A DNA stretch of 49,383 nt, taken from assembly GCA_043822065.1 (NCBI GenBank), contig JBDRCC010000002.1, forward strand, positions 1 to 49,383, read 5' to 3'. The DNA comes from JBDRCC01 sp043822065 [NCBI: archaeon]. GTDB taxonomy: Archaea; Undinarchaeota; CAZHTU01. Within the stretch, counting starts at the first letter, position 1, and each line of letters begins with the position of its first letter. Positions 1-49,383 of the stretch are shown one piece after another. The position numbers and the translations under genes were made by a program. The notes below the pieces were generated by a model. That model saw nothing but the letters and a program-made list of their open reading frames with translations. It ran no database searches and had not been told where the DNA came from.

Positions 1-1
1 A

Positions 2-154
2 GATTGGTTAGTAATTTCTAAGTTAAAATTTGATAGAAATATTGGTGGACATTCTGGAGATACCAAATCTAAAAGAGAGGCAGAAATAGAATCCGAAGCT
101 ACAATTAAACTAGCTTTGGAGCTATTTAATAAGTTTGATAAAATCTGCACCTAA
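2..154 (+). CDS. C-terminal fragment of an unidentified A/T-rich gene, cut by the window edge
   Basis: A frame is open from the window edge and ends at TAA (152-154), giving 50 residues rich in Lys, Glu and Ile that end in KFDKICT. Base composition is clearly more A/T-rich than in all following genes, and codons such as TTA, AAA, ATA and AGA dominate. This suggests a gene of different origin than its neighbours, perhaps horizontally acquired. The fragment is too short for family assignment. An open frame of this length in A/T-rich DNA could also be chance, so the call is tentative. Confidence 0.4.
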   Translation, partial: DWLVISKLKFDRNIGGHSGDTKSKREAEIESEATIKLALELFNKFDKICT

Positions 155-212
155 CCTCCTTATGCGCCAAAATAGTCTGTTTCGATTACTCTAGATACAA
201 TCGCCCCCATCA

Positions 213-278
213 GTCGCATGCGACACCGTATTTCCCTATCCTGCCGTCAGCCGCATACGCGACAGAACCCTGTATGCG
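213..278. repeat. Cluster of short palindromes upstream of purL
   Basis: GTCGCATGCGAC (213-224) is a perfect 12-bp palindrome. Further on, CGCATAC (252-258) and GTATGCG (272-278) form an inverted repeat with a 13-nt spacer, and CGCATACGCGAC resembles the first palindrome. They lie between the A/T-rich gene end and the purL promoter. They could be regulator-binding sites or the boundary of an inserted segment. The stretch 155-329 holds nothing else that I recognise apart from the purL promoter. Confidence 0.45.
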
Positions 279-319
279 TATTTTCGTGGTTGTTTCCAGG
301 ATAATCCTGCCCCGGATAT

Positions 320-328
320 TTATTTATA
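320..328 (+). promoter_or_regulatory. TATA-like box for purL-purQ
   Basis: TTATTTATA lies about 35 nt before the chosen purL start. With the usual archaeal spacing of about 25 nt, transcription would begin near 350, leaving a leader of about 10 nt. GGAGG at 333-337 would then lie before the transcription start, so it may not act as a ribosome-binding site. Confidence 0.45.
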
Positions 329-359
329 CTTGGGAGGAATACGGTTTGCGGGGTTCAAA

Positions 360-3317
360 TTGCACAGGATAGAGGTTACTATAAAGGGCGGCCTGCCCGA
401 CCCGATGGGCGACAAAATCCGCAGGGACCTCGCTGAAGACCTCGGCATAAAACTTGATTCTGTAAGGACGATAGATGTATACTCGACTGACATAGAGCTT
501 TCTTCAGAGGAGCTGGGAGAGGCTGTGCGGACATTTTCTGACCCGGTTGTCCATGAGTGCGCAGTGGACGCCCACCTGGCGAAGGACTTCGATTTCCTCC
601 TTGAAGTAGGGTTCAAGCCAGGGGTGACCGACAACGTCGGCAGGACTGCGCGGGAGGCCGTCGCAGACATAGTCAAGCGGGAATTTGAGGGCTCGGTCTA
701 CACGTCGCGCCAGTACCTTTTCAGGGGGAGCCTCACAAAGCAAATTGTCGAGAGGATAGCGCGGGACCTCGTCGCAAACAGCCTCATAGAGCGGTGGGGC
801 GTCTGGCATAAGGGTGAATGGTTGCCGGAGTCCGGGCTGGACCTGCCTGTTGTGAAAATGGCGCACCTGCCGGAGATTAGGGAAATTGACCTTGACGTTT
901 CTGACGAAGAGCTTATTGAAATCAGCAGGAAGAGCGTGCTTGCGATGGGCATTGAGGAGATGAAAATCTTCAGGGAGTACTTCAAGCGGAAGGAGGTCAT
1001 TGCGCGGAGGAAAAAAGCAGGGCTTTCGGACAAGCCGACGGACGGGGAGCTGGAATGCTTCGCCCAGACCCACTCCGAGCACTGCAAGCACAAGATATTC
1101 AACGCCAATATTAATTATACGGAAGGCAGGAAAAAGGAGCGCATCCAGAGCCTCCTCAAGACCTGCATCCGCGGCTCGACTGAGAGCATAAGGACGCGGC
1201 TCGGCAAAAAGGACTTCTGCAAATCAGTCTTCAAGGACAACGCAGGCATTATCAGGTTCGACGACGGCTGGAACCTCGCCTTCAAGGTAGAAACGCACAA
1301 CGCGCCTTCTGCGCTGGACCCCTACGGCGGGGCGCTGACAGGGATTGTCGGGGTAAACCGCGACGCGATTGGGACCGGGATGGGAAGCAGGCTGATATTC
1401 AACACGGACGTCTTCTGCTTCGGCTCGCCCTTCGCAGATGGAACCGATGTCCCTGAGGGCGTGCTCCACCCAAAGAGGGTATTCAAGGGAGTCCGGCGGG
1501 GCGTCGAAGACGGCGGGAACCAGATTGGGATACCAACAGTCAACGGGACTGTTTATTTTGACGACTGTTTCACTGCAAGGCCGCTTGTCTACTGCGGGAC
1601 CGGCGGGATTATGCCTGCCAAGGTTCGCGGGAAGCCAAGCCAGGATAAGAAGGCCAAACCAGGCGACAAAATAGTGATGGTCGGTGGAAGGATAGGAAAG
1701 GACGGAATCCACGGGGCGACTTTCTCCTCAGTAGAGCTTGATGAAGCCTCCCCTGCGACAGCGGTGCAGATAGGGGCGCCGATTGTCCAGAAGCGGTTCC
1801 AGGACATGATTATAGAAGCTAGGGACATGGGGCTTTACAGCTCAATAACTGACAACGGCGCAGGCGGGCTTAACTCGTCTGTTGGCGAAATGTCAGAGCA
1901 GTCCGGCGGCTGCACCTTCGATGTCAGCCTTGCGCCCCTCAAGTACCAGGGGCTCCAGCCCTGGGAGATACTTGTCAGCGAGGCGCAGGAGAGGATGACG
2001 CTCGCAGTCCCACAGGAGAAGGTTGGCGAATTCCTTGAGCTCTGCAGGAAGCGCGAGGTTGAGGCGGCAGTCCTTGGCGAGTTTAATGATTCCGGGGTGT
2101 ACCATGTCAAGTACGGCGAAAAGACGCTCGTGTATCTTGATATGGAGTTCCTCCACGGCGGGCTCGCAAAAATGGAGCTTGAGGCAGAGTGGAAGGCGCC
2201 GAAGTTCAAGGAGCCGAAGCTTCAGGAGAAAAAGGATTACACCCGCGACCTCAAGGAACTGCTTGCAGACCTGAACATCTGTTCCAAGGAGTGGATAGTG
2301 CGCCAGTACGACCACGAGGTCCAGGGCATGTCAGTCATCAAGCCGCTGATGGGGAAGGACAACGACGGGCCAAGCGACTCGGCTGTGCTTAAGCCGGTCC
2401 CTGGCTCGTTCCGCGGGATTGCCGTCTCGAACGGGATAAACCCGCAGTACGGCATGATTGACACCTACCATATGGCGGCCTGCTGCCTTGACGAGGCGAT
2501 ACGGAACATAATAGCAAGCGGGGGCACGCTCGAGAAGATTGCAGTCCTGGACAACTTCTGCTGGCCAAACCCCATATACGACAAGAAGGGAAACCCTGAC
2601 GGAAAATACAAAACTGCCCAGCTTGTGCGGGCGAACAGGGCGCTGTATGATTATACTATAGAGTACGGGACGCCGCTGATTTCCGGCAAGGACAGCATGT
2701 CAAGCGACAAGACTATTGCCGGGAAGAAATACTCGATAAAGCCGACCCTCCTTGTCTCCGGGCTCGGGATTGTGAAGGACGTGAGGAAGGCAGTCTCGAT
2801 TGACGCGAAGGATGAAGGGGACATCGTGTATGTCCTCGGCGAAACGAAGCCGGAGCTTGGCGGCTCGGCGTATTACAGAAAGAAAGGCTTTGTAGGCAAC
2901 AAAGTCCCGCGGGTTGACGCTAAAAAGGCAAAGCGGCTGTACTTCGCACTTGAAAAGGCGATGGAGAGGGGGCTTGTTGAGTCGTGCCACGACATAAGCG
3001 ACGGCGGGCTGGCGGTTGCCCTTGCGGAAAGCGCATTTGCAGGCGGCTTGGGCATGGAAGTTGATATTGGCAATGTTAAGAATGCTGGAACGATGGCGGC
3101 ATTTGAAGCCCTGTTCTCGGAGTCACAGTCGCGGTTTGTTGCAACCGTGAAGCCGGAGAACAAAAAGGAGTTTGAATCGGTTCTCAAGGGAAATGTGTTT
3201 GCGGAGATAGGGCTGGTTAAGGGCATGGACTTTGTCGTGAGGTCGAAAGGAAAAGCCATAGTAAAAGCGCCTATTGGCGGATTAAAGGAATCCTGGAAGG
3301 GGACCTTGAAATGGTAG
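360..3317 (+). CDS. purL: Phosphoribosylformylglycinamidine synthase, PurL subunit with fused PurS-like N-terminus
   Basis: Catalyses the ATP-dependent amidation of FGAR to FGAM in purine synthesis; ammonia comes from the PurQ glutaminase encoded just downstream. The protein has about 985 residues, longer than the small archaeal or bacterial PurL (about 600-750) and shorter than the one-chain enzyme (about 1,300). Residues 1-140 look like PurS-type sequence, perhaps two units (IEVTIKGGLPDP near 4-15; VGFKPGVTDN near 83-92). The signature HSEHCKH is at 238-244, followed by two AIRS-like halves. No glutaminase domain is present. The start is uncertain: TTG at 330 is followed at once by a GGAGG that would fall inside the gene, so I chose TTG at 360, which keeps the first beta strand and fits the TATA box. 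It overlaps purQ by 7 nt. Confidence 0.93.
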   Translation: MHRIEVTIKGGLPDPMGDKIRRDLAEDLGIKLDSVRTIDVYSTDIELSSEELGEAVRTFSDPVVHECAVDAHLAKDFDFLLEVGFKPGVTDNVGRTAREAVADIVKREFEGSVYTSRQYLFRGSLTKQIVERIARDLVANSLIERWGVWHKGEWLPESGLDLPVVKMAHLPEIREIDLDVSDEELIEISRKSVLAMGIEEMKIFREYFKRKEVIARRKKAGLSDKPTDGELECFAQTHSEHCKHKIFNANINYTEGRKKERIQSLLKTCIRGSTESIRTRLGKKDFCKSVFKDNAGIIRFDDGWNLAFKVETHNAPSALDPYGGALTGIVGVNRDAIGTGMGSRLIFNTDVFCFGSPFADGTDVPEGVLHPKRVFKGVRRGVEDGGNQIGIPTVNGTVYFDDCFTARPLVYCGTGGIMPAKVRGKPSQDKKAKPGDKIVMVGGRIGKDGIHGATFSSVELDEASPATAVQIGAPIVQKRFQDMIIEARDMGLYSSITDNGAGGLNSSVGEMSEQSGGCTFDVSLAPLKYQGLQPWEILVSEAQERMTLAVPQEKVGEFLELCRKREVEAAVLGEFNDSGVYHVKYGEKTLVYLDMEFLHGGLAKMELEAEWKAPKFKEPKLQEKKDYTRDLKELLADLNICSKEWIVRQYDHEVQGMSVIKPLMGKDNDGPSDSAVLKPVPGSFRGIAVSNGINPQYGMIDTYHMAACCLDEAIRNIIASGGTLEKIAVLDNFCWPNPIYDKKGNPDGKYKTAQLVRANRALYDYTIEYGTPLISGKDSMSSDKTIAGKKYSIKPTLLVSGLGIVKDVRKAVSIDAKDEGDIVYVLGETKPELGGSAYYRKKGFVGNKVPRVDAKKAKRLYFALEKAMERGLVESCHDISDGGLAVALAESAFAGGLGMEVDIGNVKNAGTMAAFEALFSESQSRFVATVKPENKKEFESVLKGNVFAEIGLVKGMDFVVRSKGKAIVKAPIGGLKESWKGTLKW

Positions 3318-4132
3318 GGAAAATCCGCGTGATGGTGTTGACGGGAGAAGGCATAAACTGCGACTACGAGACGGCAGACGCCTTTATCAGGGCAGGCGGC
3401 ACGGCAGACCGCGTACACGTGAACGACCTGATAGCGGGGGCGAAAAAGCTTGAGGACTACCACATACTTGCAGTGCCTGGCGGTTTCTCCTACGGCGACG
3501 ACCTTGGCGCAGGCAAGGCTTTCGCAAGCAAGATTCTCCATGCGGCGTCAGGCGGCACGAGTCTCTTTGACGAACTCACTGGATTCATCTCTGACGGAAA
3601 GCTTGTCATCGGAATATGCAATGGCTTCCAGATACTCGTGAAGATGGGGCTCCTGCCGGCGATAAAGGGATACGGCGAACAGGAAGTTTCAGTATTCAAA
3701 AACGACTCAGGCAAGTTTGAGGACAGGTGGGTCAGGCTCACGACAAACAGGAAATCAAACTGCGTTTTCACGCGCGGGATTGACAGGGCAGAGTATGTCT
3801 GCAGGCACGGGGAGGGCAAGTTCATCCCAAGGGACGAAACAGTAGCCAGGGAGCTCTGGAAGAGCAACCAGGCGGTCTTCCAGTATGCGGATGCCGGGTT
3901 CAAGCCGACGATGGACTACCCGTCAAACCCAAACGGCTCGGTTGGCTCTATTGCCGGAATCTGCGACAGGACAGGCAGGGTATTCGGGCTGATGCCCCAC
4001 CCTGAGGCGTATTTGGACTTCACAAACCACCCGCATTGGACCAGAAGGAAAAAGGAAATGCCTGCGGACTGCAGGGGCGACGGGCTGAAGATATTCGAGA
4101 ATGCCGTAAATTACGTGCAGGAAAAGCTATAG
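3311..4132 (+). CDS. purQ: Phosphoribosylformylglycinamidine synthase, glutaminase subunit PurQ
   Basis: Class I glutamine amidotransferase that hydrolyses glutamine and passes ammonia to PurL. The protein has 273 residues; the nucleophile is C103 in GICNGFQIL (101-109), and the other triad residues are H230 and E232 in LMPHPEAY. The oxyanion region VPGGFSYGDD (55-64) is present. It is somewhat longer than a typical PurQ (about 225-230), with extra sequence around 120-200 as in the glutaminase domain of large PurL enzymes. Its ATG overlaps the purL stop, so the two are probably co-translated. Its last codons CTA TAG overlap those of the convergent gene in the palindrome CTATAG (4127-4132). 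Confidence 0.95.
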   Translation: MVGKIRVMVLTGEGINCDYETADAFIRAGGTADRVHVNDLIAGAKKLEDYHILAVPGGFSYGDDLGAGKAFASKILHAASGGTSLFDELTGFISDGKLVIGICNGFQILVKMGLLPAIKGYGEQEVSVFKNDSGKFEDRWVRLTTNRKSNCVFTRGIDRAEYVCRHGEGKFIPRDETVARELWKSNQAVFQYADAGFKPTMDYPSNPNGSVGSIAGICDRTGRVFGLMPHPEAYLDFTNHPHWTRRKKEMPADCRGDGLKIFENAVNYVQEKL

Positions 4133-5437
4133 CTGCCCGAGAACGTAGTGGTTGAAAAGAATCCTTGCGTTTATCCCCATGCCCATCGGAGTTATCGCAG
4201 AGTCGTCTTCCTTCGGCTTCTTCCATTTTTCAGGCAGGTATTTCCGCATCCCGCGGTTGCGCTCCTTTTCCCTCGTGTGCGCGGCCTTCCTGTCGTGCAC
4301 CTTGACCAATGCAGGGATTCCTTTGAGGGATTCGGGCGTGTTGCCTACGCCGATTGTGTTGCCGACACCGATTAGCAGGACGTTTTTGCCTTTTGGAACC
4401 CGCTCGACCGATTCGCCGATGAGCTCAAGCGCCTTGTTCTGCCCCTCAAGTATTTTGCCCCTGAGAGGCATTATCGCCTCGTCGATTGACATTTTGATTG
4501 CTATTGCGTCGATTGGCACGCCCTGCTTCAGCGCTATTTCCTCTATCTTTGCGCGCTCCGGATTTACTCCGCCGCCCATTGCAACGCCCACGCCCTCCGC
4601 AACCGAGCCAGTGAGCTCTCCCTCGAGCTTCGCTGCAGCGTCGACGGTTACTATTCGGCTTATCTTGTACTTGGTAAGGACCTTCAGGACTGCGTCTCCC
4701 GGCTTGCCAACCCTTCCGCCGGGCCCCTTGGACTTTAGGACGTAGACTTTTCTCTTGTTGAGGGAAGTCTCTGAAAGCATCATGTCTTCTGCGATTTCGA
4801 CCGGCTTCTTTTTTGACAGGGATGCTGCGACATATGGCCCGATTCCGTCGCCTATTGGGAACCGCTTGAGGAACGACTTCGTGCCCTCTAGCTGCCCCTT
4901 CGCCATCCTCTCAAGAAGCGGGAGCTGCATCTGTATTATTAGGGCTATCTGGAAATTCTTCATTTTTTTGGCGGTCTCGACAGCGTGCCTGACTATCTTT
5001 GCGAGCTGGTTGAGCCCGACAACGCCCTTCAGCGCCATTGAGATGTCCGCCTGCCCCTCTGTGTCAGAGCCGGGCAACATGAACCGTGTAGTCTCCTTGA
5101 ACCTGTCTTCAGATGAGTTGAGCAAGTGCTCGACCTTCTGGAGAATGCCGTACGGGTCTGCGTCCAGCGGCGGAACAACGAAGAATTCTGAGAGGGAGTC
5201 AACATACCTCTTTATGTTCTTTTTCTTTCCGCCGCGCTTGACGCAGTCGGCGACGACGCGCGACTTCGCCTCGGTGACCATGTTCTCGAACTTGACTGCG
5301 GCAGTCTCCATCCGCGCGACAAGCTGGTACATCTGGAGGCGGAAAAGGAAATAGAACAGAATAAACATTACTACGAGGTTCATGAGGTTCGCAACCCACC
5401 CACCCTGCTGAGTGTTGCCGAACAGTGACAGTGGCAT
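4127..5437 (-). CDS. DUF1512-type archaeal membrane-anchored protein
   Basis: 436 residues. An N-terminal membrane helix at about 14-32 (VMFILFYFLF) is followed by a long soluble part with several Gly-rich stretches, among them GPGGRVGKPGDAV and LLIGVGNTIGVGNTP. The length and pattern resemble the archaeal family DUF1512, whose function is unknown to me; this is recognition by eye, not a search. The Gly-rich loops could bind a nucleotide, but there is no clear P-loop. A TATA-like box (ACTATAAAAG on the minus strand, near 5458-5468) overlaps the stop of the upstream gene, giving a near-leaderless ATG. It follows trmJ on the same strand. Confidence 0.7.
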   Translation of the reverse strand: MPLSLFGNTQQGGWVANLMNLVVMFILFYFLFRLQMYQLVARMETAAVKFENMVTEAKSRVVADCVKRGGKKKNIKRYVDSLSEFFVVPPLDADPYGILQKVEHLLNSSEDRFKETTRFMLPGSDTEGQADISMALKGVVGLNQLAKIVRHAVETAKKMKNFQIALIIQMQLPLLERMAKGQLEGTKSFLKRFPIGDGIGPYVAASLSKKKPVEIAEDMMLSETSLNKRKVYVLKSKGPGGRVGKPGDAVLKVLTKYKISRIVTVDAAAKLEGELTGSVAEGVGVAMGGGVNPERAKIEEIALKQGVPIDAIAIKMSIDEAIMPLRGKILEGQNKALELIGESVERVPKGKNVLLIGVGNTIGVGNTPESLKGIPALVKVHDRKAAHTREKERNRGMRKYLPEKWKKPKEDDSAITPMGMGINARILFNHYVLGQL

Positions 5438-5464
5438 TTCGAATTAGGATACGCAGGATTACTT

Positions 5465-6157
5465 TTATAGTTTTGGAGAAATTATTTTTTTTCTCGCCTC
5501 TTTGAAAAAACCGATAAGCGTATTAACTTCCCTGCCGGTGAGGACTGCCCTTCCGAAAATCCGCCCGAACATCATTTTCACGGTCGGCTTGTTGCGGATT
5601 CCTATCTCTTTGAGGAGCAAATCGATTTCTGAGGACAGGACTTCCTGCTCGCGAACGGATGCAAGCCTGAACTTTGGGGTCGGCATGTCTGAGAGCTCGT
5701 ATAATAGGACTGCAGCAGAGTGCGAGATGTTCATCACGCTGTACTCCTTTGCAGTAGGTATGTGGACCAGCAGGTCGCACTTGCGCACCTGGGGGTTTGT
5801 CAAGCCGATGTCCTCAGGGCCGAATACAATTGCCACTTTCCCGTTCAGCCTGCTGGCTTTTTTGCGGAGCTGTTCTGGAGTGAGGCTTATGCGGTGGAAG
5901 TGCTCGTCGCTGGCGGTTGGGATGCCTGTCGTGCCGATAAGGAAGTCATAGTTCCGCCTGAGCTCGTCGAAAGAGCCGTAGCGCTTTGCGCCCTTCAGGA
6001 CGTCCTGCGCGTGGACGGCGTATTTCCTTGCTTCGCTGTCGATTTTGATGCCCTTCCCAACAAGGATTAAGCCTGAAAACCCGAAATTCTTCATTGCCCT
6101 GGCTGTGGCGCCAATATTGCCAGAGTACTTTGGGGTGATGAGTGCTACTGAAATCAT
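5465..6157 (-). CDS. trmJ: TrmJ-type SPOUT tRNA 2'-O-methyltransferase
   Basis: SPOUT-class RNA ribose methyltransferase of the TrmH/TrmJ family; in archaea the family member TrmJ methylates the 2'-OH of tRNA position 32. The protein has 230 residues. Motif 1 is SGNIGATARAMKNFG (12-26), where N and R bind RNA. Motif 2 is VFGPEDIGLTN (about 111-121). Motif 3 is YSVMNISHSAAVLLYE (about 139-154), which contributes the knotted SAM site. The C-terminal helical region of about 75 residues is typical of TrmJ. A TATA-like box (TTTATACTC on the minus strand, near 6180) lies inside the end of the upstream gene. The fold and reaction class are secure; the exact tRNA site is inferred. Confidence 0.85.
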   Translation of the reverse strand: MISVALITPKYSGNIGATARAMKNFGFSGLILVGKGIKIDSEARKYAVHAQDVLKGAKRYGSFDELRRNYDFLIGTTGIPTASDEHFHRISLTPEQLRKKASRLNGKVAIVFGPEDIGLTNPQVRKCDLLVHIPTAKEYSVMNISHSAAVLLYELSDMPTPKFRLASVREQEVLSSEIDLLLKEIGIRNKPTVKMMFGRIFGRAVLTGREVNTLIGFFKEARKKIISPKL

Positions 6158-6170
6158 AATATCCAGAACG

Positions 6171-6962
6171 TCAATGGAGTATAAATTCTTCTTGCTTCCG
6201 GATAGAGCGCACCATCTTCATGAAAGGCTCAGTATCTAGGAGGTTCTCAAGCCCTGAGCCGAGAACGGCTATGTGCGAGACTATGCTCAAAAGGTCGCGC
6301 GCCCGTATTTTGCCTTCGACCCATTCTCCGCCAGTGAGCGGAATCACATATAGGTCGCAGTATTCGACATACGACTCCGGATCGGACGTAAGCTGGACAT
6401 AGTCGAAGCCCTTGATTAGCCTATAGCCCCTATGCCTCCAAAAGCTTATCCTTTCGTGAGCATCCATGGTGTCGCATTTTAATTCCTCGTGGGTCATCTT
6501 TTCCGGGTTGTTTATCTCCCCTATGAGCCCGTCAAAGTTTTCGTAGCCAAGCGTCTTCGCATCCTTCTTGAGCACCTTTATCGCATTCTCAGTTAGCTTT
6601 GTGCCTATCCCATGGCATCGGTATTCCGGCCTGACAACAGTCCACCAGACAGTGCCGAAGCATATGTCCTCGTCACACCCCATAAAGTCGAAGACTACAC
6701 CGCCAACGACGCGCTTCTGGTGCATGGCTACAAGCACGTGAAACCGCTTTTTTGCAGGGGCTTCCTCCTCAAGCGGGTGAAAAACGTTCTTTATTACCTT
6801 GATTTTCTTTTCTGGCTCAGACCGCATCTTGAGGTTCTCTATAAAAAACTCGAGGCTCTCCCGCTCATTTTCGTCCGGGAAGGCCGCCACATACACGCTG
6901 TTGAAGAACTCCGTAAGCAAGTCACTGTCCTCATAAATCTCTTTGTAGGATACGCCTATCAT
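6171..6962 (-). CDS. GNAT-family N-acetyltransferase, substrate unknown
   Basis: 263 residues. The acetyl-CoA binding motif A is seen as VVRPEYRCHGIGTKL (about 110-124), matching the R/Q-x-x-G-x-G/A signature after a beta strand (FGTVWWTVV). Motif B-like sequence continues to FWRHRGYRLIKGF (about 173-185), the usual late strand of GNAT proteins. About 70 residues follow the GNAT core, so the protein is longer than the common 150-180-residue members. The acceptor substrate cannot be read from the sequence. It is divergent from taw3, and each gene has its own TATA-like box in the 75-nt gap. Confidence 0.75.
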   Translation of the reverse strand: MIGVSYKEIYEDSDLLTEFFNSVYVAAFPDENERESLEFFIENLKMRSEPEKKIKVIKNVFHPLEEEAPAKKRFHVLVAMHQKRVVGGVVFDFMGCDEDICFGTVWWTVVRPEYRCHGIGTKLTENAIKVLKKDAKTLGYENFDGLIGEINNPEKMTHEELKCDTMDAHERISFWRHRGYRLIKGFDYVQLTSDPESYVEYCDLYVIPLTGGEWVEGKIRARDLLSIVSHIAVLGSGLENLLDTEPFMKMVRSIRKQEEFILH

Positions 6963-7010
6963 AATATCAATATTTGACTAAGGGAGTATTTAATGCTTTG
7001 TCTGGAAAAT

Positions 7011-7019
7011 CTTATAACT
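7011..7019 (+). promoter_or_regulatory. TATA-like box for taw3
   Basis: CTTATAACT lies 24-27 nt before the ATG at 7038, so the transcript would be leaderless. This favours 7038 over the in-frame GTG at 7029. Confidence 0.55.
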
Positions 7020-7037
7020 TAGGGCGCAGTGGATAGT

Positions 7038-7751
7038 ATGGTGCAGTCCAAGAGGGAATCGATGAAAAGGCTTGAGAATGCAGTCAGCGACGGGAAGGTC
7101 GACAGGCAGATGATGCCGGTTATCGGACGGCTGAACGAGCTTGCCGACTACCACACGACATCCTCCTGCGCAGGAAGGATAAACCTGTTCGAGATAAAGT
7201 CATTCGGGGAAAAGGGCACGCTCAACATCCTCGGCAAGTGGCACGAACCTGTCGGCCCGAAGGCTTTCCTTGCGGCCGCGCGCGCACACAAGGCAAATGA
7301 GCTCTGGCTGAAGGCCGAGCCGCCGATACTCCATGTAGTATGCTCAAACTTCGATTCGGCAAGGCGCCTCCTGACTGCGGCATACTCGGCAGGCTTCAAG
7401 AGCTCCTCGATAAAAAGCGGGGGCAAATCATTCATGGTCGAGATAACAAGCACAGAGCACCTGGAGCTGCCCCTTGGGAAGGGCGGCAGGCTGATGGTTG
7501 ACCGGAAGTACCTTGATTTCCTGCTCAGGACTGCAAACAGCAAGCTCAGACGCTCCCAGGAGAAGCTTGAGCGGCTGAAGAAGGAGCTCGCAGGCTTCAC
7601 GCAAAAGAGGCAGGCGCCGACCGAGGAGCAGATAAGCAAGGCGCTTGAGAAGATAAGGAAGCACATGGTCATCGTTCCGTGCGAGCCAGGACAGAAAAAG
7701 AAAGAATGCCGCCAATTGACGAAAAAATTGCAGAAGTCGAAGAAGAAATAA
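7038..7751 (+). CDS. taw3: tRNA wybutosine-synthesis methyltransferase Taw3 (TYW3 family)
   Basis: SAM-dependent N-methyltransferase acting on the tricyclic guanosine derivative at position 37 of tRNA-Phe in the wybutosine pathway. The protein has about 237 residues. The family hallmark is YHTTSSCAGRI near residues 40-50, followed by conserved LWLKAEPPILHV. The last 70 residues are Lys-rich and probably helical. Its last 46 nt overlap the start of the DRG GTPase gene in another frame, an unusually long overlap here. The ATG at 7038 is chosen for its distance from the TATA box. Confidence 0.88.
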   Translation: MVQSKRESMKRLENAVSDGKVDRQMMPVIGRLNELADYHTTSSCAGRINLFEIKSFGEKGTLNILGKWHEPVGPKAFLAAARAHKANELWLKAEPPILHVVCSNFDSARRLLTAAYSAGFKSSSIKSGGKSFMVEITSTEHLELPLGKGGRLMVDRKYLDFLLRTANSKLRRSQEKLERLKKELAGFTQKRQAPTEEQISKALEKIRKHMVIVPCEPGQKKKECRQLTKKLQKSKKK

Positions 7752-8782
7752 AGAGCACGCCTTACAACAAGGCATCCCAGCACCACATCGGGAAGCTCAA
7801 GGCGAAGCTATCCACGCTCAGGGACCAGCAGCTCTCCATAGGCAAGGGCAGGGGCGCTGGCAAGGGATATGCGGTAAAGAAGACCGGCGACGCAACCGTT
7901 GTTTTAGTAGGGTTCCCCTCTGTCGGCAAGTCAAGCATACTGAACGCACTCACAAATGCGGAGTCCAAAGTTGCGGCTTATGAGTTTACAACGATAGACA
8001 CTGTGCCTGGGGTTATGAAGTACCGCGGCGCGACCATCCAGCTCCTAGACGTCCCCGGGCTGGTGGAGGGCGCCAGCAGGGGCAAGGGCCGCGGGAAGGA
8101 AGTGCTTTCGGTTATCCGGGGCGCGGATGTCGTCCTTATGGTAACGGAGGCGGCAAAGCCAGAGCAGATTGAGAAAATAAAGACTGAAGTCTACGACGGC
8201 GGAATACGCCTCAACAAGAAGCCGCCGGACGTCCAGATTACCCGGAAGGCGTTCGGGGGGATAAGCCTGAGCACTGTCCGAAAGCTCCCGTTTGACCTCG
8301 AAGATGTCAGGAACGTCATGAACGAATATGGCTACCACAACGCGCATGTGCTCATCAGAGGGAGCCTCACATTCGACGAGCTGATAGACGCCGCAGCAGG
8401 CAACCGGTCGTACGTCCCCGGCATATTCGTGATAAACAAGACAGACCTGGCTGGGCACGTCAAAAGGATTCCAGATAGCGTCCTTGTTTCTGCGACGAAG
8501 AAGTCTGGCCTCGACGAGCTCAGGGCAGAGATATTCCGGAAGCTCAACTTCATGCGCGTATACCTGAAGCCGCAGGGCGGCAAGGCGGACTACGACGAGC
8601 CGCTGATAGTAAAGAGGAACGCGGCGGTCGAGGACGTCTGCAGGCTGCTTCACAAGGAATTTGTCAAGAGGTTCAGGTACGCAACCGTAAACGGAAAGTC
8701 TGCGAAGTTCGAGAACCAGAAGGTCGGGATAAGGCACAGGCTCGAGGACGGCGACGTGATTACAGTAATAACCAAAGACTAG
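7706..8782 (+). CDS. DRG-family GTPase (Obg/DRG superfamily) with TGS domain
   Basis: Developmentally-regulated-GTP-binding-type GTPase, universal in archaea and eukaryotes and linked to translation and ribosomes. The protein has 358 residues. The helical start IEEEIKSTPYNKA-type sequence is typical of the family and fixes the start at ATG 7706; an upstream in-frame ATG at 7679 lies inside taw3 and would add non-family sequence. G1 is GFPSVGKSS (69-77), G3 is DVPGLVEG (115-122), G4 is NKTD (about 243-246). The C-terminal 75 residues form a TGS domain ending in DGDVITVITKD. The overlap with taw3 suggests co-transcription of two RNA-related functions. Confidence 0.93.
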   Translation: MPPIDEKIAEVEEEIKSTPYNKASQHHIGKLKAKLSTLRDQQLSIGKGRGAGKGYAVKKTGDATVVLVGFPSVGKSSILNALTNAESKVAAYEFTTIDTVPGVMKYRGATIQLLDVPGLVEGASRGKGRGKEVLSVIRGADVVLMVTEAAKPEQIEKIKTEVYDGGIRLNKKPPDVQITRKAFGGISLSTVRKLPFDLEDVRNVMNEYGYHNAHVLIRGSLTFDELIDAAAGNRSYVPGIFVINKTDLAGHVKRIPDSVLVSATKKSGLDELRAEIFRKLNFMRVYLKPQGGKADYDEPLIVKRNAAVEDVCRLLHKEFVKRFRYATVNGKSAKFENQKVGIRHRLEDGDVITVITKD

Positions 8783-8783
8783 C

Positions 8784-9668
8784 TCACAATTGCATCTTTT
8801 TTATTTTTTTAACGAGCGCCGGGTGCTTCATCTCACCCTTCGAGACAATGACCTGGTGGGGATAGGCGATTTCGATGCCGTGCGCGTCAAACTTCTCCTT
8901 GATTAGAGTAGTAATCTCTGTGATTAGCTTCCTGCGCTCAACCGCGCTCTTTGACTCGACCCACGCCTTCATCTCGAGGTCAACGGAGGACGTGCCAAAC
9001 GCCCGGACAAGCACCTCCGGCTCAGGCTCGGCAATTATTGCCGGGTTTTCTTCAGCAATCTCCTCAAGGAGTTTCACTGCCTTCCTTAAGTCAGAGTCGT
9101 AAGATATCCCGACCGGGATGTCCAGCCTCCTGCGCTTCAGGCGGGAGTAGTTGATGACCATGTCCTGGGTAAGAATCTGGTTCGGGATGGTTATGACCTT
9201 CCCGTCAGGAGTTGAGATTGTCGTGACCCGGAAGCTGATGTCTGTCACGGTCCCCTCGAGCCCGCGGACGGATATCCAGTCGCCTATCTTGAATGGCTTG
9301 TCCACAGTGACGAAAATACCTGAAATTGCGTTCGCGACAACGTCCTTGGCAGCGAAACCCAGGGCGAGACCGATGACCCCAGCGCCAGCGAGAGTTGTGA
9401 CAAGGAGGGACTTCAGGTCGAGTACCGACAAGGCAACCAGGAAAACCACAAAGTAGACTGCGTAGGTTATGGCCCGCTGTATGACGTGGGCTGTGTGGTC
9501 AGGGAAGTCGTATATCTTCTTGTCGAAGTAAACAAAGGATTTCCGCTCAATGCGGAGGAAAATCTTCATTCCGATTATGAGGACGATGAGCTGAAATGTC
9601 TTGTACGCCCAGTAAGTGAGCCAGCCGAAGGGTATTTCGAACGGAATTAGCGAGAGGTATTCTATCAT
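8784..9668 (-). CDS. MscS-family mechanosensitive channel
   Basis: Small-conductance mechanosensitive channel homologue, 294 residues, in the cytoplasmic membrane. Helices lie near 18-38 and 67-85. The pore-lining TM3 with its Gly/Ala ridge is GAGVIGLALGFAAKDV (about 97-112), followed by the beta domain with DKPFKIGDWI and a C-terminal alpha-beta domain. A Lys-rich tail (LVKKIKKM) ends the protein. It would release solutes on hypo-osmotic shock. It is convergent with the DRG gene, with the stop codons one base apart. Confidence 0.92.
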   Translation of the reverse strand: MIEYLSLIPFEIPFGWLTYWAYKTFQLIVLIIGMKIFLRIERKSFVYFDKKIYDFPDHTAHVIQRAITYAVYFVVFLVALSVLDLKSLLVTTLAGAGVIGLALGFAAKDVVANAISGIFVTVDKPFKIGDWISVRGLEGTVTDISFRVTTISTPDGKVITIPNQILTQDMVINYSRLKRRRLDIPVGISYDSDLRKAVKLLEEIAEENPAIIAEPEPEVLVRAFGTSSVDLEMKAWVESKSAVERRKLITEITTLIKEKFDAHGIEIAYPHQVIVSKGEMKHPALVKKIKKMQL

Positions 9669-9704
9669 AAGCTTTTTATCTCAATACTGTTTATTAGGTT
9701 TCGC

Positions 9705-10298
9705 ATGATAAAGATATTGGATGCATGTGTCATAATCCGGCTTGAAGGCATCAATGCGCTTGACAAGGTCCTGGACGCCTACCCAGGCAAGCTTTACGTC
9801 ACGGCTTCAGTCCACAGGGAGGTTTCAAAGGAGCCGGCAAAAAGCAAGCTTCAGGAAGCCATAGACGCAAAAAAGGTCCAGGTCTATACCTGCGACAAGA
9901 AGGATGTTGAGAGGACCTACTTCGAGCTCCACAAGAGGAACATAAAGATTCACTTTGACGACGTCCCAAATGTGGTCGCCGCGAGGCGGCTGGAGGCAGA
10001 GCTGGTGACTGACGATTTTGTCCTCTTCACCGCTGCCCAGATGTGGCACAACGAGCAGAATGTCAGCCTGTTCGTCCTGAACACCCGCGGGCTTCTGTTC
10101 GAGATGTTCCTGTCAAAGAAGATGGAGCTGATAGACTTCATCAAGGGGATACTGCAGATTTTCAGGTTCTCGGAGATACCAAACCTCTCCCATCAGCTTG
10201 AGAAAAGGATTCTGGACGTCAAGGATTTGCAGAGGATGTTTGGCGAGTATGAGAAGTACATGGTAAAGGCGATAGAGATAGCGGAGGGATACAGGTGA
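9705..10298 (+). CDS. PIN-domain protein with C-terminal helical extension
   Basis: 197 residues. The first about 115 residues look like a PIN nuclease domain: D6 in ILDACVII, E39 in SVHREV, D85/D86 and D103/D104 (VTDDFVLF), which could form the acidic metal site. About 80 further residues follow, predicted helical, which are not part of a minimal PIN domain. The gene overlaps the next one by 4 nt (GTGA), and that next protein has UPF0175-like repeats. UPF0175 proteins are known partners of PIN toxins, so the pair may be a toxin-antitoxin-like module, though the usual order is antitoxin first. A role in RNA processing is an alternative. Confidence 0.72.
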   Translation: MIKILDACVIIRLEGINALDKVLDAYPGKLYVTASVHREVSKEPAKSKLQEAIDAKKVQVYTCDKKDVERTYFELHKRNIKIHFDDVPNVVAARRLEAELVTDDFVLFTAAQMWHNEQNVSLFVLNTRGLLFEMFLSKKMELIDFIKGILQIFRFSEIPNLSHQLEKRILDVKDLQRMFGEYEKYMVKAIEIAEGYR

Positions 10299-10753
10299 GC
10301 AAGACTGGGGGAAAGAAGAAGGACACTGTGGAGCGTTACAAGAAGGGCGAAATAAGCCTGCGGCAGGCAGCTAAGGAGGAGGAAAAGGACCTCCACGAGA
10401 TGATTGCGGTCTTCGAGGCGCGCGGATGCTTCTCAGCACAGGGCTTTGACGACGCGCTTGGCTTCGAGAAGAGGCAGTTTGACTATATAATAGGAAAGAT
10501 AGTGAACGCGATTGCCGAAAGGATAGGTATGGAGCGGCTCAAAAAGGCTGCTGAGGACCTCAAGGCGGACAAGCTGGACCTCAGGCAGGCAGCGGTCGGG
10601 CTTGGGCTCGACATGACAGACCTCGCACTGGTATTTGAGCACAGGGGGCTCATGACTGCCGACGAAATAAAGCACGAGCTGAAGCAGGTCGTGCACAAAA
10701 GGCGCGAGGAATTTTTTGAGCGGAAAAGGCGGCAGGAAAAAGTGGCAGAGTAG
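10295..10753 (+). CDS. Protein with two UPF0175-like helix-turn-helix repeats
   Basis: 152 residues, starting with GTG. GGAGG at 10283-10287 lies about 7 nt before it and supports the start. Two copies of a UPF0175-like unit are visible: about 12-50 (GEISLRQAAKEEEKDL, then VFEARG) and about 87-125 (DKLDLRQAAVGLGLDM, then VFEHRG). The LRQAA core is identical in both. UPF0175 proteins are small DNA-binding antitoxins; duplication within one chain is unusual to me. It is translationally coupled to the upstream PIN gene, which suggests that it binds or represses it. The last about 25 residues are strongly basic and charged. Confidence 0.65.
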   Translation: MSKTGGKKKDTVERYKKGEISLRQAAKEEEKDLHEMIAVFEARGCFSAQGFDDALGFEKRQFDYIIGKIVNAIAERIGMERLKKAAEDLKADKLDLRQAAVGLGLDMTDLALVFEHRGLMTADEIKHELKQVVHKRREEFFERKRRQEKVAE

Positions 10754-10754
10754 C

Positions 10755-10767
10755 GGTTTTAATTTTT
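10755..10767 (+). terminator. T-rich probable terminator after the PIN/UPF0175-like pair
   Basis: The stop codon at 10753 is followed within a few bases by TTTTAATTTTT. Archaeal transcription commonly ends at such T runs without a strong hairpin. Confidence 0.45.
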
Positions 10768-10837
10768 CCTCGAGAAATTTTCCACAGGAAGCAGGGGTTG
10801 ACAGAAAAATTTATAAACCCCGATAATTTTATAAAGA

Positions 10838-10905
10838 GTGTTCCAGGAACATCCATCCTGCACGGCCGGTTCGTGGTGTTTACCGGCCCCTCTTTCTTGT
10901 TTAGT
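10838..10905 (+). ncRNA. Possible small RNA with two hairpins
   Basis: A good TATA-like box (AATTTATAAAC, about 10808-10818) is followed about 25 nt later by a stretch without a credible reading frame. CAGGA (10844-10848) pairs with TCCTG (10856-10860), and GGCCGG (10864-10869) with CCGGCC (10883-10888); a pyrimidine/T-rich run (CTCTTTCTTGTTT) follows. TGTTCC-A-GGAACA (10839-10851) is also a near-perfect palindrome, so the element could instead be an operator. No known RNA family is recognised. Confidence 0.3.
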
Positions 10906-10932
10906 CTACGCCGTACTATACGTGAAACTTGT

Positions 10933-10984
10933 ATTGCCGCAAATTGTTATTGCTGTAAATTATTGAACTGCCGTAAATTATTGA
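10933..10984. repeat. Three tandem degenerate 16-18-bp repeats
   Basis: ATTGCCGCAAATTGTT (10933-10948), ATTGCTGTAAATTATTGA (10949-10966) and ACTGCCGTAAATTATTGA (10967-10984) follow head to tail and end just at the 3' end of the next minus-strand gene. They could be a protein-binding array or a slippage product. Together with the hairpins before them they fill the 234-nt gap between genes. Confidence 0.55.
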
Positions 10985-10987
10985 AGC

Positions 10988-12643
10988 TTACAGCCGGTAT
11001 CCTACATAACGCTGGACTGCAGACAGCATAACTTGAGAAAGCGGCAGCCTTGGCATGTCGGCAACAACCCCGCCCCCGCGCGAGTATAGGGCATTGTATC
11101 GGAATCCAAAGTAGACTTCCGCAGTCATCCGTTTCAGAATCTCGTTGTATGTTTCACGCATCTCCTTGCATGGGTCGTCGTCGGAGATTTTCGTGTTGAT
11201 AAGGTCGAGATCCTCGAACATCTCGACTATGATGAATTCATTGGGTGCATTCTGATTAGGGAGGCCGAAAACAGCATCGAGCTCAACGTTGTGCGTTCGC
11301 TTGTATTTCTTTTCAAATTTCTCTAACGCCCCCTTGTACTCTTCGGCGTAATCATTGCAGACTTCTGCCAAGACCTCCGCAACCTGGTTGAGTGACGGGT
11401 ATGATTTCCTGTTGCCTGCGGCAGCCTCGAGGACGTCCTTGATTAGCTGGATTCTAGTAAGCCCAAGGATTGCCTTAAACTCGGTTGAACGATTTTTCAC
11501 GTCCTTCGCGCCAAAGTACCAGTTGAGAAGCCCGCTCGTTTCGAATCTGCCCTGGAGCTCCAAAAACAGGTTGTGGAACGACTCTATCTGGGCAAGGTGC
11601 TGGTCAGTTATGTTTAACAGCGTCATTTCTTTTTTAATGTCCTCTTTTAGCTGCCGGACATACAGCCGCTCTGAGAAGGGGGAGAGGCTCTTGAAGATAT
11701 GCTGCTTAAGCAGCTGTGCAAGCTTGTCCGAAGTCATGCCCTCCAGCTCCTCTTCGATATCAAGCGTTTTAAGGATTTCAATGACTTTGTCCCGGGCTTC
11801 CTTTTTTGTCCGTATCTGCTTCTCGACGTCCTTGAATACCTCTTCTAGTACGCTGAAGAGCTGCTCAAAATCATAGATGTTTATGCCTTTCGCCTTAAGC
11901 TTGAGTATTGATTTCGCAATGTGCTTCTGTATGTCATCCGGAGTATGCCTGTATTTGGCTTCCTCAGTCAGCTGGGAGTGTATAAGGGAACAGAGCTGGG
12001 GCATGGTAAAGTGCTTCAGCTTCGGAAGCTCCTTGATTAAGCCTTCAACAACGGAACCCATCTTGAATATGCCCCTAAACGCAGAGTACACTCCGACGTG
12101 GGGGTCAACAACCTCAAACTCCCGGAACATCCGCCTAACAACGAGCGGGTTGCTGTAGGGCTTGCTGCCAAGGCGCCCAGGTATTGCCTTGTACGCCCGC
12201 TCGACTTTTTCTGGGAGGAATTTTTTCTCGTACTGGTCTGCGAGCTTTTCTGGGTCAGTGTCCTTGTCTGAAAGCCGGACTAAGAGCCGCGCAAAGGAGC
12301 TATAGTCCTCCTGCGTAAGTGGATCCCGGATGCGTATGTCGTCTAAAATTTGATTTTCCAAGTCCCGCCTGTCAAGCTTGCCGCCGAACATTTTATTGGA
12401 TTCCATTGTGTCGTCCGGATAGTCGTCTTGCGTGAACTCGCCAGGTACAATCTGAGCCTTGTATTTGCCAGTAAGGTCGCTGGAGATTGAGTGCTTCGCA
12501 GCAGAGAACATCTTGTCGATTTCGCCCCGGATCTTGGCAACGTCCGCAACCTTCTTCATGTGCTCTACTGGAGGCGCAGCTATTTCGTCAATTTTTGAGC
12601 CGTGCCGCTCGTGGAGCAGGCCGCCAAGGACAGAGCTGCTCAT
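10988..12643 (-). CDS. Uncharacterised helical protein, last gene of the minus-strand cluster
   Basis: 551 residues, not recognised. It is predicted largely alpha-helical and charged, with no signal peptide, no clear membrane span and no nucleotide-binding or catalytic motif that I can see. A region with coiled-coil character lies about 250-330 (heptad-like KDVEKQIRTKKEARDKVIEIL). The end is less charged and contains YSRGGGVVADMP. The start overlaps the stop of the 1156-residue gene as ATGA (12640-12643), so it is almost certainly translated together with it. A partner role in the same complex is inference from this coupling. Confidence 0.8.
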   Translation of the reverse strand: MSSSVLGGLLHERHGSKIDEIAAPPVEHMKKVADVAKIRGEIDKMFSAAKHSISSDLTGKYKAQIVPGEFTQDDYPDDTMESNKMFGGKLDRRDLENQILDDIRIRDPLTQEDYSSFARLLVRLSDKDTDPEKLADQYEKKFLPEKVERAYKAIPGRLGSKPYSNPLVVRRMFREFEVVDPHVGVYSAFRGIFKMGSVVEGLIKELPKLKHFTMPQLCSLIHSQLTEEAKYRHTPDDIQKHIAKSILKLKAKGINIYDFEQLFSVLEEVFKDVEKQIRTKKEARDKVIEILKTLDIEEELEGMTSDKLAQLLKQHIFKSLSPFSERLYVRQLKEDIKKEMTLLNITDQHLAQIESFHNLFLELQGRFETSGLLNWYFGAKDVKNRSTEFKAILGLTRIQLIKDVLEAAAGNRKSYPSLNQVAEVLAEVCNDYAEEYKGALEKFEKKYKRTHNVELDAVFGLPNQNAPNEFIIVEMFEDLDLINTKISDDDPCKEMRETYNEILKRMTAEVYFGFRYNALYSRGGGVVADMPRLPLSQVMLSAVQRYVGYRL

Positions 12644-15600
12644 GCGCCAGCACCCCCTTCGGTGTAGCCACTGCTTTCGAGGAATCCCCAGATGCGGGTA
12701 AACCCAGAATCGATAAGGTCTGACTGTATAATGGCATCCCTGGAGGCAATACCCCCGGCTGTGGCAGAAATGTCGTCCGAGATAGCCTGGGACAGGCCTG
12801 CAAAGGACCCCCCAGTTTTCCCATACGCCCTAGCTGCCATCAGGAGGACTACGGCGTCGGTGTTTGGCCGCTGTATTATGGAGTGGGGCCATATCTCGTC
12901 TTTCTTTGCCTTGGAGTCCTTCGGGACTATTGCGCGGTTAGCCGAGTGTATGAATTCGTGCATGCGCATGGCGCGCTCTATTTCCTCTGGCTCGAATTTG
13001 TGCTTTGCACCATATAACTTGATGTAAAACTGCTGAACATCAACTGCCGTCTTAACAAGGTCATCAGTGCCAGTCCGGGTAACCTCGTGCAGGCGCTGTA
13101 TGCAGTGCGCCCATAGTTCGGAGAGGCGCTTATCGTTGGCATCAGCCATTTCCTCCCGCGCGCCGTTATAGCGCAGGGCAGGGCGCCGCTCCATGACGGA
13201 AAGCAGGCATATTGCGGCTATTATCTCATGCATCTCCTTAGGAGGGATGGATTTTATTTTTTCCTTGTTGTACGCCTCGTATTCCCTGAACATGCTCAAT
13301 GAGAGCTCTGGAACGTTGGATTTTGGGTAGAGGCCGAGATAGCCCATGTGCGGGAACTTGGACTTAGTAGCCCCATTCACCTCGTATGAGACATCGTCGC
13401 TTTCGTAGACAATGAGCGCTAGGTAGAGGGATGGTATCTTGGTCAGCCTTTCGCGGAGGAGCTCGAGCTTCGCAAGTATGGTAAAGCCGGCAACAAGCCG
13501 GGTGTATAGGTCAAGCGCCAATTCGAGGTTGTACCACAGCTCAGGGATATTGTCCTTTATCTCTACTGCGTGGCGCTTGAATTTGCCGTATGCGTGCTTG
13601 TCTGAAAGCTTGTTGTGCGCAGCTATCGTCCAGCCCTGGGTGTCGTACCACAGTATGTCCGGAAGGGACCTGAGCTTAATCCAGTCGCTGACAGACCATT
13701 TGCGGACATCCTTGGCATCAAAGCCGAACAGGTCCTTGAAAACAGACTCGAACAGAGCGGTCCACTGTTTTAGGTTGTCATGCAGCAGGTCGGCTAGGTC
13801 CGCCGCCTTCTCGGCATGCTCCCTGAAGTGCCACATCAGGAGCTTGACAAGCCCATTGGTCTTCTCGTCGGCGCGCTTTATCCCGCGGACGTCGCTTAGT
13901 ATGTAATGGGTGTAGGTTATCCGGCTGAGGTTATGCCAGTTGTAGACCATTTCCTGGTATTTTGAAAAGTCGTCCCCGTCTGACAGCTTTTCAATCTCCT
14001 CGTTGAGGTAGGTCAGGTCTTCGTTCGCCTTCATCAGTATGTCATCTATGGAAGCAGTCTCGCCGATTTTGTACATGTACTGCTCGGTTGAGACATATTT
14101 TTTCAGGGTAAGCTCTACTTCCGCGGACGTCTTCTTCAGCTGCTCCCTGTAGTCCTGCGGGCTGAGAACCTTCCTCCGGTCAGCCTCCATGAGGGTTATC
14201 CCAAGGACGTCCATAAGCCGCTCCGGCACGTCGAGGTCCTCCGCCCCGCGCTTCTCGATTGCCTGCTCGAAGTCGGCAGACATCGCCTTGGCAGTCTTGT
14301 GTATCTGGTGGGCGGCAGTCACCTTCCCCTTTGGAAGCTTGTACCAGATTATTTTGAGCTGGAGCCCCCTGGCCTTGGCCCTGTTCAGAAGGTAAAGCGG
14401 GACGTACCTGTCCTCCAAAAGGTCTTTCCGGTGCAGGTGGAACTCGGTGAGGAACTGCTCAAATTTCGCGCTGCGGTAGACCGTCTCGGTGACCTGCTTG
14501 TTTCCTTCGACGGCGGCGTCACCGTGGATGTCCACTAAGTCGTATACTTTTATTGTGGTCTTTATTTTTCTCTTTGTCCTAGACTTGCCAAGATCAAGCC
14601 CGTATGTTATACAATACTCGGTCAACTCAGCTGCGGCGTTGGAAACAAGCACATACCTGTCTTCCAAGACTATGTTCTCAAGTTTCGCACGGGAGATTAT
14701 GTTTTCAGCCTTGAGCTTTTTGGCGCGAGCTTTCACGTGTGCGGCGTACAGCTCATCGAAAATAATAAAGTCCATGGTTAGCTGCTTGCCCTCTTTCTTT
14801 GCAGCGGATTTATCTTTTGATTTTAATTTGCGCCTCTCAACAAAATTCTTGTTGAAGTATTTTCTCAGCGCTTTGACATCTTTAATGGACTCGTCAGGGC
14901 AGTAGGCTCCAATCGTGGTCTGATCTGCTTCGAGCCACCCCAGATTTTGGAGTATCACTAATTCAGTGTCTTTTCGTTCGCCAGTATCATCGGGAAGCCG
15001 GAGTATGGGATCCTTGTCTCTAAAATCTGAGTTGATGGAAACGCCAAAGTACGCGAGATAATCTGATTCGGTCAGCCAGAATATTTGGTCAAGAAGCTTT
15101 TTTTTAGCGGCTTTCTCGTCCTTCGCCTCTGCCTTCAGCTCCTTTTTTGTTTTATCATTGTACTGGCTAGCCAGCTGCTCAATATCGTATACTGCTGCCT
15201 CTTCTTTGGGGAGCGTGTACTCAGTCTGCTCAAGCACTACGTCCGAGCCGACTTTGTCCTTTAAGTCCTTGGCGTTTGGGCTTGTGGCGCGGAGGTACCT
15301 CTCCTCGAATAGGTCCTTTGCAGTTAGCCCCATGCCAGCGAGCCAGTCGTGATAGCCAGGAGCCTCGATTTTTTGGCTTGTAGTCTCTTCGACGCTTACT
15401 TTCTTCGCCCACGCCTTGTGCATGGCATCCAAGTCGTAAACATTGAACAGCTTCGTGGATTGCTTGCCGTCTTGACCAACCACCTTCCTCCGCTCAATGA
15501 ACTTTTTTATATTTACGCCTTGGTCTTCAACAGGCTTCAATATCGCTTTACGTTCGGCCGTAAGGTATTTCCCCTCAGAAAGCCCATCAACCGCAAGCCC

Positions 15601-16110
15601 AAGCTGGCTCAGGAACTCCGCGAAGTCAGGCCCGGTAGCCCCATAGGACTTCTTTACCTTACTCCACATCTCCATGACGTCGACTACAGGTATCCCTTCA
15701 ACAATGCGCTCAATCTTTCCAATTTCGCCCTCTTTTATCGCGCTAACCTGCTCGGACGCCTCCTTCCAGGAGTCCTTGTTGAAGAAATACTGCCAGTAGC
15801 TTGGCGGCCTGAGAAGGTACCAAAGGAACGCCACGGAGCGTACATTCAAGAGTGCGAGGTGCTGGTTCATGTCGGATATCTTCAGGAAGAAATTCTTGTA
15901 AAGCTTGTCAAGGCCCTTCCTGCCGACTTCCGCTGCGATTATCTTGTCGAGCTCAGTTATGTTGTAGAACAGGCCTATTGCCTTTTTGCGCTTCTCCTCA
16001 AGGTTAGCCTCATCCTTCTTGTCGTCTTTTTGCGCCTGGCTGGCATCTTCGGCTATAGTCGCTCCCTGGTCTTCGGCGCCGGCTATAACTGTGTCGTCCG
16101 CGTCAGCCAT
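12640..16110 (-). CDS. Uncharacterised 1156-residue protein with degenerate internal repeats
   Basis: Not recognised. Residues 1-45 are acidic and low-complexity. Between about 160 and 660 I see five or six degenerate modules of 70-130 residues. Each begins with a pattern like FLxxxGLxxxDLxExRYV (164-182, 255-272, 383-403, 477-487, 550-570, 630-650); most continue with a basic stretch and then a (V/I)YD(L/I) or similar strand (224-227, 307-310, 522-525). Each module resembles, loosely, an excisionase/MerR-like winged helix; this is inference. The rest is helical. HEFIH (1051-1055) fits HExxH of zinc peptidases but is not well supported by its surroundings. The start is coupled to the upstream gene by TAATG. 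Confidence 0.82.
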   Translation of the reverse strand: MADADDTVIAGAEDQGATIAEDASQAQKDDKKDEANLEEKRKKAIGLFYNITELDKIIAAEVGRKGLDKLYKNFFLKISDMNQHLALLNVRSVAFLWYLLRPPSYWQYFFNKDSWKEASEQVSAIKEGEIGKIERIVEGIPVVDVMEMWSKVKKSYGATGPDFAEFLSQLGLAVDGLSEGKYLTAERKAILKPVEDQGVNIKKFIERRKVVGQDGKQSTKLFNVYDLDAMHKAWAKKVSVEETTSQKIEAPGYHDWLAGMGLTAKDLFEERYLRATSPNAKDLKDKVGSDVVLEQTEYTLPKEEAAVYDIEQLASQYNDKTKKELKAEAKDEKAAKKKLLDQIFWLTESDYLAYFGVSINSDFRDKDPILRLPDDTGERKDTELVILQNLGWLEADQTTIGAYCPDESIKDVKALRKYFNKNFVERRKLKSKDKSAAKKEGKQLTMDFIIFDELYAAHVKARAKKLKAENIISRAKLENIVLEDRYVLVSNAAAELTEYCITYGLDLGKSRTKRKIKTTIKVYDLVDIHGDAAVEGNKQVTETVYRSAKFEQFLTEFHLHRKDLLEDRYVPLYLLNRAKARGLQLKIIWYKLPKGKVTAAHQIHKTAKAMSADFEQAIEKRGAEDLDVPERLMDVLGITLMEADRRKVLSPQDYREQLKKTSAEVELTLKKYVSTEQYMYKIGETASIDDILMKANEDLTYLNEEIEKLSDGDDFSKYQEMVYNWHNLSRITYTHYILSDVRGIKRADEKTNGLVKLLMWHFREHAEKAADLADLLHDNLKQWTALFESVFKDLFGFDAKDVRKWSVSDWIKLRSLPDILWYDTQGWTIAAHNKLSDKHAYGKFKRHAVEIKDNIPELWYNLELALDLYTRLVAGFTILAKLELLRERLTKIPSLYLALIVYESDDVSYEVNGATKSKFPHMGYLGLYPKSNVPELSLSMFREYEAYNKEKIKSIPPKEMHEIIAAICLLSVMERRPALRYNGAREEMADANDKRLSELWAHCIQRLHEVTRTGTDDLVKTAVDVQQFYIKLYGAKHKFEPEEIERAMRMHEFIHSANRAIVPKDSKAKKDEIWPHSIIQRPNTDAVVLLMAARAYGKTGGSFAGLSQAISDDISATAGGIASRDAIIQSDLIDSGFTRIWGFLESSGYTEGGAGA

Positions 16111-16505
16111 TATTCCGGAACCTCCTCTAGGAACTCCTTTGCAATCGCAGGAAGATCAACTTCAAGATCCTCAGAGACTTTCGTCGCCTCCCTAAGCCCT
16201 TTGGATATCGCCTCAAGCTCGTTAAGGCAGAAGTAGCATGTGCGCAGGATATAGCTCGGGGGGACTTTTTTGCCCCACCACTCTGCAGTTTGTTCAAGCT
16301 TTTTACGAAGCCAGTCGACGGACTTGGCTGCAGTGCCGGTTGCCAGCTCTTTGCCGGATTCTACAAGGAATTCGTATATGTCGTCCGCGCCAGTTCCGTG
16401 GCCGTACCGGCGCACCCCGGTAGAGCGCAAAACGTAAGCAATCGCGATGTAGCCCCCGATGGTAACGACTGTGCCAGTAATGGCATATGCAAGATAGCTA
16501 GCCAT
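16110..16505 (-). CDS. Small uncharacterised protein with N-terminal membrane anchor
   Basis: 131 residues, not recognised. One hydrophobic helix at about 4-26 (AITGTVVTIGGYIAIAYVL) is followed by a basic turn (RSTGVRRYG), predicting a short outer N-terminus and a cytoplasmic body. The body is helical and contains one Cys-x-x-Cys (CYFC, about 90-93). It begins a sub-operon with its own TATA-like box and is coupled to the 1156-residue gene by TAATG. It may tether that large protein to the membrane; this is inference from order only. Confidence 0.78.
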   Translation of the reverse strand: MASYLAYAITGTVVTIGGYIAIAYVLRSTGVRRYGHGTGADDIYEFLVESGKELATGTAAKSVDWLRKKLEQTAEWWGKKVPPSYILRTCYFCLNELEAISKGLREATKVSEDLEVDLPAIAKEFLEEVPE

Positions 16506-16527
16506 GGCTATAATATCGGTGGAACTA

Positions 16528-16536
16528 GTTTATAAT
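16528..16536 (-). promoter_or_regulatory. TATA-like box inside the minus-strand cluster
   Basis: ATTATAAAC on the minus strand lies about 27 nt before the ATG at 16505. The five minus-strand genes therefore probably form two transcription units: 19023-16557 and 16505-10988. Confidence 0.5.
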
Positions 16537-16556
16537 GATTATTAACGCGGTTTGGG

Positions 16557-17936
16557 TCATTTTGGAGTGTATTTGGACTTCAGGCGGTCCTTGTGCGCGC
16601 GGATTTTCGCAATCTCGTCAATGAGTGCCACTTCAGCTTTCAGCTCGGCAGCCACAGAAGGCAGCTCTTTCATTGCCTTTTTGTGCTCCCTCGCCGCCTC
16701 ATCGAACTCCATCACCGCCTCCCTGACAACACCCTTGTTCAGGTCGTAGCGCATGCGCCGGAGAATCTTGGTAAGGCTGTCAATCTCGTCGCACTGCGCT
16801 ATGATGTCGTTGAGGAGCGCGACATTGCCCTTGGGGTCGGTTGGCTGGCTTTTAGCAAGTGCGTCCCTGGCTTGGACCAAATTGCCCTTTATGTCGCGGG
16901 CGAGGTATATTATTATGGACATCTCCTCCAGGCAGCAGAGGTGCACCAGCAGGGAGGCGCGCCTGGCTATTTCCTCCTTGGAGACGGCTACCCCCTTGTC
17001 TTTGAGCTGCTCTGCGATTTTCTCAGCCCACACGTGGTAAGCCAGCGCAATTATCTGGACAAAAAGGACAGTGACGAGGTTGTCAAGGTGCTTTGACACG
17101 CTTTCAATGGCGTCTTCCTCAAGTTTTTCAAGCGCAGCTGACTCCTTTGCATGCCTTTCACCGGCTATGAATTCATCAACATTCTTGAATAAGTCGTTGT
17201 CAGTAAGCAAGTTGTCCACCTTGCGGCAGGGCTTGTCCTTTAACATGCTCCGGCCGACCGCCTTACGCTCATCCCTTATTACCACCCTCAAGTTTGGCAG
17301 CTTAATGCCATACGTATCCGAGAGCTTCCTCTGGAGCTTTGGGAGGGCATAGAAAAGGTCAGTGCACACAAGCGCTATTGACTGCTCGATAAACCGCGCC
17401 TCGGCGCCGGTTGTCGATTTGAGGATTGGCTCCCTGCCCTCGATTTTCTCAATGGAGAGAAGGCTCGCGGACGACTCATCTTTTTCGTCCCCGGCCAGCA
17501 CCTCGACCGCATTCTCGATGCGCTTTTCGTTCTCCTCAAAGACGCGCCTTATCCTCTGCCGCAGGCGGCGGCGTATGTGTTCAGTCCGCTCCTCATAGAA
17601 AAGCCGCTCGAGCAGTAGGCTCAGCCGCGACACGAATGCTGCAGAGGACCCGACAAACTCCTCATACTTGCCGTCCTTGTGGTAGCCAAAACAGTTTATC
17701 GCGTCAGATATCAGGCAAGGCAGCATCCAGCCTTCTTCTCTCCGCTTCTGCCTCTGGACAAAGGTGCAGTGGTCACCGCTAAGATTGCTTAGGGCTTTGA
17801 GAGAGTCGCCGGCAAAGCCGCATATCAGCTCCACCCTGCCGCGCTGGTTGTACTTGTCGGAATGGACTGCGCTCTCAATCTTGCTTTTCAGGGCACCGAC
17901 GCCCCTCAGCTTCGCGGTCTGGACTGTTTCAACCAT
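16557..17936 (-). CDS. Uncharacterised helical, partly coiled-coil protein
   Basis: About 459 residues, not recognised. It is mostly helical with Arg/Lys/Glu-rich stretches (RRRLRQRIRRVFEENEKR, about 124-141). A hydrophobic helix occurs near 292-312 (VTVLFVQIIALAYHVW), followed by a second one with a Cys-Cys pair (LLVHLCCLEE). The last 100 residues have coiled-coil character. ATG at 17936 is preferred because it overlaps the upstream stop as ATGGTTGA, with GGTGAGG just before it; an upstream non-ATG start at 17954 is possible. No catalytic motif is visible. Confidence 0.78.
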   Translation of the reverse strand: MVETVQTAKLRGVGALKSKIESAVHSDKYNQRGRVELICGFAGDSLKALSNLSGDHCTFVQRQKRREEGWMLPCLISDAINCFGYHKDGKYEEFVGSSAAFVSRLSLLLERLFYEERTEHIRRRLRQRIRRVFEENEKRIENAVEVLAGDEKDESSASLLSIEKIEGREPILKSTTGAEARFIEQSIALVCTDLFYALPKLQRKLSDTYGIKLPNLRVVIRDERKAVGRSMLKDKPCRKVDNLLTDNDLFKNVDEFIAGERHAKESAALEKLEEDAIESVSKHLDNLVTVLFVQIIALAYHVWAEKIAEQLKDKGVAVSKEEIARRASLLVHLCCLEEMSIIIYLARDIKGNLVQARDALAKSQPTDPKGNVALLNDIIAQCDEIDSLTKILRRMRYDLNKGVVREAVMEFDEAAREHKKAMKELPSVAAELKAEVALIDEIAKIRAHKDRLKSKYTPK

Positions 17937-19023
17937 TTGCCTCACCACCGGCAAGCGCGCGGTCAGACGCGCCCAGGATACTTACCTCTGACTTGATGAG
18001 CTCGAGCATGTTCAGGAAGGAGTGGTAGTAGAACTTGAGAAAAACGGTGTCCCTCACCAGCCCGTACGCTAGGTTAAGCGCGAGCTTTTTGTCAACGTCG
18101 GAAAACATCCCGGAAAACTCCCTGAATTCGTCAGGCACGTTTTTCTTTTTCTCATATATTGATGCGACAAGCCAGTCGCAGTAGGACTTCTTCATGGATT
18201 GCACGTATTTTATTGAGAGCTCAACGTCGTTATGGAAGTACTGCATAACCTGCGGGTGGACCCTGCCAAAATATTCAGTCAGGTAGCGCTTCAAGGCGCC
18301 TGCGCTCTCCCCTTCTGCAGAGGCGGCGACTGCATGGTTTATCCGCTGAACAGTATCACCCTGCCGCGCCTTCAGCTTCTTGCACTTGTCGGTTAGCGAC
18401 ACCAGGTTGGCGTCTACCTCCTTGAGGAGCTCCCTGTGCATTTTCGCAGTCTCGCCTTTTTCGAACTCGCTCTTTGACGGCATGAGGGAGAACATACTGG
18501 AGGATGTTTTCTTCCTCTCTTCGACCTGGTCTATCAGGCTGCTGATTACGCCCTTGTCGCTGGCGAGGATGTTTATGAAATCAAGGCGCCGGTAGCCGCG
18601 CTCCGAGTCCGACTTGAGGTAGTCGGCTATCTGCTTGTTCTGCTTCATGAGAATGCCAAGCTCATTCTTCCGCCCCACCTTGTCCGCTGGGTTGTCCAGA
18701 AAAACCGGGGCGCCGCGCTGGATTATGTCAACTTCCTTGGTAAGGTCGTCCTTCACCGCCTTCTCGAAGTCGCCCCCTATGGCTTTGTAGACATCCTTGA
18801 GCTCAGTTTCAATCCCAGTAAGCTCCTTCAGGAAAGCAGGGCCGTATTTTTCCGCCTCGTCAGACCGCAGGTTATCCGGGAGGTCCTTTTCCTTTTTGGG
18901 GTCCGGATTAATCCTGTCGCGGCTTGGGCTGTCTCCCTTGATGCGCTCAGCTACGCGGCGGAAGAAACCGATAATCCTCTGGACGAACCCTATTATGGCG
19001 GACACGAAATTCGGAAGTGCCAT
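17929..19023 (-). CDS. Uncharacterised protein with N-terminal amphipathic or membrane helix
   Basis: 364 residues, not recognised. Residues 3-28 (FVSAIIGFVQRIIGFFRRV) form a hydrophobic helix with periodic Arg, fitting a membrane-surface or single-span anchor with a cytoplasmic C-terminus. A charged Pro/Asp-rich linker follows, then helices with coiled-coil character (about 160-230) and a final hydrophobic helical part (FLKFYYHSFLNMLEL). It is the first gene of the minus-strand cluster and is divergent from the 497-residue gene across an 80-nt promoter region. The likely start ATG lies about 26-32 nt from the TATA-like box. Confidence 0.78.
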   Translation of the reverse strand: MALPNFVSAIIGFVQRIIGFFRRVAERIKGDSPSRDRINPDPKKEKDLPDNLRSDEAEKYGPAFLKELTGIETELKDVYKAIGGDFEKAVKDDLTKEVDIIQRGAPVFLDNPADKVGRKNELGILMKQNKQIADYLKSDSERGYRRLDFINILASDKGVISSLIDQVEERKKTSSSMFSLMPSKSEFEKGETAKMHRELLKEVDANLVSLTDKCKKLKARQGDTVQRINHAVAASAEGESAGALKRYLTEYFGRVHPQVMQYFHNDVELSIKYVQSMKKSYCDWLVASIYEKKKNVPDEFREFSGMFSDVDKKLALNLAYGLVRDTVFLKFYYHSFLNMLELIKSEVSILGASDRALAGGEANG

Positions 19024-19048
19024 ACTTATTAGTTATTGGGCGATACAG

Positions 19049-19080
19049 TATATTAAACTTGAGGTAAAAAGGTTTTAATA
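19049..19080. promoter_or_regulatory. Divergent promoter region of the uncharacterised cluster
   Basis: Two TATA-like boxes sit back to back: AAGTTTAATATA on the minus strand (19049-19060) for the gene starting at 19023, and GGTTTTAATA on the plus strand (19071-19080) for the gene starting at 19104. Both have spacing suited to leaderless transcripts. The close divergent arrangement allows joint regulation of all six genes. Confidence 0.55.
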
Positions 19081-19103
19081 GTGGAAGGGGGATAATTATA
19101 GCC

Positions 19104-20597
19104 ATGGACCCAATAACCGTCGGGCTATTGATTGCTGTGTTTGGTGGAGTCGCTTACGTAGTAAGCCGGGGCGGCGGAGTGAAGAAAGAGGTCACCCAGA
19201 TAGGCGGCGCGGAGACCGCAAAGGATTTTTTTAATCTTCTCGGAAAGGCAGCGGGCAAAGGGAAGGACCGCGCCTTGAAAGCGGCTGACAAAGTGGGTGA
19301 AAAGCTTTCGCACGGCACGATAAAAGAGTATATCGGCTCCATAACCGAGAGGCTCGGTGACGCGGAGAAGCGGATAGGCGCCTTCGGCAAAGAGCTGAAG
19401 ATGGAGGGGGAAATAACCAAAGAAGAAACAGAGGAAGAGGCTAAAGTAGCTGAAAACGAGCCGGACAAGGCAGAGAAGGAAACAAAAAAGACTGCAAAGA
19501 TTTTTTCATCCCTCCGAGAAAAGAACGAGAAAGAGATATTCAACGTTGTTGAAGATATCGTATTCTTTGCCGCGATAATTGACCCGTTCAGGGTTAAGAA
19601 AGAAAAGGATTTTGATGTGGAGGAATGGTCGACTATATGTACGGACGGGACGCCAGACGACGACATAGAGGCGGTAAGGAACTCCCTGGTAGATATCCTG
19701 TCCCTGCCGCTGGCAAACACGGATGCAGTCATGAATGCGGCAACCGCCGTGCCACTTGAGAAAGGGGCACGGGTGCTGAAGGAGACTGCCACACTAGAGG
19801 AATGGGCTTCCAATGTAGTGGGCACGTTTAAGAGCGAACATGGGGCAACCCCTAACCTGGAGCCGATAGCAAAGGAGATGCACAAGCTCAGGAAGGAATA
19901 CCACGGCTGGCTGAAGGAGATGCGGCACCACGCAAAAGAGGCAGACGGGTGGCTGAAGAAGTGGGAGGGCATATTCCTGAAGTATTTCAAGGAGGAGGCG
20001 GAGAAAAAGGCGGAAGGCCTCGAAAAGGCGCGCCTCGGTAAGAGGGCAGCGCAATGGGGAAGCGTCGCACTCGCGAAGAGGAAGCTTGGCAAGAACCCCT
20101 CTGAACTGGTTGCGATAACCAATGCGGCATGCGAGTCCATGAAGGAGATTATCACGTTTTACAACTCCCTTGGCATGTTCTATGAGGAGCTTAAGGCGAA
20201 TAAGGACCTCATAAACAAGCTGGCTGAAATTGAGATTGAGCTGCTGAGGCGGGAAGGTGAAGAGGAAACCGCAAAGAAAGCGGAAGGGGAGAGCCCGAAA
20301 GAGGCGGAGAAGGACACCAAGAAGGAGCAGAAGGAGGAAGCTGCCGAAACCGTTGAAGAAGAAACCGTTGAGGACCAAGAACAAAAGGAAAGAGATGAGA
20401 TTGCAAGAAGGCAGCAAGAGGCCCAAAACAAGAAAAAGGCGGAAAGACAAATAAGAAAAAAGAGTAGAAAGAAAGCAGGGAAAGGCGGCACATCCAAAAA
20501 GGAAGGGGGCGAAAACGCAATACAGGCGCCGCCGCCCGAAAAAACTGCCCCGGCTGCGGCAAGCACGCCGAGCCCGCCTGCGCCAAGCGGACCATAA
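19104..20597 (+). CDS. Uncharacterised membrane-anchored protein with charged, Pro-rich tail
   Basis: 497 residues, not recognised. An N-terminal membrane helix (TVGLLIAVFGGVAYVVS, about 5-21) is followed by a Lys-rich segment, predicting a cytoplasmic body. Residues about 100-135 are very Glu/Lys-rich. A more ordered helical domain follows at about 140-385 and contains several Trp (HGWLKEM, ADGWLKKWEG). The tail from about 385 is Glu/Lys/Arg-rich low complexity and ends in a Pro/Ala stretch. It is divergent from the other five genes of the cluster and shares their style: anchor plus helical body, no enzyme motif. Confidence 0.78.
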   Translation: MDPITVGLLIAVFGGVAYVVSRGGGVKKEVTQIGGAETAKDFFNLLGKAAGKGKDRALKAADKVGEKLSHGTIKEYIGSITERLGDAEKRIGAFGKELKMEGEITKEETEEEAKVAENEPDKAEKETKKTAKIFSSLREKNEKEIFNVVEDIVFFAAIIDPFRVKKEKDFDVEEWSTICTDGTPDDDIEAVRNSLVDILSLPLANTDAVMNAATAVPLEKGARVLKETATLEEWASNVVGTFKSEHGATPNLEPIAKEMHKLRKEYHGWLKEMRHHAKEADGWLKKWEGIFLKYFKEEAEKKAEGLEKARLGKRAAQWGSVALAKRKLGKNPSELVAITNAACESMKEIITFYNSLGMFYEELKANKDLINKLAEIEIELLRREGEEETAKKAEGESPKEAEKDTKKEQKEEAAETVEEETVEDQEQKERDEIARRQQEAQNKKKAERQIRKKSRKKAGKGGTSKKEGGENAIQAPPPEKTAPAAASTPSPPAPSGP

Positions 20598-20650
20598 CCT
20601 TAGCCCACCAGAGGATAGCTTTAAATAATTTCTTGCGTTTTAGATTACCC

Positions 20651-21547
20651 ATGCGCAAACAGAGGATTGCTTTTTGCACTATAGTCCTGCTTTTAGCGTT
20701 CAGCATGCCTGCCCTTGCCGCCGCGCAGGAGGTCAAGGTCGGCACTTACATACTCAACATAGGCGAGTACGACATCGAGAAGGGCGCCTACAAGGCGGAC
20801 TTCTACCTGTGGTTCAAATGGGACGGGGAGCTGTCACCGGAGGGCTTCGAGCTGATGAACGGGGACAGGTCAAGCTCCACCAAGATAATTGATGAGCCAG
20901 GCTATCTTTTTTACAGGATACGGGCGAACCTGCACGAAAACCCTGACCTGCACCTCTACCCGAAGGACACCCAGAGCCTCACAATAAAGATAGAGGACAG
21001 CATGTACAACTCAAAACAGCTGGTCTACGTGCCGGATTATGAGGAGATTGGAATGAGCGGCGAAGTCGAAATCAGGAACTGGGACATAGTAGACGCAGAA
21101 GCGCGTGTAAAAGAGAACTACTACCCAAACTGGAAGGAGAACTACAGCAGGTACACTTATGAGGTTAGGATGGGCAGGCCGTCGTCTGCCTACTGGAGGA
21201 TTATACTCCCAATACTCTTCGTCGCAATAACCGCGTGGGCATGCTTCCTTTTGCCGGTCCACAAGATTGAGGCAAAGCTGGCGCTTGGGGGGACAGCCCT
21301 TCTGTCTGCGGTGGTCCTGCACATACTGATAATAGAGTCAATACCGCCGATAGGGTACCTCACCCTTGCAGACAGGTACATAATAGCGCTCTACTCGCTC
21401 CTTGTGTTTTCCCTGGTGTCTATGATAATGGTTGAGAGGCACCTCCTCAAGGAGAGGCACAAGGAAGCCGCAAGGGACAACCTGCGGTTTGCGCTCGGGG
21501 CGCTCGCAGTGCCGGCAGTGATGTTTTTCCTCCTCACCCTCTTATAA
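20651..21547 (+). CDS. Pentameric ligand-gated ion channel homologue (Cys-loop superfamily)
   Basis: 298 residues from ATG 20651. A signal peptide (about 1-25, ending ALAAAQ) precedes a beta-rich outer domain. LYPKDTQSLTIKIED (102-116) matches the F-P-x-D-x-Q loop of the superfamily, here without flanking Cys as in bacterial members. Four membrane helices follow: M1 about 182-201 with the conserved Pro, M2 about 206-230 ending in IESIPPIGYLT, M3 about 239-262, M4 about 281-298. The order and loop sequences match pLGICs such as GLIC and ELIC. Ligand and ion selectivity cannot be read. A TATA-like box (CTTTAAATAA, about 20619-20628) fits ATG 20651 better than TTG 20633. The flavin reductase gene overlaps its stop by one base. 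Confidence 0.82.
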   Translation: MRKQRIAFCTIVLLLAFSMPALAAAQEVKVGTYILNIGEYDIEKGAYKADFYLWFKWDGELSPEGFELMNGDRSSSTKIIDEPGYLFYRIRANLHENPDLHLYPKDTQSLTIKIEDSMYNSKQLVYVPDYEEIGMSGEVEIRNWDIVDAEARVKENYYPNWKENYSRYTYEVRMGRPSSAYWRIILPILFVAITAWACFLLPVHKIEAKLALGGTALLSAVVLHILIIESIPPIGYLTLADRYIIALYSLLVFSLVSMIMVERHLLKERHKEAARDNLRFALGALAVPAVMFFLLTLL

Positions 21548-22086
21548 TGAAAAAGGCAGACTTATCTAGATTCCATTATTTTCTCGGACCCAGGGTCACG
21601 GTTATAGTCACGGCTGGCGAGAAGCCGAACTCCATGGTCGCGAGCTGGGTGAGCCCAGTCTCGTTCGACCCGCCGATGGTCGGGGTTGCAATCGGCGAGA
21701 GCCGGTTCACCCACCAAAAGATAGCGGAGTCCGGGCAGTTTACAATTTCTACCGTGACAAAAGACATTGCGAAGGACGCAGACCGCCTTGGGCACAGCCA
21801 CGGGCACAAGTCTGACAAGTATAAAGGGGTAAAGCTCAAGCCGGAGAAAACGCCGGCTGGCTGGATTCTCAAGGGCGCGGCTGTGAACATCGCCTGCAGA
21901 TTGTCTGGGTCATACAAAATTGGCGACCACACCTGGTTCGTAGGCGAAGTGAAGGAGATTCTTGTCGACGAGAAAAAGGACGACGGCGTCGGGATAAAGC
22001 CGACGGAGATTTTGTACTGGCGGCAGTCAAAGGATTTGGAAGACACGTGGACGCTCAAACCGAGGGAAAATTTATCAAAAAACTGA
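21547..22086 (+). CDS. Flavin reductase-like FMN-binding protein
   Basis: 179 residues matching the flavin reductase/FMN-binding split-barrel family. Seen are the conserved start YFLGPRVTVIVTAG, the core NSMVASWVSPVSFDPPMVGVAI (quoted in part: ASWVSPVSFDPP, about 32-43), and HKSDKYKGVKL. Such proteins reduce FMN or FAD with NAD(P)H, or only bind flavin. It is probably co-transcribed with the channel gene through the TAATG overlap. Whether this has a functional link (redox sensing, for example) is unknown. Confidence 0.85.
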   Translation: MKKADLSRFHYFLGPRVTVIVTAGEKPNSMVASWVSPVSFDPPMVGVAIGESRFTHQKIAESGQFTISTVTKDIAKDADRLGHSHGHKSDKYKGVKLKPEKTPAGWILKGAAVNIACRLSGSYKIGDHTWFVGEVKEILVDEKKDDGVGIKPTEILYWRQSKDLEDTWTLKPRENLSKN

Positions 22087-22120
22087 AAGGTTTATAAACA
22101 GCCGGACCCACCGGCAGGTT

Positions 22121-22531
22121 ATGAGGCTTTACTTGGACACAAACATCTATATTGATTACTGGGAAGGCAGGCACGAAGGCATCCGTCCTTTGGGGGAATT
22201 CGCATTCCAGCTTCTTAAGAGGGCGATTAGATGTGAATTTGTTATAGTGTATTCCGACCTCGTAGTTTACGAGATATCTGCCCACTGCGGGATGCCTGAC
22301 GCGGAGGTTTTTGAAACGTTTTTCAGGGAGCTTCAAAAGAAAAACAAGCTTGAGTATGTGAAGGGCTACAACAAATTAGTGGCAACTGAAATTGCAGGGA
22401 GAACCGGAATCCCGCTTCCGGACGCAGTTCATATCGTTCTTTCAAAAAAGGCAAACGCTATCCTCGTGAGCCGCGACCAGCATCTTTTGCACGCAGAGGG
22501 AGTGGGAGCTCGAATGCCCGAGGATTTTTAG
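22121..22531 (+). CDS. VapC-like PIN-domain ribonuclease
   Basis: 136 residues, a complete minimal PIN domain: D6 (YLDTNIYID), E51 (VVYEIS), D101 (LPDAVHIVLS) and D119 (LVSRDQHLL). PIN toxins of the VapBC type cut RNA and are held by an antitoxin. TTTATAAA at 22091-22098 gives a near-leaderless ATG. No antitoxin gene precedes it on the same strand. Instead, a ribbon-helix-helix protein is encoded on the opposite strand with 74 nt of 3' overlap, and that may be the partner. Confidence 0.82.
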   Translation: MRLYLDTNIYIDYWEGRHEGIRPLGEFAFQLLKRAIRCEFVIVYSDLVVYEISAHCGMPDAEVFETFFRELQKKNKLEYVKGYNKLVATEIAGRTGIPLPDAVHIVLSKKANAILVSRDQHLLHAEGVGARMPEDF

Positions 22532-22778
22532 CCCGCTCCTTAAGGTATTCCTCAAATATCCTCTGCCGCCCCTCACTGGACAAAGGAGGCAGACCAGGAC
22601 CTTTACCCTTCCGTGACTCCAGGCTCCGAATTAGCCTCTGCGTTTCTATTTCGCCCAGCAGCCGCCGCACCGCATCCCGGATAAAGTCAGTGCGGGAGGC
22701 GTAGCGCCCGTTCTTAGTTTCCTGGTCGATTTCCGCCAACAGTTTTTTTTCCAGCTTCATGGATATCATCTGGGGCAT
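22458..22778 (-). CDS. Ribbon-helix-helix (CopG/Arc-type) protein, probable antitoxin or regulator
   Basis: 106 residues. Positions about 4-42 match the ribbon-helix-helix pattern: strand (QMISMKLEKKLL), then helices (YASRTDFIRDAVRRLLGE) with the S-R-x-D-F-I-R core. The tail is basic and charged, of the type that antitoxins use to cover a toxin. Its 3' end overlaps the convergent vapC-like gene by 74 nt, so the two messages are complementary there. The start is ATG 22778, with a TATA-like box about 28 nt upstream that also serves the divergent transporter gene. Confidence 0.75.
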   Translation of the reverse strand: MPQMISMKLEKKLLAEIDQETKNGRYASRTDFIRDAVRRLLGEIETQRLIRSLESRKGKGPGLPPLSSEGRQRIFEEYLKERAKNPRAFELPLPLRAKDAGRGSRG

Positions 22779-22800
22779 GGTATATACGTTGTATGTAAGG

Positions 22801-22812
22801 CTTATATACTTT
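22801..22812. promoter_or_regulatory. TATA-like box shared by two divergent genes
   Basis: CTTATATACTTT reads as AAAGTATATAAG on the other strand. It lies about 24 nt before the transporter ATG (22831) and about 28 nt before the RHH ATG (22778), so one element could direct leaderless transcripts both ways. If the RHH protein binds here, it would regulate the transporter as well; that is inference. Confidence 0.5.
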
Positions 22813-22830
22813 GCCGCCTACCGGCGGCTT

Positions 22831-24033
22831 ATGCTCTTTGAGGCGCTGCTGTCGGTTCTCGCAGGCATCTGTGTCGGGACGTTCACTGGCTTAGTCCCTG
22901 GCATCCATGTCAATACGGTAGTGGCAGCGCTCCTTGGCGCGAGGCTACGCTATGACCCACTCCTACTTTCGGTTTTCATATTCTCAGTTGCAATAACGCA
23001 CACGTTCCTGGACTTCGTGCCATCCGTCCTGCTAGGGGTCCCTTCGGAGGACACTGCGCTTGCGATACTCCCTGCGCACAGGATGGTCCTCGCAGGCAGG
23101 GCAGCAGAGGCCATCAAGCTAACGCTCATAGGGAGCATTGCCTGCCTTGCGCTTGGGGCAGCGCTCATGCCGCTGTACCTTAAGGCTATACCTGCAGTCT
23201 ACGGCGCAATCGAGCCGCACCTTGGCTACATACTGGTCTCGTGCTCGGTGATATTGATTTTGTCGGAGGGGGGCGACAAGAGGCTGTGGGCGGCGGCAGT
23301 CTTCCTTTGCTCCGGCGCCTTGGGGATGGCGAGCATGCGGATGCTCCAAATCCGCGAGCCCCTTTTGCCCTTGCTGACCGGGCTTTTCGGGTTCAGCCTG
23401 ATACTGTTAAACCTGAGAAACAAAGTGCAGATTCCTGTGCAAGTGGATGCGCGCGTCGATATAGCGAAGGCAAGCCTCGCGCGGGGGATTTTTGGCGGGA
23501 CGCTGGCAGGCTCCATAGTCGGCTTTCTCCCGGGCTTTGGCCCGAGCCAGGCGGCAGTCATGGCAGGGGCGCTTGTAGGCAACAAAAGCGACAGGGAGTT
23601 TCTCGTCACCCTTGGCGGGATAAACACCGCAAACATGCTCTTCACCCTGGTTGCGTTCCTGACCATAGGCAAGACGCGGAGCGGCGCAGTTGCGGGAATA
23701 AGCCGGCTGATAGGCATCGACATGCAGTCAACACTCCTGCTAATTGGTGCCGCGCTGTTGGCCGGAGGAATTTCGCTGGCAGTGGGGATGAAGATGGCTG
23801 TTGTGTTCCCTAAGGCAATACGAAGGATAGACTACACTAAGCTGAATGCGGCTGTCGCTACAGGGGTTTTTCTTATAGTCGCTGCGCTTAGCGGCTTGTT
23901 CGGAATAGCGGTTCTGCTGACGGCAACCGCGCTGGGGCTTGCGGCGCACTTCGCCGGCGTGAGGAAGATGCACCTCATGGGGGCGCTGATTGTCCCGGCT
24001 GCGTTGTGGTTTCTTGGTCCAGCTTCTTTTTGA
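22831..24033 (+). CDS. TctA/DUF112-type membrane transporter
   Basis: About 400 residues with 9-11 predicted membrane helices, matching the archaeal TctA-like family (COG1784). Duplicated signature loops are visible: GTFTGLVPGIHVNTV near the N-terminus and GSIVGFLPGFGPSQAAV near the middle, the two pseudosymmetric Pro-Gly loops of TctA. Bacterial TctA proteins import tricarboxylates with TctB and a periplasmic TctC; I see no such partners here, as is usual in archaea, so the substrate is unknown. ATG 22831 is preferred over ATG 22759, since the latter lies before the TATA box and inside the RHH gene. Confidence 0.85.
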   Translation: MLFEALLSVLAGICVGTFTGLVPGIHVNTVVAALLGARLRYDPLLLSVFIFSVAITHTFLDFVPSVLLGVPSEDTALAILPAHRMVLAGRAAEAIKLTLIGSIACLALGAALMPLYLKAIPAVYGAIEPHLGYILVSCSVILILSEGGDKRLWAAAVFLCSGALGMASMRMLQIREPLLPLLTGLFGFSLILLNLRNKVQIPVQVDARVDIAKASLARGIFGGTLAGSIVGFLPGFGPSQAAVMAGALVGNKSDREFLVTLGGINTANMLFTLVAFLTIGKTRSGAVAGISRLIGIDMQSTLLLIGAALLAGGISLAVGMKMAVVFPKAIRRIDYTKLNAAVATGVFLIVAALSGLFGIAVLLTATALGLAAHFAGVRKMHLMGALIVPAALWFLGPASF

Positions 24034-24043
24034 AAGAAGGTGG

Positions 24044-24106
24044 ATGGGGGCGCTGATTGTCCCGGCTATATCCTGGTTCATGCAAGCTGGAACTGGTGTG
24101 GGTTAA
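24044..24106 (+). pseudogene. Leftover duplicate of the transporter gene's 3' end
   Basis: Just after the transporter stop, 24 bases identical to 23977-24000 recur at 24044-24067, encoding MGALIVPA in both. The second copy continues in frame with a similar but different ending (ISWFMQAGTGVG, then TAA) compared with ALWFLGPASF in the gene. It looks like the remnant of a second, diverged copy of the gene or of a recombination that replaced its end. It lies in the gap before the wHTH gene. Confidence 0.45.
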
Positions 24107-24137
24107 GTTTAAATTCTATTGGGATATAGCTGTTTCA

Positions 24138-24998
24138 ATGAAAGACAAGATTCTGGAGTATGTCAAATCACACGGGCCATGCACTCCAGTAGAGATAGCT
24201 CAGAAGCTCAGCCTCAACTCAATGATTGCCTCCGCAGTGACTGCAGACCTTATAGGCAAGGGCATATTGAAGAGCCGGAAGAATGTCGGCAGCCAGAACC
24301 TCTATTTCACCCCCTCACAGGCGGACAAGGCGAGGATAAGGATATTCCAGAGCATGGAGGAGCGGGAGCAGCGTTTCCTTAAGGAGCTCCAGAACAAGAA
24401 GGTCATTTTGGAGGGCGATTACCAGAATAGGCTGATTGAGGAGTTCTCAGATTTCCTGGAAGAGTTTGACTTCGGGGACAAGAGGGCATGGAAGTGGTTC
24501 GAGATTAGCTCATCCGAGGCGCTTGATGCGCTAAAGAGGCGGCTTGGGAAATCGGACAAGCCGAAATCCGAGGCAAAGGCGGAAAAGCTGGCGCCTTCGG
24601 CCAGCCTGCCGAAGCCGGTCAAGCTGCCGCTGCCAAAGCCGGCACAGCGGGCAGCCAAGATAATCGGCGGAGAAAGCTATGCTGATATTGTTGTCGAATG
24701 GCTTGAGTCCCAGGGGGCGAAGGTTGGGGAGGTAGAGGAAATAAAGAAGGATAAATACTGGAGGTTCACGGCGTCCGTGCCGACGCCGCTTGGGAGCCAG
24801 AAGTACCTGGTCATCGTGATAAAGGAAACCAAGAGGGAGGCTGGGGCGAAGGACATAAAAGCCGCCTTCGACAGCGCGGTCAAGGACAAGCTCCCGGTCA
24901 TAATGGTGTCGTCAACGGGGTTTGCGAAGTCTGCCGAGAAATCCTGGAGCAAGGACTACAGGAACATGATAAGCCTCGTGGACGCCAGGACCCTCTGA
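24138..24998 (+). CDS. Winged-helix protein with C-terminal restriction-endonuclease-like domain
   Basis: About 286 residues. Residues about 1-55 look like a winged helix (ILEYVKSHGPCTPVEIAQKL, then a wing with LYFTPSQ). A helical middle part and an Ala/Pro/Lys-rich linker follow (about 155-180). The C-terminal about 110 residues (YADIVVEWLESQGAKV, KYLVIVIKETK, DIKAAFDSAV, LPVIMVSSTGF) have the beta-alpha order of PD-(D/E)xK or Mrr-like folds, but a full catalytic set is not clear to me: an E lies in the IVIKETK strand. It may be a DNA-binding regulator or repair factor. ATG 24138 is chosen since upstream sequence is not family-like. Confidence 0.65.
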   Translation: MKDKILEYVKSHGPCTPVEIAQKLSLNSMIASAVTADLIGKGILKSRKNVGSQNLYFTPSQADKARIRIFQSMEEREQRFLKELQNKKVILEGDYQNRLIEEFSDFLEEFDFGDKRAWKWFEISSSEALDALKRRLGKSDKPKSEAKAEKLAPSASLPKPVKLPLPKPAQRAAKIIGGESYADIVVEWLESQGAKVGEVEEIKKDKYWRFTASVPTPLGSQKYLVIVIKETKREAGAKDIKAAFDSAVKDKLPVIMVSSTGFAKSAEKSWSKDYRNMISLVDARTL

Positions 24999-25036
24999 AT
25001 AATAAGATATTTAAGCACTCCGCCCTTTGTGTTTTT

Positions 25037-25597
25037 ATGGCAGAGGACAGCTTTGCAAAAAAAATTTATAGCCTCGTTGTAGTAAACACGCTCGACAAAG
25101 CGCACGATAGGTTCGACATCCACGGGCTTGTTGCCGGCACGATAGTAAGCACGTTCGGCTTCCTTATCTGCCTCTTGGCAAGCTATGTGTTCGCGTATAA
25201 TAATTTCCTCCAGGCGTCCGGGCTGGTTGCGGAACTCGGCGTTTTCGCCTACCTGTCCATAGTCCTGCACCACTATTTTGAGTTCAAGCGGGAGCTTTGG
25301 AAAACCCTCAAAAGGCCGGTGAGGAAGGCAGAGAACATTTTGCTCATAGCCGGAACCGCCATGCTGATGGTCATTGTCTACATATTCCTGCTGAACTCCG
25401 CAATCGGCGTTATCCGGTTCTACCGTATTGTCGCAGGTACGGGAAAGCTTTTTGTCTTCATCAGGTCCATGCCTGGCCTGCTCGTGCTCGCGCTTCCGCT
25501 GTTCACCTGGAAGCAGCTGTGCAAGTTCACCCCAGTGGATGAGTTTGTAAAATGGGTGATGGCAGGGTATCGTGGAGGAAAAGATGGCGGGAAATGA
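25037..25597 (+). CDS. Uncharacterised four-helix membrane protein
   Basis: 186 residues, not recognised. Four hydrophobic helices are predicted at about 28-52, 63-82, 99-121 and 137-158, with a cytoplasmic-looking basic segment between the second and third (FKRELWKTLKRPVRK). GATATTTAA (about 25008-25016) lies about 25 nt before ATG, giving a leaderless start. The next gene, another small membrane protein, overlaps it by 14 nt; the two probably act together. Confidence 0.72.
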   Translation: MAEDSFAKKIYSLVVVNTLDKAHDRFDIHGLVAGTIVSTFGFLICLLASYVFAYNNFLQASGLVAELGVFAYLSIVLHHYFEFKRELWKTLKRPVRKAENILLIAGTAMLMVIVYIFLLNSAIGVIRFYRIVAGTGKLFVFIRSMPGLLVLALPLFTWKQLCKFTPVDEFVKWVMAGYRGGKDGGK

Positions 25598-25865
25598 GAC
25601 CACCACCGAGCCAGGCCCGATATCCGGGGCATTAAACACCATAGACAAGCTGCTTAACGTATTTGACAACATAGTCGCTGCGATAGTATGGGTAAACGCC
25701 CAGTTCGCATCCCTTGGGCTCACGCAGCCGCAGATTTACGCAATACTAGGCATAATCGCGCTTGTGGCATTCCTCTTCTCCCTCAGGTTCTTTGAGATAA
25801 TTTCCAAGGTGCTTATAGTCGGGCTGATACTGTTTGTGGTAGTAAGCATTTTAGGGATAGTCTGA
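25584..25865 (+). CDS. Small uncharacterised membrane protein
   Basis: About 93 residues. ATG 25584 is preceded by GGAGG (25574-25578) at proper spacing and is preferred over GTG 25572. The hydrophilic N-terminus is followed by an amphipathic part and two membrane helices at about 47-62 and 68-91 (IYAILGIIALVAFLF; VLIVGLILFVVVSIL). Its last base overlaps the ATG of the HemK2-type gene. Function unknown; no charged residues sit inside the membrane helices. Confidence 0.65.
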   Translation: MAGNETTTEPGPISGALNTIDKLLNVFDNIVAAIVWVNAQFASLGLTQPQIYAILGIIALVAFLFSLRFFEIISKVLIVGLILFVVVSILGIV

Positions 25866-26410
25866 TGCCAGTATATCAGCCAAGAGAGGACTCGTTCCTT
25901 ATTTTCAACAGCATGAGGATACCTGCTGGCGCAGATGTCTTGGACATGGGAACCGGCACTGGCCTCCTGGCGATTGAGGCAGCGCGAAGGGCGAGACGGG
26001 TTGTCGCGGCTGACAAGTCGCATGAGGCAGTAGAGTACACCAAGAGCGCCTGCAGGCGGATGAACGCCAGAAATATAGAAGTAATCCAGAGCGACCTCTT
26101 TGAGAAGGTGGCTGGGCAGTTTGACGTCATACTGTTCAACCCGCCGTACTTGCCCGCGGACGCAGACCCGCGGTCCAACGACGCGGCATGGACCGGAGGC
26201 GAGACCGGGCAGGAGGTAATCTGGAGGTTTGCCAGGGATGCGCGGGAGCACCTTAAGGAGAGCGGCGCGATATTCCTGGTCGTCAGCAGCCACACCGGGA
26301 TAGACGAGACCGCCAAGATGCTCAAGGACATGAAGTATGCAGTAAGCGCCGTGGCAGAGGAGCGCTTCAGCTTTGAGAAGCTGGTGCTGCTAGAGCTGCG
26401 GGCAGTATAG
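25865..26410 (+). CDS. HemK2/Mtq2-type protein methyltransferase
   Basis: 181 residues. SAM-binding motif I is VLDMGTGTGLLAIEAA (about 25-40), and the catalytic NPPYLP is at about 95-100, the hallmark of N6-adenine or N5-glutamine methyltransferases. The short N-terminus (YQPREDSFLI, with P-x-x-D-S/T) fits the HemK2 branch, which methylates the GGQ glutamine of release factor aRF1 together with Trm112. It is translationally coupled (TGATG) to two membrane protein genes, an unusual setting for a translation factor modifier. Confidence 0.88.
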   Translation: MPVYQPREDSFLIFNSMRIPAGADVLDMGTGTGLLAIEAARRARRVVAADKSHEAVEYTKSACRRMNARNIEVIQSDLFEKVAGQFDVILFNPPYLPADADPRSNDAAWTGGETGQEVIWRFARDAREHLKESGAIFLVVSSHTGIDETAKMLKDMKYAVSAVAEERFSFEKLVLLELRAV

Positions 26411-26412
26411 GC

Positions 26413-27561
26413 TTAGGATGGGCACTTTGAGACTTCGACGCTGGTGTATGCTGTCTTTTTCATGCCGTCGTGGGCAACCTCAACTATTGCCCTTGCCGGA
26501 TAGCCGCAGAGGCTTCTCACGCAGGCAGCATCGTAATAGTCGCGGTAGAACTCTAAGTAGTATGTGTTTTTGCCGGTAGTTTTTGAGCGAAGCAGGTTCC
26601 CGACCTTGCACATCTTGGTCGCGTCGCTCTGGATGTAGACTGTCCTGCCGAACTCCACCTTGAACGGCTCGCCAGCGAAGGAGCCGGCGTAGTTTAGCCC
26701 GCTGTACCTGTCCCCGCCGCTCGACGCGGCCTTGGTGTCAAGGCCCTGGTAGAGGCCGAGCTCGAAGGCATTGTCCAGCTGCATGACGGTCTCGTAGTAG
26801 GTCTTGTAGTCGTATATCATCGGGACCTGCTTTGCAACCGTGTAGTTTATGATACTAAGCTGGAAGTCGTCCTCGCTCTCGAAGGCATGAAGCTTTATCT
26901 TGGAGCAGATTGTCCGCGGCTTGCCGTTTGCAAGGTAGGTCAGCTTGCTTTCAATTGGGAATTCCCCTTCCTCGTTTGGGACTAACCGCCATATAAGATA
27001 GACATAGTCAGAGTCATAGACATCGTCGAGGTCCTTTGGGTCTATGACTTGGGAGGAGGTAATCGCATACTTGCTGCTGCTTTTGAGCTCGGCAGATATA
27101 TGCGTGAGCTTGTCCTTGTAGTTCGTCCGCCTTAGGCTGAGGCGCATCTCAAGGGGGCCGCCGACGTTGTACTCGTCATAGAACTCGCCGTAGTTGTACT
27201 GCTTTAGGTCGTACATGTGGATTTCAAAGCCGAGCTTCTCGAGCTCATTGAGGTTTGTAGGCTCGCACCATGTGCCTAAGTCTGCAGGCGGCTCTTCTGG
27301 CACGTCTGCAGGCGGCTCAGATGATGGCACGTCATCCGGAAGCGCATCGTCGGCAACATTAACATCGGTTCCATCGTCCGGCAGCTGGCTGTCCTGGCCA
27401 GTCGAGGGGGGTGAGGGCTCGTCCCGGTCACATATTGAGTTTGAGTTCTGGTCAAGGCAGCAGTCATAGGCTACCCGGATATACGGTGGACTGCATACTG
27501 GCGAGGATATGCAGCCAGCTACAACTACTACAAAAAGCACTGCAAAAAGCGTTATTTTCAT
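26413..27561 (-). CDS. Lipoprotein with Cys-rich Asp/Asn motif
   Basis: About 382 residues from ATG 27561. A lipoprotein signal peptide ends in VAGC (about 13-16), so the mature protein would be lipid-anchored outside the membrane. Close to the anchor, DCCLDQNSNSICDRDEP resembles a calcium-binding Asp/Asn loop as in dockerin or thrombospondin type 3 repeats. A Pro/Asp/Glu-rich spacer (about 50-95) and a 280-residue beta-rich outer domain with six more Cys follow. Function unknown. A GTG at 27579 could extend the start by 6 codons. A TATA-like box (ATTATATAAA on the minus strand) lies near 27600-27609. Confidence 0.8.
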   Translation of the reverse strand: MKITLFAVLFVVVVAGCISSPVCSPPYIRVAYDCCLDQNSNSICDRDEPSPPSTGQDSQLPDDGTDVNVADDALPDDVPSSEPPADVPEEPPADLGTWCEPTNLNELEKLGFEIHMYDLKQYNYGEFYDEYNVGGPLEMRLSLRRTNYKDKLTHISAELKSSSKYAITSSQVIDPKDLDDVYDSDYVYLIWRLVPNEEGEFPIESKLTYLANGKPRTICSKIKLHAFESEDDFQLSIINYTVAKQVPMIYDYKTYYETVMQLDNAFELGLYQGLDTKAASSGGDRYSGLNYAGSFAGEPFKVEFGRTVYIQSDATKMCKVGNLLRSKTTGKNTYYLEFYRDYYDAACVRSLCGYPARAIVEVAHDGMKKTAYTSVEVSKCPS

Positions 27562-27645
27562 TGATGCACCCCGGAACACCCGAGATATCTGCGGGCAGAT
27601 TTATATAATTTAGCTATGCCAGTTTTTGGACTCCTGGGTGGGCGG

Positions 27646-27850
27646 CTAAAAATGAAAAAGTGCCGCGTTAATGAGAGGGAATGTACTTGCGACCCGAAGG
27701 CCGTTTTCCACTATTAAACGCACCCCGAAGGATGCGAAACCCAACACCCCATGCAAACCCGAAGATTTGTTAAGCTTGGCCGAAGCCAAACCAACGGGAG
27801 TTTTATGGACCAAAACCCGAAAGCCTTGAGCCATATTACCTAACGCGGCT
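27646..27850 (-). ncRNA. Probable structured noncoding RNA with multiple cUUCGg hairpins
   Basis: On the minus strand GCCGCGTTA (27849-27841) pairs perfectly with TAACGCGGC (27670-27662), closing about 170 nt. Inside are four stems capped by TTCG with C-G closing pairs: 27789-27776 (TTGGC/GCCAA), 27769-27754, 27736-27719 (CGCATCC/GGGTGCG) and 27703-27690; G-U pairs are compatible with RNA on this strand. A fifth stem-loop lies at 27819-27795. ACGTATAAAC (27880-27871) places the transcription start right at the closing stem, and two T5 runs (27659-27655, 27652-27648) follow it. A GCCGC at 27646-27642 could compete for the closing stem. I do not recognise RNase P, SRP, 5S or tRNA elements. Reading frames across it look non-coding. 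It fills most of the gap between lipoprotein and eS1. Confidence 0.6.
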
Positions 27851-27870
27851 TTAACACTAAATAGAATATT

Positions 27871-27880
27871 GTTTATACGT
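27871..27880 (-). promoter_or_regulatory. TATA-like box of the structured RNA
   Basis: ACGTATAAAC on the minus strand is centred about 25 nt before 27850, where the 9-bp closing stem of the RNA begins. It lies 60 nt after the eS1 stop, so the RNA can be transcribed apart from the ribosomal operon. Confidence 0.5.
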
Positions 27881-27940
27881 GTTTCGTAGAATTGGCTAAA
27901 AACAGAATTATTTTCAATAGTGAAAAGAATAAAAATGGCC

Positions 27941-28516
27941 CTAAAGGACGTCACAGCGCCGGACTGCAATAATCTTTATGGGGTAGATTTTTGAGGCGCG
28001 CTTTGTTATCTTTGCCTGAATCTTGCCAAAGACTATGTCCTGTATCAGCTGGCCGCCGGAGACCTCTTTCGCAGCCTGCTGCATCTCCTCGTCGATTATC
28101 CTGCTTATCGCCTTCTTCTGCTTTACGTCTATCCGCTTTGAAACTGTCGTAATGACCTTGACCTTCAGCTTCTTGTCGCCGAAAGGGACAGTGGAGAACT
28201 GCATGAACTTGTCGCCCCTGCGCCGTACCATCGAGCGCTCGTAGTCCCGGGTTATCTCATGGCGGACGAAGTCAGTTGAACAGACATCCCCCTTGACTTC
28301 GAGAATCCTGAAAAAGAGCTTGTGCCTCTGCTTCTTGAAGTCGCGCACGTCTCCGCTGAGGTCAGAAAGGGTCGTCTCAATTATCCTGCCGACGAGGAGC
28401 TTCGGGTCAGAAGCGATGGTCTGGCCGATGTACGAGCCGCCAAAGGCATCTGGTGCCTTGACGTCGTACCACTGCTTAAGCTTCCATGGGTCCTTGACGG
28501 TCTTTGCTGTTGCCAT
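27941..28516 (-). CDS. rps3ae: 30S ribosomal protein eS1 (S3Ae)
   Basis: 191 residues, matching archaeal/eukaryotic small-subunit protein eS1, at the platform near the mRNA exit. Recognisable are the start WKLKQWYDVKAPDAFGG, the Arg-rich MVRRRGDKF and the end KRASKIYPIKII. The start is coupled to uS15 by TAATG. The order ITPase, uS15, eS1 resembles archaeal ribosomal operons. A candidate structured RNA follows its stop. Confidence 0.95.
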   Translation of the reverse strand: MATAKTVKDPWKLKQWYDVKAPDAFGGSYIGQTIASDPKLLVGRIIETTLSDLSGDVRDFKKQRHKLFFRILEVKGDVCSTDFVRHEITRDYERSMVRRRGDKFMQFSTVPFGDKKLKVKVITTVSKRIDVKQKKAISRIIDEEMQQAAKEVSGGQLIQDIVFGKIQAKITKRASKIYPIKIIAVRRCDVL

Positions 28517-28989
28517 TATTCGATGAGCAGTTTAGACTTGGACAGGTCGTATTCCCAGCTCTTTGGGAGCCTGCCGGTTGATTTGTAGTATTTTACAATG
28601 CGCCGTATCTTCGATTCAGTAAGCTGAAGGCCCCTGCGGGAGACATTGTCCTTTTTGTTTGTCGAGAGGTGCTGTGAAACAACGGTAGCCCGCCTGATCA
28701 GGTTTACGAGGTCCTCCGGCGTTTCAGGGGAGATGCCCTCTGACTTGAGGACTGCGTGAAGCTTATTCCCGGTCGCCCTCTTGACCGACGGTATCCCGTG
28801 CTTGTCGCGCAGCTCAATCCCGATTTTGCTTGGGCTGTAGCCTTTTTTGTAGAGGTCTGCAGCAGTTTTCTGGATGTCAAGCTTCGCGCCCTCGGAAGCG
28901 AGCGGAGTCTTTTTTGCAGACTTGGCAGTGGGCTTTTTCGCCTTCGCTTCTTTTTTTGCTTCGGTTTTTGCCTCTTTTTTTGCAGCCAT
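28516..28989 (-). CDS. rps15: 30S ribosomal protein uS15
   Basis: 157 residues. The uS15 core with its archaeal N-terminal extension is seen (LYKKGYSPSKIGIELRDKHG; later LVNLIRRATVVSQHL and ESKIRRIVKYYKSTG). About the first 35 residues are an Ala/Lys-rich low-complexity tail, absent from most uS15 proteins and probably disordered and rRNA-binding. It is coupled by TAATG both to the ITPase before it and to eS1 after it. Confidence 0.95.
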   Translation of the reverse strand: MAAKKEAKTEAKKEAKAKKPTAKSAKKTPLASEGAKLDIQKTAADLYKKGYSPSKIGIELRDKHGIPSVKRATGNKLHAVLKSEGISPETPEDLVNLIRRATVVSQHLSTNKKDNVSRRGLQLTESKIRRIVKYYKSTGRLPKSWEYDLSKSKLLIE

Positions 28990-29522
28990 TAAAGGTGCTC
29001 CTCTAGTTGCTTGAGAGCCAGGTACCGGTGCGATATCTTGTCCTTGGTTTCCAGCTCAGCGAACGTTTTTTTGTACCCCTTCGGGATGAATATGGGGTCG
29101 TATCCAAAGCCACCTGTGCCTCGGGGAGTTTCAGATATAAATCCCTCAACCTCTCCACGAAAAACACGCGGCTCAGAAGCAGGTTCTTGATATGCAACAG
29201 AACTTATAAACTTTGCGCCGCGTTTTTTCTCTCCTGTCAAGAGCTTCAGTATGCCTTCGTACCCTATCCTCTTGAAGGCGAAAGCAGAATAGGTGCCAGG
29301 GAACCCTTTCAGTGCGTCGACAAAAAGCCCGGAGTCCTCAACAAAACAGGGCTTGCCGGTCTTTGAAACAACCTGCCTGACGCCATCGAGCGCAACATCA
29401 TCGGTCGAGTCGCTGCGGATTTCATCATAGCCGACGGGAAGCTGCCTGATTGTGTGCGCAGAGAGTATTGCCTGCGCCTCGCGCAGCTTTCCTGGGTTTG
29501 AAGTTGCAAAAAACAGCTCCAT
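28989..29522 (-). CDS. rdgB: XTP/dITP pyrophosphatase (HAM1/RdgB family)
   Basis: 177 residues. The enzyme hydrolyses non-canonical purine nucleotides (XTP, ITP, dITP) to monophosphates, cleaning the nucleotide pool. The family start FFATSNPGKLREAQ (about 4-17) with S/T-x-N-x-x-K is present, as are VEDSGLFVDALKGFPG and GTGGFGYDPIFIPKG. ATG 29522 is chosen: upstream in-frame sequence does not belong to the family and would cover the shared promoter. It begins the uS15-eS1 operon. Confidence 0.95.
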   Translation of the reverse strand: MELFFATSNPGKLREAQAILSAHTIRQLPVGYDEIRSDSTDDVALDGVRQVVSKTGKPCFVEDSGLFVDALKGFPGTYSAFAFKRIGYEGILKLLTGEKKRGAKFISSVAYQEPASEPRVFRGEVEGFISETPRGTGGFGYDPIFIPKGYKKTFAELETKDKISHRYLALKQLEEHL

Positions 29523-29540
29523 GGCGGCTATTATAACACA

Positions 29541-29552
29541 AATATTTAAATA
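29541..29552. promoter_or_regulatory. Palindromic TATA-like box shared by two divergent genes
   Basis: TATTTAAATA (29543-29552) is a perfect palindrome lying about 25 nt before the ITPase ATG (29522) on one side and about 29 nt before the coiled-coil gene ATG (29576) on the other. A single TBP site could thus serve both directions. GGAGG (29553-29557) follows on the plus side but is too far from the ATG to be a ribosome site. Confidence 0.55.
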
Positions 29553-29575
29553 GGAGGGGATTTGTACTCTTTGAG

Positions 29576-30955
29576 ATGGGGATACTGAACAAGCTAAGGT
29601 GGAAAATAGCCGGCATGAAGGCTGGCTCACACGAGGAGGAGGCAGCTCCAGAAAAGCCGGAGATTAAAGAGCAGGCTCCTGAGGTTCTACAGAAGCAGCC
29701 GTTATCGGCGTATAACATCCCAGAGGAGCGGTTTGAGAGGGAGTTTGACGAGATTGGCAGGCGCCCCGCGCCCCGGTCCCCTGCGGCTCCGCCCATGGCG
29801 CGCGCTGTGCAGGCGAGAGCTGAGCTTGTGGAGCTCAGAAAGAAGCGAAAGGAGCTAAAGAAGTCCATTGAGGCGCTAAGCGCGAGCGTCAGCGGCGAGA
29901 AAAAGAAGATAGACGGCATTTCGGAGGAGATACGCGGGCTCGTGGACACCAAGAGGCAGATTTCTGCAGAAGTAACCGGGCTGTCTAAGAAAAAGAGGGA
30001 GATAGAGGACAGGATACACGTGGAGGTTTCTGAGGAGAAGCGGATAACTGCGGATCTCACGGCATTAAAATCACACAGGACAGCTGCTGAAAGGCAGCTT
30101 GACCGCATTGAGAAGCGGCTTGTCAGCCTCGCAGAGGAAAAGCAGTTCAGGGAAGCAACGCGCGCTTCGGACAAGACGGAGATATCCCGGCTTGAGGCGG
30201 AGAGGAAGAGGATAAAGAAATCCCTCCAGGTAATCCGCCCTAAGCTCGAAAAGGCGGGAGCAGAATACAAGAGGCTCATTTCCTCTGCGGCGTCGAAGAA
30301 AGCTACGGTTGCAGACTACGGCAGAAAAGTGGAGGCGCTTTCCAAGAACAGAAACGCACTTGCCTCGGAAATCGGCACGCTTTCAACAACAATCGACTCG
30401 CTGAACCGCAAGATAGACAGCCTATCCGTAAGGATAGTCAGCGGGCGGCAGGAGGTCAATGAGAAAGAGGCAGAGAAGCAGACCCTTGCCAAGGCGACTG
30501 AGATGCTCAGGATGGAGCGCGAGAGCCTCCAGCAGGAAGTGGCTGAGCTTGAGAGCACCATAAAGGACTTGGAGGCGGTCGCGGGAAAGCTTGCGACAGA
30601 GGTTGTGGAGAAGAAGAGCGTCGAGAAGCAGCTCCTCAAGATGGACGTCGACAGGAGGGGCCTGGCAAAGCAGGTCGAAACCATAAGGTCAAGCTACACC
30701 ATGCTAAAAGAACAGCAGGCTGAGATTGAAGGCAAGATAAACACCGAGAGGGTAATCGAGGAAGAGGTCGAGAGCGAGATTGAGTCCCTTAAGCGGAAGC
30801 GGGAAGTCCTTAGCAAGGACGTTGCCGAGCTGAAGGAGAAGTACGACGACGTCCTCGACGGCATATCGAATGCCCCTGGGCCGGCCGAAACAATCGTGCA
30901 GACGCCTAAAAAGAAGCCGAAAAGGCGCTCAAGCGATATGGTAGTTATACACTAG
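29576..30955 (+). CDS. Long coiled-coil protein
   Basis: 459 residues. The first 80 are a basic amphipathic start (GILNKLRWKIAGMK) and a Pro-rich linker with PEERFEREFDEIGRRP. From about 80 to 430 there is nearly unbroken heptad-like sequence rich in Lys, Glu and Leu (ELVELRKKRKELKKSIEAL and similar), that is, a rod of coiled coil, with no hinge or ATPase head. It ends in a basic tail (KKKPKRRSSDMVVIH). It resembles structural or SMC-like rods only in composition. Its partner and place are unknown. Confidence 0.78.
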   Translation: MGILNKLRWKIAGMKAGSHEEEAAPEKPEIKEQAPEVLQKQPLSAYNIPEERFEREFDEIGRRPAPRSPAAPPMARAVQARAELVELRKKRKELKKSIEALSASVSGEKKKIDGISEEIRGLVDTKRQISAEVTGLSKKKREIEDRIHVEVSEEKRITADLTALKSHRTAAERQLDRIEKRLVSLAEEKQFREATRASDKTEISRLEAERKRIKKSLQVIRPKLEKAGAEYKRLISSAASKKATVADYGRKVEALSKNRNALASEIGTLSTTIDSLNRKIDSLSVRIVSGRQEVNEKEAEKQTLAKATEMLRMERESLQQEVAELESTIKDLEAVAGKLATEVVEKKSVEKQLLKMDVDRRGLAKQVETIRSSYTMLKEQQAEIEGKINTERVIEEEVESEIESLKRKREVLSKDVAELKEKYDDVLDGISNAPGPAETIVQTPKKKPKRRSSDMVVIH

Positions 30956-31546
30956 TTACTTGTACCTTCCGCGGGATTCTACTTCTTCCATCCGCGTGAG
31001 GACATCCTTTGATTTTTCCCACTTGTACCCGGAGACTACATTCTTGAACGACTCGAAGTGGCGGTAATGCGTCGACCTGAAAACCTCCTTGAGCAGGTGC
31101 AGGTCGGTCGCCATCTTTTCTATTGACGGAGAAACCTCGCCGAGCCCGAAGTCGATGAAATAGAGCTTGCCAGCAGAGTAGAGTATGTTTGACGTTGTCA
31201 GGTCGCCGTGTATTATGTGGGCGGAATGCAGCTTGGCGATGTCCCTGCCGAGCTTTTTTAGGAGCGCCGACCGCCTTGCCGCAGGCATGGCGTCCAGGAC
31301 GTCCTTGAGGCGCTTGCCGTCGATGAACTCCATCTTGATTGCGTACTGCGTTTCTGCAAGAATCTGAGGGGTCAGCACCCCAGCCGCCCTTGCGCGCCGG
31401 AGGAGGCGGGCCTCAGATGCAGTCCTCAGCTTCCTGAGCCTGGCATCTATGGCCTCATGACGGTAGCCCTTCTTTATCCTGTCCTTGACGAGCTTCTTCC
31501 CGTCCCGCCACAGTATGGCTTCCGCGCCCTGGGCAACTTTTTTCAT
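30956..31546 (-). CDS. bud32: KEOPS complex kinase/ATPase Bud32
   Basis: 196 residues, a minimal protein-kinase-like ATPase of the KEOPS complex, which makes the t6A base at tRNA position 37 with Kae1. Seen are the short Gly-rich loop QGAEAIL (6-12), the basic K-D-R-I-K-K-G-Y-R segment (21-29), the catalytic loop HGDLTTSNI (113-121) and IDFGLG (131-136) for metal binding. The basic C-terminus (RGRYK) is typical. No Kae1 gene is adjacent. It is convergent with the coiled-coil gene, the stops abutting. Confidence 0.93.
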   Translation of the reverse strand: MKKVAQGAEAILWRDGKKLVKDRIKKGYRHEAIDARLRKLRTASEARLLRRARAAGVLTPQILAETQYAIKMEFIDGKRLKDVLDAMPAARRSALLKKLGRDIAKLHSAHIIHGDLTTSNILYSAGKLYFIDFGLGEVSPSIEKMATDLHLLKEVFRSTHYRHFESFKNVVSGYKWEKSKDVLTRMEEVESRGRYK

Positions 31547-31585
31547 AGAGCAAACAATAAGAACAGCAGGTAATTAAACATTTCC

Positions 31586-32254
31586 ATGCAGACGATAATC
31601 CACCTGAGGGCAGAGGAAATAGGGCTGTTCGAGCCGGTGCTTTCAAGGTATCCCCAGAAAGAGTTCAAGGAGAGTTTCATAATAAACAGGGTGGAAATCA
31701 GCGAATGCGTGGTAACCCTTTATTCGTCAGGCAAGCTCCTCATACAGGGCGAGGGCTACCTAAAGGTCTACGACATGCTTACCGCCAGCCTCCCGACGCA
31801 GGAAACCGCAGTGGGCATAGATGAGGCGGGGCGCGGGGAAGACTTCGGAAGCTTGGTGGTCGCGGGCGTCTTAGGCGACAGGAACAAGCTGAGGCGTGTT
31901 AGGGACTCAAAGAAGACAGGGGACATAAGCGCAGCCTACCGGATTGTTATGCAAAATGCACTCGATTCGCATGCCGTTGTCGTGCGCTCGGATGAGATTG
32001 ACCGCCTCCGCACCTCCGGAAAGAACATGGACATGATACAGGCAGAGGCAGTGCGGGAGATAATGCTCCGCATAGGCAAGGGGCGCGAAGTATTCATAGA
32101 CGGGAGGGCGGTGAAGGGAATAGACGCCAACTTCCTTGAGAAAGGCGACGACCTCGACCCGCTGATTTCCGCGGCGTCGATAATCGCAAAGTATACGCGC
32201 GATAATTCTGAAAAGGGGAAACGGGAGACCTGGGGCAAAAAGCTTTCCGGCTAG
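31586..32254 (+). CDS. rnhC: RNase HIII-like ribonuclease with N-terminal TBP-like domain
   Basis: 222 residues. The enzyme cuts RNA in RNA-DNA hybrids. GIDEAGRGEDFGSLVVAGV (77-95) matches RNase HIII (GxDExGxGDxFGPLV) more closely than RNase HII. Further acidic residues are D172 (FIDGRAV) and D191 near DPLISAASIIAKYTRD. Residues 1-68 contain VTLYSSGKLLIQG, the strand pattern of the TBP-like N-terminal domain of RNase HIII. The protein is shorter than Bacillus RNase HIII (about 310), mainly near the C-terminus. The stop overlaps that of the next gene in CTAG. Confidence 0.8.
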   Translation: MQTIIHLRAEEIGLFEPVLSRYPQKEFKESFIINRVEISECVVTLYSSGKLLIQGEGYLKVYDMLTASLPTQETAVGIDEAGRGEDFGSLVVAGVLGDRNKLRRVRDSKKTGDISAAYRIVMQNALDSHAVVVRSDEIDRLRTSGKNMDMIQAEAVREIMLRIGKGREVFIDGRAVKGIDANFLEKGDDLDPLISAASIIAKYTRDNSEKGKRETWGKKLSG

Positions 32255-34587
32255 GCGTACTTCTTAAGCTTGATATCGTACTTTGGATCTCCTTTCAGGT
32301 GGGAAAGGCATTCCCTAAGGCGCCCAGTTGTGCGGGTCTTGGCTGCAAGGGTGACCGAGAAGTTCAGGAACTCCTCGTAAAGGTCTACGGCAGTGCGGTA
32401 GTCCGTAAGCTCAAACGCCTTGTCTGCGCGCTTTAGGACGTCGCGGTAGTGGTCGTAGAGCTCGTCGCGGAGCTCTATCTTGGAGCCGACTATCTTGCTT
32501 ATGAAATATTCCGGCGAGAGGTATTTCAGGACGGGCAGGTCGAAGCCGTCGAGGAACTGCCCGATGCTCATGCTTGAGCTTAGGGGCACGCCCTTAAGCG
32601 CGATATAGTTGTAGTACATGTAGGCAACCTCGACGGCTGTCGCGGTCTGCATGTCCTGGGCAAGATCGGATATGGCATCCACAATTTCAGAATCCGCGGA
32701 CTGCCGCATTCCGCCCACTGTCGAGGGTATGCGTGAGTAGTCCTCCTTCAGGAAGGAGTAGGCAAGGTAATGGGCGAGAAACTTCTTTGAGGTTATCTTC
32801 TTGTGGGAGATTTTAAGGTACTCTTTCGTAAACTCCTCGATGCTGGAAACCGCAAGCTTCTGCTTCTCAGATTCCCCAAGCTCGCCTGCGACCAGGAACG
32901 CGGCACGGTACAGGTCAAGTATCAGGTCGATTATAAGGAGCCTTGTCTCGGGGAGCGTTATGGACTGAAGGATGCTCAGGTAGTATTCGGTCTGCTCCTC
33001 CATTATTGTGATGAGCTTTTCGACGGAATTTGAGTAGTACGCGCACAGCATTATGGGGAGCGCAGTCTGGCGGATTATGTAGAAGTCGCCGTCCTTTATT
33101 GCATCGCGGAGGAGGTATTCCATCCGCTCCATCTTGTTCGTGAAGTCGTTCTTTATTGCAGCGTCTATCAAAAGCTTGTAGGCTGCAAGGCCGTACCGCT
33201 TCTTCTTGACGAATATTTCATAGACGTCTTCCTTGACGAGTATGTCCTTGTAGAACCTAAGCTCCTGCGGCGTTTTTGCATAGCTTGAGTTTTCGTAGCA
33301 GCTTATGGCGCGCTCAACTTTGCCAAGCTCCTTCCAGTAGATTGCCGCATTTATCCAGTCGCCCTGGTCCTGGGAAACCCTTGCAAACCGCTCCATCGCG
33401 ACGCGCATCTTGTCTATGTCGCCGGCGCTCTCCCAGGCAGCCGCGACCTTGTCCCAGCGCCTGAGGTCCTCCCATTTTTTGGCGGCGGCTGCCCAGTCCC
33501 TTGCCTTCTCTGACATGTAAGCAGACTCCTCCGCCTTGCGCTCCGCTTGGTGCATCCGGTCCAGGTCACCTGCGCGCTCGTATGCCCTATACGCGCGGCT
33601 CCATTCCTCGAGCTTGGAATATGCGTCGCCCGAAGTAATCCACTCCTGGGCACTCTCCCATGCCTTGGCTGCGCCTGACAAGTTCCCGCTTGCCTCCAGG
33701 TGCATTGCTGTTCTTGCCCACTCCTTGGAGGACCATGCGTGGGATGCGCCGTCCATGTCACCAATCTCCAGAAGCTGGCTGGCAGCAATGGCAGGGTATT
33801 TCTCCTTGATTAATTTAGCATCCTCCTTCGCCTTTTTTTCCATTTCGGCTGCGGTTTCCCCGTCGCCTGCCTTGAGATAGGCTGCCCTTGCACGGCCCCA
33901 ATTCATCGCAGATTCCCATGCAGTAGCTGCATACTGCCATAGCGAAAGGCTTTCGAATATTGCCGCGGATTTTGAGAAATGGTTCGCCTTGACCAGGGCT
34001 TCCGCCTCGTCCAGCGCCTTTTGCTTTGCAGTTTCCGCCTTGGAGTCCTCCTTGGCAAGCGCCCAGCATTTGGAGGCCTCCGCAAAGTTTCCGGCAAGCT
34101 CCCAGCAGGAGGCTGCCTTTTCCCATTTTTTTAGCGATTCCCAGTTTCTGGCTGCACGGAACCACTCGTCGATTTTCTCCCAGTACATTGCAGCCCAGAA
34201 GAATTTGCCGTCGCCCTCAAACCGCTCAGCCCGTTCGCGCACCTTCGCGAGCGCTTTTGCAAAATTCTCCCGGTCGCCCAGCTTTCGGTAGGATAGCGCG
34301 GCATTCAGGTAATGCCCTGCGTGTTCCCAGCAGTAGGCTGCCTTTGAATCCTCACCAAGCTGCTCCCAAATCTCGGCTGCGCGCGCCCATTTTTCACGTA
34401 TCTGGTAGAGCCCGGCCTCCTTGCGCGCCTTCAGCTCGACTTCCTTCGCCTTTGCCGCGGAGAGGTTTTTTGCCGCGGCAATGGCGCGGTCCCACTTGTT
34501 GACGTCTTTCCAGAGGGAGAGGGCGTCCTCCCACTTCCCCTTGGACTCAAGCCTGTCCGCAGCTGCAACCTTCCTTGGGTCAATCAT
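32251..34587 (-). CDS. Trp-rich helical repeat (solenoid) protein
   Basis: 778 residues, soluble, no signal peptide. The first about 430 residues are built of roughly 15-20 degenerate helical repeats of 18-36 residues with the pattern W-x-x-A-A-x-x-W-E-x-x-G (WARAAEIWEQLG, WEKAASCWELAG, WDKVAAAWESAG). This resembles TPR-like or IFT/COPI-type alpha solenoids. The rest is helical without clear repeats. Such proteins are usually scaffolds. A TATA-like box overlaps the stop of the MCM-like gene upstream, so it can be expressed separately. It follows the MCM-like ATPase on the same strand and may act with it; that is inference. Confidence 0.75.
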   Translation of the reverse strand: MIDPRKVAAADRLESKGKWEDALSLWKDVNKWDRAIAAAKNLSAAKAKEVELKARKEAGLYQIREKWARAAEIWEQLGEDSKAAYCWEHAGHYLNAALSYRKLGDRENFAKALAKVRERAERFEGDGKFFWAAMYWEKIDEWFRAARNWESLKKWEKAASCWELAGNFAEASKCWALAKEDSKAETAKQKALDEAEALVKANHFSKSAAIFESLSLWQYAATAWESAMNWGRARAAYLKAGDGETAAEMEKKAKEDAKLIKEKYPAIAASQLLEIGDMDGASHAWSSKEWARTAMHLEASGNLSGAAKAWESAQEWITSGDAYSKLEEWSRAYRAYERAGDLDRMHQAERKAEESAYMSEKARDWAAAAKKWEDLRRWDKVAAAWESAGDIDKMRVAMERFARVSQDQGDWINAAIYWKELGKVERAISCYENSSYAKTPQELRFYKDILVKEDVYEIFVKKKRYGLAAYKLLIDAAIKNDFTNKMERMEYLLRDAIKDGDFYIIRQTALPIMLCAYYSNSVEKLITIMEEQTEYYLSILQSITLPETRLLIIDLILDLYRAAFLVAGELGESEKQKLAVSSIEEFTKEYLKISHKKITSKKFLAHYLAYSFLKEDYSRIPSTVGGMRQSADSEIVDAISDLAQDMQTATAVEVAYMYYNYIALKGVPLSSSMSIGQFLDGFDLPVLKYLSPEYFISKIVGSKIELRDELYDHYRDVLKRADKAFELTDYRTAVDLYEEFLNFSVTLAAKTRTTGRLRECLSHLKGDPKYDIKLKKYA

Positions 34588-34618
34588 GGTTAGCCTAAAT
34601 AGGAGGTAGGATATAAAA

Positions 34619-35758
34619 TTAAGCAGTCGTGCAGGATTCGAGGGAAGCGCGGACGACGCGTATTGCCTTGTCTACGTCGGCCTCTTCGACGGTATTGCTA
34701 AGCCGCATTCTGGCGGACGCCTTGGACAGGCGGATTATCCCCTCCACAAAGCGGGGGGTTATCTCCACGAAGTACTTCTTCTCGCGCTTTTTTACCTCGT
34801 AGAGGAACTTCTCAATCTGCTCCTCAAACGCAGTGGAGAATGACGGCAGGCAGGACTTTGAGAATTTTATGTAGTCCATTAAAAAGCCGTAATCCTGGTT
34901 CGCTGCGCGCCTGCCCTCGATGACCTTCTTGCTGATTTTCATGAAGTCTTCAACGGAGTACTGGCGCAGGACGAAAACAAGGTGAAATCGGGTCAGCAGG
35001 GCCGGGTCAAATGGTATCTGCTTCCGCATATTTTTTCCAAATTTGTCGCCAATGGGGTTTGCGGCGGCGAGAATGGAGCACCGGGCAGGGAACTGGAAGT
35101 GCGAGCCGCCCTTGTCGTATGAGACATAGCCCTTGCTCATGCTGGAGTAGAGCCCGGCCCGGTCCTGCGGCTTCATCAGGTTCAGCTCGTCGATGCACGC
35201 TATTCCGCCGTTTGCCATTGGCAGGATGCCAGGCATGACCTCCCTTCCCCGCTGGGTTACAGTGAGCCCGGCAGAAGACGTCCCGGAGCCGAGCCCGAAA
35301 GAGGAAATTGGCGAGATCTCTGACGCTGCGTGCAGTATGTCGCTCTTTCCGGTCCCTGGGTCGCCGATTAGCAGTATGTGGAGCTGGTCTGGGCAGAACA
35401 GCTGGAGGGAGACTGCCTCCTTAATTGTGTCAAGGCCGAACAGCTCGGAGGAGAGGATTTTCTGGACGTTGTCCTTGGCAACCGCAGAGAAATTTGAATA
35501 CATCCTTTTGTTTATTTTTGCGTCAAGCCCGGCGTTGTTCAGGTAGAGGAGCTTTTCCCAATCAGAAACGTGCCCGGAATAAGGGTTGCCCTTCTGCATG
35601 ATTTCGCCGCGGAGGGCAAGGAACCGGACAAACTCAGAGTATTCATTTGGAAACCGCGACTTCAGCTTTTCCAGCTTTTCGCGCTCCGCCTTAATGCCGG
35701 AGTAGCCCTTCCGAAGGTGCCTTAGCAGATACAGCGAGGAATAGATTGGCTCAAGCAT
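34619..35758 (-). CDS. MCM-like AAA+ ATPase lacking the MCM N-terminal domain
   Basis: 379 residues. Walker A is GDPGTGKS (132-139), Walker B is CIDELNLM (188-195; standard MCM has IDEFDKM), sensor 1 is AAANPIGDKFG (231-241), and the arginine finger is R257 in LLTRFHLVF. These patterns and the C-terminal helical part match the MCM2-7 family. The roughly 250-residue N-terminal domain of replicative MCM (OB fold, zinc site) is missing; instead about 100 helical residues precede the ATPase. It is therefore probably not the main replicative helicase. No truncation scar is visible, so it looks like an intact derived form. Confidence 0.82.
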   Translation of the reverse strand: MLEPIYSSLYLLRHLRKGYSGIKAEREKLEKLKSRFPNEYSEFVRFLALRGEIMQKGNPYSGHVSDWEKLLYLNNAGLDAKINKRMYSNFSAVAKDNVQKILSSELFGLDTIKEAVSLQLFCPDQLHILLIGDPGTGKSDILHAASEISPISSFGLGSGTSSAGLTVTQRGREVMPGILPMANGGIACIDELNLMKPQDRAGLYSSMSKGYVSYDKGGSHFQFPARCSILAAANPIGDKFGKNMRKQIPFDPALLTRFHLVFVLRQYSVEDFMKISKKVIEGRRAANQDYGFLMDYIKFSKSCLPSFSTAFEEQIEKFLYEVKKREKKYFVEITPRFVEGIIRLSKASARMRLSNTVEEADVDKAIRVVRASLESCTTA

Positions 35759-35811
35759 GGGTGCGCACTATAGTGACCATAAGAAGCAGAAGCTAAAGTT
35801 GTATTAATAGG

Positions 35812-36441
35812 TTAATGCCGGAAGCCGTACTCGCCCAGAAGCGGGACAAAAATGCACCCGCCGTAGTATGTCTTCTCAAGCGCTCCCGCGCTGACTTTTT
35901 CCGCAACGACAAGGGTCTGGAAGCCTGCGCCAATAGGTATCGCCAATTTGCCGCCTATCTTCAGCTGCTCCACAAGGGGCGGAGGTATGTCTGGGGATGC
36001 TGCGGTGACCATTATTCTGTCGTAAGGGACTGCACTTGGGCAGCCTATTGTGCCATCGCCCACAATGACTTCAACGTCATAGCCTGCGCTCCGGAGGTTT
36101 TCTCCGGCAGATTCCGCCAGTTCAGGTATGCGCTCGACGGTTAAGACTGATCCCTTGGGACCAACTAGCTCCTTAAGTACCGCTGCCTGGTAGCCAGAGC
36201 CGGCGCCGACCTCAAGCACCTTTTGCCCTTTGCGGACGTCAAGCTTTTCGGTCATCTCCGCCACCATCAGCGGCTGGGAAATCGTCTGCCCATGCCCTAT
36301 GGGGAGCGGGATGTTGTCCCAAGCAGAGCGCTTGAGGTTTTTGGGCACGAAAAGCGCGCGGTCCACTTTCGACATCGCAAAGAGTATATTTTTTGAAAAG
36401 CCTTCGGCGCGAAGCTCCTGGATTAGCTGGTGCTTATCCAT
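35812..36441 (-). CDS. pcm: Protein-L-isoaspartate O-methyltransferase
   Basis: 209 residues. The enzyme methylates L-isoaspartyl residues to start repair of aged proteins, using SAM. Seen are the family signature IPIPIGHGQTIS-like stretch (LPIGHGQTISQPLMVAEM), SAM motif I VLEVGAGSGYQAAVL and the later VTAASPDIPPPL. ATG 36441 is chosen, as family similarity begins there and the codon overlaps the stop of the upstream glycosyltransferase gene as ATGGATAA. Confidence 0.94.
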   Translation of the reverse strand: MDKHQLIQELRAEGFSKNILFAMSKVDRALFVPKNLKRSAWDNIPLPIGHGQTISQPLMVAEMTEKLDVRKGQKVLEVGAGSGYQAAVLKELVGPKGSVLTVERIPELAESAGENLRSAGYDVEVIVGDGTIGCPSAVPYDRIMVTAASPDIPPPLVEQLKIGGKLAIPIGAGFQTLVVAEKVSAGALEKTYYGGCIFVPLLGEYGFRH

Positions 36442-38290
36442 TTTGGTATGCAACAAGGCCCTCTTTGTACAGGAGAACATACGAGCCGCTTAGGTGCTGA
36501 TATGCCGTCAGGGATACCCAAGCGTTTACTTCAGGAGAGTAGTCCATTATTATAAATGCAGTCGGGACGCCATCATAAGAGGTTTCAGTGAATATGTAAT
36601 ACGTGCCCTGCACGTCGCGAACCCATGTTTCAGAGGCGGCATGCCCTTCAGACACGCGCCAATGGGATGATGCTCCCTGCTGGGCCCAGCTGTCCTCCAG
36701 CAGCAGGGGCTTGCCGTCAAGGCTCATGGCGTTAAGGTGCCCGACAAACTTGGAGGAGGGGCGCAGGTCGCCAGGAAGCGACTGGCGCGTCGCAGCCGCG
36801 CGCTCAGTTCTGAATTTTGTGTTTAGCGCGCCCTCGGTTTTAGAATACGACGCGATGTACTCAACAGAGTAGAGCGCGGGGTTTTCATTAGGATTGAAAT
36901 AGACCCCATCCTGCTGAGGCCCCCAAGCGATAATAAGCTCTGCAGTGGACGGGCGGTAGAGGACAGCTGCCGGCGAGTAATTCGAGAGGAGGAAGTCCCT
37001 AAGGCTTGACTGCCTCCAGAAAAAGTCGCTGCTAACCCCGCGGTCGGCAGAGTATCTGGCATCGAAAATATATTTTGGCTTTGATTCGCGCACGCGCGAT
37101 GCGACCTCTTCTGGGTCAATAAGGGCGGCGGCATAAGCTCGTGGGGAAACATCGACAAGGTTGTCCGCAATTTCCGCCCCAGACAGCAGCGCTAAATGTG
37201 CGGCGATTGAGGCGCTTGTGTCATAAAGAGTATCCTCTGGCTGGACGGAGAGGATTTGGTAGAAAGGGGTGAATGTATCTGTGTCCTTATAGCCAACGAT
37301 GCTGCGCATTGGGTAAGCAAGGCTGATGCATATGATGAGAAGGATAAGTACGGTTGCCTCGCGCTTGCGGCTTTTCAGCCCGCCGACCATGGAGAAAATT
37401 GCGTAGCCAGAAAGGAGTGCGAAAAATGGCAGCGAGTAGGATATGTACCAGGACAGCACCTCGGTAGGGAGCAGAAGCCATAGGAATGCGCTAAGCGCAG
37501 CAAAGCATACAAGGTCCATCCTCTCGTTCCGTTTTCCGCTGCGCAAGTAAAGCGCCCCTGCAAACAGCCCAAACAGCACCAACGCAGGCTGGCCAGCCAG
37601 TATTGTATAAAACCCGGACAGCCCAACGCCAAGTGGGCTGCCCTGCTTGCTGAAATGGTAGAGCACGGTGTCCCGCAGGAAGTTTGGGGTGAGCAGGAGC
37701 ATCGCTACAAGGGGGGACGCCAGAATTGCGCCCTTGAAGAAGCCGGCGCGCCGCTTGTAGAGGTTGTGAACAAGCAGGAGAATCATCGCGGGGAAGGACG
37801 TGTACCTTGCAATGCCTGCCAGCACAAGGCTGAATCCGGACGCTGCAAATTTTTTCTCAATCGTCAGGTAGAACGCGAGGACAAGGAGGAATGTGTTCAG
37901 GGAAGCGCCGCCAAACCAGTGGGTTGTCTCCTGGAAGGCAGGGGAGCAGAATAGCAAAACTGCCGCGGCTATCCCAAGATGCTTCTTCATTTTCTCCCCT
38001 ATGAGGTAGGTGAGGAGCAGTGTGCCGGCGCCTGCCAGAACGGGAATGATGAGGGCAACGGGGTAGGAGGCGCCAAAAACCGCGAAAAGCCCCGCGGCAA
38101 GGTAGAGCATCAGCGGCGGGCTGGCGAAAACAAAATCCCGGTACGGGGCTTCGCCCTCGGAAACGAGCCGCGCCATGTAGGCGTAGAGGTTTGCGTCGTC
38201 CTCCACGTTGTGGGCATACGGGATTACTGCAACCTTAAAAATAAGAAAGAGCGCAATAAGCGCGATTATGGCAGCATGGCGCCTTGGCAT
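36434..38290 (-). CDS. GT-C family membrane glycosyltransferase
   Basis: 618 residues. Ten or so membrane helices occupy about 5-330. The first outer loop has HNVEDDANLYAYMARLV (about 27-43), where the acidic pair fits the catalytic D/E of PMT/ArnT-like (GT39, GT83) lipid-linked-sugar transferases. FRDF-like YRDFVFASPPL follows, as in PMT_2 proteins. The last 270 residues form a soluble outer domain. The sugar and acceptor are unknown; the sequon-rich surface protein encoded nearby is one possible acceptor (inference). A TATA-like box overlaps the stop of the upstream helicase gene. Confidence 0.8.
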   Translation of the reverse strand: MPRRHAAIIALIALFLIFKVAVIPYAHNVEDDANLYAYMARLVSEGEAPYRDFVFASPPLMLYLAAGLFAVFGASYPVALIIPVLAGAGTLLLTYLIGEKMKKHLGIAAAVLLFCSPAFQETTHWFGGASLNTFLLVLAFYLTIEKKFAASGFSLVLAGIARYTSFPAMILLLVHNLYKRRAGFFKGAILASPLVAMLLLTPNFLRDTVLYHFSKQGSPLGVGLSGFYTILAGQPALVLFGLFAGALYLRSGKRNERMDLVCFAALSAFLWLLLPTEVLSWYISYSLPFFALLSGYAIFSMVGGLKSRKREATVLILLIICISLAYPMRSIVGYKDTDTFTPFYQILSVQPEDTLYDTSASIAAHLALLSGAEIADNLVDVSPRAYAAALIDPEEVASRVRESKPKYIFDARYSADRGVSSDFFWRQSSLRDFLLSNYSPAAVLYRPSTAELIIAWGPQQDGVYFNPNENPALYSVEYIASYSKTEGALNTKFRTERAAATRQSLPGDLRPSSKFVGHLNAMSLDGKPLLLEDSWAQQGASSHWRVSEGHAASETWVRDVQGTYYIFTETSYDGVPTAFIIMDYSPEVNAWVSLTAYQHLSGSYVLLYKEGLVAYQNG

Positions 38291-38321
38291 GCGCTAAGGA
38301 TAGAAGTTTTCTATAAATAGT

Positions 38322-40121
38322 TTACTTCAGCAGCTCCCGGTATGCCTTGTCCACCGGGACGTCCTTGGCAACTGGGCCGGAGTCGAAAACCTTGCCGTTC
38401 TTTTTTATGTACTCATAAAGGTGGGCTATGTTGGGGAGCTCCCTCTCGTTTGCTATGTCCTTGGAGCCGATGACGATGAGCTTTGACTCCGCCCGGCTTA
38501 TCGCGACGTTCAGCAGGTTGGGCTTGAATATCTTGAACCTGTCCCGGGTCCGGAAGAAGGCGCGGTCAAGGACGGGGTTGTAGATGACCACCTTGTTCTG
38601 CCTGCCCTGGAAGGAATGGACCGTCTTTGAGTTTATGAATTCTATGGAGTCGAACGAGCCTACCCCGAACATCTCGCGGAGGGTTTCCTTTATCAGCTCG
38701 GTCTGGAGGCGGTAGGGCGCAATGACTGCCATGTCCTCCGGCTTGTACTTAAGCGCGCTGACAAAGTGGTAGTAGACCGCCGCGCAAACCGCCGCGTCGT
38801 GCGGGTTGCAGTAGGAGTAGTTTGTCCCGTACTTCCGCCAGTTTCCTGACGATTCCCCTGCAGTGTCAACCCAGACGATTGGCTCGTCCGGCGAGGTAAC
38901 GGCTCCGAGGTCGCTGTTGTCTGTGTGCGACAGCTTTCTGTCCGCCACAGAGGGGTGCGTTTTTATCTTCCCTTCATAGAACTCGCTGGAGATAAAGTCC
39001 GCAATCCTCTTGTTCGACCTGAACTGGGTGTCGAGGAGGACGCTGTTCGCCTTCCTTGACATGAGCATTTCGAAAAGCGATTTTTTCGCGAATTGGTTGA
39101 GCCTGGCATTGAACGGCGCGCTGTCCCGCGCGGAGAGGAGTATGGGCTCGAGCTGCTTGTGGTCGCCGACCAGGACTGCGCGCCTGGCGTTGAGCAAACC
39201 TAAGAGGCTCAGGGGAAATGATGCCATGCTTGCCTCGTCTATGATTGCAAGGTCAAAGAACGGCACTTCCCAGTCAAGAAGCCCCGCAAGGTACATGTGC
39301 CCAAGCTTTGAGAGCGTGGCGCCCATTACCTTGCACTGCTTTAGCTCGCGCCCCACCACTTCAGAATAATTCTTGTCGTCCTCCTGCTCAGGCATCAGGT
39401 CGTGGACCTTTGCGCTTGTCTTGAGGGTGCTCCCGAGCCGCAGAACGCCAGCCCTCTGGTGTATCTTTTCCATTGCGTTGTCTATCGCGACGTTGGTGTG
39501 GGAAGTGAGGAGCACCCGCCAGCCCTTGGTGTTCCGCAGGATTTCGGCTATTGTCGTTGTCTTCCCTGTCCCGGGCGGCCCGTGTATGAGGCAGAACTGG
39601 TTTTCTTCCATCCCAAGGACCATCCCGACTGCGGAAGCCTGCGCAGGCGTCAGGCTGCAGTCCACCGCCTTTGGCTTTATCGGCGCGGCCCGCTTGCCGT
39701 GGAAGAGCGCCTCGCCGAGGCTGTACATGCTGTCTGCGTAGCCCTCGCAGAAAAAGTCGACAGCCATCTTCTGTATGCCTATTGTCGAGTCCTCCGGCAT
39801 TTCAAGGCATATCTTCTCCCCTGGCTTGAAAATCCCGGCGCGCCTGTCCTCGGTAATCAGCTGGACCTCGCGGTCGCCGGTGCGGCTGACGTAAAAGAAC
39901 GGGACGACCATGTTGTACTTCCTCGCATTCAGGGGCTCGAGGTACTTGAATACCGGCTTCCGCGTCAGGCGGACGGTGAAGACCTGGTAGGTAATCTTCC
40001 GGCGGACCTCCTGGTCGATAGACTTGATTGTGGCTTTGTAGTCCCCCCGACCCTTGTACTTTGAGGCGGCCTCGAGCTCCATCTCTAGCAGGGTGTCAAA
40101 GTCTGACTTTAGTAAATCCAT
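38322..40121 (-). CDS. UPF1/SMUBP-2-like superfamily 1 helicase
   Basis: 599 residues. The core contains a Q-motif-like LTPAQASAV (157-165), Walker A GPPGTGKTTT (181-190), motif Ia TSHTNVAIDN (206-215), Walker B with IDEAS (about 292-296), motif III VLVGDHKQLEP, motif IV LLDTQFRSN and motif VI NVAISRAESKL. This order is that of SF1B helicases such as UPF1, IGHMBP2 and Dna2. An N-terminal about 145-residue beta-rich region likely binds nucleic acid. Role (RNA or DNA) not decidable here. Leaderless start with a TATA-like box about 30 nt upstream. Confidence 0.92.
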   Translation of the reverse strand: MDLLKSDFDTLLEMELEAASKYKGRGDYKATIKSIDQEVRRKITYQVFTVRLTRKPVFKYLEPLNARKYNMVVPFFYVSRTGDREVQLITEDRRAGIFKPGEKICLEMPEDSTIGIQKMAVDFFCEGYADSMYSLGEALFHGKRAAPIKPKAVDCSLTPAQASAVGMVLGMEENQFCLIHGPPGTGKTTTIAEILRNTKGWRVLLTSHTNVAIDNAMEKIHQRAGVLRLGSTLKTSAKVHDLMPEQEDDKNYSEVVGRELKQCKVMGATLSKLGHMYLAGLLDWEVPFFDLAIIDEASMASFPLSLLGLLNARRAVLVGDHKQLEPILLSARDSAPFNARLNQFAKKSLFEMLMSRKANSVLLDTQFRSNKRIADFISSEFYEGKIKTHPSVADRKLSHTDNSDLGAVTSPDEPIVWVDTAGESSGNWRKYGTNYSYCNPHDAAVCAAVYYHFVSALKYKPEDMAVIAPYRLQTELIKETLREMFGVGSFDSIEFINSKTVHSFQGRQNKVVIYNPVLDRAFFRTRDRFKIFKPNLLNVAISRAESKLIVIGSKDIANERELPNIAHLYEYIKKNGKVFDSGPVAKDVPVDKAYRELLK

Positions 40122-40163
40122 CCCTCAGTAGGAAGGGAAAGGATGTATTTAATTAATTCTCTG

Positions 40164-40179
40164 CTGCGTAAAAGCGCAG
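40164..40179 (-). terminator. Hairpin after the surface-protein operon
   Basis: CTGCG (40179-40175) and CGCAG (40168-40164) on the minus strand form a short stem directly after the stop of the small paralogue. It is followed by A/T-rich sequence that also contains the promoter of the helicase gene. It may help end transcription of the long operon; no strong T run follows. Confidence 0.35.
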
Positions 40180-40911
40180 TTATCTCTTCTTGGACTGGAG
40201 CCTTGCGATTTCGCCGTGGACCTTGGCTTTCCGCGCCTCGTGGCTGGTCCGCATGTGCCTGTATTCCTCGTCGCCTATTGTCTTGTGCTTGTAGTACTTC
40301 TCGTCGATTGCTGAGATTAGATTGTCAAGCTCCTTGGATTCCTCAGAGAGTGATTTAAGCCGGAAATTAACGTATTTTCCATGAAGCGGCTTGTAGCTTA
40401 TTATGGCAATGAGCGCCAGAACTGCAAAGAACGCAGTAACCTGCTTCCAGTTTGTCCTCAAAAAGGCAGATAGCCTTGCCCGCACCGGCTGGTGCTGGAT
40501 GGAAACTGCCTCCTGGGCGAGCCGCATCGCCTCGGTGTAATCCGCGCTTGAGAATGCGCGGTCGGCCAGTGCAAGGACAGTATTGGAGTCGGTAACATCA
40601 AGCCCTTTTTTGGAGTCCTCATAAACCTTGTTTTTTGCCTCGTTTATCACGTCAAAAGCCTCGAACGCAGCCTTTTTTGTCGAGCTGACCTGGTTGCAAA
40701 GCTGGACGACCTGGCCGTAGTAGCCGCGGTCATTTGCAGTAAGCGCCTGGAAGTAGGTGTCGTTGACGATTTTTACATTGAAGCCGGCTTTTGACATCAC
40801 GCTTATGTCCTGCCCGGCGGCAGCTATCGCGGCCTGGGCGTCTTCCGCAGTCTGCGCCATGGCAATGGCTGACAGAAGGAGAACCGCTGCAAATGCGTAT
40901 TTTACCCTCAT
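40180..40911 (-). CDS. Small membrane protein paralogous to the giant protein's membrane-proximal part
   Basis: 243 residues. A signal peptide (about 1-19, ending AIAMAQ) precedes a helical outer part (about 22-150), a membrane span (VTAFFAVLALIAIISY, about 167-182) and a basic cytoplasmic coiled coil. The whole aligns by eye with the C-terminal part of the upstream giant protein: DISVMSKAGF versus DILVMQSAGF, then DVINEAK versus SMINEAK, DYTEAMRLAQEA versus DYATAEKLAMET, a span, and EKYYKHKTIGDEEY versus KEYYVEKSLGSREY. It starts with ATGA overlap and should be co-translated. A paired, perhaps hetero-oligomeric role is inferred. Confidence 0.8.
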   Translation of the reverse strand: MRVKYAFAAVLLLSAIAMAQTAEDAQAAIAAAGQDISVMSKAGFNVKIVNDTYFQALTANDRGYYGQVVQLCNQVSSTKKAAFEAFDVINEAKNKVYEDSKKGLDVTDSNTVLALADRAFSSADYTEAMRLAQEAVSIQHQPVRARLSAFLRTNWKQVTAFFAVLALIAIISYKPLHGKYVNFRLKSLSEESKELDNLISAIDEKYYKHKTIGDEEYRHMRTSHEARKAKVHGEIARLQSKKR

Positions 40912-43900
40912 TTCTCGTCCTCGCCTTTGGCGGTGCGCTTTAGGCGGTCGTGCGAATGCCTGTGGCGGGCTATTGCGTCGGAAAGCTCGCCAAGGTGCAC
41001 CTTGGGAAGGTGAATGTGCGTGTCTTTTTTAATGATTTTGGCTGGCGCCGGGCGCTGAACGGGTATCCGCTCGGGCGGAAGGCTCCGGTGGAGGTGATGC
41101 AGCTCCATCCTCCTAACCTTCGGCTCCTTATAAAGCGCAGGGGCTGGCGGCTTGGGCGCCGGAGCCTGCTGGGCTGCGGCATGGCGCCTTGCGAGCTCAA
41201 GCTCTATCTCCCGCTTTGGAGGTGCGGGAGCTGGCGCGGGTGCCTTCGCCGGCAGCAGCCGCTTCTTCAGCGGAATGTACTCCATCTCCGGCTTCTGCGG
41301 CTTTTTCTTCTTCTCCGTGAGGGCTTTCATCGCCCGCTCTGCAGCCTCAATCTCCTTTCTGAGCTTTTCAGCCTCTGCCTCCTTTTTCGCGATTTCGCGG
41401 CGGTTTGCCTCTATGTCCTTCTTGATTTTTCTCTCTGCCTCCTTTTTCTCCTTCAGGGACGCTATCTCCTTCCTTATCCTGTCAATCTCTTTCCTGCCCT
41501 CGGCAACCTTCTTCTGGAGCTTCGAGCGCATTGCCGCCTCTTCCTGCTTGACCGCGCTGGTCTGCTCCTCGTATTTTGTCCTCAGCTCCACGTACTCCCT
41601 GCTGCCGAGGCTCTTCTCCACATAGTACTCCTTGTCGGTCTTGTCTATCAGCTTCTCAAGCTCCTTCTCCTCGCGCTCGAGCGACTTGACGCGGCGGGTT
41701 ATTATCGCAATTGATGTGTGCTTGTATCCGCCGACCACCAGCATCAGGGTGAGCAGGAACACCAGCGAGAACATCCTGCAGTTCGCAAGCACTGTGTCGA
41801 TTATCGTCCTTGACGGCGCCGCAACCATCGCAGAAACCCGGAACTGCATCAGGAGGGTCTCCATGGCAAGCTTCTCTGCGGTGGCATAATCCTCATTCTG
41901 GAAGGCGGCTATCGCCTGGTCCAGCACCTTCTTTGCGAGGGATACGTCGGCGCCGCCAGCCTCGGACTCGGTCAGCCGCGCCTTCGCCTCGTTTATCATG
42001 CTGTTCACCTCAATCGCCTTCTCGCGCCTCTGCTGTATCTCGCCGGCCAGTTCGGCAGCCTTGCCATAGTCGCCTTCTGCAAGCGCGTCAAGCGCCTGCT
42101 GGTAGAGGTCCTCCGCAAGCATGGTTCCGAAGCCTGCGCTCTGCATGACGAGTATGTCCTCGTTTGCAGACTTGATTTCCTCTTCGGCAACGTCTTTTCC
42201 AACCTTAAAGACAACTAGCTGGGTCCTGAAAGTCTGCGATGATTTTTCAGAGGAGACTTTCATCTTTAGCGGGTAGCTGCCTTCGTCAAAGTAGTACGGT
42301 ACTGAGATCTCAATTGTGAAGTAGGCGCTCGCCCCAGACTTGAGTGAGCGGGGCGCAGTTATTGTGCGCACATACTGGGCAACAGAGCCTTCAAAGGACA
42401 CTGAAACTGAGCTGTAGTCTGACGCGCCCGTGTTCCGGACAAGCACGCGCATGGTCTTTTTTACCCCGCGCGTGGCGTCAATTTGGTCTGGCAGATCAGA
42501 AGAGAATGGCCCAGCAGAAACCGCGACCACACCTCCGCCGCCTGCGCCAGGAGAGACGCCGCCACCTGTGTCTATTATAGTCTCCCCGCCGCCAGTGCTT
42601 GGCCTGAATTCAACAGACGAAACCAAGAGCGCACCCCTTCCGACGGAGTTGTTCGCGTATGCAGTGAAATTCCTTGTGCCGAGCGAGGCGCTGCTGCTGA
42701 CATCAACGAGTATCGAGTGGTCGTAGTACTGGTTCGGAAGCAGGCTTCCATATGTCCGGTTTAGGCTGTAGCCGGACACAAGTGACATCCCGCTTGGGAG
42801 GGCCAGGTTTGAGTATGTGGACGCCGATGTCTCGTTGCCGATGTTCCGTATCCTCGCAGTGTAATTGACGTTTGTATCCCCTTGGGTGACTGAGGAGTCA
42901 AAGACTGGGAGGATTATGTCAAGGAACGGACCGCCTGCAAATACCTCAACCGTTGCGTTGGTCTCAAGTATCTGCGGGGTGGCTTCGGCGTCGCTGCTTG
43001 TTATGTTTATCAGTATGGTGTGTGTGCTGGTCACTGTCGGGGCAGTAAGATTGAGCATTAAGTCTTCACCCTCTCCGGCTGCAAGGCTTACGGAGGCAGG
43101 TATCGTTATGCTTGCGAACGCAGGGAACTCGGAATAGGCTATCGTAAAAGTGGCTGCAAAATCGCCAGTGTTGTTTATCGTCAGGTTGCCGAAGTTTATT
43201 GCCTGCGAATAGACCGCGCCGGCAGTGTACATGTTTGCCGGGCTCCGCTCCCAGGTGTGCTCGTACGCAACGTCGAGTGTGGCATTCGCCGTGAAGTTCT
43301 GGTTGCCGCTCGTGTCGTTTGCAAACAGGTAGAACGACCAGTTCCCGGCATAGGACGGCGTGAAGTTAGCATAGTACCTGTTTCCGGAAACGCGAGCGAA
43401 CGAAGCCTCGGACCAAGAGGTCGTGTTCAATTCCCTGTACCTGAGCAGGGTATAGTTAAGCCCGCCGTAGTCGTACATATCAACCAGCACTCCGACGGTG
43501 ACATTCGGGTCAAGCCCTGCCGTCGTGTTCGGCGAGTAGGTCAGGTTCTGGACGACGGGCTGGCTGGTGTCCCGGACTGTGAAATTGTATATGGGTGTGG
43601 TATTCCCATTGCCAAGGGTGTCATTCTTGAAGAATGTAAAGTTGTACCCTCCGAGCACAGACGGGTAGAATGTGTAATTGTACCTGCCCGCGCCTGCCGT
43701 CACCATCGAGCTGTTTGTGCCGTTGACGTAGACAAGGACAGTATCCACAGATGAAACCCCGTCCACCACCGTGGCCCAGATTGTCTGGAGGCTGCCTGCC
43801 TCAAGCGGGTCTGTCGAGGAGACCAAGGAGTGCCGCGGCGGCTCAGTGTCGACGAAGAAGGTGACCGAACTTGAGCCGACGAAGCCTGCGCTGTCGTTTG

Positions 43901-46900
43901 CGTAGACGAGGAGGGTCGTTCTGCCGTCAGGCACTGTGAGGTATTCCTGGTATTGGTACTTGTCATAAACGGCAAACAGCAGGTCGTGCGAGCTGTCGCC
44001 GTATATCTGGCCGCCGGAATAGGTGTCCGAAGACGCCTCCCAAGAGAAGTAGTTGCCAGAATAACCTGGCGTCAGGTACAGCCAGTAGCGGGTGTTGTTC
44101 CCAAGGCTTGCCGTCTGGTTAGGCACGAGCGACAGCCAAGAGAAGCTAGCGGACAGCAGGCTCTGGTTTATTGGAATGCTTGCAAGGACGGTCCCGGACG
44201 GCGCCCCGCTTGAGTCGGTCCGTATCTGCAGGCTTGCGTTCGTGAGCGACCCTCCAGAGAGCTTTAAGCGCACCGTGATGTTGGACACGTTCATTGCGTG
44301 GTCCGTGGTGAAGGACTGCGCCAAGGCAGAGCCCGCATTGTCCAGCTCGGTTGTTCCGGCAGGGGTGTTGTAGACTTTATAGAGGGTGCCTGCAAGCGAG
44401 CTGTTTCCCGTGTAGTTCAGGTCGTAGTAGAGCCATGCCAGGCCGAAGTCCTCGTACATGGTATAATTAAGGGAAATGTTTTGGCTTGTGTAGTACGTGC
44501 CGTTTTGCAGTGAAGTGATTGTAATGTTTGGCACCTGCGAATCAACGCTGAATGAGACCAGCGATGAGCCGCCCATGTTGCCGACAGTGTCGTTTGCGTA
44601 GAGGACTATTGTCCTGGAGCCGTCAGGCACGGTGATTGAGGTGTTCTGGCAGCCGGAAATTGTGATGTTTGCCGCGCCGTTCAGGCTGTACCCGCACCAG
44701 ACTGCGGCTTCTGAAACCGTAAAGTTGAGCGGGATTGCCTGGGAGGAATAAAGCCTTGCCTGCGGCGAGTGGACAGATATCTGCGGCGCAGTAAGGTCAA
44801 CTCTGAAGGTCGTGTTCGCGCTGGCACCCATGTGCCCTCCTGTGTCGTTCACATAAACCACCACCCAATTGGTGCCTTCTGCGACTCCAACGCCCGGGCC
44901 CAATGTTGAGTTCTGGCAGCCGCTTAGGGTGTGGTTGGTAAAATTATTGAGGTTGTACCAGCATTTGTCGAGGTTTGCGTCCACTGCGGTGAAGTTGAGC
45001 CCAACGGAGAGGGACGAATAATTGCCCCCTGCGGCTGGTGACTGCACCGTGACGTTTGGATTCGTAAGGTCCACCTTAAATGTCCTGGTGAGGGACTCAG
45101 AGGATATATCCAGGGTGTTGTTGCAGTAGAACTTGATAGTGTGCGAATTTGGGGTTTCCGCAAGAGCGGAGAGGGTTGAGTAGTAGTTAGTAAAAGTGGC
45201 GCGGGTCATGTTTATGTGGGTGCCATTGCTGTCGTAGATGTAGGTGCAGCTCGAGGTGTTCTGGTCTGTTGAAACGTTTGCGGTTATGGTGTCAGTGATA
45301 TAGGTAATGCTCTCTGGCGTCAGGACCGTAATCGTAGACCCCTTGGTGTTGACGACGAAGTTCTGGACCTCAGAAGAATTCATATTCCCAAGTGTGTCAT
45401 TGCAATGGAATGTGACGTTGTGGTTCTCGTTTTCAAGGCCGGAGATGTTATAGTGCCAGTAGAGCCCGGCGCTGCTCATGGAGATGTTTGTCCCATTCGT
45501 ATCCATTTCATACCCGCACCAGTCTGCTTCCGTGTCCACTGAGATGTTAGCCCAGACAGACCTCACGGGGTAGGTCTGGTCCACAGGGGAGAGTATTGTA
45601 ATGGCAGGCGGGGTGGTGTCAACTGTAAAGTTTATCGCGCCGCTGGTTGCGTTCCCCTGGGTGTCCTGGCATACCACGAGCGCCTGGTAGGTGTTGTCAG
45701 CCAGCCCGGACAGCACGACAGCCTGGTTTGAGTTGTTGGTTACTGTGCCGTTGAACGTGACTGTGCCGCTGACGTTGTACCAGCAGAGGAGCTGGGGCGC
45801 CAAATTGTCATAGACGGTGTAGTTCAGGTAGACGGTTGACGAGGATATGTTTGAGTGGTTTGCCGGGGCAGTTATGTTCACGACCGGGCGGGTGTTGTCT
45901 ATGGTCATGTTCCGGACGGATGAGTTGGACAGTCCAAAGAGGTCTGACGCAGAAATGTTGAGGGCGACAAGCCCGTCCTGCAGAGAGGTCGTGTCCCAAT
46001 TGAAGGTGCATCCGTATCCGCTGGCTATTGCCGAACAGTGCGCCGCCCAGTCAAAGCCGCTGAGCAGGGAAGTCATGTTCGTCAGGTTAAGGGTCGACTG
46101 CACAACACCGCTGCCGGCATCCGTGAAGTTGAAGTACAGCTGGGTGGTGCCGCTGACGTTCTTGTACTGGAGCCCGCTTACCCAGGAGGGGGCGGGAGGT
46201 ATGGTGTCAACCGTGAAGGAAACATTCGAGGAGTTCGCCCTGCTGCCAAGGGTGTCGTTCGCGAAGACCATGGCCCAGTTTGAGCCTTCGCTGGCAGTCA
46301 TTGTTATGTTCTGGCAGGCGGAGAGATTCCGTTCGGTAGCGTTGTTGAGCTGGTACCAGCAGTGCGACAGACCGACGCCGCTGTCGACAACGGTGTAGTT
46401 CAGACTCACGGACGTGCTTGTGAAATTTTGGTTGGCGCCAGGGCGCTGTATGCTTACTGCCGGCGGAGTAGTGTCTATGGTGAACGAGACGTTTACAGAA
46501 GTGTTGACGAAGCCGACTGTGTCATTTGCGTAGAGGGTGAGCCAGTTTCTGCCTTCAATTGTGCCGTTTGAGGGAGTAAGCGTGAAGTTCCCGCAGCCGG
46601 CGAGGGTGTAGTTAGTAAAGCTGTTCAGGTTGTACCAGCAGCTGCCGAGATTTGTGTCGGTTACTGTATAATTGACGGATATCGTGTTTGACGAGTGGTT
46701 GGAATTGTGGGCTGGCGACTCTATAGTGAGGACTGGAGTGAGGGTGTCGACAGTGAATGAGATGTTCTGCGAGCGGTTGAGGTTTCCTGCAGTGTCGTTC
46801 GCGAAGACCATGGCCCAGTTTGAGCCTTCGTCTGCGGTCATTGTTATGTTCTGGCAGGCGGAGAGGTTCCGCTCGGTAGCGTTGTTCAGCTGGTACCAGC

Positions 46901-49383
46901 AGCGGTCAAGCCTGGCGTCATACACGGTGTAGTTTAGGCTGACACCGGACGACGCATAGAACGCCGCGTTGGTGGGGTTCTGGACAGTGAGGGCTGGAAC
47001 GCCGGTGTCGACCGTGAAGGAGATGTTTGCGGAGCTGTTCAGGTTGCCAGCCGGGTCCAGTATGTGCAGTACAAGCCAGTTGGCGCCCTCGGCAATCCCC
47101 TCACCTGTCCCAAGAGTAATGTTGGCGCATCCTGGAACCGTGGTGTTCGTAAACCCGTTGAGCTGGTAGAAGCAGCCAGCCAGCCCGGTGCCGCTGTCGT
47201 ATGCGGTGTAGTTCAGGTATATTGAGGCGCTGGAGTAGTTCTTCCCGTAAGCCGGCCCGTATACCGTGAGCTCGGGCTTTATTGTGTCTATCGTGTAGCT
47301 GATGTTTGCCGACTGGTTGACCCAGCCTGCGCTGTCGTTTGCGTATACTATTACCCAGTTGGCGCCCTCCTGGGTGCCGTTTAGCGACGTTAGCGTCACG
47401 TTGCCGCACCCAGGCATGCCATAGCTAATCTGGCTGTTTGCGTTGTACCAGCAGGTGTCGAGGTTCGCGTCGGATACTGTGTAATTAAGGCTGATGCTGA
47501 GCGAGGAATAATTCACATTCAGGGCAGGGCTCTGTATTGTGAGCTCCGGCCGGAGGGTGTCCACAAGGAAGTAGGCAGTAAGGGATGAGTTTGAGTTGCC
47601 CGCAATGTCAGTCGCATACGCAGTCATGTTGTTCCAGCCGTCGGAGGGGGAGATTGTTGCGGTGAAATTGTACCTGTCGTATACCCTGAACAGCAGGTCT
47701 CGCGAGCTGTCGCCGGAATACTGGCCGCCGGAGTAGAGGTCGCTGCTGTCGTCCCACCTGTAGAAGCCGGATGCCGTGCCGTTTTCCATTGTCAGCCAGT
47801 ATGCCGTGCCTGCGGTGAGATGGACTGTTGAGTTCAGCGTCAGGTTAACCCATGGGTATCCTGCCCCAGGCACCGCGCCCGAGTCTATCATAGCATATGC
47901 AAGGACTGTGCCAGAAACCTGCCCGGCGGAGTCCGCCCGTATCTGCAGCTGGGTGTCTGCCGGGGCCCCGCTCTTGACTATCGGGATGGCGATGCGGTAG
48001 ACGTATAGGTCTTCAGCAGGCGTGAAGGACTGGTTGAGCTGCTTGTCCAAGCAGTTGATGTCGCTGGTCTGCGAGGTCTCATGCACTGCCTTCAGCCGGT
48101 TTGAGTCTCCAAGGGCAACGGCGGGGCCGCCGTTCAGGTCGTAGCTGACCGAGCCAAGCAGGGACGCGTCAACCACTGTAAGGTTCAGGCTTAAGGGCGC
48201 AGAAGTGATGATGGAGGCGTTCTGCGGGTGGCTTATGCTGAGTGCCGGCGCGGTTGTGTCTATTGTGAAGGTCGTGTTTACGCTCTGCCCTTCGTTGCCG
48301 ACGGTGTCGTTTGCATAGACGACAAGCCAGTTCAGGCCCTCCTGCGTGCCGTTGCCCTGCGCAACCGTAAAGTTGCTGCAGCCGCCTATCAGGTAGCCGG
48401 TCTCGTTGTTGAGCCTGAACCAGCAGTTCTCCACTTCAGTCAGGGCGTCGGATGCTGTAAAGTTGACGCCTATTGTGGGGCTGGGGATTGTGCTGTTCCC
48501 TACTGGCTGCTGTATGGTAACCACTGGGGTGGTGGTGTCTACTGTAAACAGCGATGTATTTGAGTGCCCCGTCTGCCCAAGCTGGTCGGCACAGGAGGCA
48601 TTCCAGTAGTAATGCGAGTCGGACAGCCCAGTGAGGTTGAAACCAGTTACGGCGCCGCCCGCAACGGTATCATTCGTCTGGTTGAGCACGCCGTTCAGGT
48701 ATATGGAGCAGTTCAGGATGGAGTCCACGGCGTCGACCGCAGTTACGTTCAGGACGAGTGAGGTCTCAGTAGTGTTGAGGCTATACGGCGAATGCTCGAG
48801 GGATACGTTCGGCGGGAGCGAGTTGACTGTAAAGCGCCAAGTGCCTGAAACGCCGATGTTTGAGGATGAGTCGTTGCAGGTCACGTTCCAGTAGTGCGCC
48901 CCTTCCGGGATCCCGGACGCCAGGTAAGCCGTGTTCGTGTTGTTCAGGACTGTGCTGTTGGAGTAGTACAGCAGGCTGTCGATGTACAGGGAGCAGTTGA
49001 GCTGGGTGTCGTAGTTGTCGGTGTAGTTGAAGGTCAGGTTTAGGCTTGAAAGGGTCGAGTTGTAGTAGTCGGCTGGCGCTGCGAGCGAGACGACGGGCGC
49101 AGTGGTGTCGTTTATCTGGAACCAGCCAGTGGCGGTGCTGTTCTCATGGCCGAGGGTGTCGTTCGCGAAGATTGTTATGTTGTACCTGCCGACCGCTGAT
49201 GTGGAGGTGAACGAGCTGTTGTAGGTTGCTGCAGTCCCATTTCTCACAAGTGCCAGGAACTCCGAGCCGGCAGGCCATGTGATGTTTGCCCGGACGGAGG
49301 ACACTGCGAGCCCGTCGGTCACGTTTGCATAGACCATGACTGGCGAGCCGAGGGCGTAGTGGACGCCCTGCGGGAGGGCGCCG
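40908..49383 (-). CDS. Giant surface protein: Ig-like repeats, membrane span, cytoplasmic coiled coil (5' end outside window)
   Basis: At least 2,824 residues; the frame stays open to the window edge, so the ATG at 49335-49337 need not be the start. About 43,400-49,383 encodes some 18 Ig-like units of about 85-100 residues (opening DTTPP-type, closing ANDTxGN...FTVDT) that are dense in N-x-S/T sequons and often contain a CWYxLN...GCxN Cys pair. Two units carry an inserted beta domain. Two further beta domains, a Gly-rich linker (about 42,500-42,600) and a helical outer part lead to one membrane span (about 41,714-41,780). Inside follow a long coiled coil (about 41,320-41,700), a Pro/Ala segment and a His-rich tail. 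The layout fits a receptor or adhesin linked to the cell interior. Confidence 0.88.
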   Translation of the reverse strand, partial: GALPQGVHYALGSPVMVYANVTDGLAVSSVRANITWPAGSEFLALVRNGTAATYNSSFTSTSAVGRYNITIFANDTLGHENSTATGWFQINDTTAPVVSLAAPADYYNSTLSSLNLTFNYTDNYDTQLNCSLYIDSLLYYSNSTVLNNTNTAYLASGIPEGAHYWNVTCNDSSSNIGVSGTWRFTVNSLPPNVSLEHSPYSLNTTETSLVLNVTAVDAVDSILNCSIYLNGVLNQTNDTVAGGAVTGFNLTGLSDSHYYWNASCADQLGQTGHSNTSLFTVDTTTPVVTIQQPVGNSTIPSPTIGVNFTASDALTEVENCWFRLNNETGYLIGGCSNFTVAQGNGTQEGLNWLVVYANDTVGNEGQSVNTTFTIDTTAPALSISHPQNASIITSAPLSLNLTVVDASLLGSVSYDLNGGPAVALGDSNRLKAVHETSQTSDINCLDKQLNQSFTPAEDLYVYRIAIPIVKSGAPADTQLQIRADSAGQVSGTVLAYAMIDSGAVPGAGYPWVNLTLNSTVHLTAGTAYWLTMENGTASGFYRWDDSSDLYSGGQYSGDSSRDLLFRVYDRYNFTATISPSDGWNNMTAYATDIAGNSNSSLTAYFLVDTLRPELTIQSPALNVNYSSLSISLNYTVSDANLDTCWYNANSQISYGMPGCGNVTLTSLNGTQEGANWVIVYANDSAGWVNQSANISYTIDTIKPELTVYGPAYGKNYSSASIYLNYTAYDSGTGLAGCFYQLNGFTNTTVPGCANITLGTGEGIAEGANWLVLHILDPAGNLNSSANISFTVDTGVPALTVQNPTNAAFYASSGVSLNYTVYDARLDRCWYQLNNATERNLSACQNITMTADEGSNWAMVFANDTAGNLNRSQNISFTVDTLTPVLTIESPAHNSNHSSNTISVNYTVTDTNLGSCWYNLNSFTNYTLAGCGNFTLTPSNGTIEGRNWLTLYANDTVGFVNTSVNVSFTIDTTPPAVSIQRPGANQNFTSTSVSLNYTVVDSGVGLSHCWYQLNNATERNLSACQNITMTASEGSNWAMVFANDTLGSRANSSNVSFTVDTIPPAPSWVSGLQYKNVSGTTQLYFNFTDAGSGVVQSTLNLTNMTSLLSGFDWAAHCSAIASGYGCTFNWDTTSLQDGLVALNISASDLFGLSNSSVRNMTIDNTRPVVNITAPANHSNISSSTVYLNYTVYDNLAPQLLCWYNVSGTVTFNGTVTNNSNQAVVLSGLADNTYQALVVCQDTQGNATSGAINFTVDTTPPAITILSPVDQTYPVRSVWANISVDTEADWCGYEMDTNGTNISMSSAGLYWHYNISGLENENHNVTFHCNDTLGNMNSSEVQNFVVNTKGSTITVLTPESITYITDTITANVSTDQNTSSCTYIYDSNGTHINMTRATFTNYYSTLSALAETPNSHTIKFYCNNTLDISSESLTRTFKVDLTNPNVTVQSPAAGGNYSSLSVGLNFTAVDANLDKCWYNLNNFTNHTLSGCQNSTLGPGVGVAEGTNWVVVYVNDTGGHMGASANTTFRVDLTAPQISVHSPQARLYSSQAIPLNFTVSEAAVWCGYSLNGAANITISGCQNTSITVPDGSRTIVLYANDTVGNMGGSSLVSFSVDSQVPNITITSLQNGTYYTSQNISLNYTMYEDFGLAWLYYDLNYTGNSSLAGTLYKVYNTPAGTTELDNAGSALAQSFTTDHAMNVSNITVRLKLSGGSLTNASLQIRTDSSGAPSGTVLASIPINQSLLSASFSWLSLVPNQTASLGNNTRYWLYLTPGYSGNYFSWEASSDTYSGGQIYGDSSHDLLFAVYDKYQYQEYLTVPDGRTTLLVYANDSAGFVGSSSVTFFVDTEPPRHSLVSSTDPLEAGSLQTIWATVVDGVSSVDTVLVYVNGTNSSMVTAGAGRYNYTFYPSVLGGYNFTFFKNDTLGNGNTTPIYNFTVRDTSQPVVQNLTYSPNTTAGLDPNVTVGVLVDMYDYGGLNYTLLRYRELNTTSWSEASFARVSGNRYYANFTPSYAGNWSFYLFANDTSGNQNFTANATLDVAYEHTWERSPANMYTAGAVYSQAINFGNLTINNTGDFAATFTIAYSEFPAFASITIPASVSLAAGEGEDLMLNLTAPTVTSTHTILINITSSDAEATPQILETNATVEVFAGGPFLDIILPVFDSSVTQGDTNVNYTARIRNIGNETSASTYSNLALPSGMSLVSGYSLNRTYGSLLPNQYYDHSILVDVSSSASLGTRNFTAYANNSVGRGALLVSSVEFRPSTGGGETIIDTGGGVSPGAGGGGVVAVSAGPFSSDLPDQIDATRGVKKTMRVLVRNTGASDYSSVSVSFEGSVAQYVRTITAPRSLKSGASAYFTIEISVPYYFDEGSYPLKMKVSSEKSSQTFRTQLVVFKVGKDVAEEEIKSANEDILVMQSAGFGTMLAEDLYQQALDALAEGDYGKAAELAGEIQQRREKAIEVNSMINEAKARLTESEAGGADVSLAKKVLDQAIAAFQNEDYATAEKLAMETLLMQFRVSAMVAAPSRTIIDTVLANCRMFSLVFLLTLMLVVGGYKHTSIAIITRRVKSLEREEKELEKLIDKTDKEYYVEKSLGSREYVELRTKYEEQTSAVKQEEAAMRSKLQKKVAEGRKEIDRIRKEIASLKEKKEAERKIKKDIEANRREIAKKEAEAEKLRKEIEAAERAMKALTEKKKKPQKPEMEYIPLKKRLLPAKAPAPAPAPPKREIELELARRHAAAQQAPAPKPPAPALYKEPKVRRMELHHLHRSLPPERIPVQRPAPAKIIKKDTHIHLPKVHLGELSDAIARHRHSHDRLKRTAKGEDEK
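46254..46903 (-). repeat. Recently duplicated segment within the Ig-like repeats
   Basis: The stretches 46254-46363 and 46794-46903 are nearly identical at the DNA level, offset by exactly 540 bp (180 codons, about two repeat units). They encode QLNNATERNLSACQNITMT and EGSNWAMVFANDT in both. Other units differ widely, so this pair was recently copied or homogenised by gene conversion. Confidence 0.75.

What the first reader, a model, noticed from the sequence alone, without database searches (positions are those of the whole stretch)
27646..27850. Self-contained structured RNA with four cUUCGg hairpins and a perfect closing stem
Seen: TATA-like box, then at the expected start site the 5' strand of a 9-bp closing stem, four UUCG-capped hairpins with C-G closing pairs on the minus strand only, a fifth stem, the 3' strand of the closing stem, and two T5 runs. 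G-U pairs fit the minus strand. Known: cUUCGg tetraloops are extra stable and common in functional RNAs. I do not recognise a known family. A GCCGC at 27642-27646 could compete for the closing stem, which might act as a switch or terminator control.
Basis: partly seen in the sequence, partly recalled or inferred. Interest (0 to 1): 0.85.

Follow-up and report, generated by a model that had tools for sequence, protein, structure and literature searches.

The report
Orphan archaeal RNA with five UUCG hairpins
A short stretch beside a ribosomal-protein gene of an uncultured archaeon very probably makes a compact, stable non-coding RNA whose five hairpins all carry the same extra-stable loop; it matches no RNA family we could search and its job is unknown.

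Summary
On the minus strand, 27662-27849 is a 188-nt element closed by a perfect 9-bp stem. It carries five UUCG-capped hairpins, not four: the "fifth stem" ends in UUCG too, with a U-G closing pair. Only two other UUCG hairpins of 5 bp or more occur in the window; 0 of 5000 shuffles of the element reach five (maximum 2). Ten of 53 pairs are G-U, pointing to the minus strand as the RNA. TATAAA starts 28 nt before the stem and two T5 runs follow it. Codon usage argues against a gene on either strand. The host is an unnamed archaeon; sampled Undinarchaeota are among its nearest relatives, none close. Rfam gives no match. A single-sequence covariance model over 469 sampled genomes gave three weak matches near 16 bits, taken as chance; a three-UUCG pattern in 394 gave nothing similar among the fetched loci. 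So there are no homologues and no covariation test. Best reading: a free-standing, lineage-restricted structured ncRNA, probably an RNP scaffold. The "switch" is weak: the competing GCCGC matters only in read-through transcripts; the stem is about 100% formed when the transcript ends at the T-runs. Function is inferred.

The parts
27872..27886 (-). BRE-like CGAAAC (27886-27881) and TATA-like TATAAA (27877-27872); predicted start about 27849
   Evidence: sequence and spacing; BRE/TATA consensus and spacing recalled
27662..27849 (-). structured RNA, 188 nt
   Evidence: fold and UUCG-hairpin statistics; codon usage unlike window genes
27841..27849 (-). P1, 5' strand of the 9-bp closing stem
27662..27670 (-). 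P1, 3' strand of the 9-bp closing stem
27804..27835 (-). P2: 5 bp plus 8 bp hairpin, UUCG loop 27821-27818 closed by U-G
27773..27792 (-). P3: 8-bp hairpin, c(UUCG)g loop 27784-27781
27754..27769 (-). P4: 6-bp hairpin, c(UUCG)g loop 27763-27760
27748..27798 (-). weaker helix (27798-27794 with 27752-27748) enclosing P3 and P4
   Evidence: pair probability 0.55-0.74
27719..27736 (-). P5: 7-bp hairpin, c(UUCG)g loop 27729-27726
27690..27703 (-). P6: 5-bp hairpin, c(UUCG)g loop 27698-27695
27648..27659 (-). two T5 runs, archaeal-type terminator
   Evidence: terminator role inferred
27642..27646 (-). GCCGC, possible competitor for the 3' strand of P1 in read-through transcripts
27941..28516 (-). 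upstream neighbour eS1 (Ribosomal_S3Ae), followed by a T-rich run at 27935-27922
   Evidence: sequence
26413..27561 (-). downstream neighbour, lipoprotein-like by eye (signal and lipobox), with its own TATA-like box at 27608-27600
   Evidence: ORF; no Pfam hit; TATA-like matches; start codon chosen by eye

Best explanation
27662-27849 (minus) is the gene of a free-standing, trans-acting structured RNA of about 190-200 nt. It is transcribed from its own archaeal promoter just after the eS1 operon ends and stops at the T-runs before the next gene. The 9-bp closing stem ties the ends together and should protect them. Five UUCG-capped hairpins hang from one multibranched loop and make a rigid, nuclease-resistant body. 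Most likely it works as the scaffold of a ribonucleoprotein, with the joining strands (GGUAA, UUUAAUAGUGGAAAA, CAAGUACAUUCCCUCUCAU) as contact sites. Shown here: the structure signal, the strand, sequence boundaries and lack of coding signal. Inferred: transcription, stability, protein binding and the scaffold role.
For: Five UUCG hairpins of 5 bp or more in 188 nt, against two elsewhere in the window and a maximum of 2 in 5000 shuffles. Perfect 9-bp closing stem at probability near 1 and fold z -3.2 to -3.7. Minus-strand G-U pairs and a weaker plus-strand fold, -47.3 against -70.3 kcal/mol. TATAAA starting 28 nt before and T5 runs just after the stem. The upstream gene ends in its own T-rich run (sequence) and the downstream gene has its own TATA-like box, so the element looks stand-alone. 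Mean codon score -0.46 (open minus frame) and -0.34 (a 52-codon plus-strand ORF), against 0.41 with sd 0.15-0.17 for window genes. No Rfam family.
Against: A single sequence: no convincing homologue in 469 sampled genomes, so no covariation and no proof of conservation. The intergenic stretch after eS1 in two sampled Undinarchaeota (L052, L128) shows nothing like it by eye, nor with the model. With flanks included the fold z is only -1.4. TATAAA and T5 runs are common in the window (25 TATAAA, 158 T5 runs on both strands). No expression data. Nothing ties it to a protein.
Confidence: 0.55

Rival explanations
1. Protein-titrating decoy: five near-identical UUCG hairpins are repeated docking sites that soak up one RNA-binding protein, as CsrB-type RNAs do with their repeated GGA loops (that comparison is recalled).
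For: Modularity: the same loop five times, with UUCGGGU in three of the five hairpins (sequence) and an 11-nt near-repeat (91%) between P2 and P6.
Against: UUCG loops are usually structural caps rather than protein sites (recalled). No UUCG-binding regulator is known to me in archaea, and none was looked for here.
Confidence: 0.15
2. Cis-regulatory leader of the downstream lipoprotein-like gene: closing stem plus T-runs act as a terminator, and GCCGC as an anti-terminator, in an attenuator or riboswitch.
For: Same strand as the downstream gene. T5 runs follow the stem. GCCGC pairs with its 3' strand at 7% in a transcript ending at 27630, is used in the minimum-energy fold of the one ending at 27620 (stem 0.55), and at 90% in the 27900-27600 transcript.
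Against: The downstream gene has its own TATA-like box at 27608-27600, placed for a start near its first codon (placement by eye). P1 stays at 0.91-0.93 when the leader to 27600 or 27562 is folded from 27849. No known riboswitch model matches.
Confidence: 0.12
3. A strongly diverged housekeeping RNA of this lineage (RNase P RNA, SRP RNA or a guide RNA).
For: Size, closed ends, own promoter and position between genes are what such RNAs have. The window shows no Rfam hit at all. A GGAAA (recalled as part of RNase P region CR-I) is present in a joining strand at position 141.
Against: No match with E up to 10 to any RNase P, SRP or archaeal guide model. No ACAGAA or C/D-box motif; a single GA dinucleotide in 188 nt (9.8 expected), so no tandem G-A pairs for a kink-turn; the four GNRA matches lie outside the predicted hairpin loops. 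Archaeal RNase P RNA is over its curated cut-off in 10 of 13 sampled genomes (12 of 13 at E up to 0.001, a looser level at which bacterial controls also ring). SRP RNA in those genomes was not searched.
Confidence: 0.08
4. Not a functional RNA: a chance or decaying palindrome-rich intergenic stretch, or a DNA-level element.
For: No convincing homologue; z only -1.4 with flanks.
Against: UUCG hairpin clustering far beyond chance. G-U pairs would be A-C mismatches on the other DNA strand. UUCG stabilises RNA, while TTCG is not particularly stabilising for DNA (statement read in PMC2864571).
Confidence: 0.05

Closest known systems
STAXI motif (Weinberg et al. 2010, PMC2864571; passages and its STAXI section read)
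   Same: Tandem small structures often capped by UUCG tetraloops, thought to act as RNA.
   Different: STAXI repeats are pseudoknots frequently found near DNA-handling genes. Here there are plain predicted hairpins inside one closing stem, beside ribosomal-protein genes, and the Rfam search lists no such match with E up to 10 (that STAXI is in Rfam is recalled).
CsrB/RsmZ-type protein-titrating RNAs (recalled)
   Same: Many short hairpins with one repeated loop sequence in one RNA.
   Different: Loop is UUCG, not GGA; archaeal host; a closing stem joins the ends; no protein partner known; no Rfam match.
Archaeal RNase P RNA and SRP RNA (RNase P: RF00373; SRP features recalled)
   Same: Free-standing RNA with paired ends.
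   Different: No family match; no kink-turn-capable GA pairs; ACAGAA absent; only 188 nt.
Pyrococcus abyssi intergenic ncRNAs (PMC3124441; abstract and outline seen)
   Same: Archaeal ncRNAs transcribed from intergenic regions.
   Different: The abstract reports CRISPR and 5'UTR-derived families, several with similarity to transposase elements, and kink-turns in three of twelve.

Membership tests
Any Rfam 15 family | covariance-model score at or above gathering | tested here: not met
   0 matches in the window; best in the region 16.1 bits against a cut-off of 70, a Tetrahymena snoRNA model
Archaeal RNase P RNA (RF00373) | model match | tested here: not met
   no match with E up to 10; the model is over cut-off in 10 of 13 sampled archaeal genomes
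Archaeal RNase P RNA (RF00373) | CR-V ACAGAA-type sequence and a kink-turn for L7Ae (recalled) | tested here: not met
   ACAGAA absent; one GA dinucleotide in 188 nt; GGAAA present at 141
Archaeal SRP RNA | model match; helix 8 GGAA/GGAG loop (recalled) | tested here: not met
   no match with E up to 10; the only GGAA is in a joining strand, not a hairpin loop
C/D box guide RNA | RUGAUGA and CUGA boxes | tested here: not met
   neither present; no UGA at all
H/ACA guide RNA | kink-turn, pseudouridylation pocket and 3' ACA | tested here: inconclusive
   ACA at positions 80 and 166 but no kink-turn-capable sequence; pocket not modelled
STAXI motif | repeated pseudoknot with UUCG loops | tested here: inconclusive
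   no such Rfam match with E up to 10; pseudoknots were not modelled
tRNA / tmRNA | ARAGORN call | tested here: not met
   0 genes in the window
Protein-coding gene | codon usage like window genes | tested here: not met
   six frames of 27646-27852 and the plus ORF 27671-27829
Conserved ncRNA family | covariation among homologues | not testable with these tools
   no homologue found

The most novel reading that the evidence does not exclude
The founding member of a new class of archaeal RNA: a closed multibranched body whose every hairpin ends in UUCG and which avoids the GA dinucleotide, and so kink-turns. It would be an L7Ae-independent structural RNP core of a deep archaeal lineage.
Probability: 0.25. 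Interest if true: 0.75.

Novelty: new variant of a known kind. Interest (0 to 1): 0.5.

Why it matters
Small-genome archaea are thought to keep few non-coding RNAs (recalled). A compact, clearly bounded RNA with five identical extra-stable loops and no kink-turn is unlike the guide, RNase P and SRP RNAs expected there, and it could be made and tested for protein partners at once. If it proves to be only local it still adds an RNA family; if it is widespread in its lineage it points to an RNP not yet described.

Tried and rejected
Homologue search by protein neighbour: two scans of genome contigs with eS1. The first confirmed none of 25 stretches. The second, with a 5-row alignment, kept the 80 best of 137, best eS1 identity 44%, none close. 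eS1 matched in 288 of 297 genomes sampled around Naiadarchaeum, best listed identity 44%, and in 82 of 87 of the phylum of G143. The DRG-type GTPase was run over the 297 and over 29 of the phylum of G136; a Bud32-like kinase over 6. Best DRG match is G002, 57% and 453 bits; the next is 426 bits and several others have 55-56% identity. Best Bud32 is 52% (G002). No close relative.

Homologue search by RNA: a covariance model from the single sequence finds the window copy at 242 bits among 71 held sources; L001-L101 apart from L052 were not given to it. Distinct genomes searched with it: 469, taking the 394 to be those. Weak matches: L324 (15.9 bits, inside a 404-aa ORF), L325 (15.7 bits, between ORFs, at the edge of another hairpin array), L332 (16.1 bits, an alignment through A/U runs, overlapping the end of an ORF; no tRNA called), and among held loci L108 (14.5 bits, not followed) and L179 (6.7 bits). 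Against my reading: plain blastn of the RNA against L325 alone gives 37 nt at 78%, E 0.001 for that one 1.9-kb contig. I take all as chance given the number of genomes. I could not measure how diverged a homologue the model would still find, and searches of more than 40 genomes used stricter filters, so the negative is limited.

The three-UUCG pattern matched in 67 of 394 genomes; the tool's reversed-pattern control also matched in many genomes (not totalled). Stems were tested only in fetched loci: among 320 loci and the window, only the window and L210 have three or more UUCG stems within 170 nt; most matches were not fetched. blastn against plasmids and phages: none. Viral contigs with eS1 (8 stretches) and S15 (30 stretches): none confirmed; an exact 37-mer: 0. 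blastn of the RNA against the loci then held: best E 0.82.

Rejected readings: integron attC site (one end does not fit the recalled consensus; by eye only); peptide ORFs on both strands. The sigma-70 and simple terminator scans are not suited to archaea and found nothing. Literature searches were of one open-access library; I saw listings only, apart from PMC2864571 and PMC3124441, and no listed title or abstract start described an archaeal RNA of this build.

Full report
What was checked. The region was read on both strands. The structured part is 188 nt, 27849 down to 27662 on the minus strand. It opens and ends with the two strands of a perfect 9-bp stem. Inside are five hairpins whose loops are all UUCG.

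Is it more than chance? The bare 6-mer CTTCGG is not enriched in the window (41 matches, 34.7 expected). UUCG inside a stem of at least 5 bp is: five in this element, two elsewhere in 49 kb on both strands, and a maximum of two in 5000 dinucleotide shuffles of the element. Ten of the 53 pairs are G-U on the minus strand, and the plus strand folds less well (-47.3 against -70.3 kcal/mol). Strand and structure are settled as far as one sequence allows.

Gene-like boundaries. Upstream, the eS1 gene stops at 27941 and a T-rich run follows (27935-27922, sequence). Then come CGAAAC and TATAAA (27886-27872), the latter starting 28 nt before the stem, the spacing expected of an archaeal promoter (recalled). 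Downstream, two T5 runs follow the stem, and the next gene, lipoprotein-like by eye, has its own TATA-like box at 27608-27600. TATAAA occurs 11 times and T5 runs 60 times on the minus strand of the window, so their presence at the right places is supportive but not proof. The stretch does not look coding: mean codon score -0.46 in the open minus frame and -0.34 in the 52-codon plus ORF at 27671-27829, against 0.41 for window genes; no 52-codon piece of a window gene scored below -0.25.

The proposed switch. GCCGC at 27646-27642 can pair with the 3' strand of the closing stem. If the transcript ends at the T-runs the stem is formed at probability about 1; for ends at 27630, 27620, 27600 and 27562 it is 0.92, 0.55, 0.93 and 0.91. 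Only a transcript starting upstream at 27900 and running to 27600 prefers the competitor (stem 0.09). A switch is possible but not favoured.

Whose RNA? Neighbours are eS1, archaeal-type S15, Ham1, a RIO/kinase-domain protein that I read as Bud32, and RNase HII, so I take the host as an archaeon. No whole genome is held for the window. Among 297 sampled genomes the best match of its DRG-type GTPase (my reading of the MMR_HSR1, MMR_HSR1_Xtn and TGS domains) is G002, 57% and 453 bits, a genome of the same phylum as Candidatus Naiadarchaeum limnaeum (Undinarchaeota). G002 also shares the DRG, TrmJ and DUF1512 neighbourhood. Undinarchaeota loci share the order Bud32, Ham1, S15, eS1, but so do several other sampled archaea. 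Identities of about 40-57% are not close, several other genomes reach 55-56% for DRG, and G468 in another phylum reaches 55%. I take the host as a deep lineage near these groups, not as a proven member.

Relatives of the RNA. None found. A model made from the one sequence was run over 469 distinct genomes (6 and 19, all within the 394; 75 more). Three matches of about 16 bits came back and are taken as chance; one of them, L325, also gives a short blastn match, E 0.001 against that contig alone. A pattern of three spaced CTTCGG was run over 394 genomes and matched in 67; none of the 30 fetched loci forms three UUCG stems within 170 nt. Rfam 15 gives nothing. Because the nearest genomes are distant and the model rests on one sequence, this shows only that the RNA is not widespread in an easily recognised form.

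What it is not. No RNase P, SRP or archaeal guide-RNA match; no C or D box; no UGA; a single GA dinucleotide in 188 nt, so no tandem G-A pairs for a kink-turn; the four GNRA matches lie outside hairpin loops. One GGAAA, recalled as part of RNase P region CR-I, does occur in a joining strand. Archaeal RNase P RNA is over its curated cut-off in 10 of 13 sampled genomes (at E up to 0.001 it is 12 of 13, but bacterial controls ring at that level too), which makes a disguised RNase P RNA unlikely. SRP RNA in those genomes was not searched.

How it most likely works. The build (own promoter, tied ends, rigid extra-stable hairpins radiating from one loop, single-stranded joins) fits a stable trans-acting RNA that serves as the core of a ribonucleoprotein. 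That last step is inference. A decoy RNA with five repeated docking sites is the main alternative, then a leader element of the downstream gene. The closest printed comparison found is the STAXI motif, whose UUCG-capped repeats are pseudoknots near DNA-handling genes (PMC2864571, section read).

Verdict. A very probably real and unusual structured RNA with strong single-sequence evidence, no known family, and no functional evidence.

Noticed in passing
L325 (genome G245) 270-640 and 1230-1600: A contig in a genome of the same phylum as G136 carries an extremely hairpin-rich stretch (MFE -153.8 kcal/mol for 371 nt, z -11.4) and a second array (inverted repeats of 10-14 nt with loops of 2-5 nt). 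No Rfam match with E up to 1. Beside them lie two short ORFs that are paralogues (53% over 47 aa); secreted-type is by eye.
   Followed up: partly
window 27662-27849: The RNA has one GA dinucleotide where 9.8 are expected from base composition, and no UGA.
   Followed up: no
window 31586-32254: RNase HII with a match below cut-off to DUF3378 at its N-terminus, a domain I recall from RNase HIII.
   Followed up: no
window 330-3317: PurL with an apparent PurS-like part at its N-terminus (residues 13-66, 21.7 bits, cut-off 75) and an unassigned stretch between the two.
   Followed up: no
window 34619-35758: A short protein (379 aa) whose Pfam matches are the MCM P-loop and lid domains and related AAA models.
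   Followed up: no
window 20633-21547: A distant ligand-gated ion channel homologue in an archaeal contig (74.8 bits, below the curated cut-off).
   Followed up: no
L128 about 6560-6640: Downstream of eS1 in the sampled genome G006 lies a stretch that reads by eye like a C/D box guide RNA; Rfam at gathering score listed only a tRNA in L128.
   Followed up: no
window 40908-49337: One open reading frame of 2809 aa fills the end of the window.
   Followed up: no
L210, near 3288 on the minus strand: An IMG/VR contig with three UUCG hairpins (5, 11 and 16 bp) within 170 nt, the only other such cluster among the 320 loci held.
   Followed up: no
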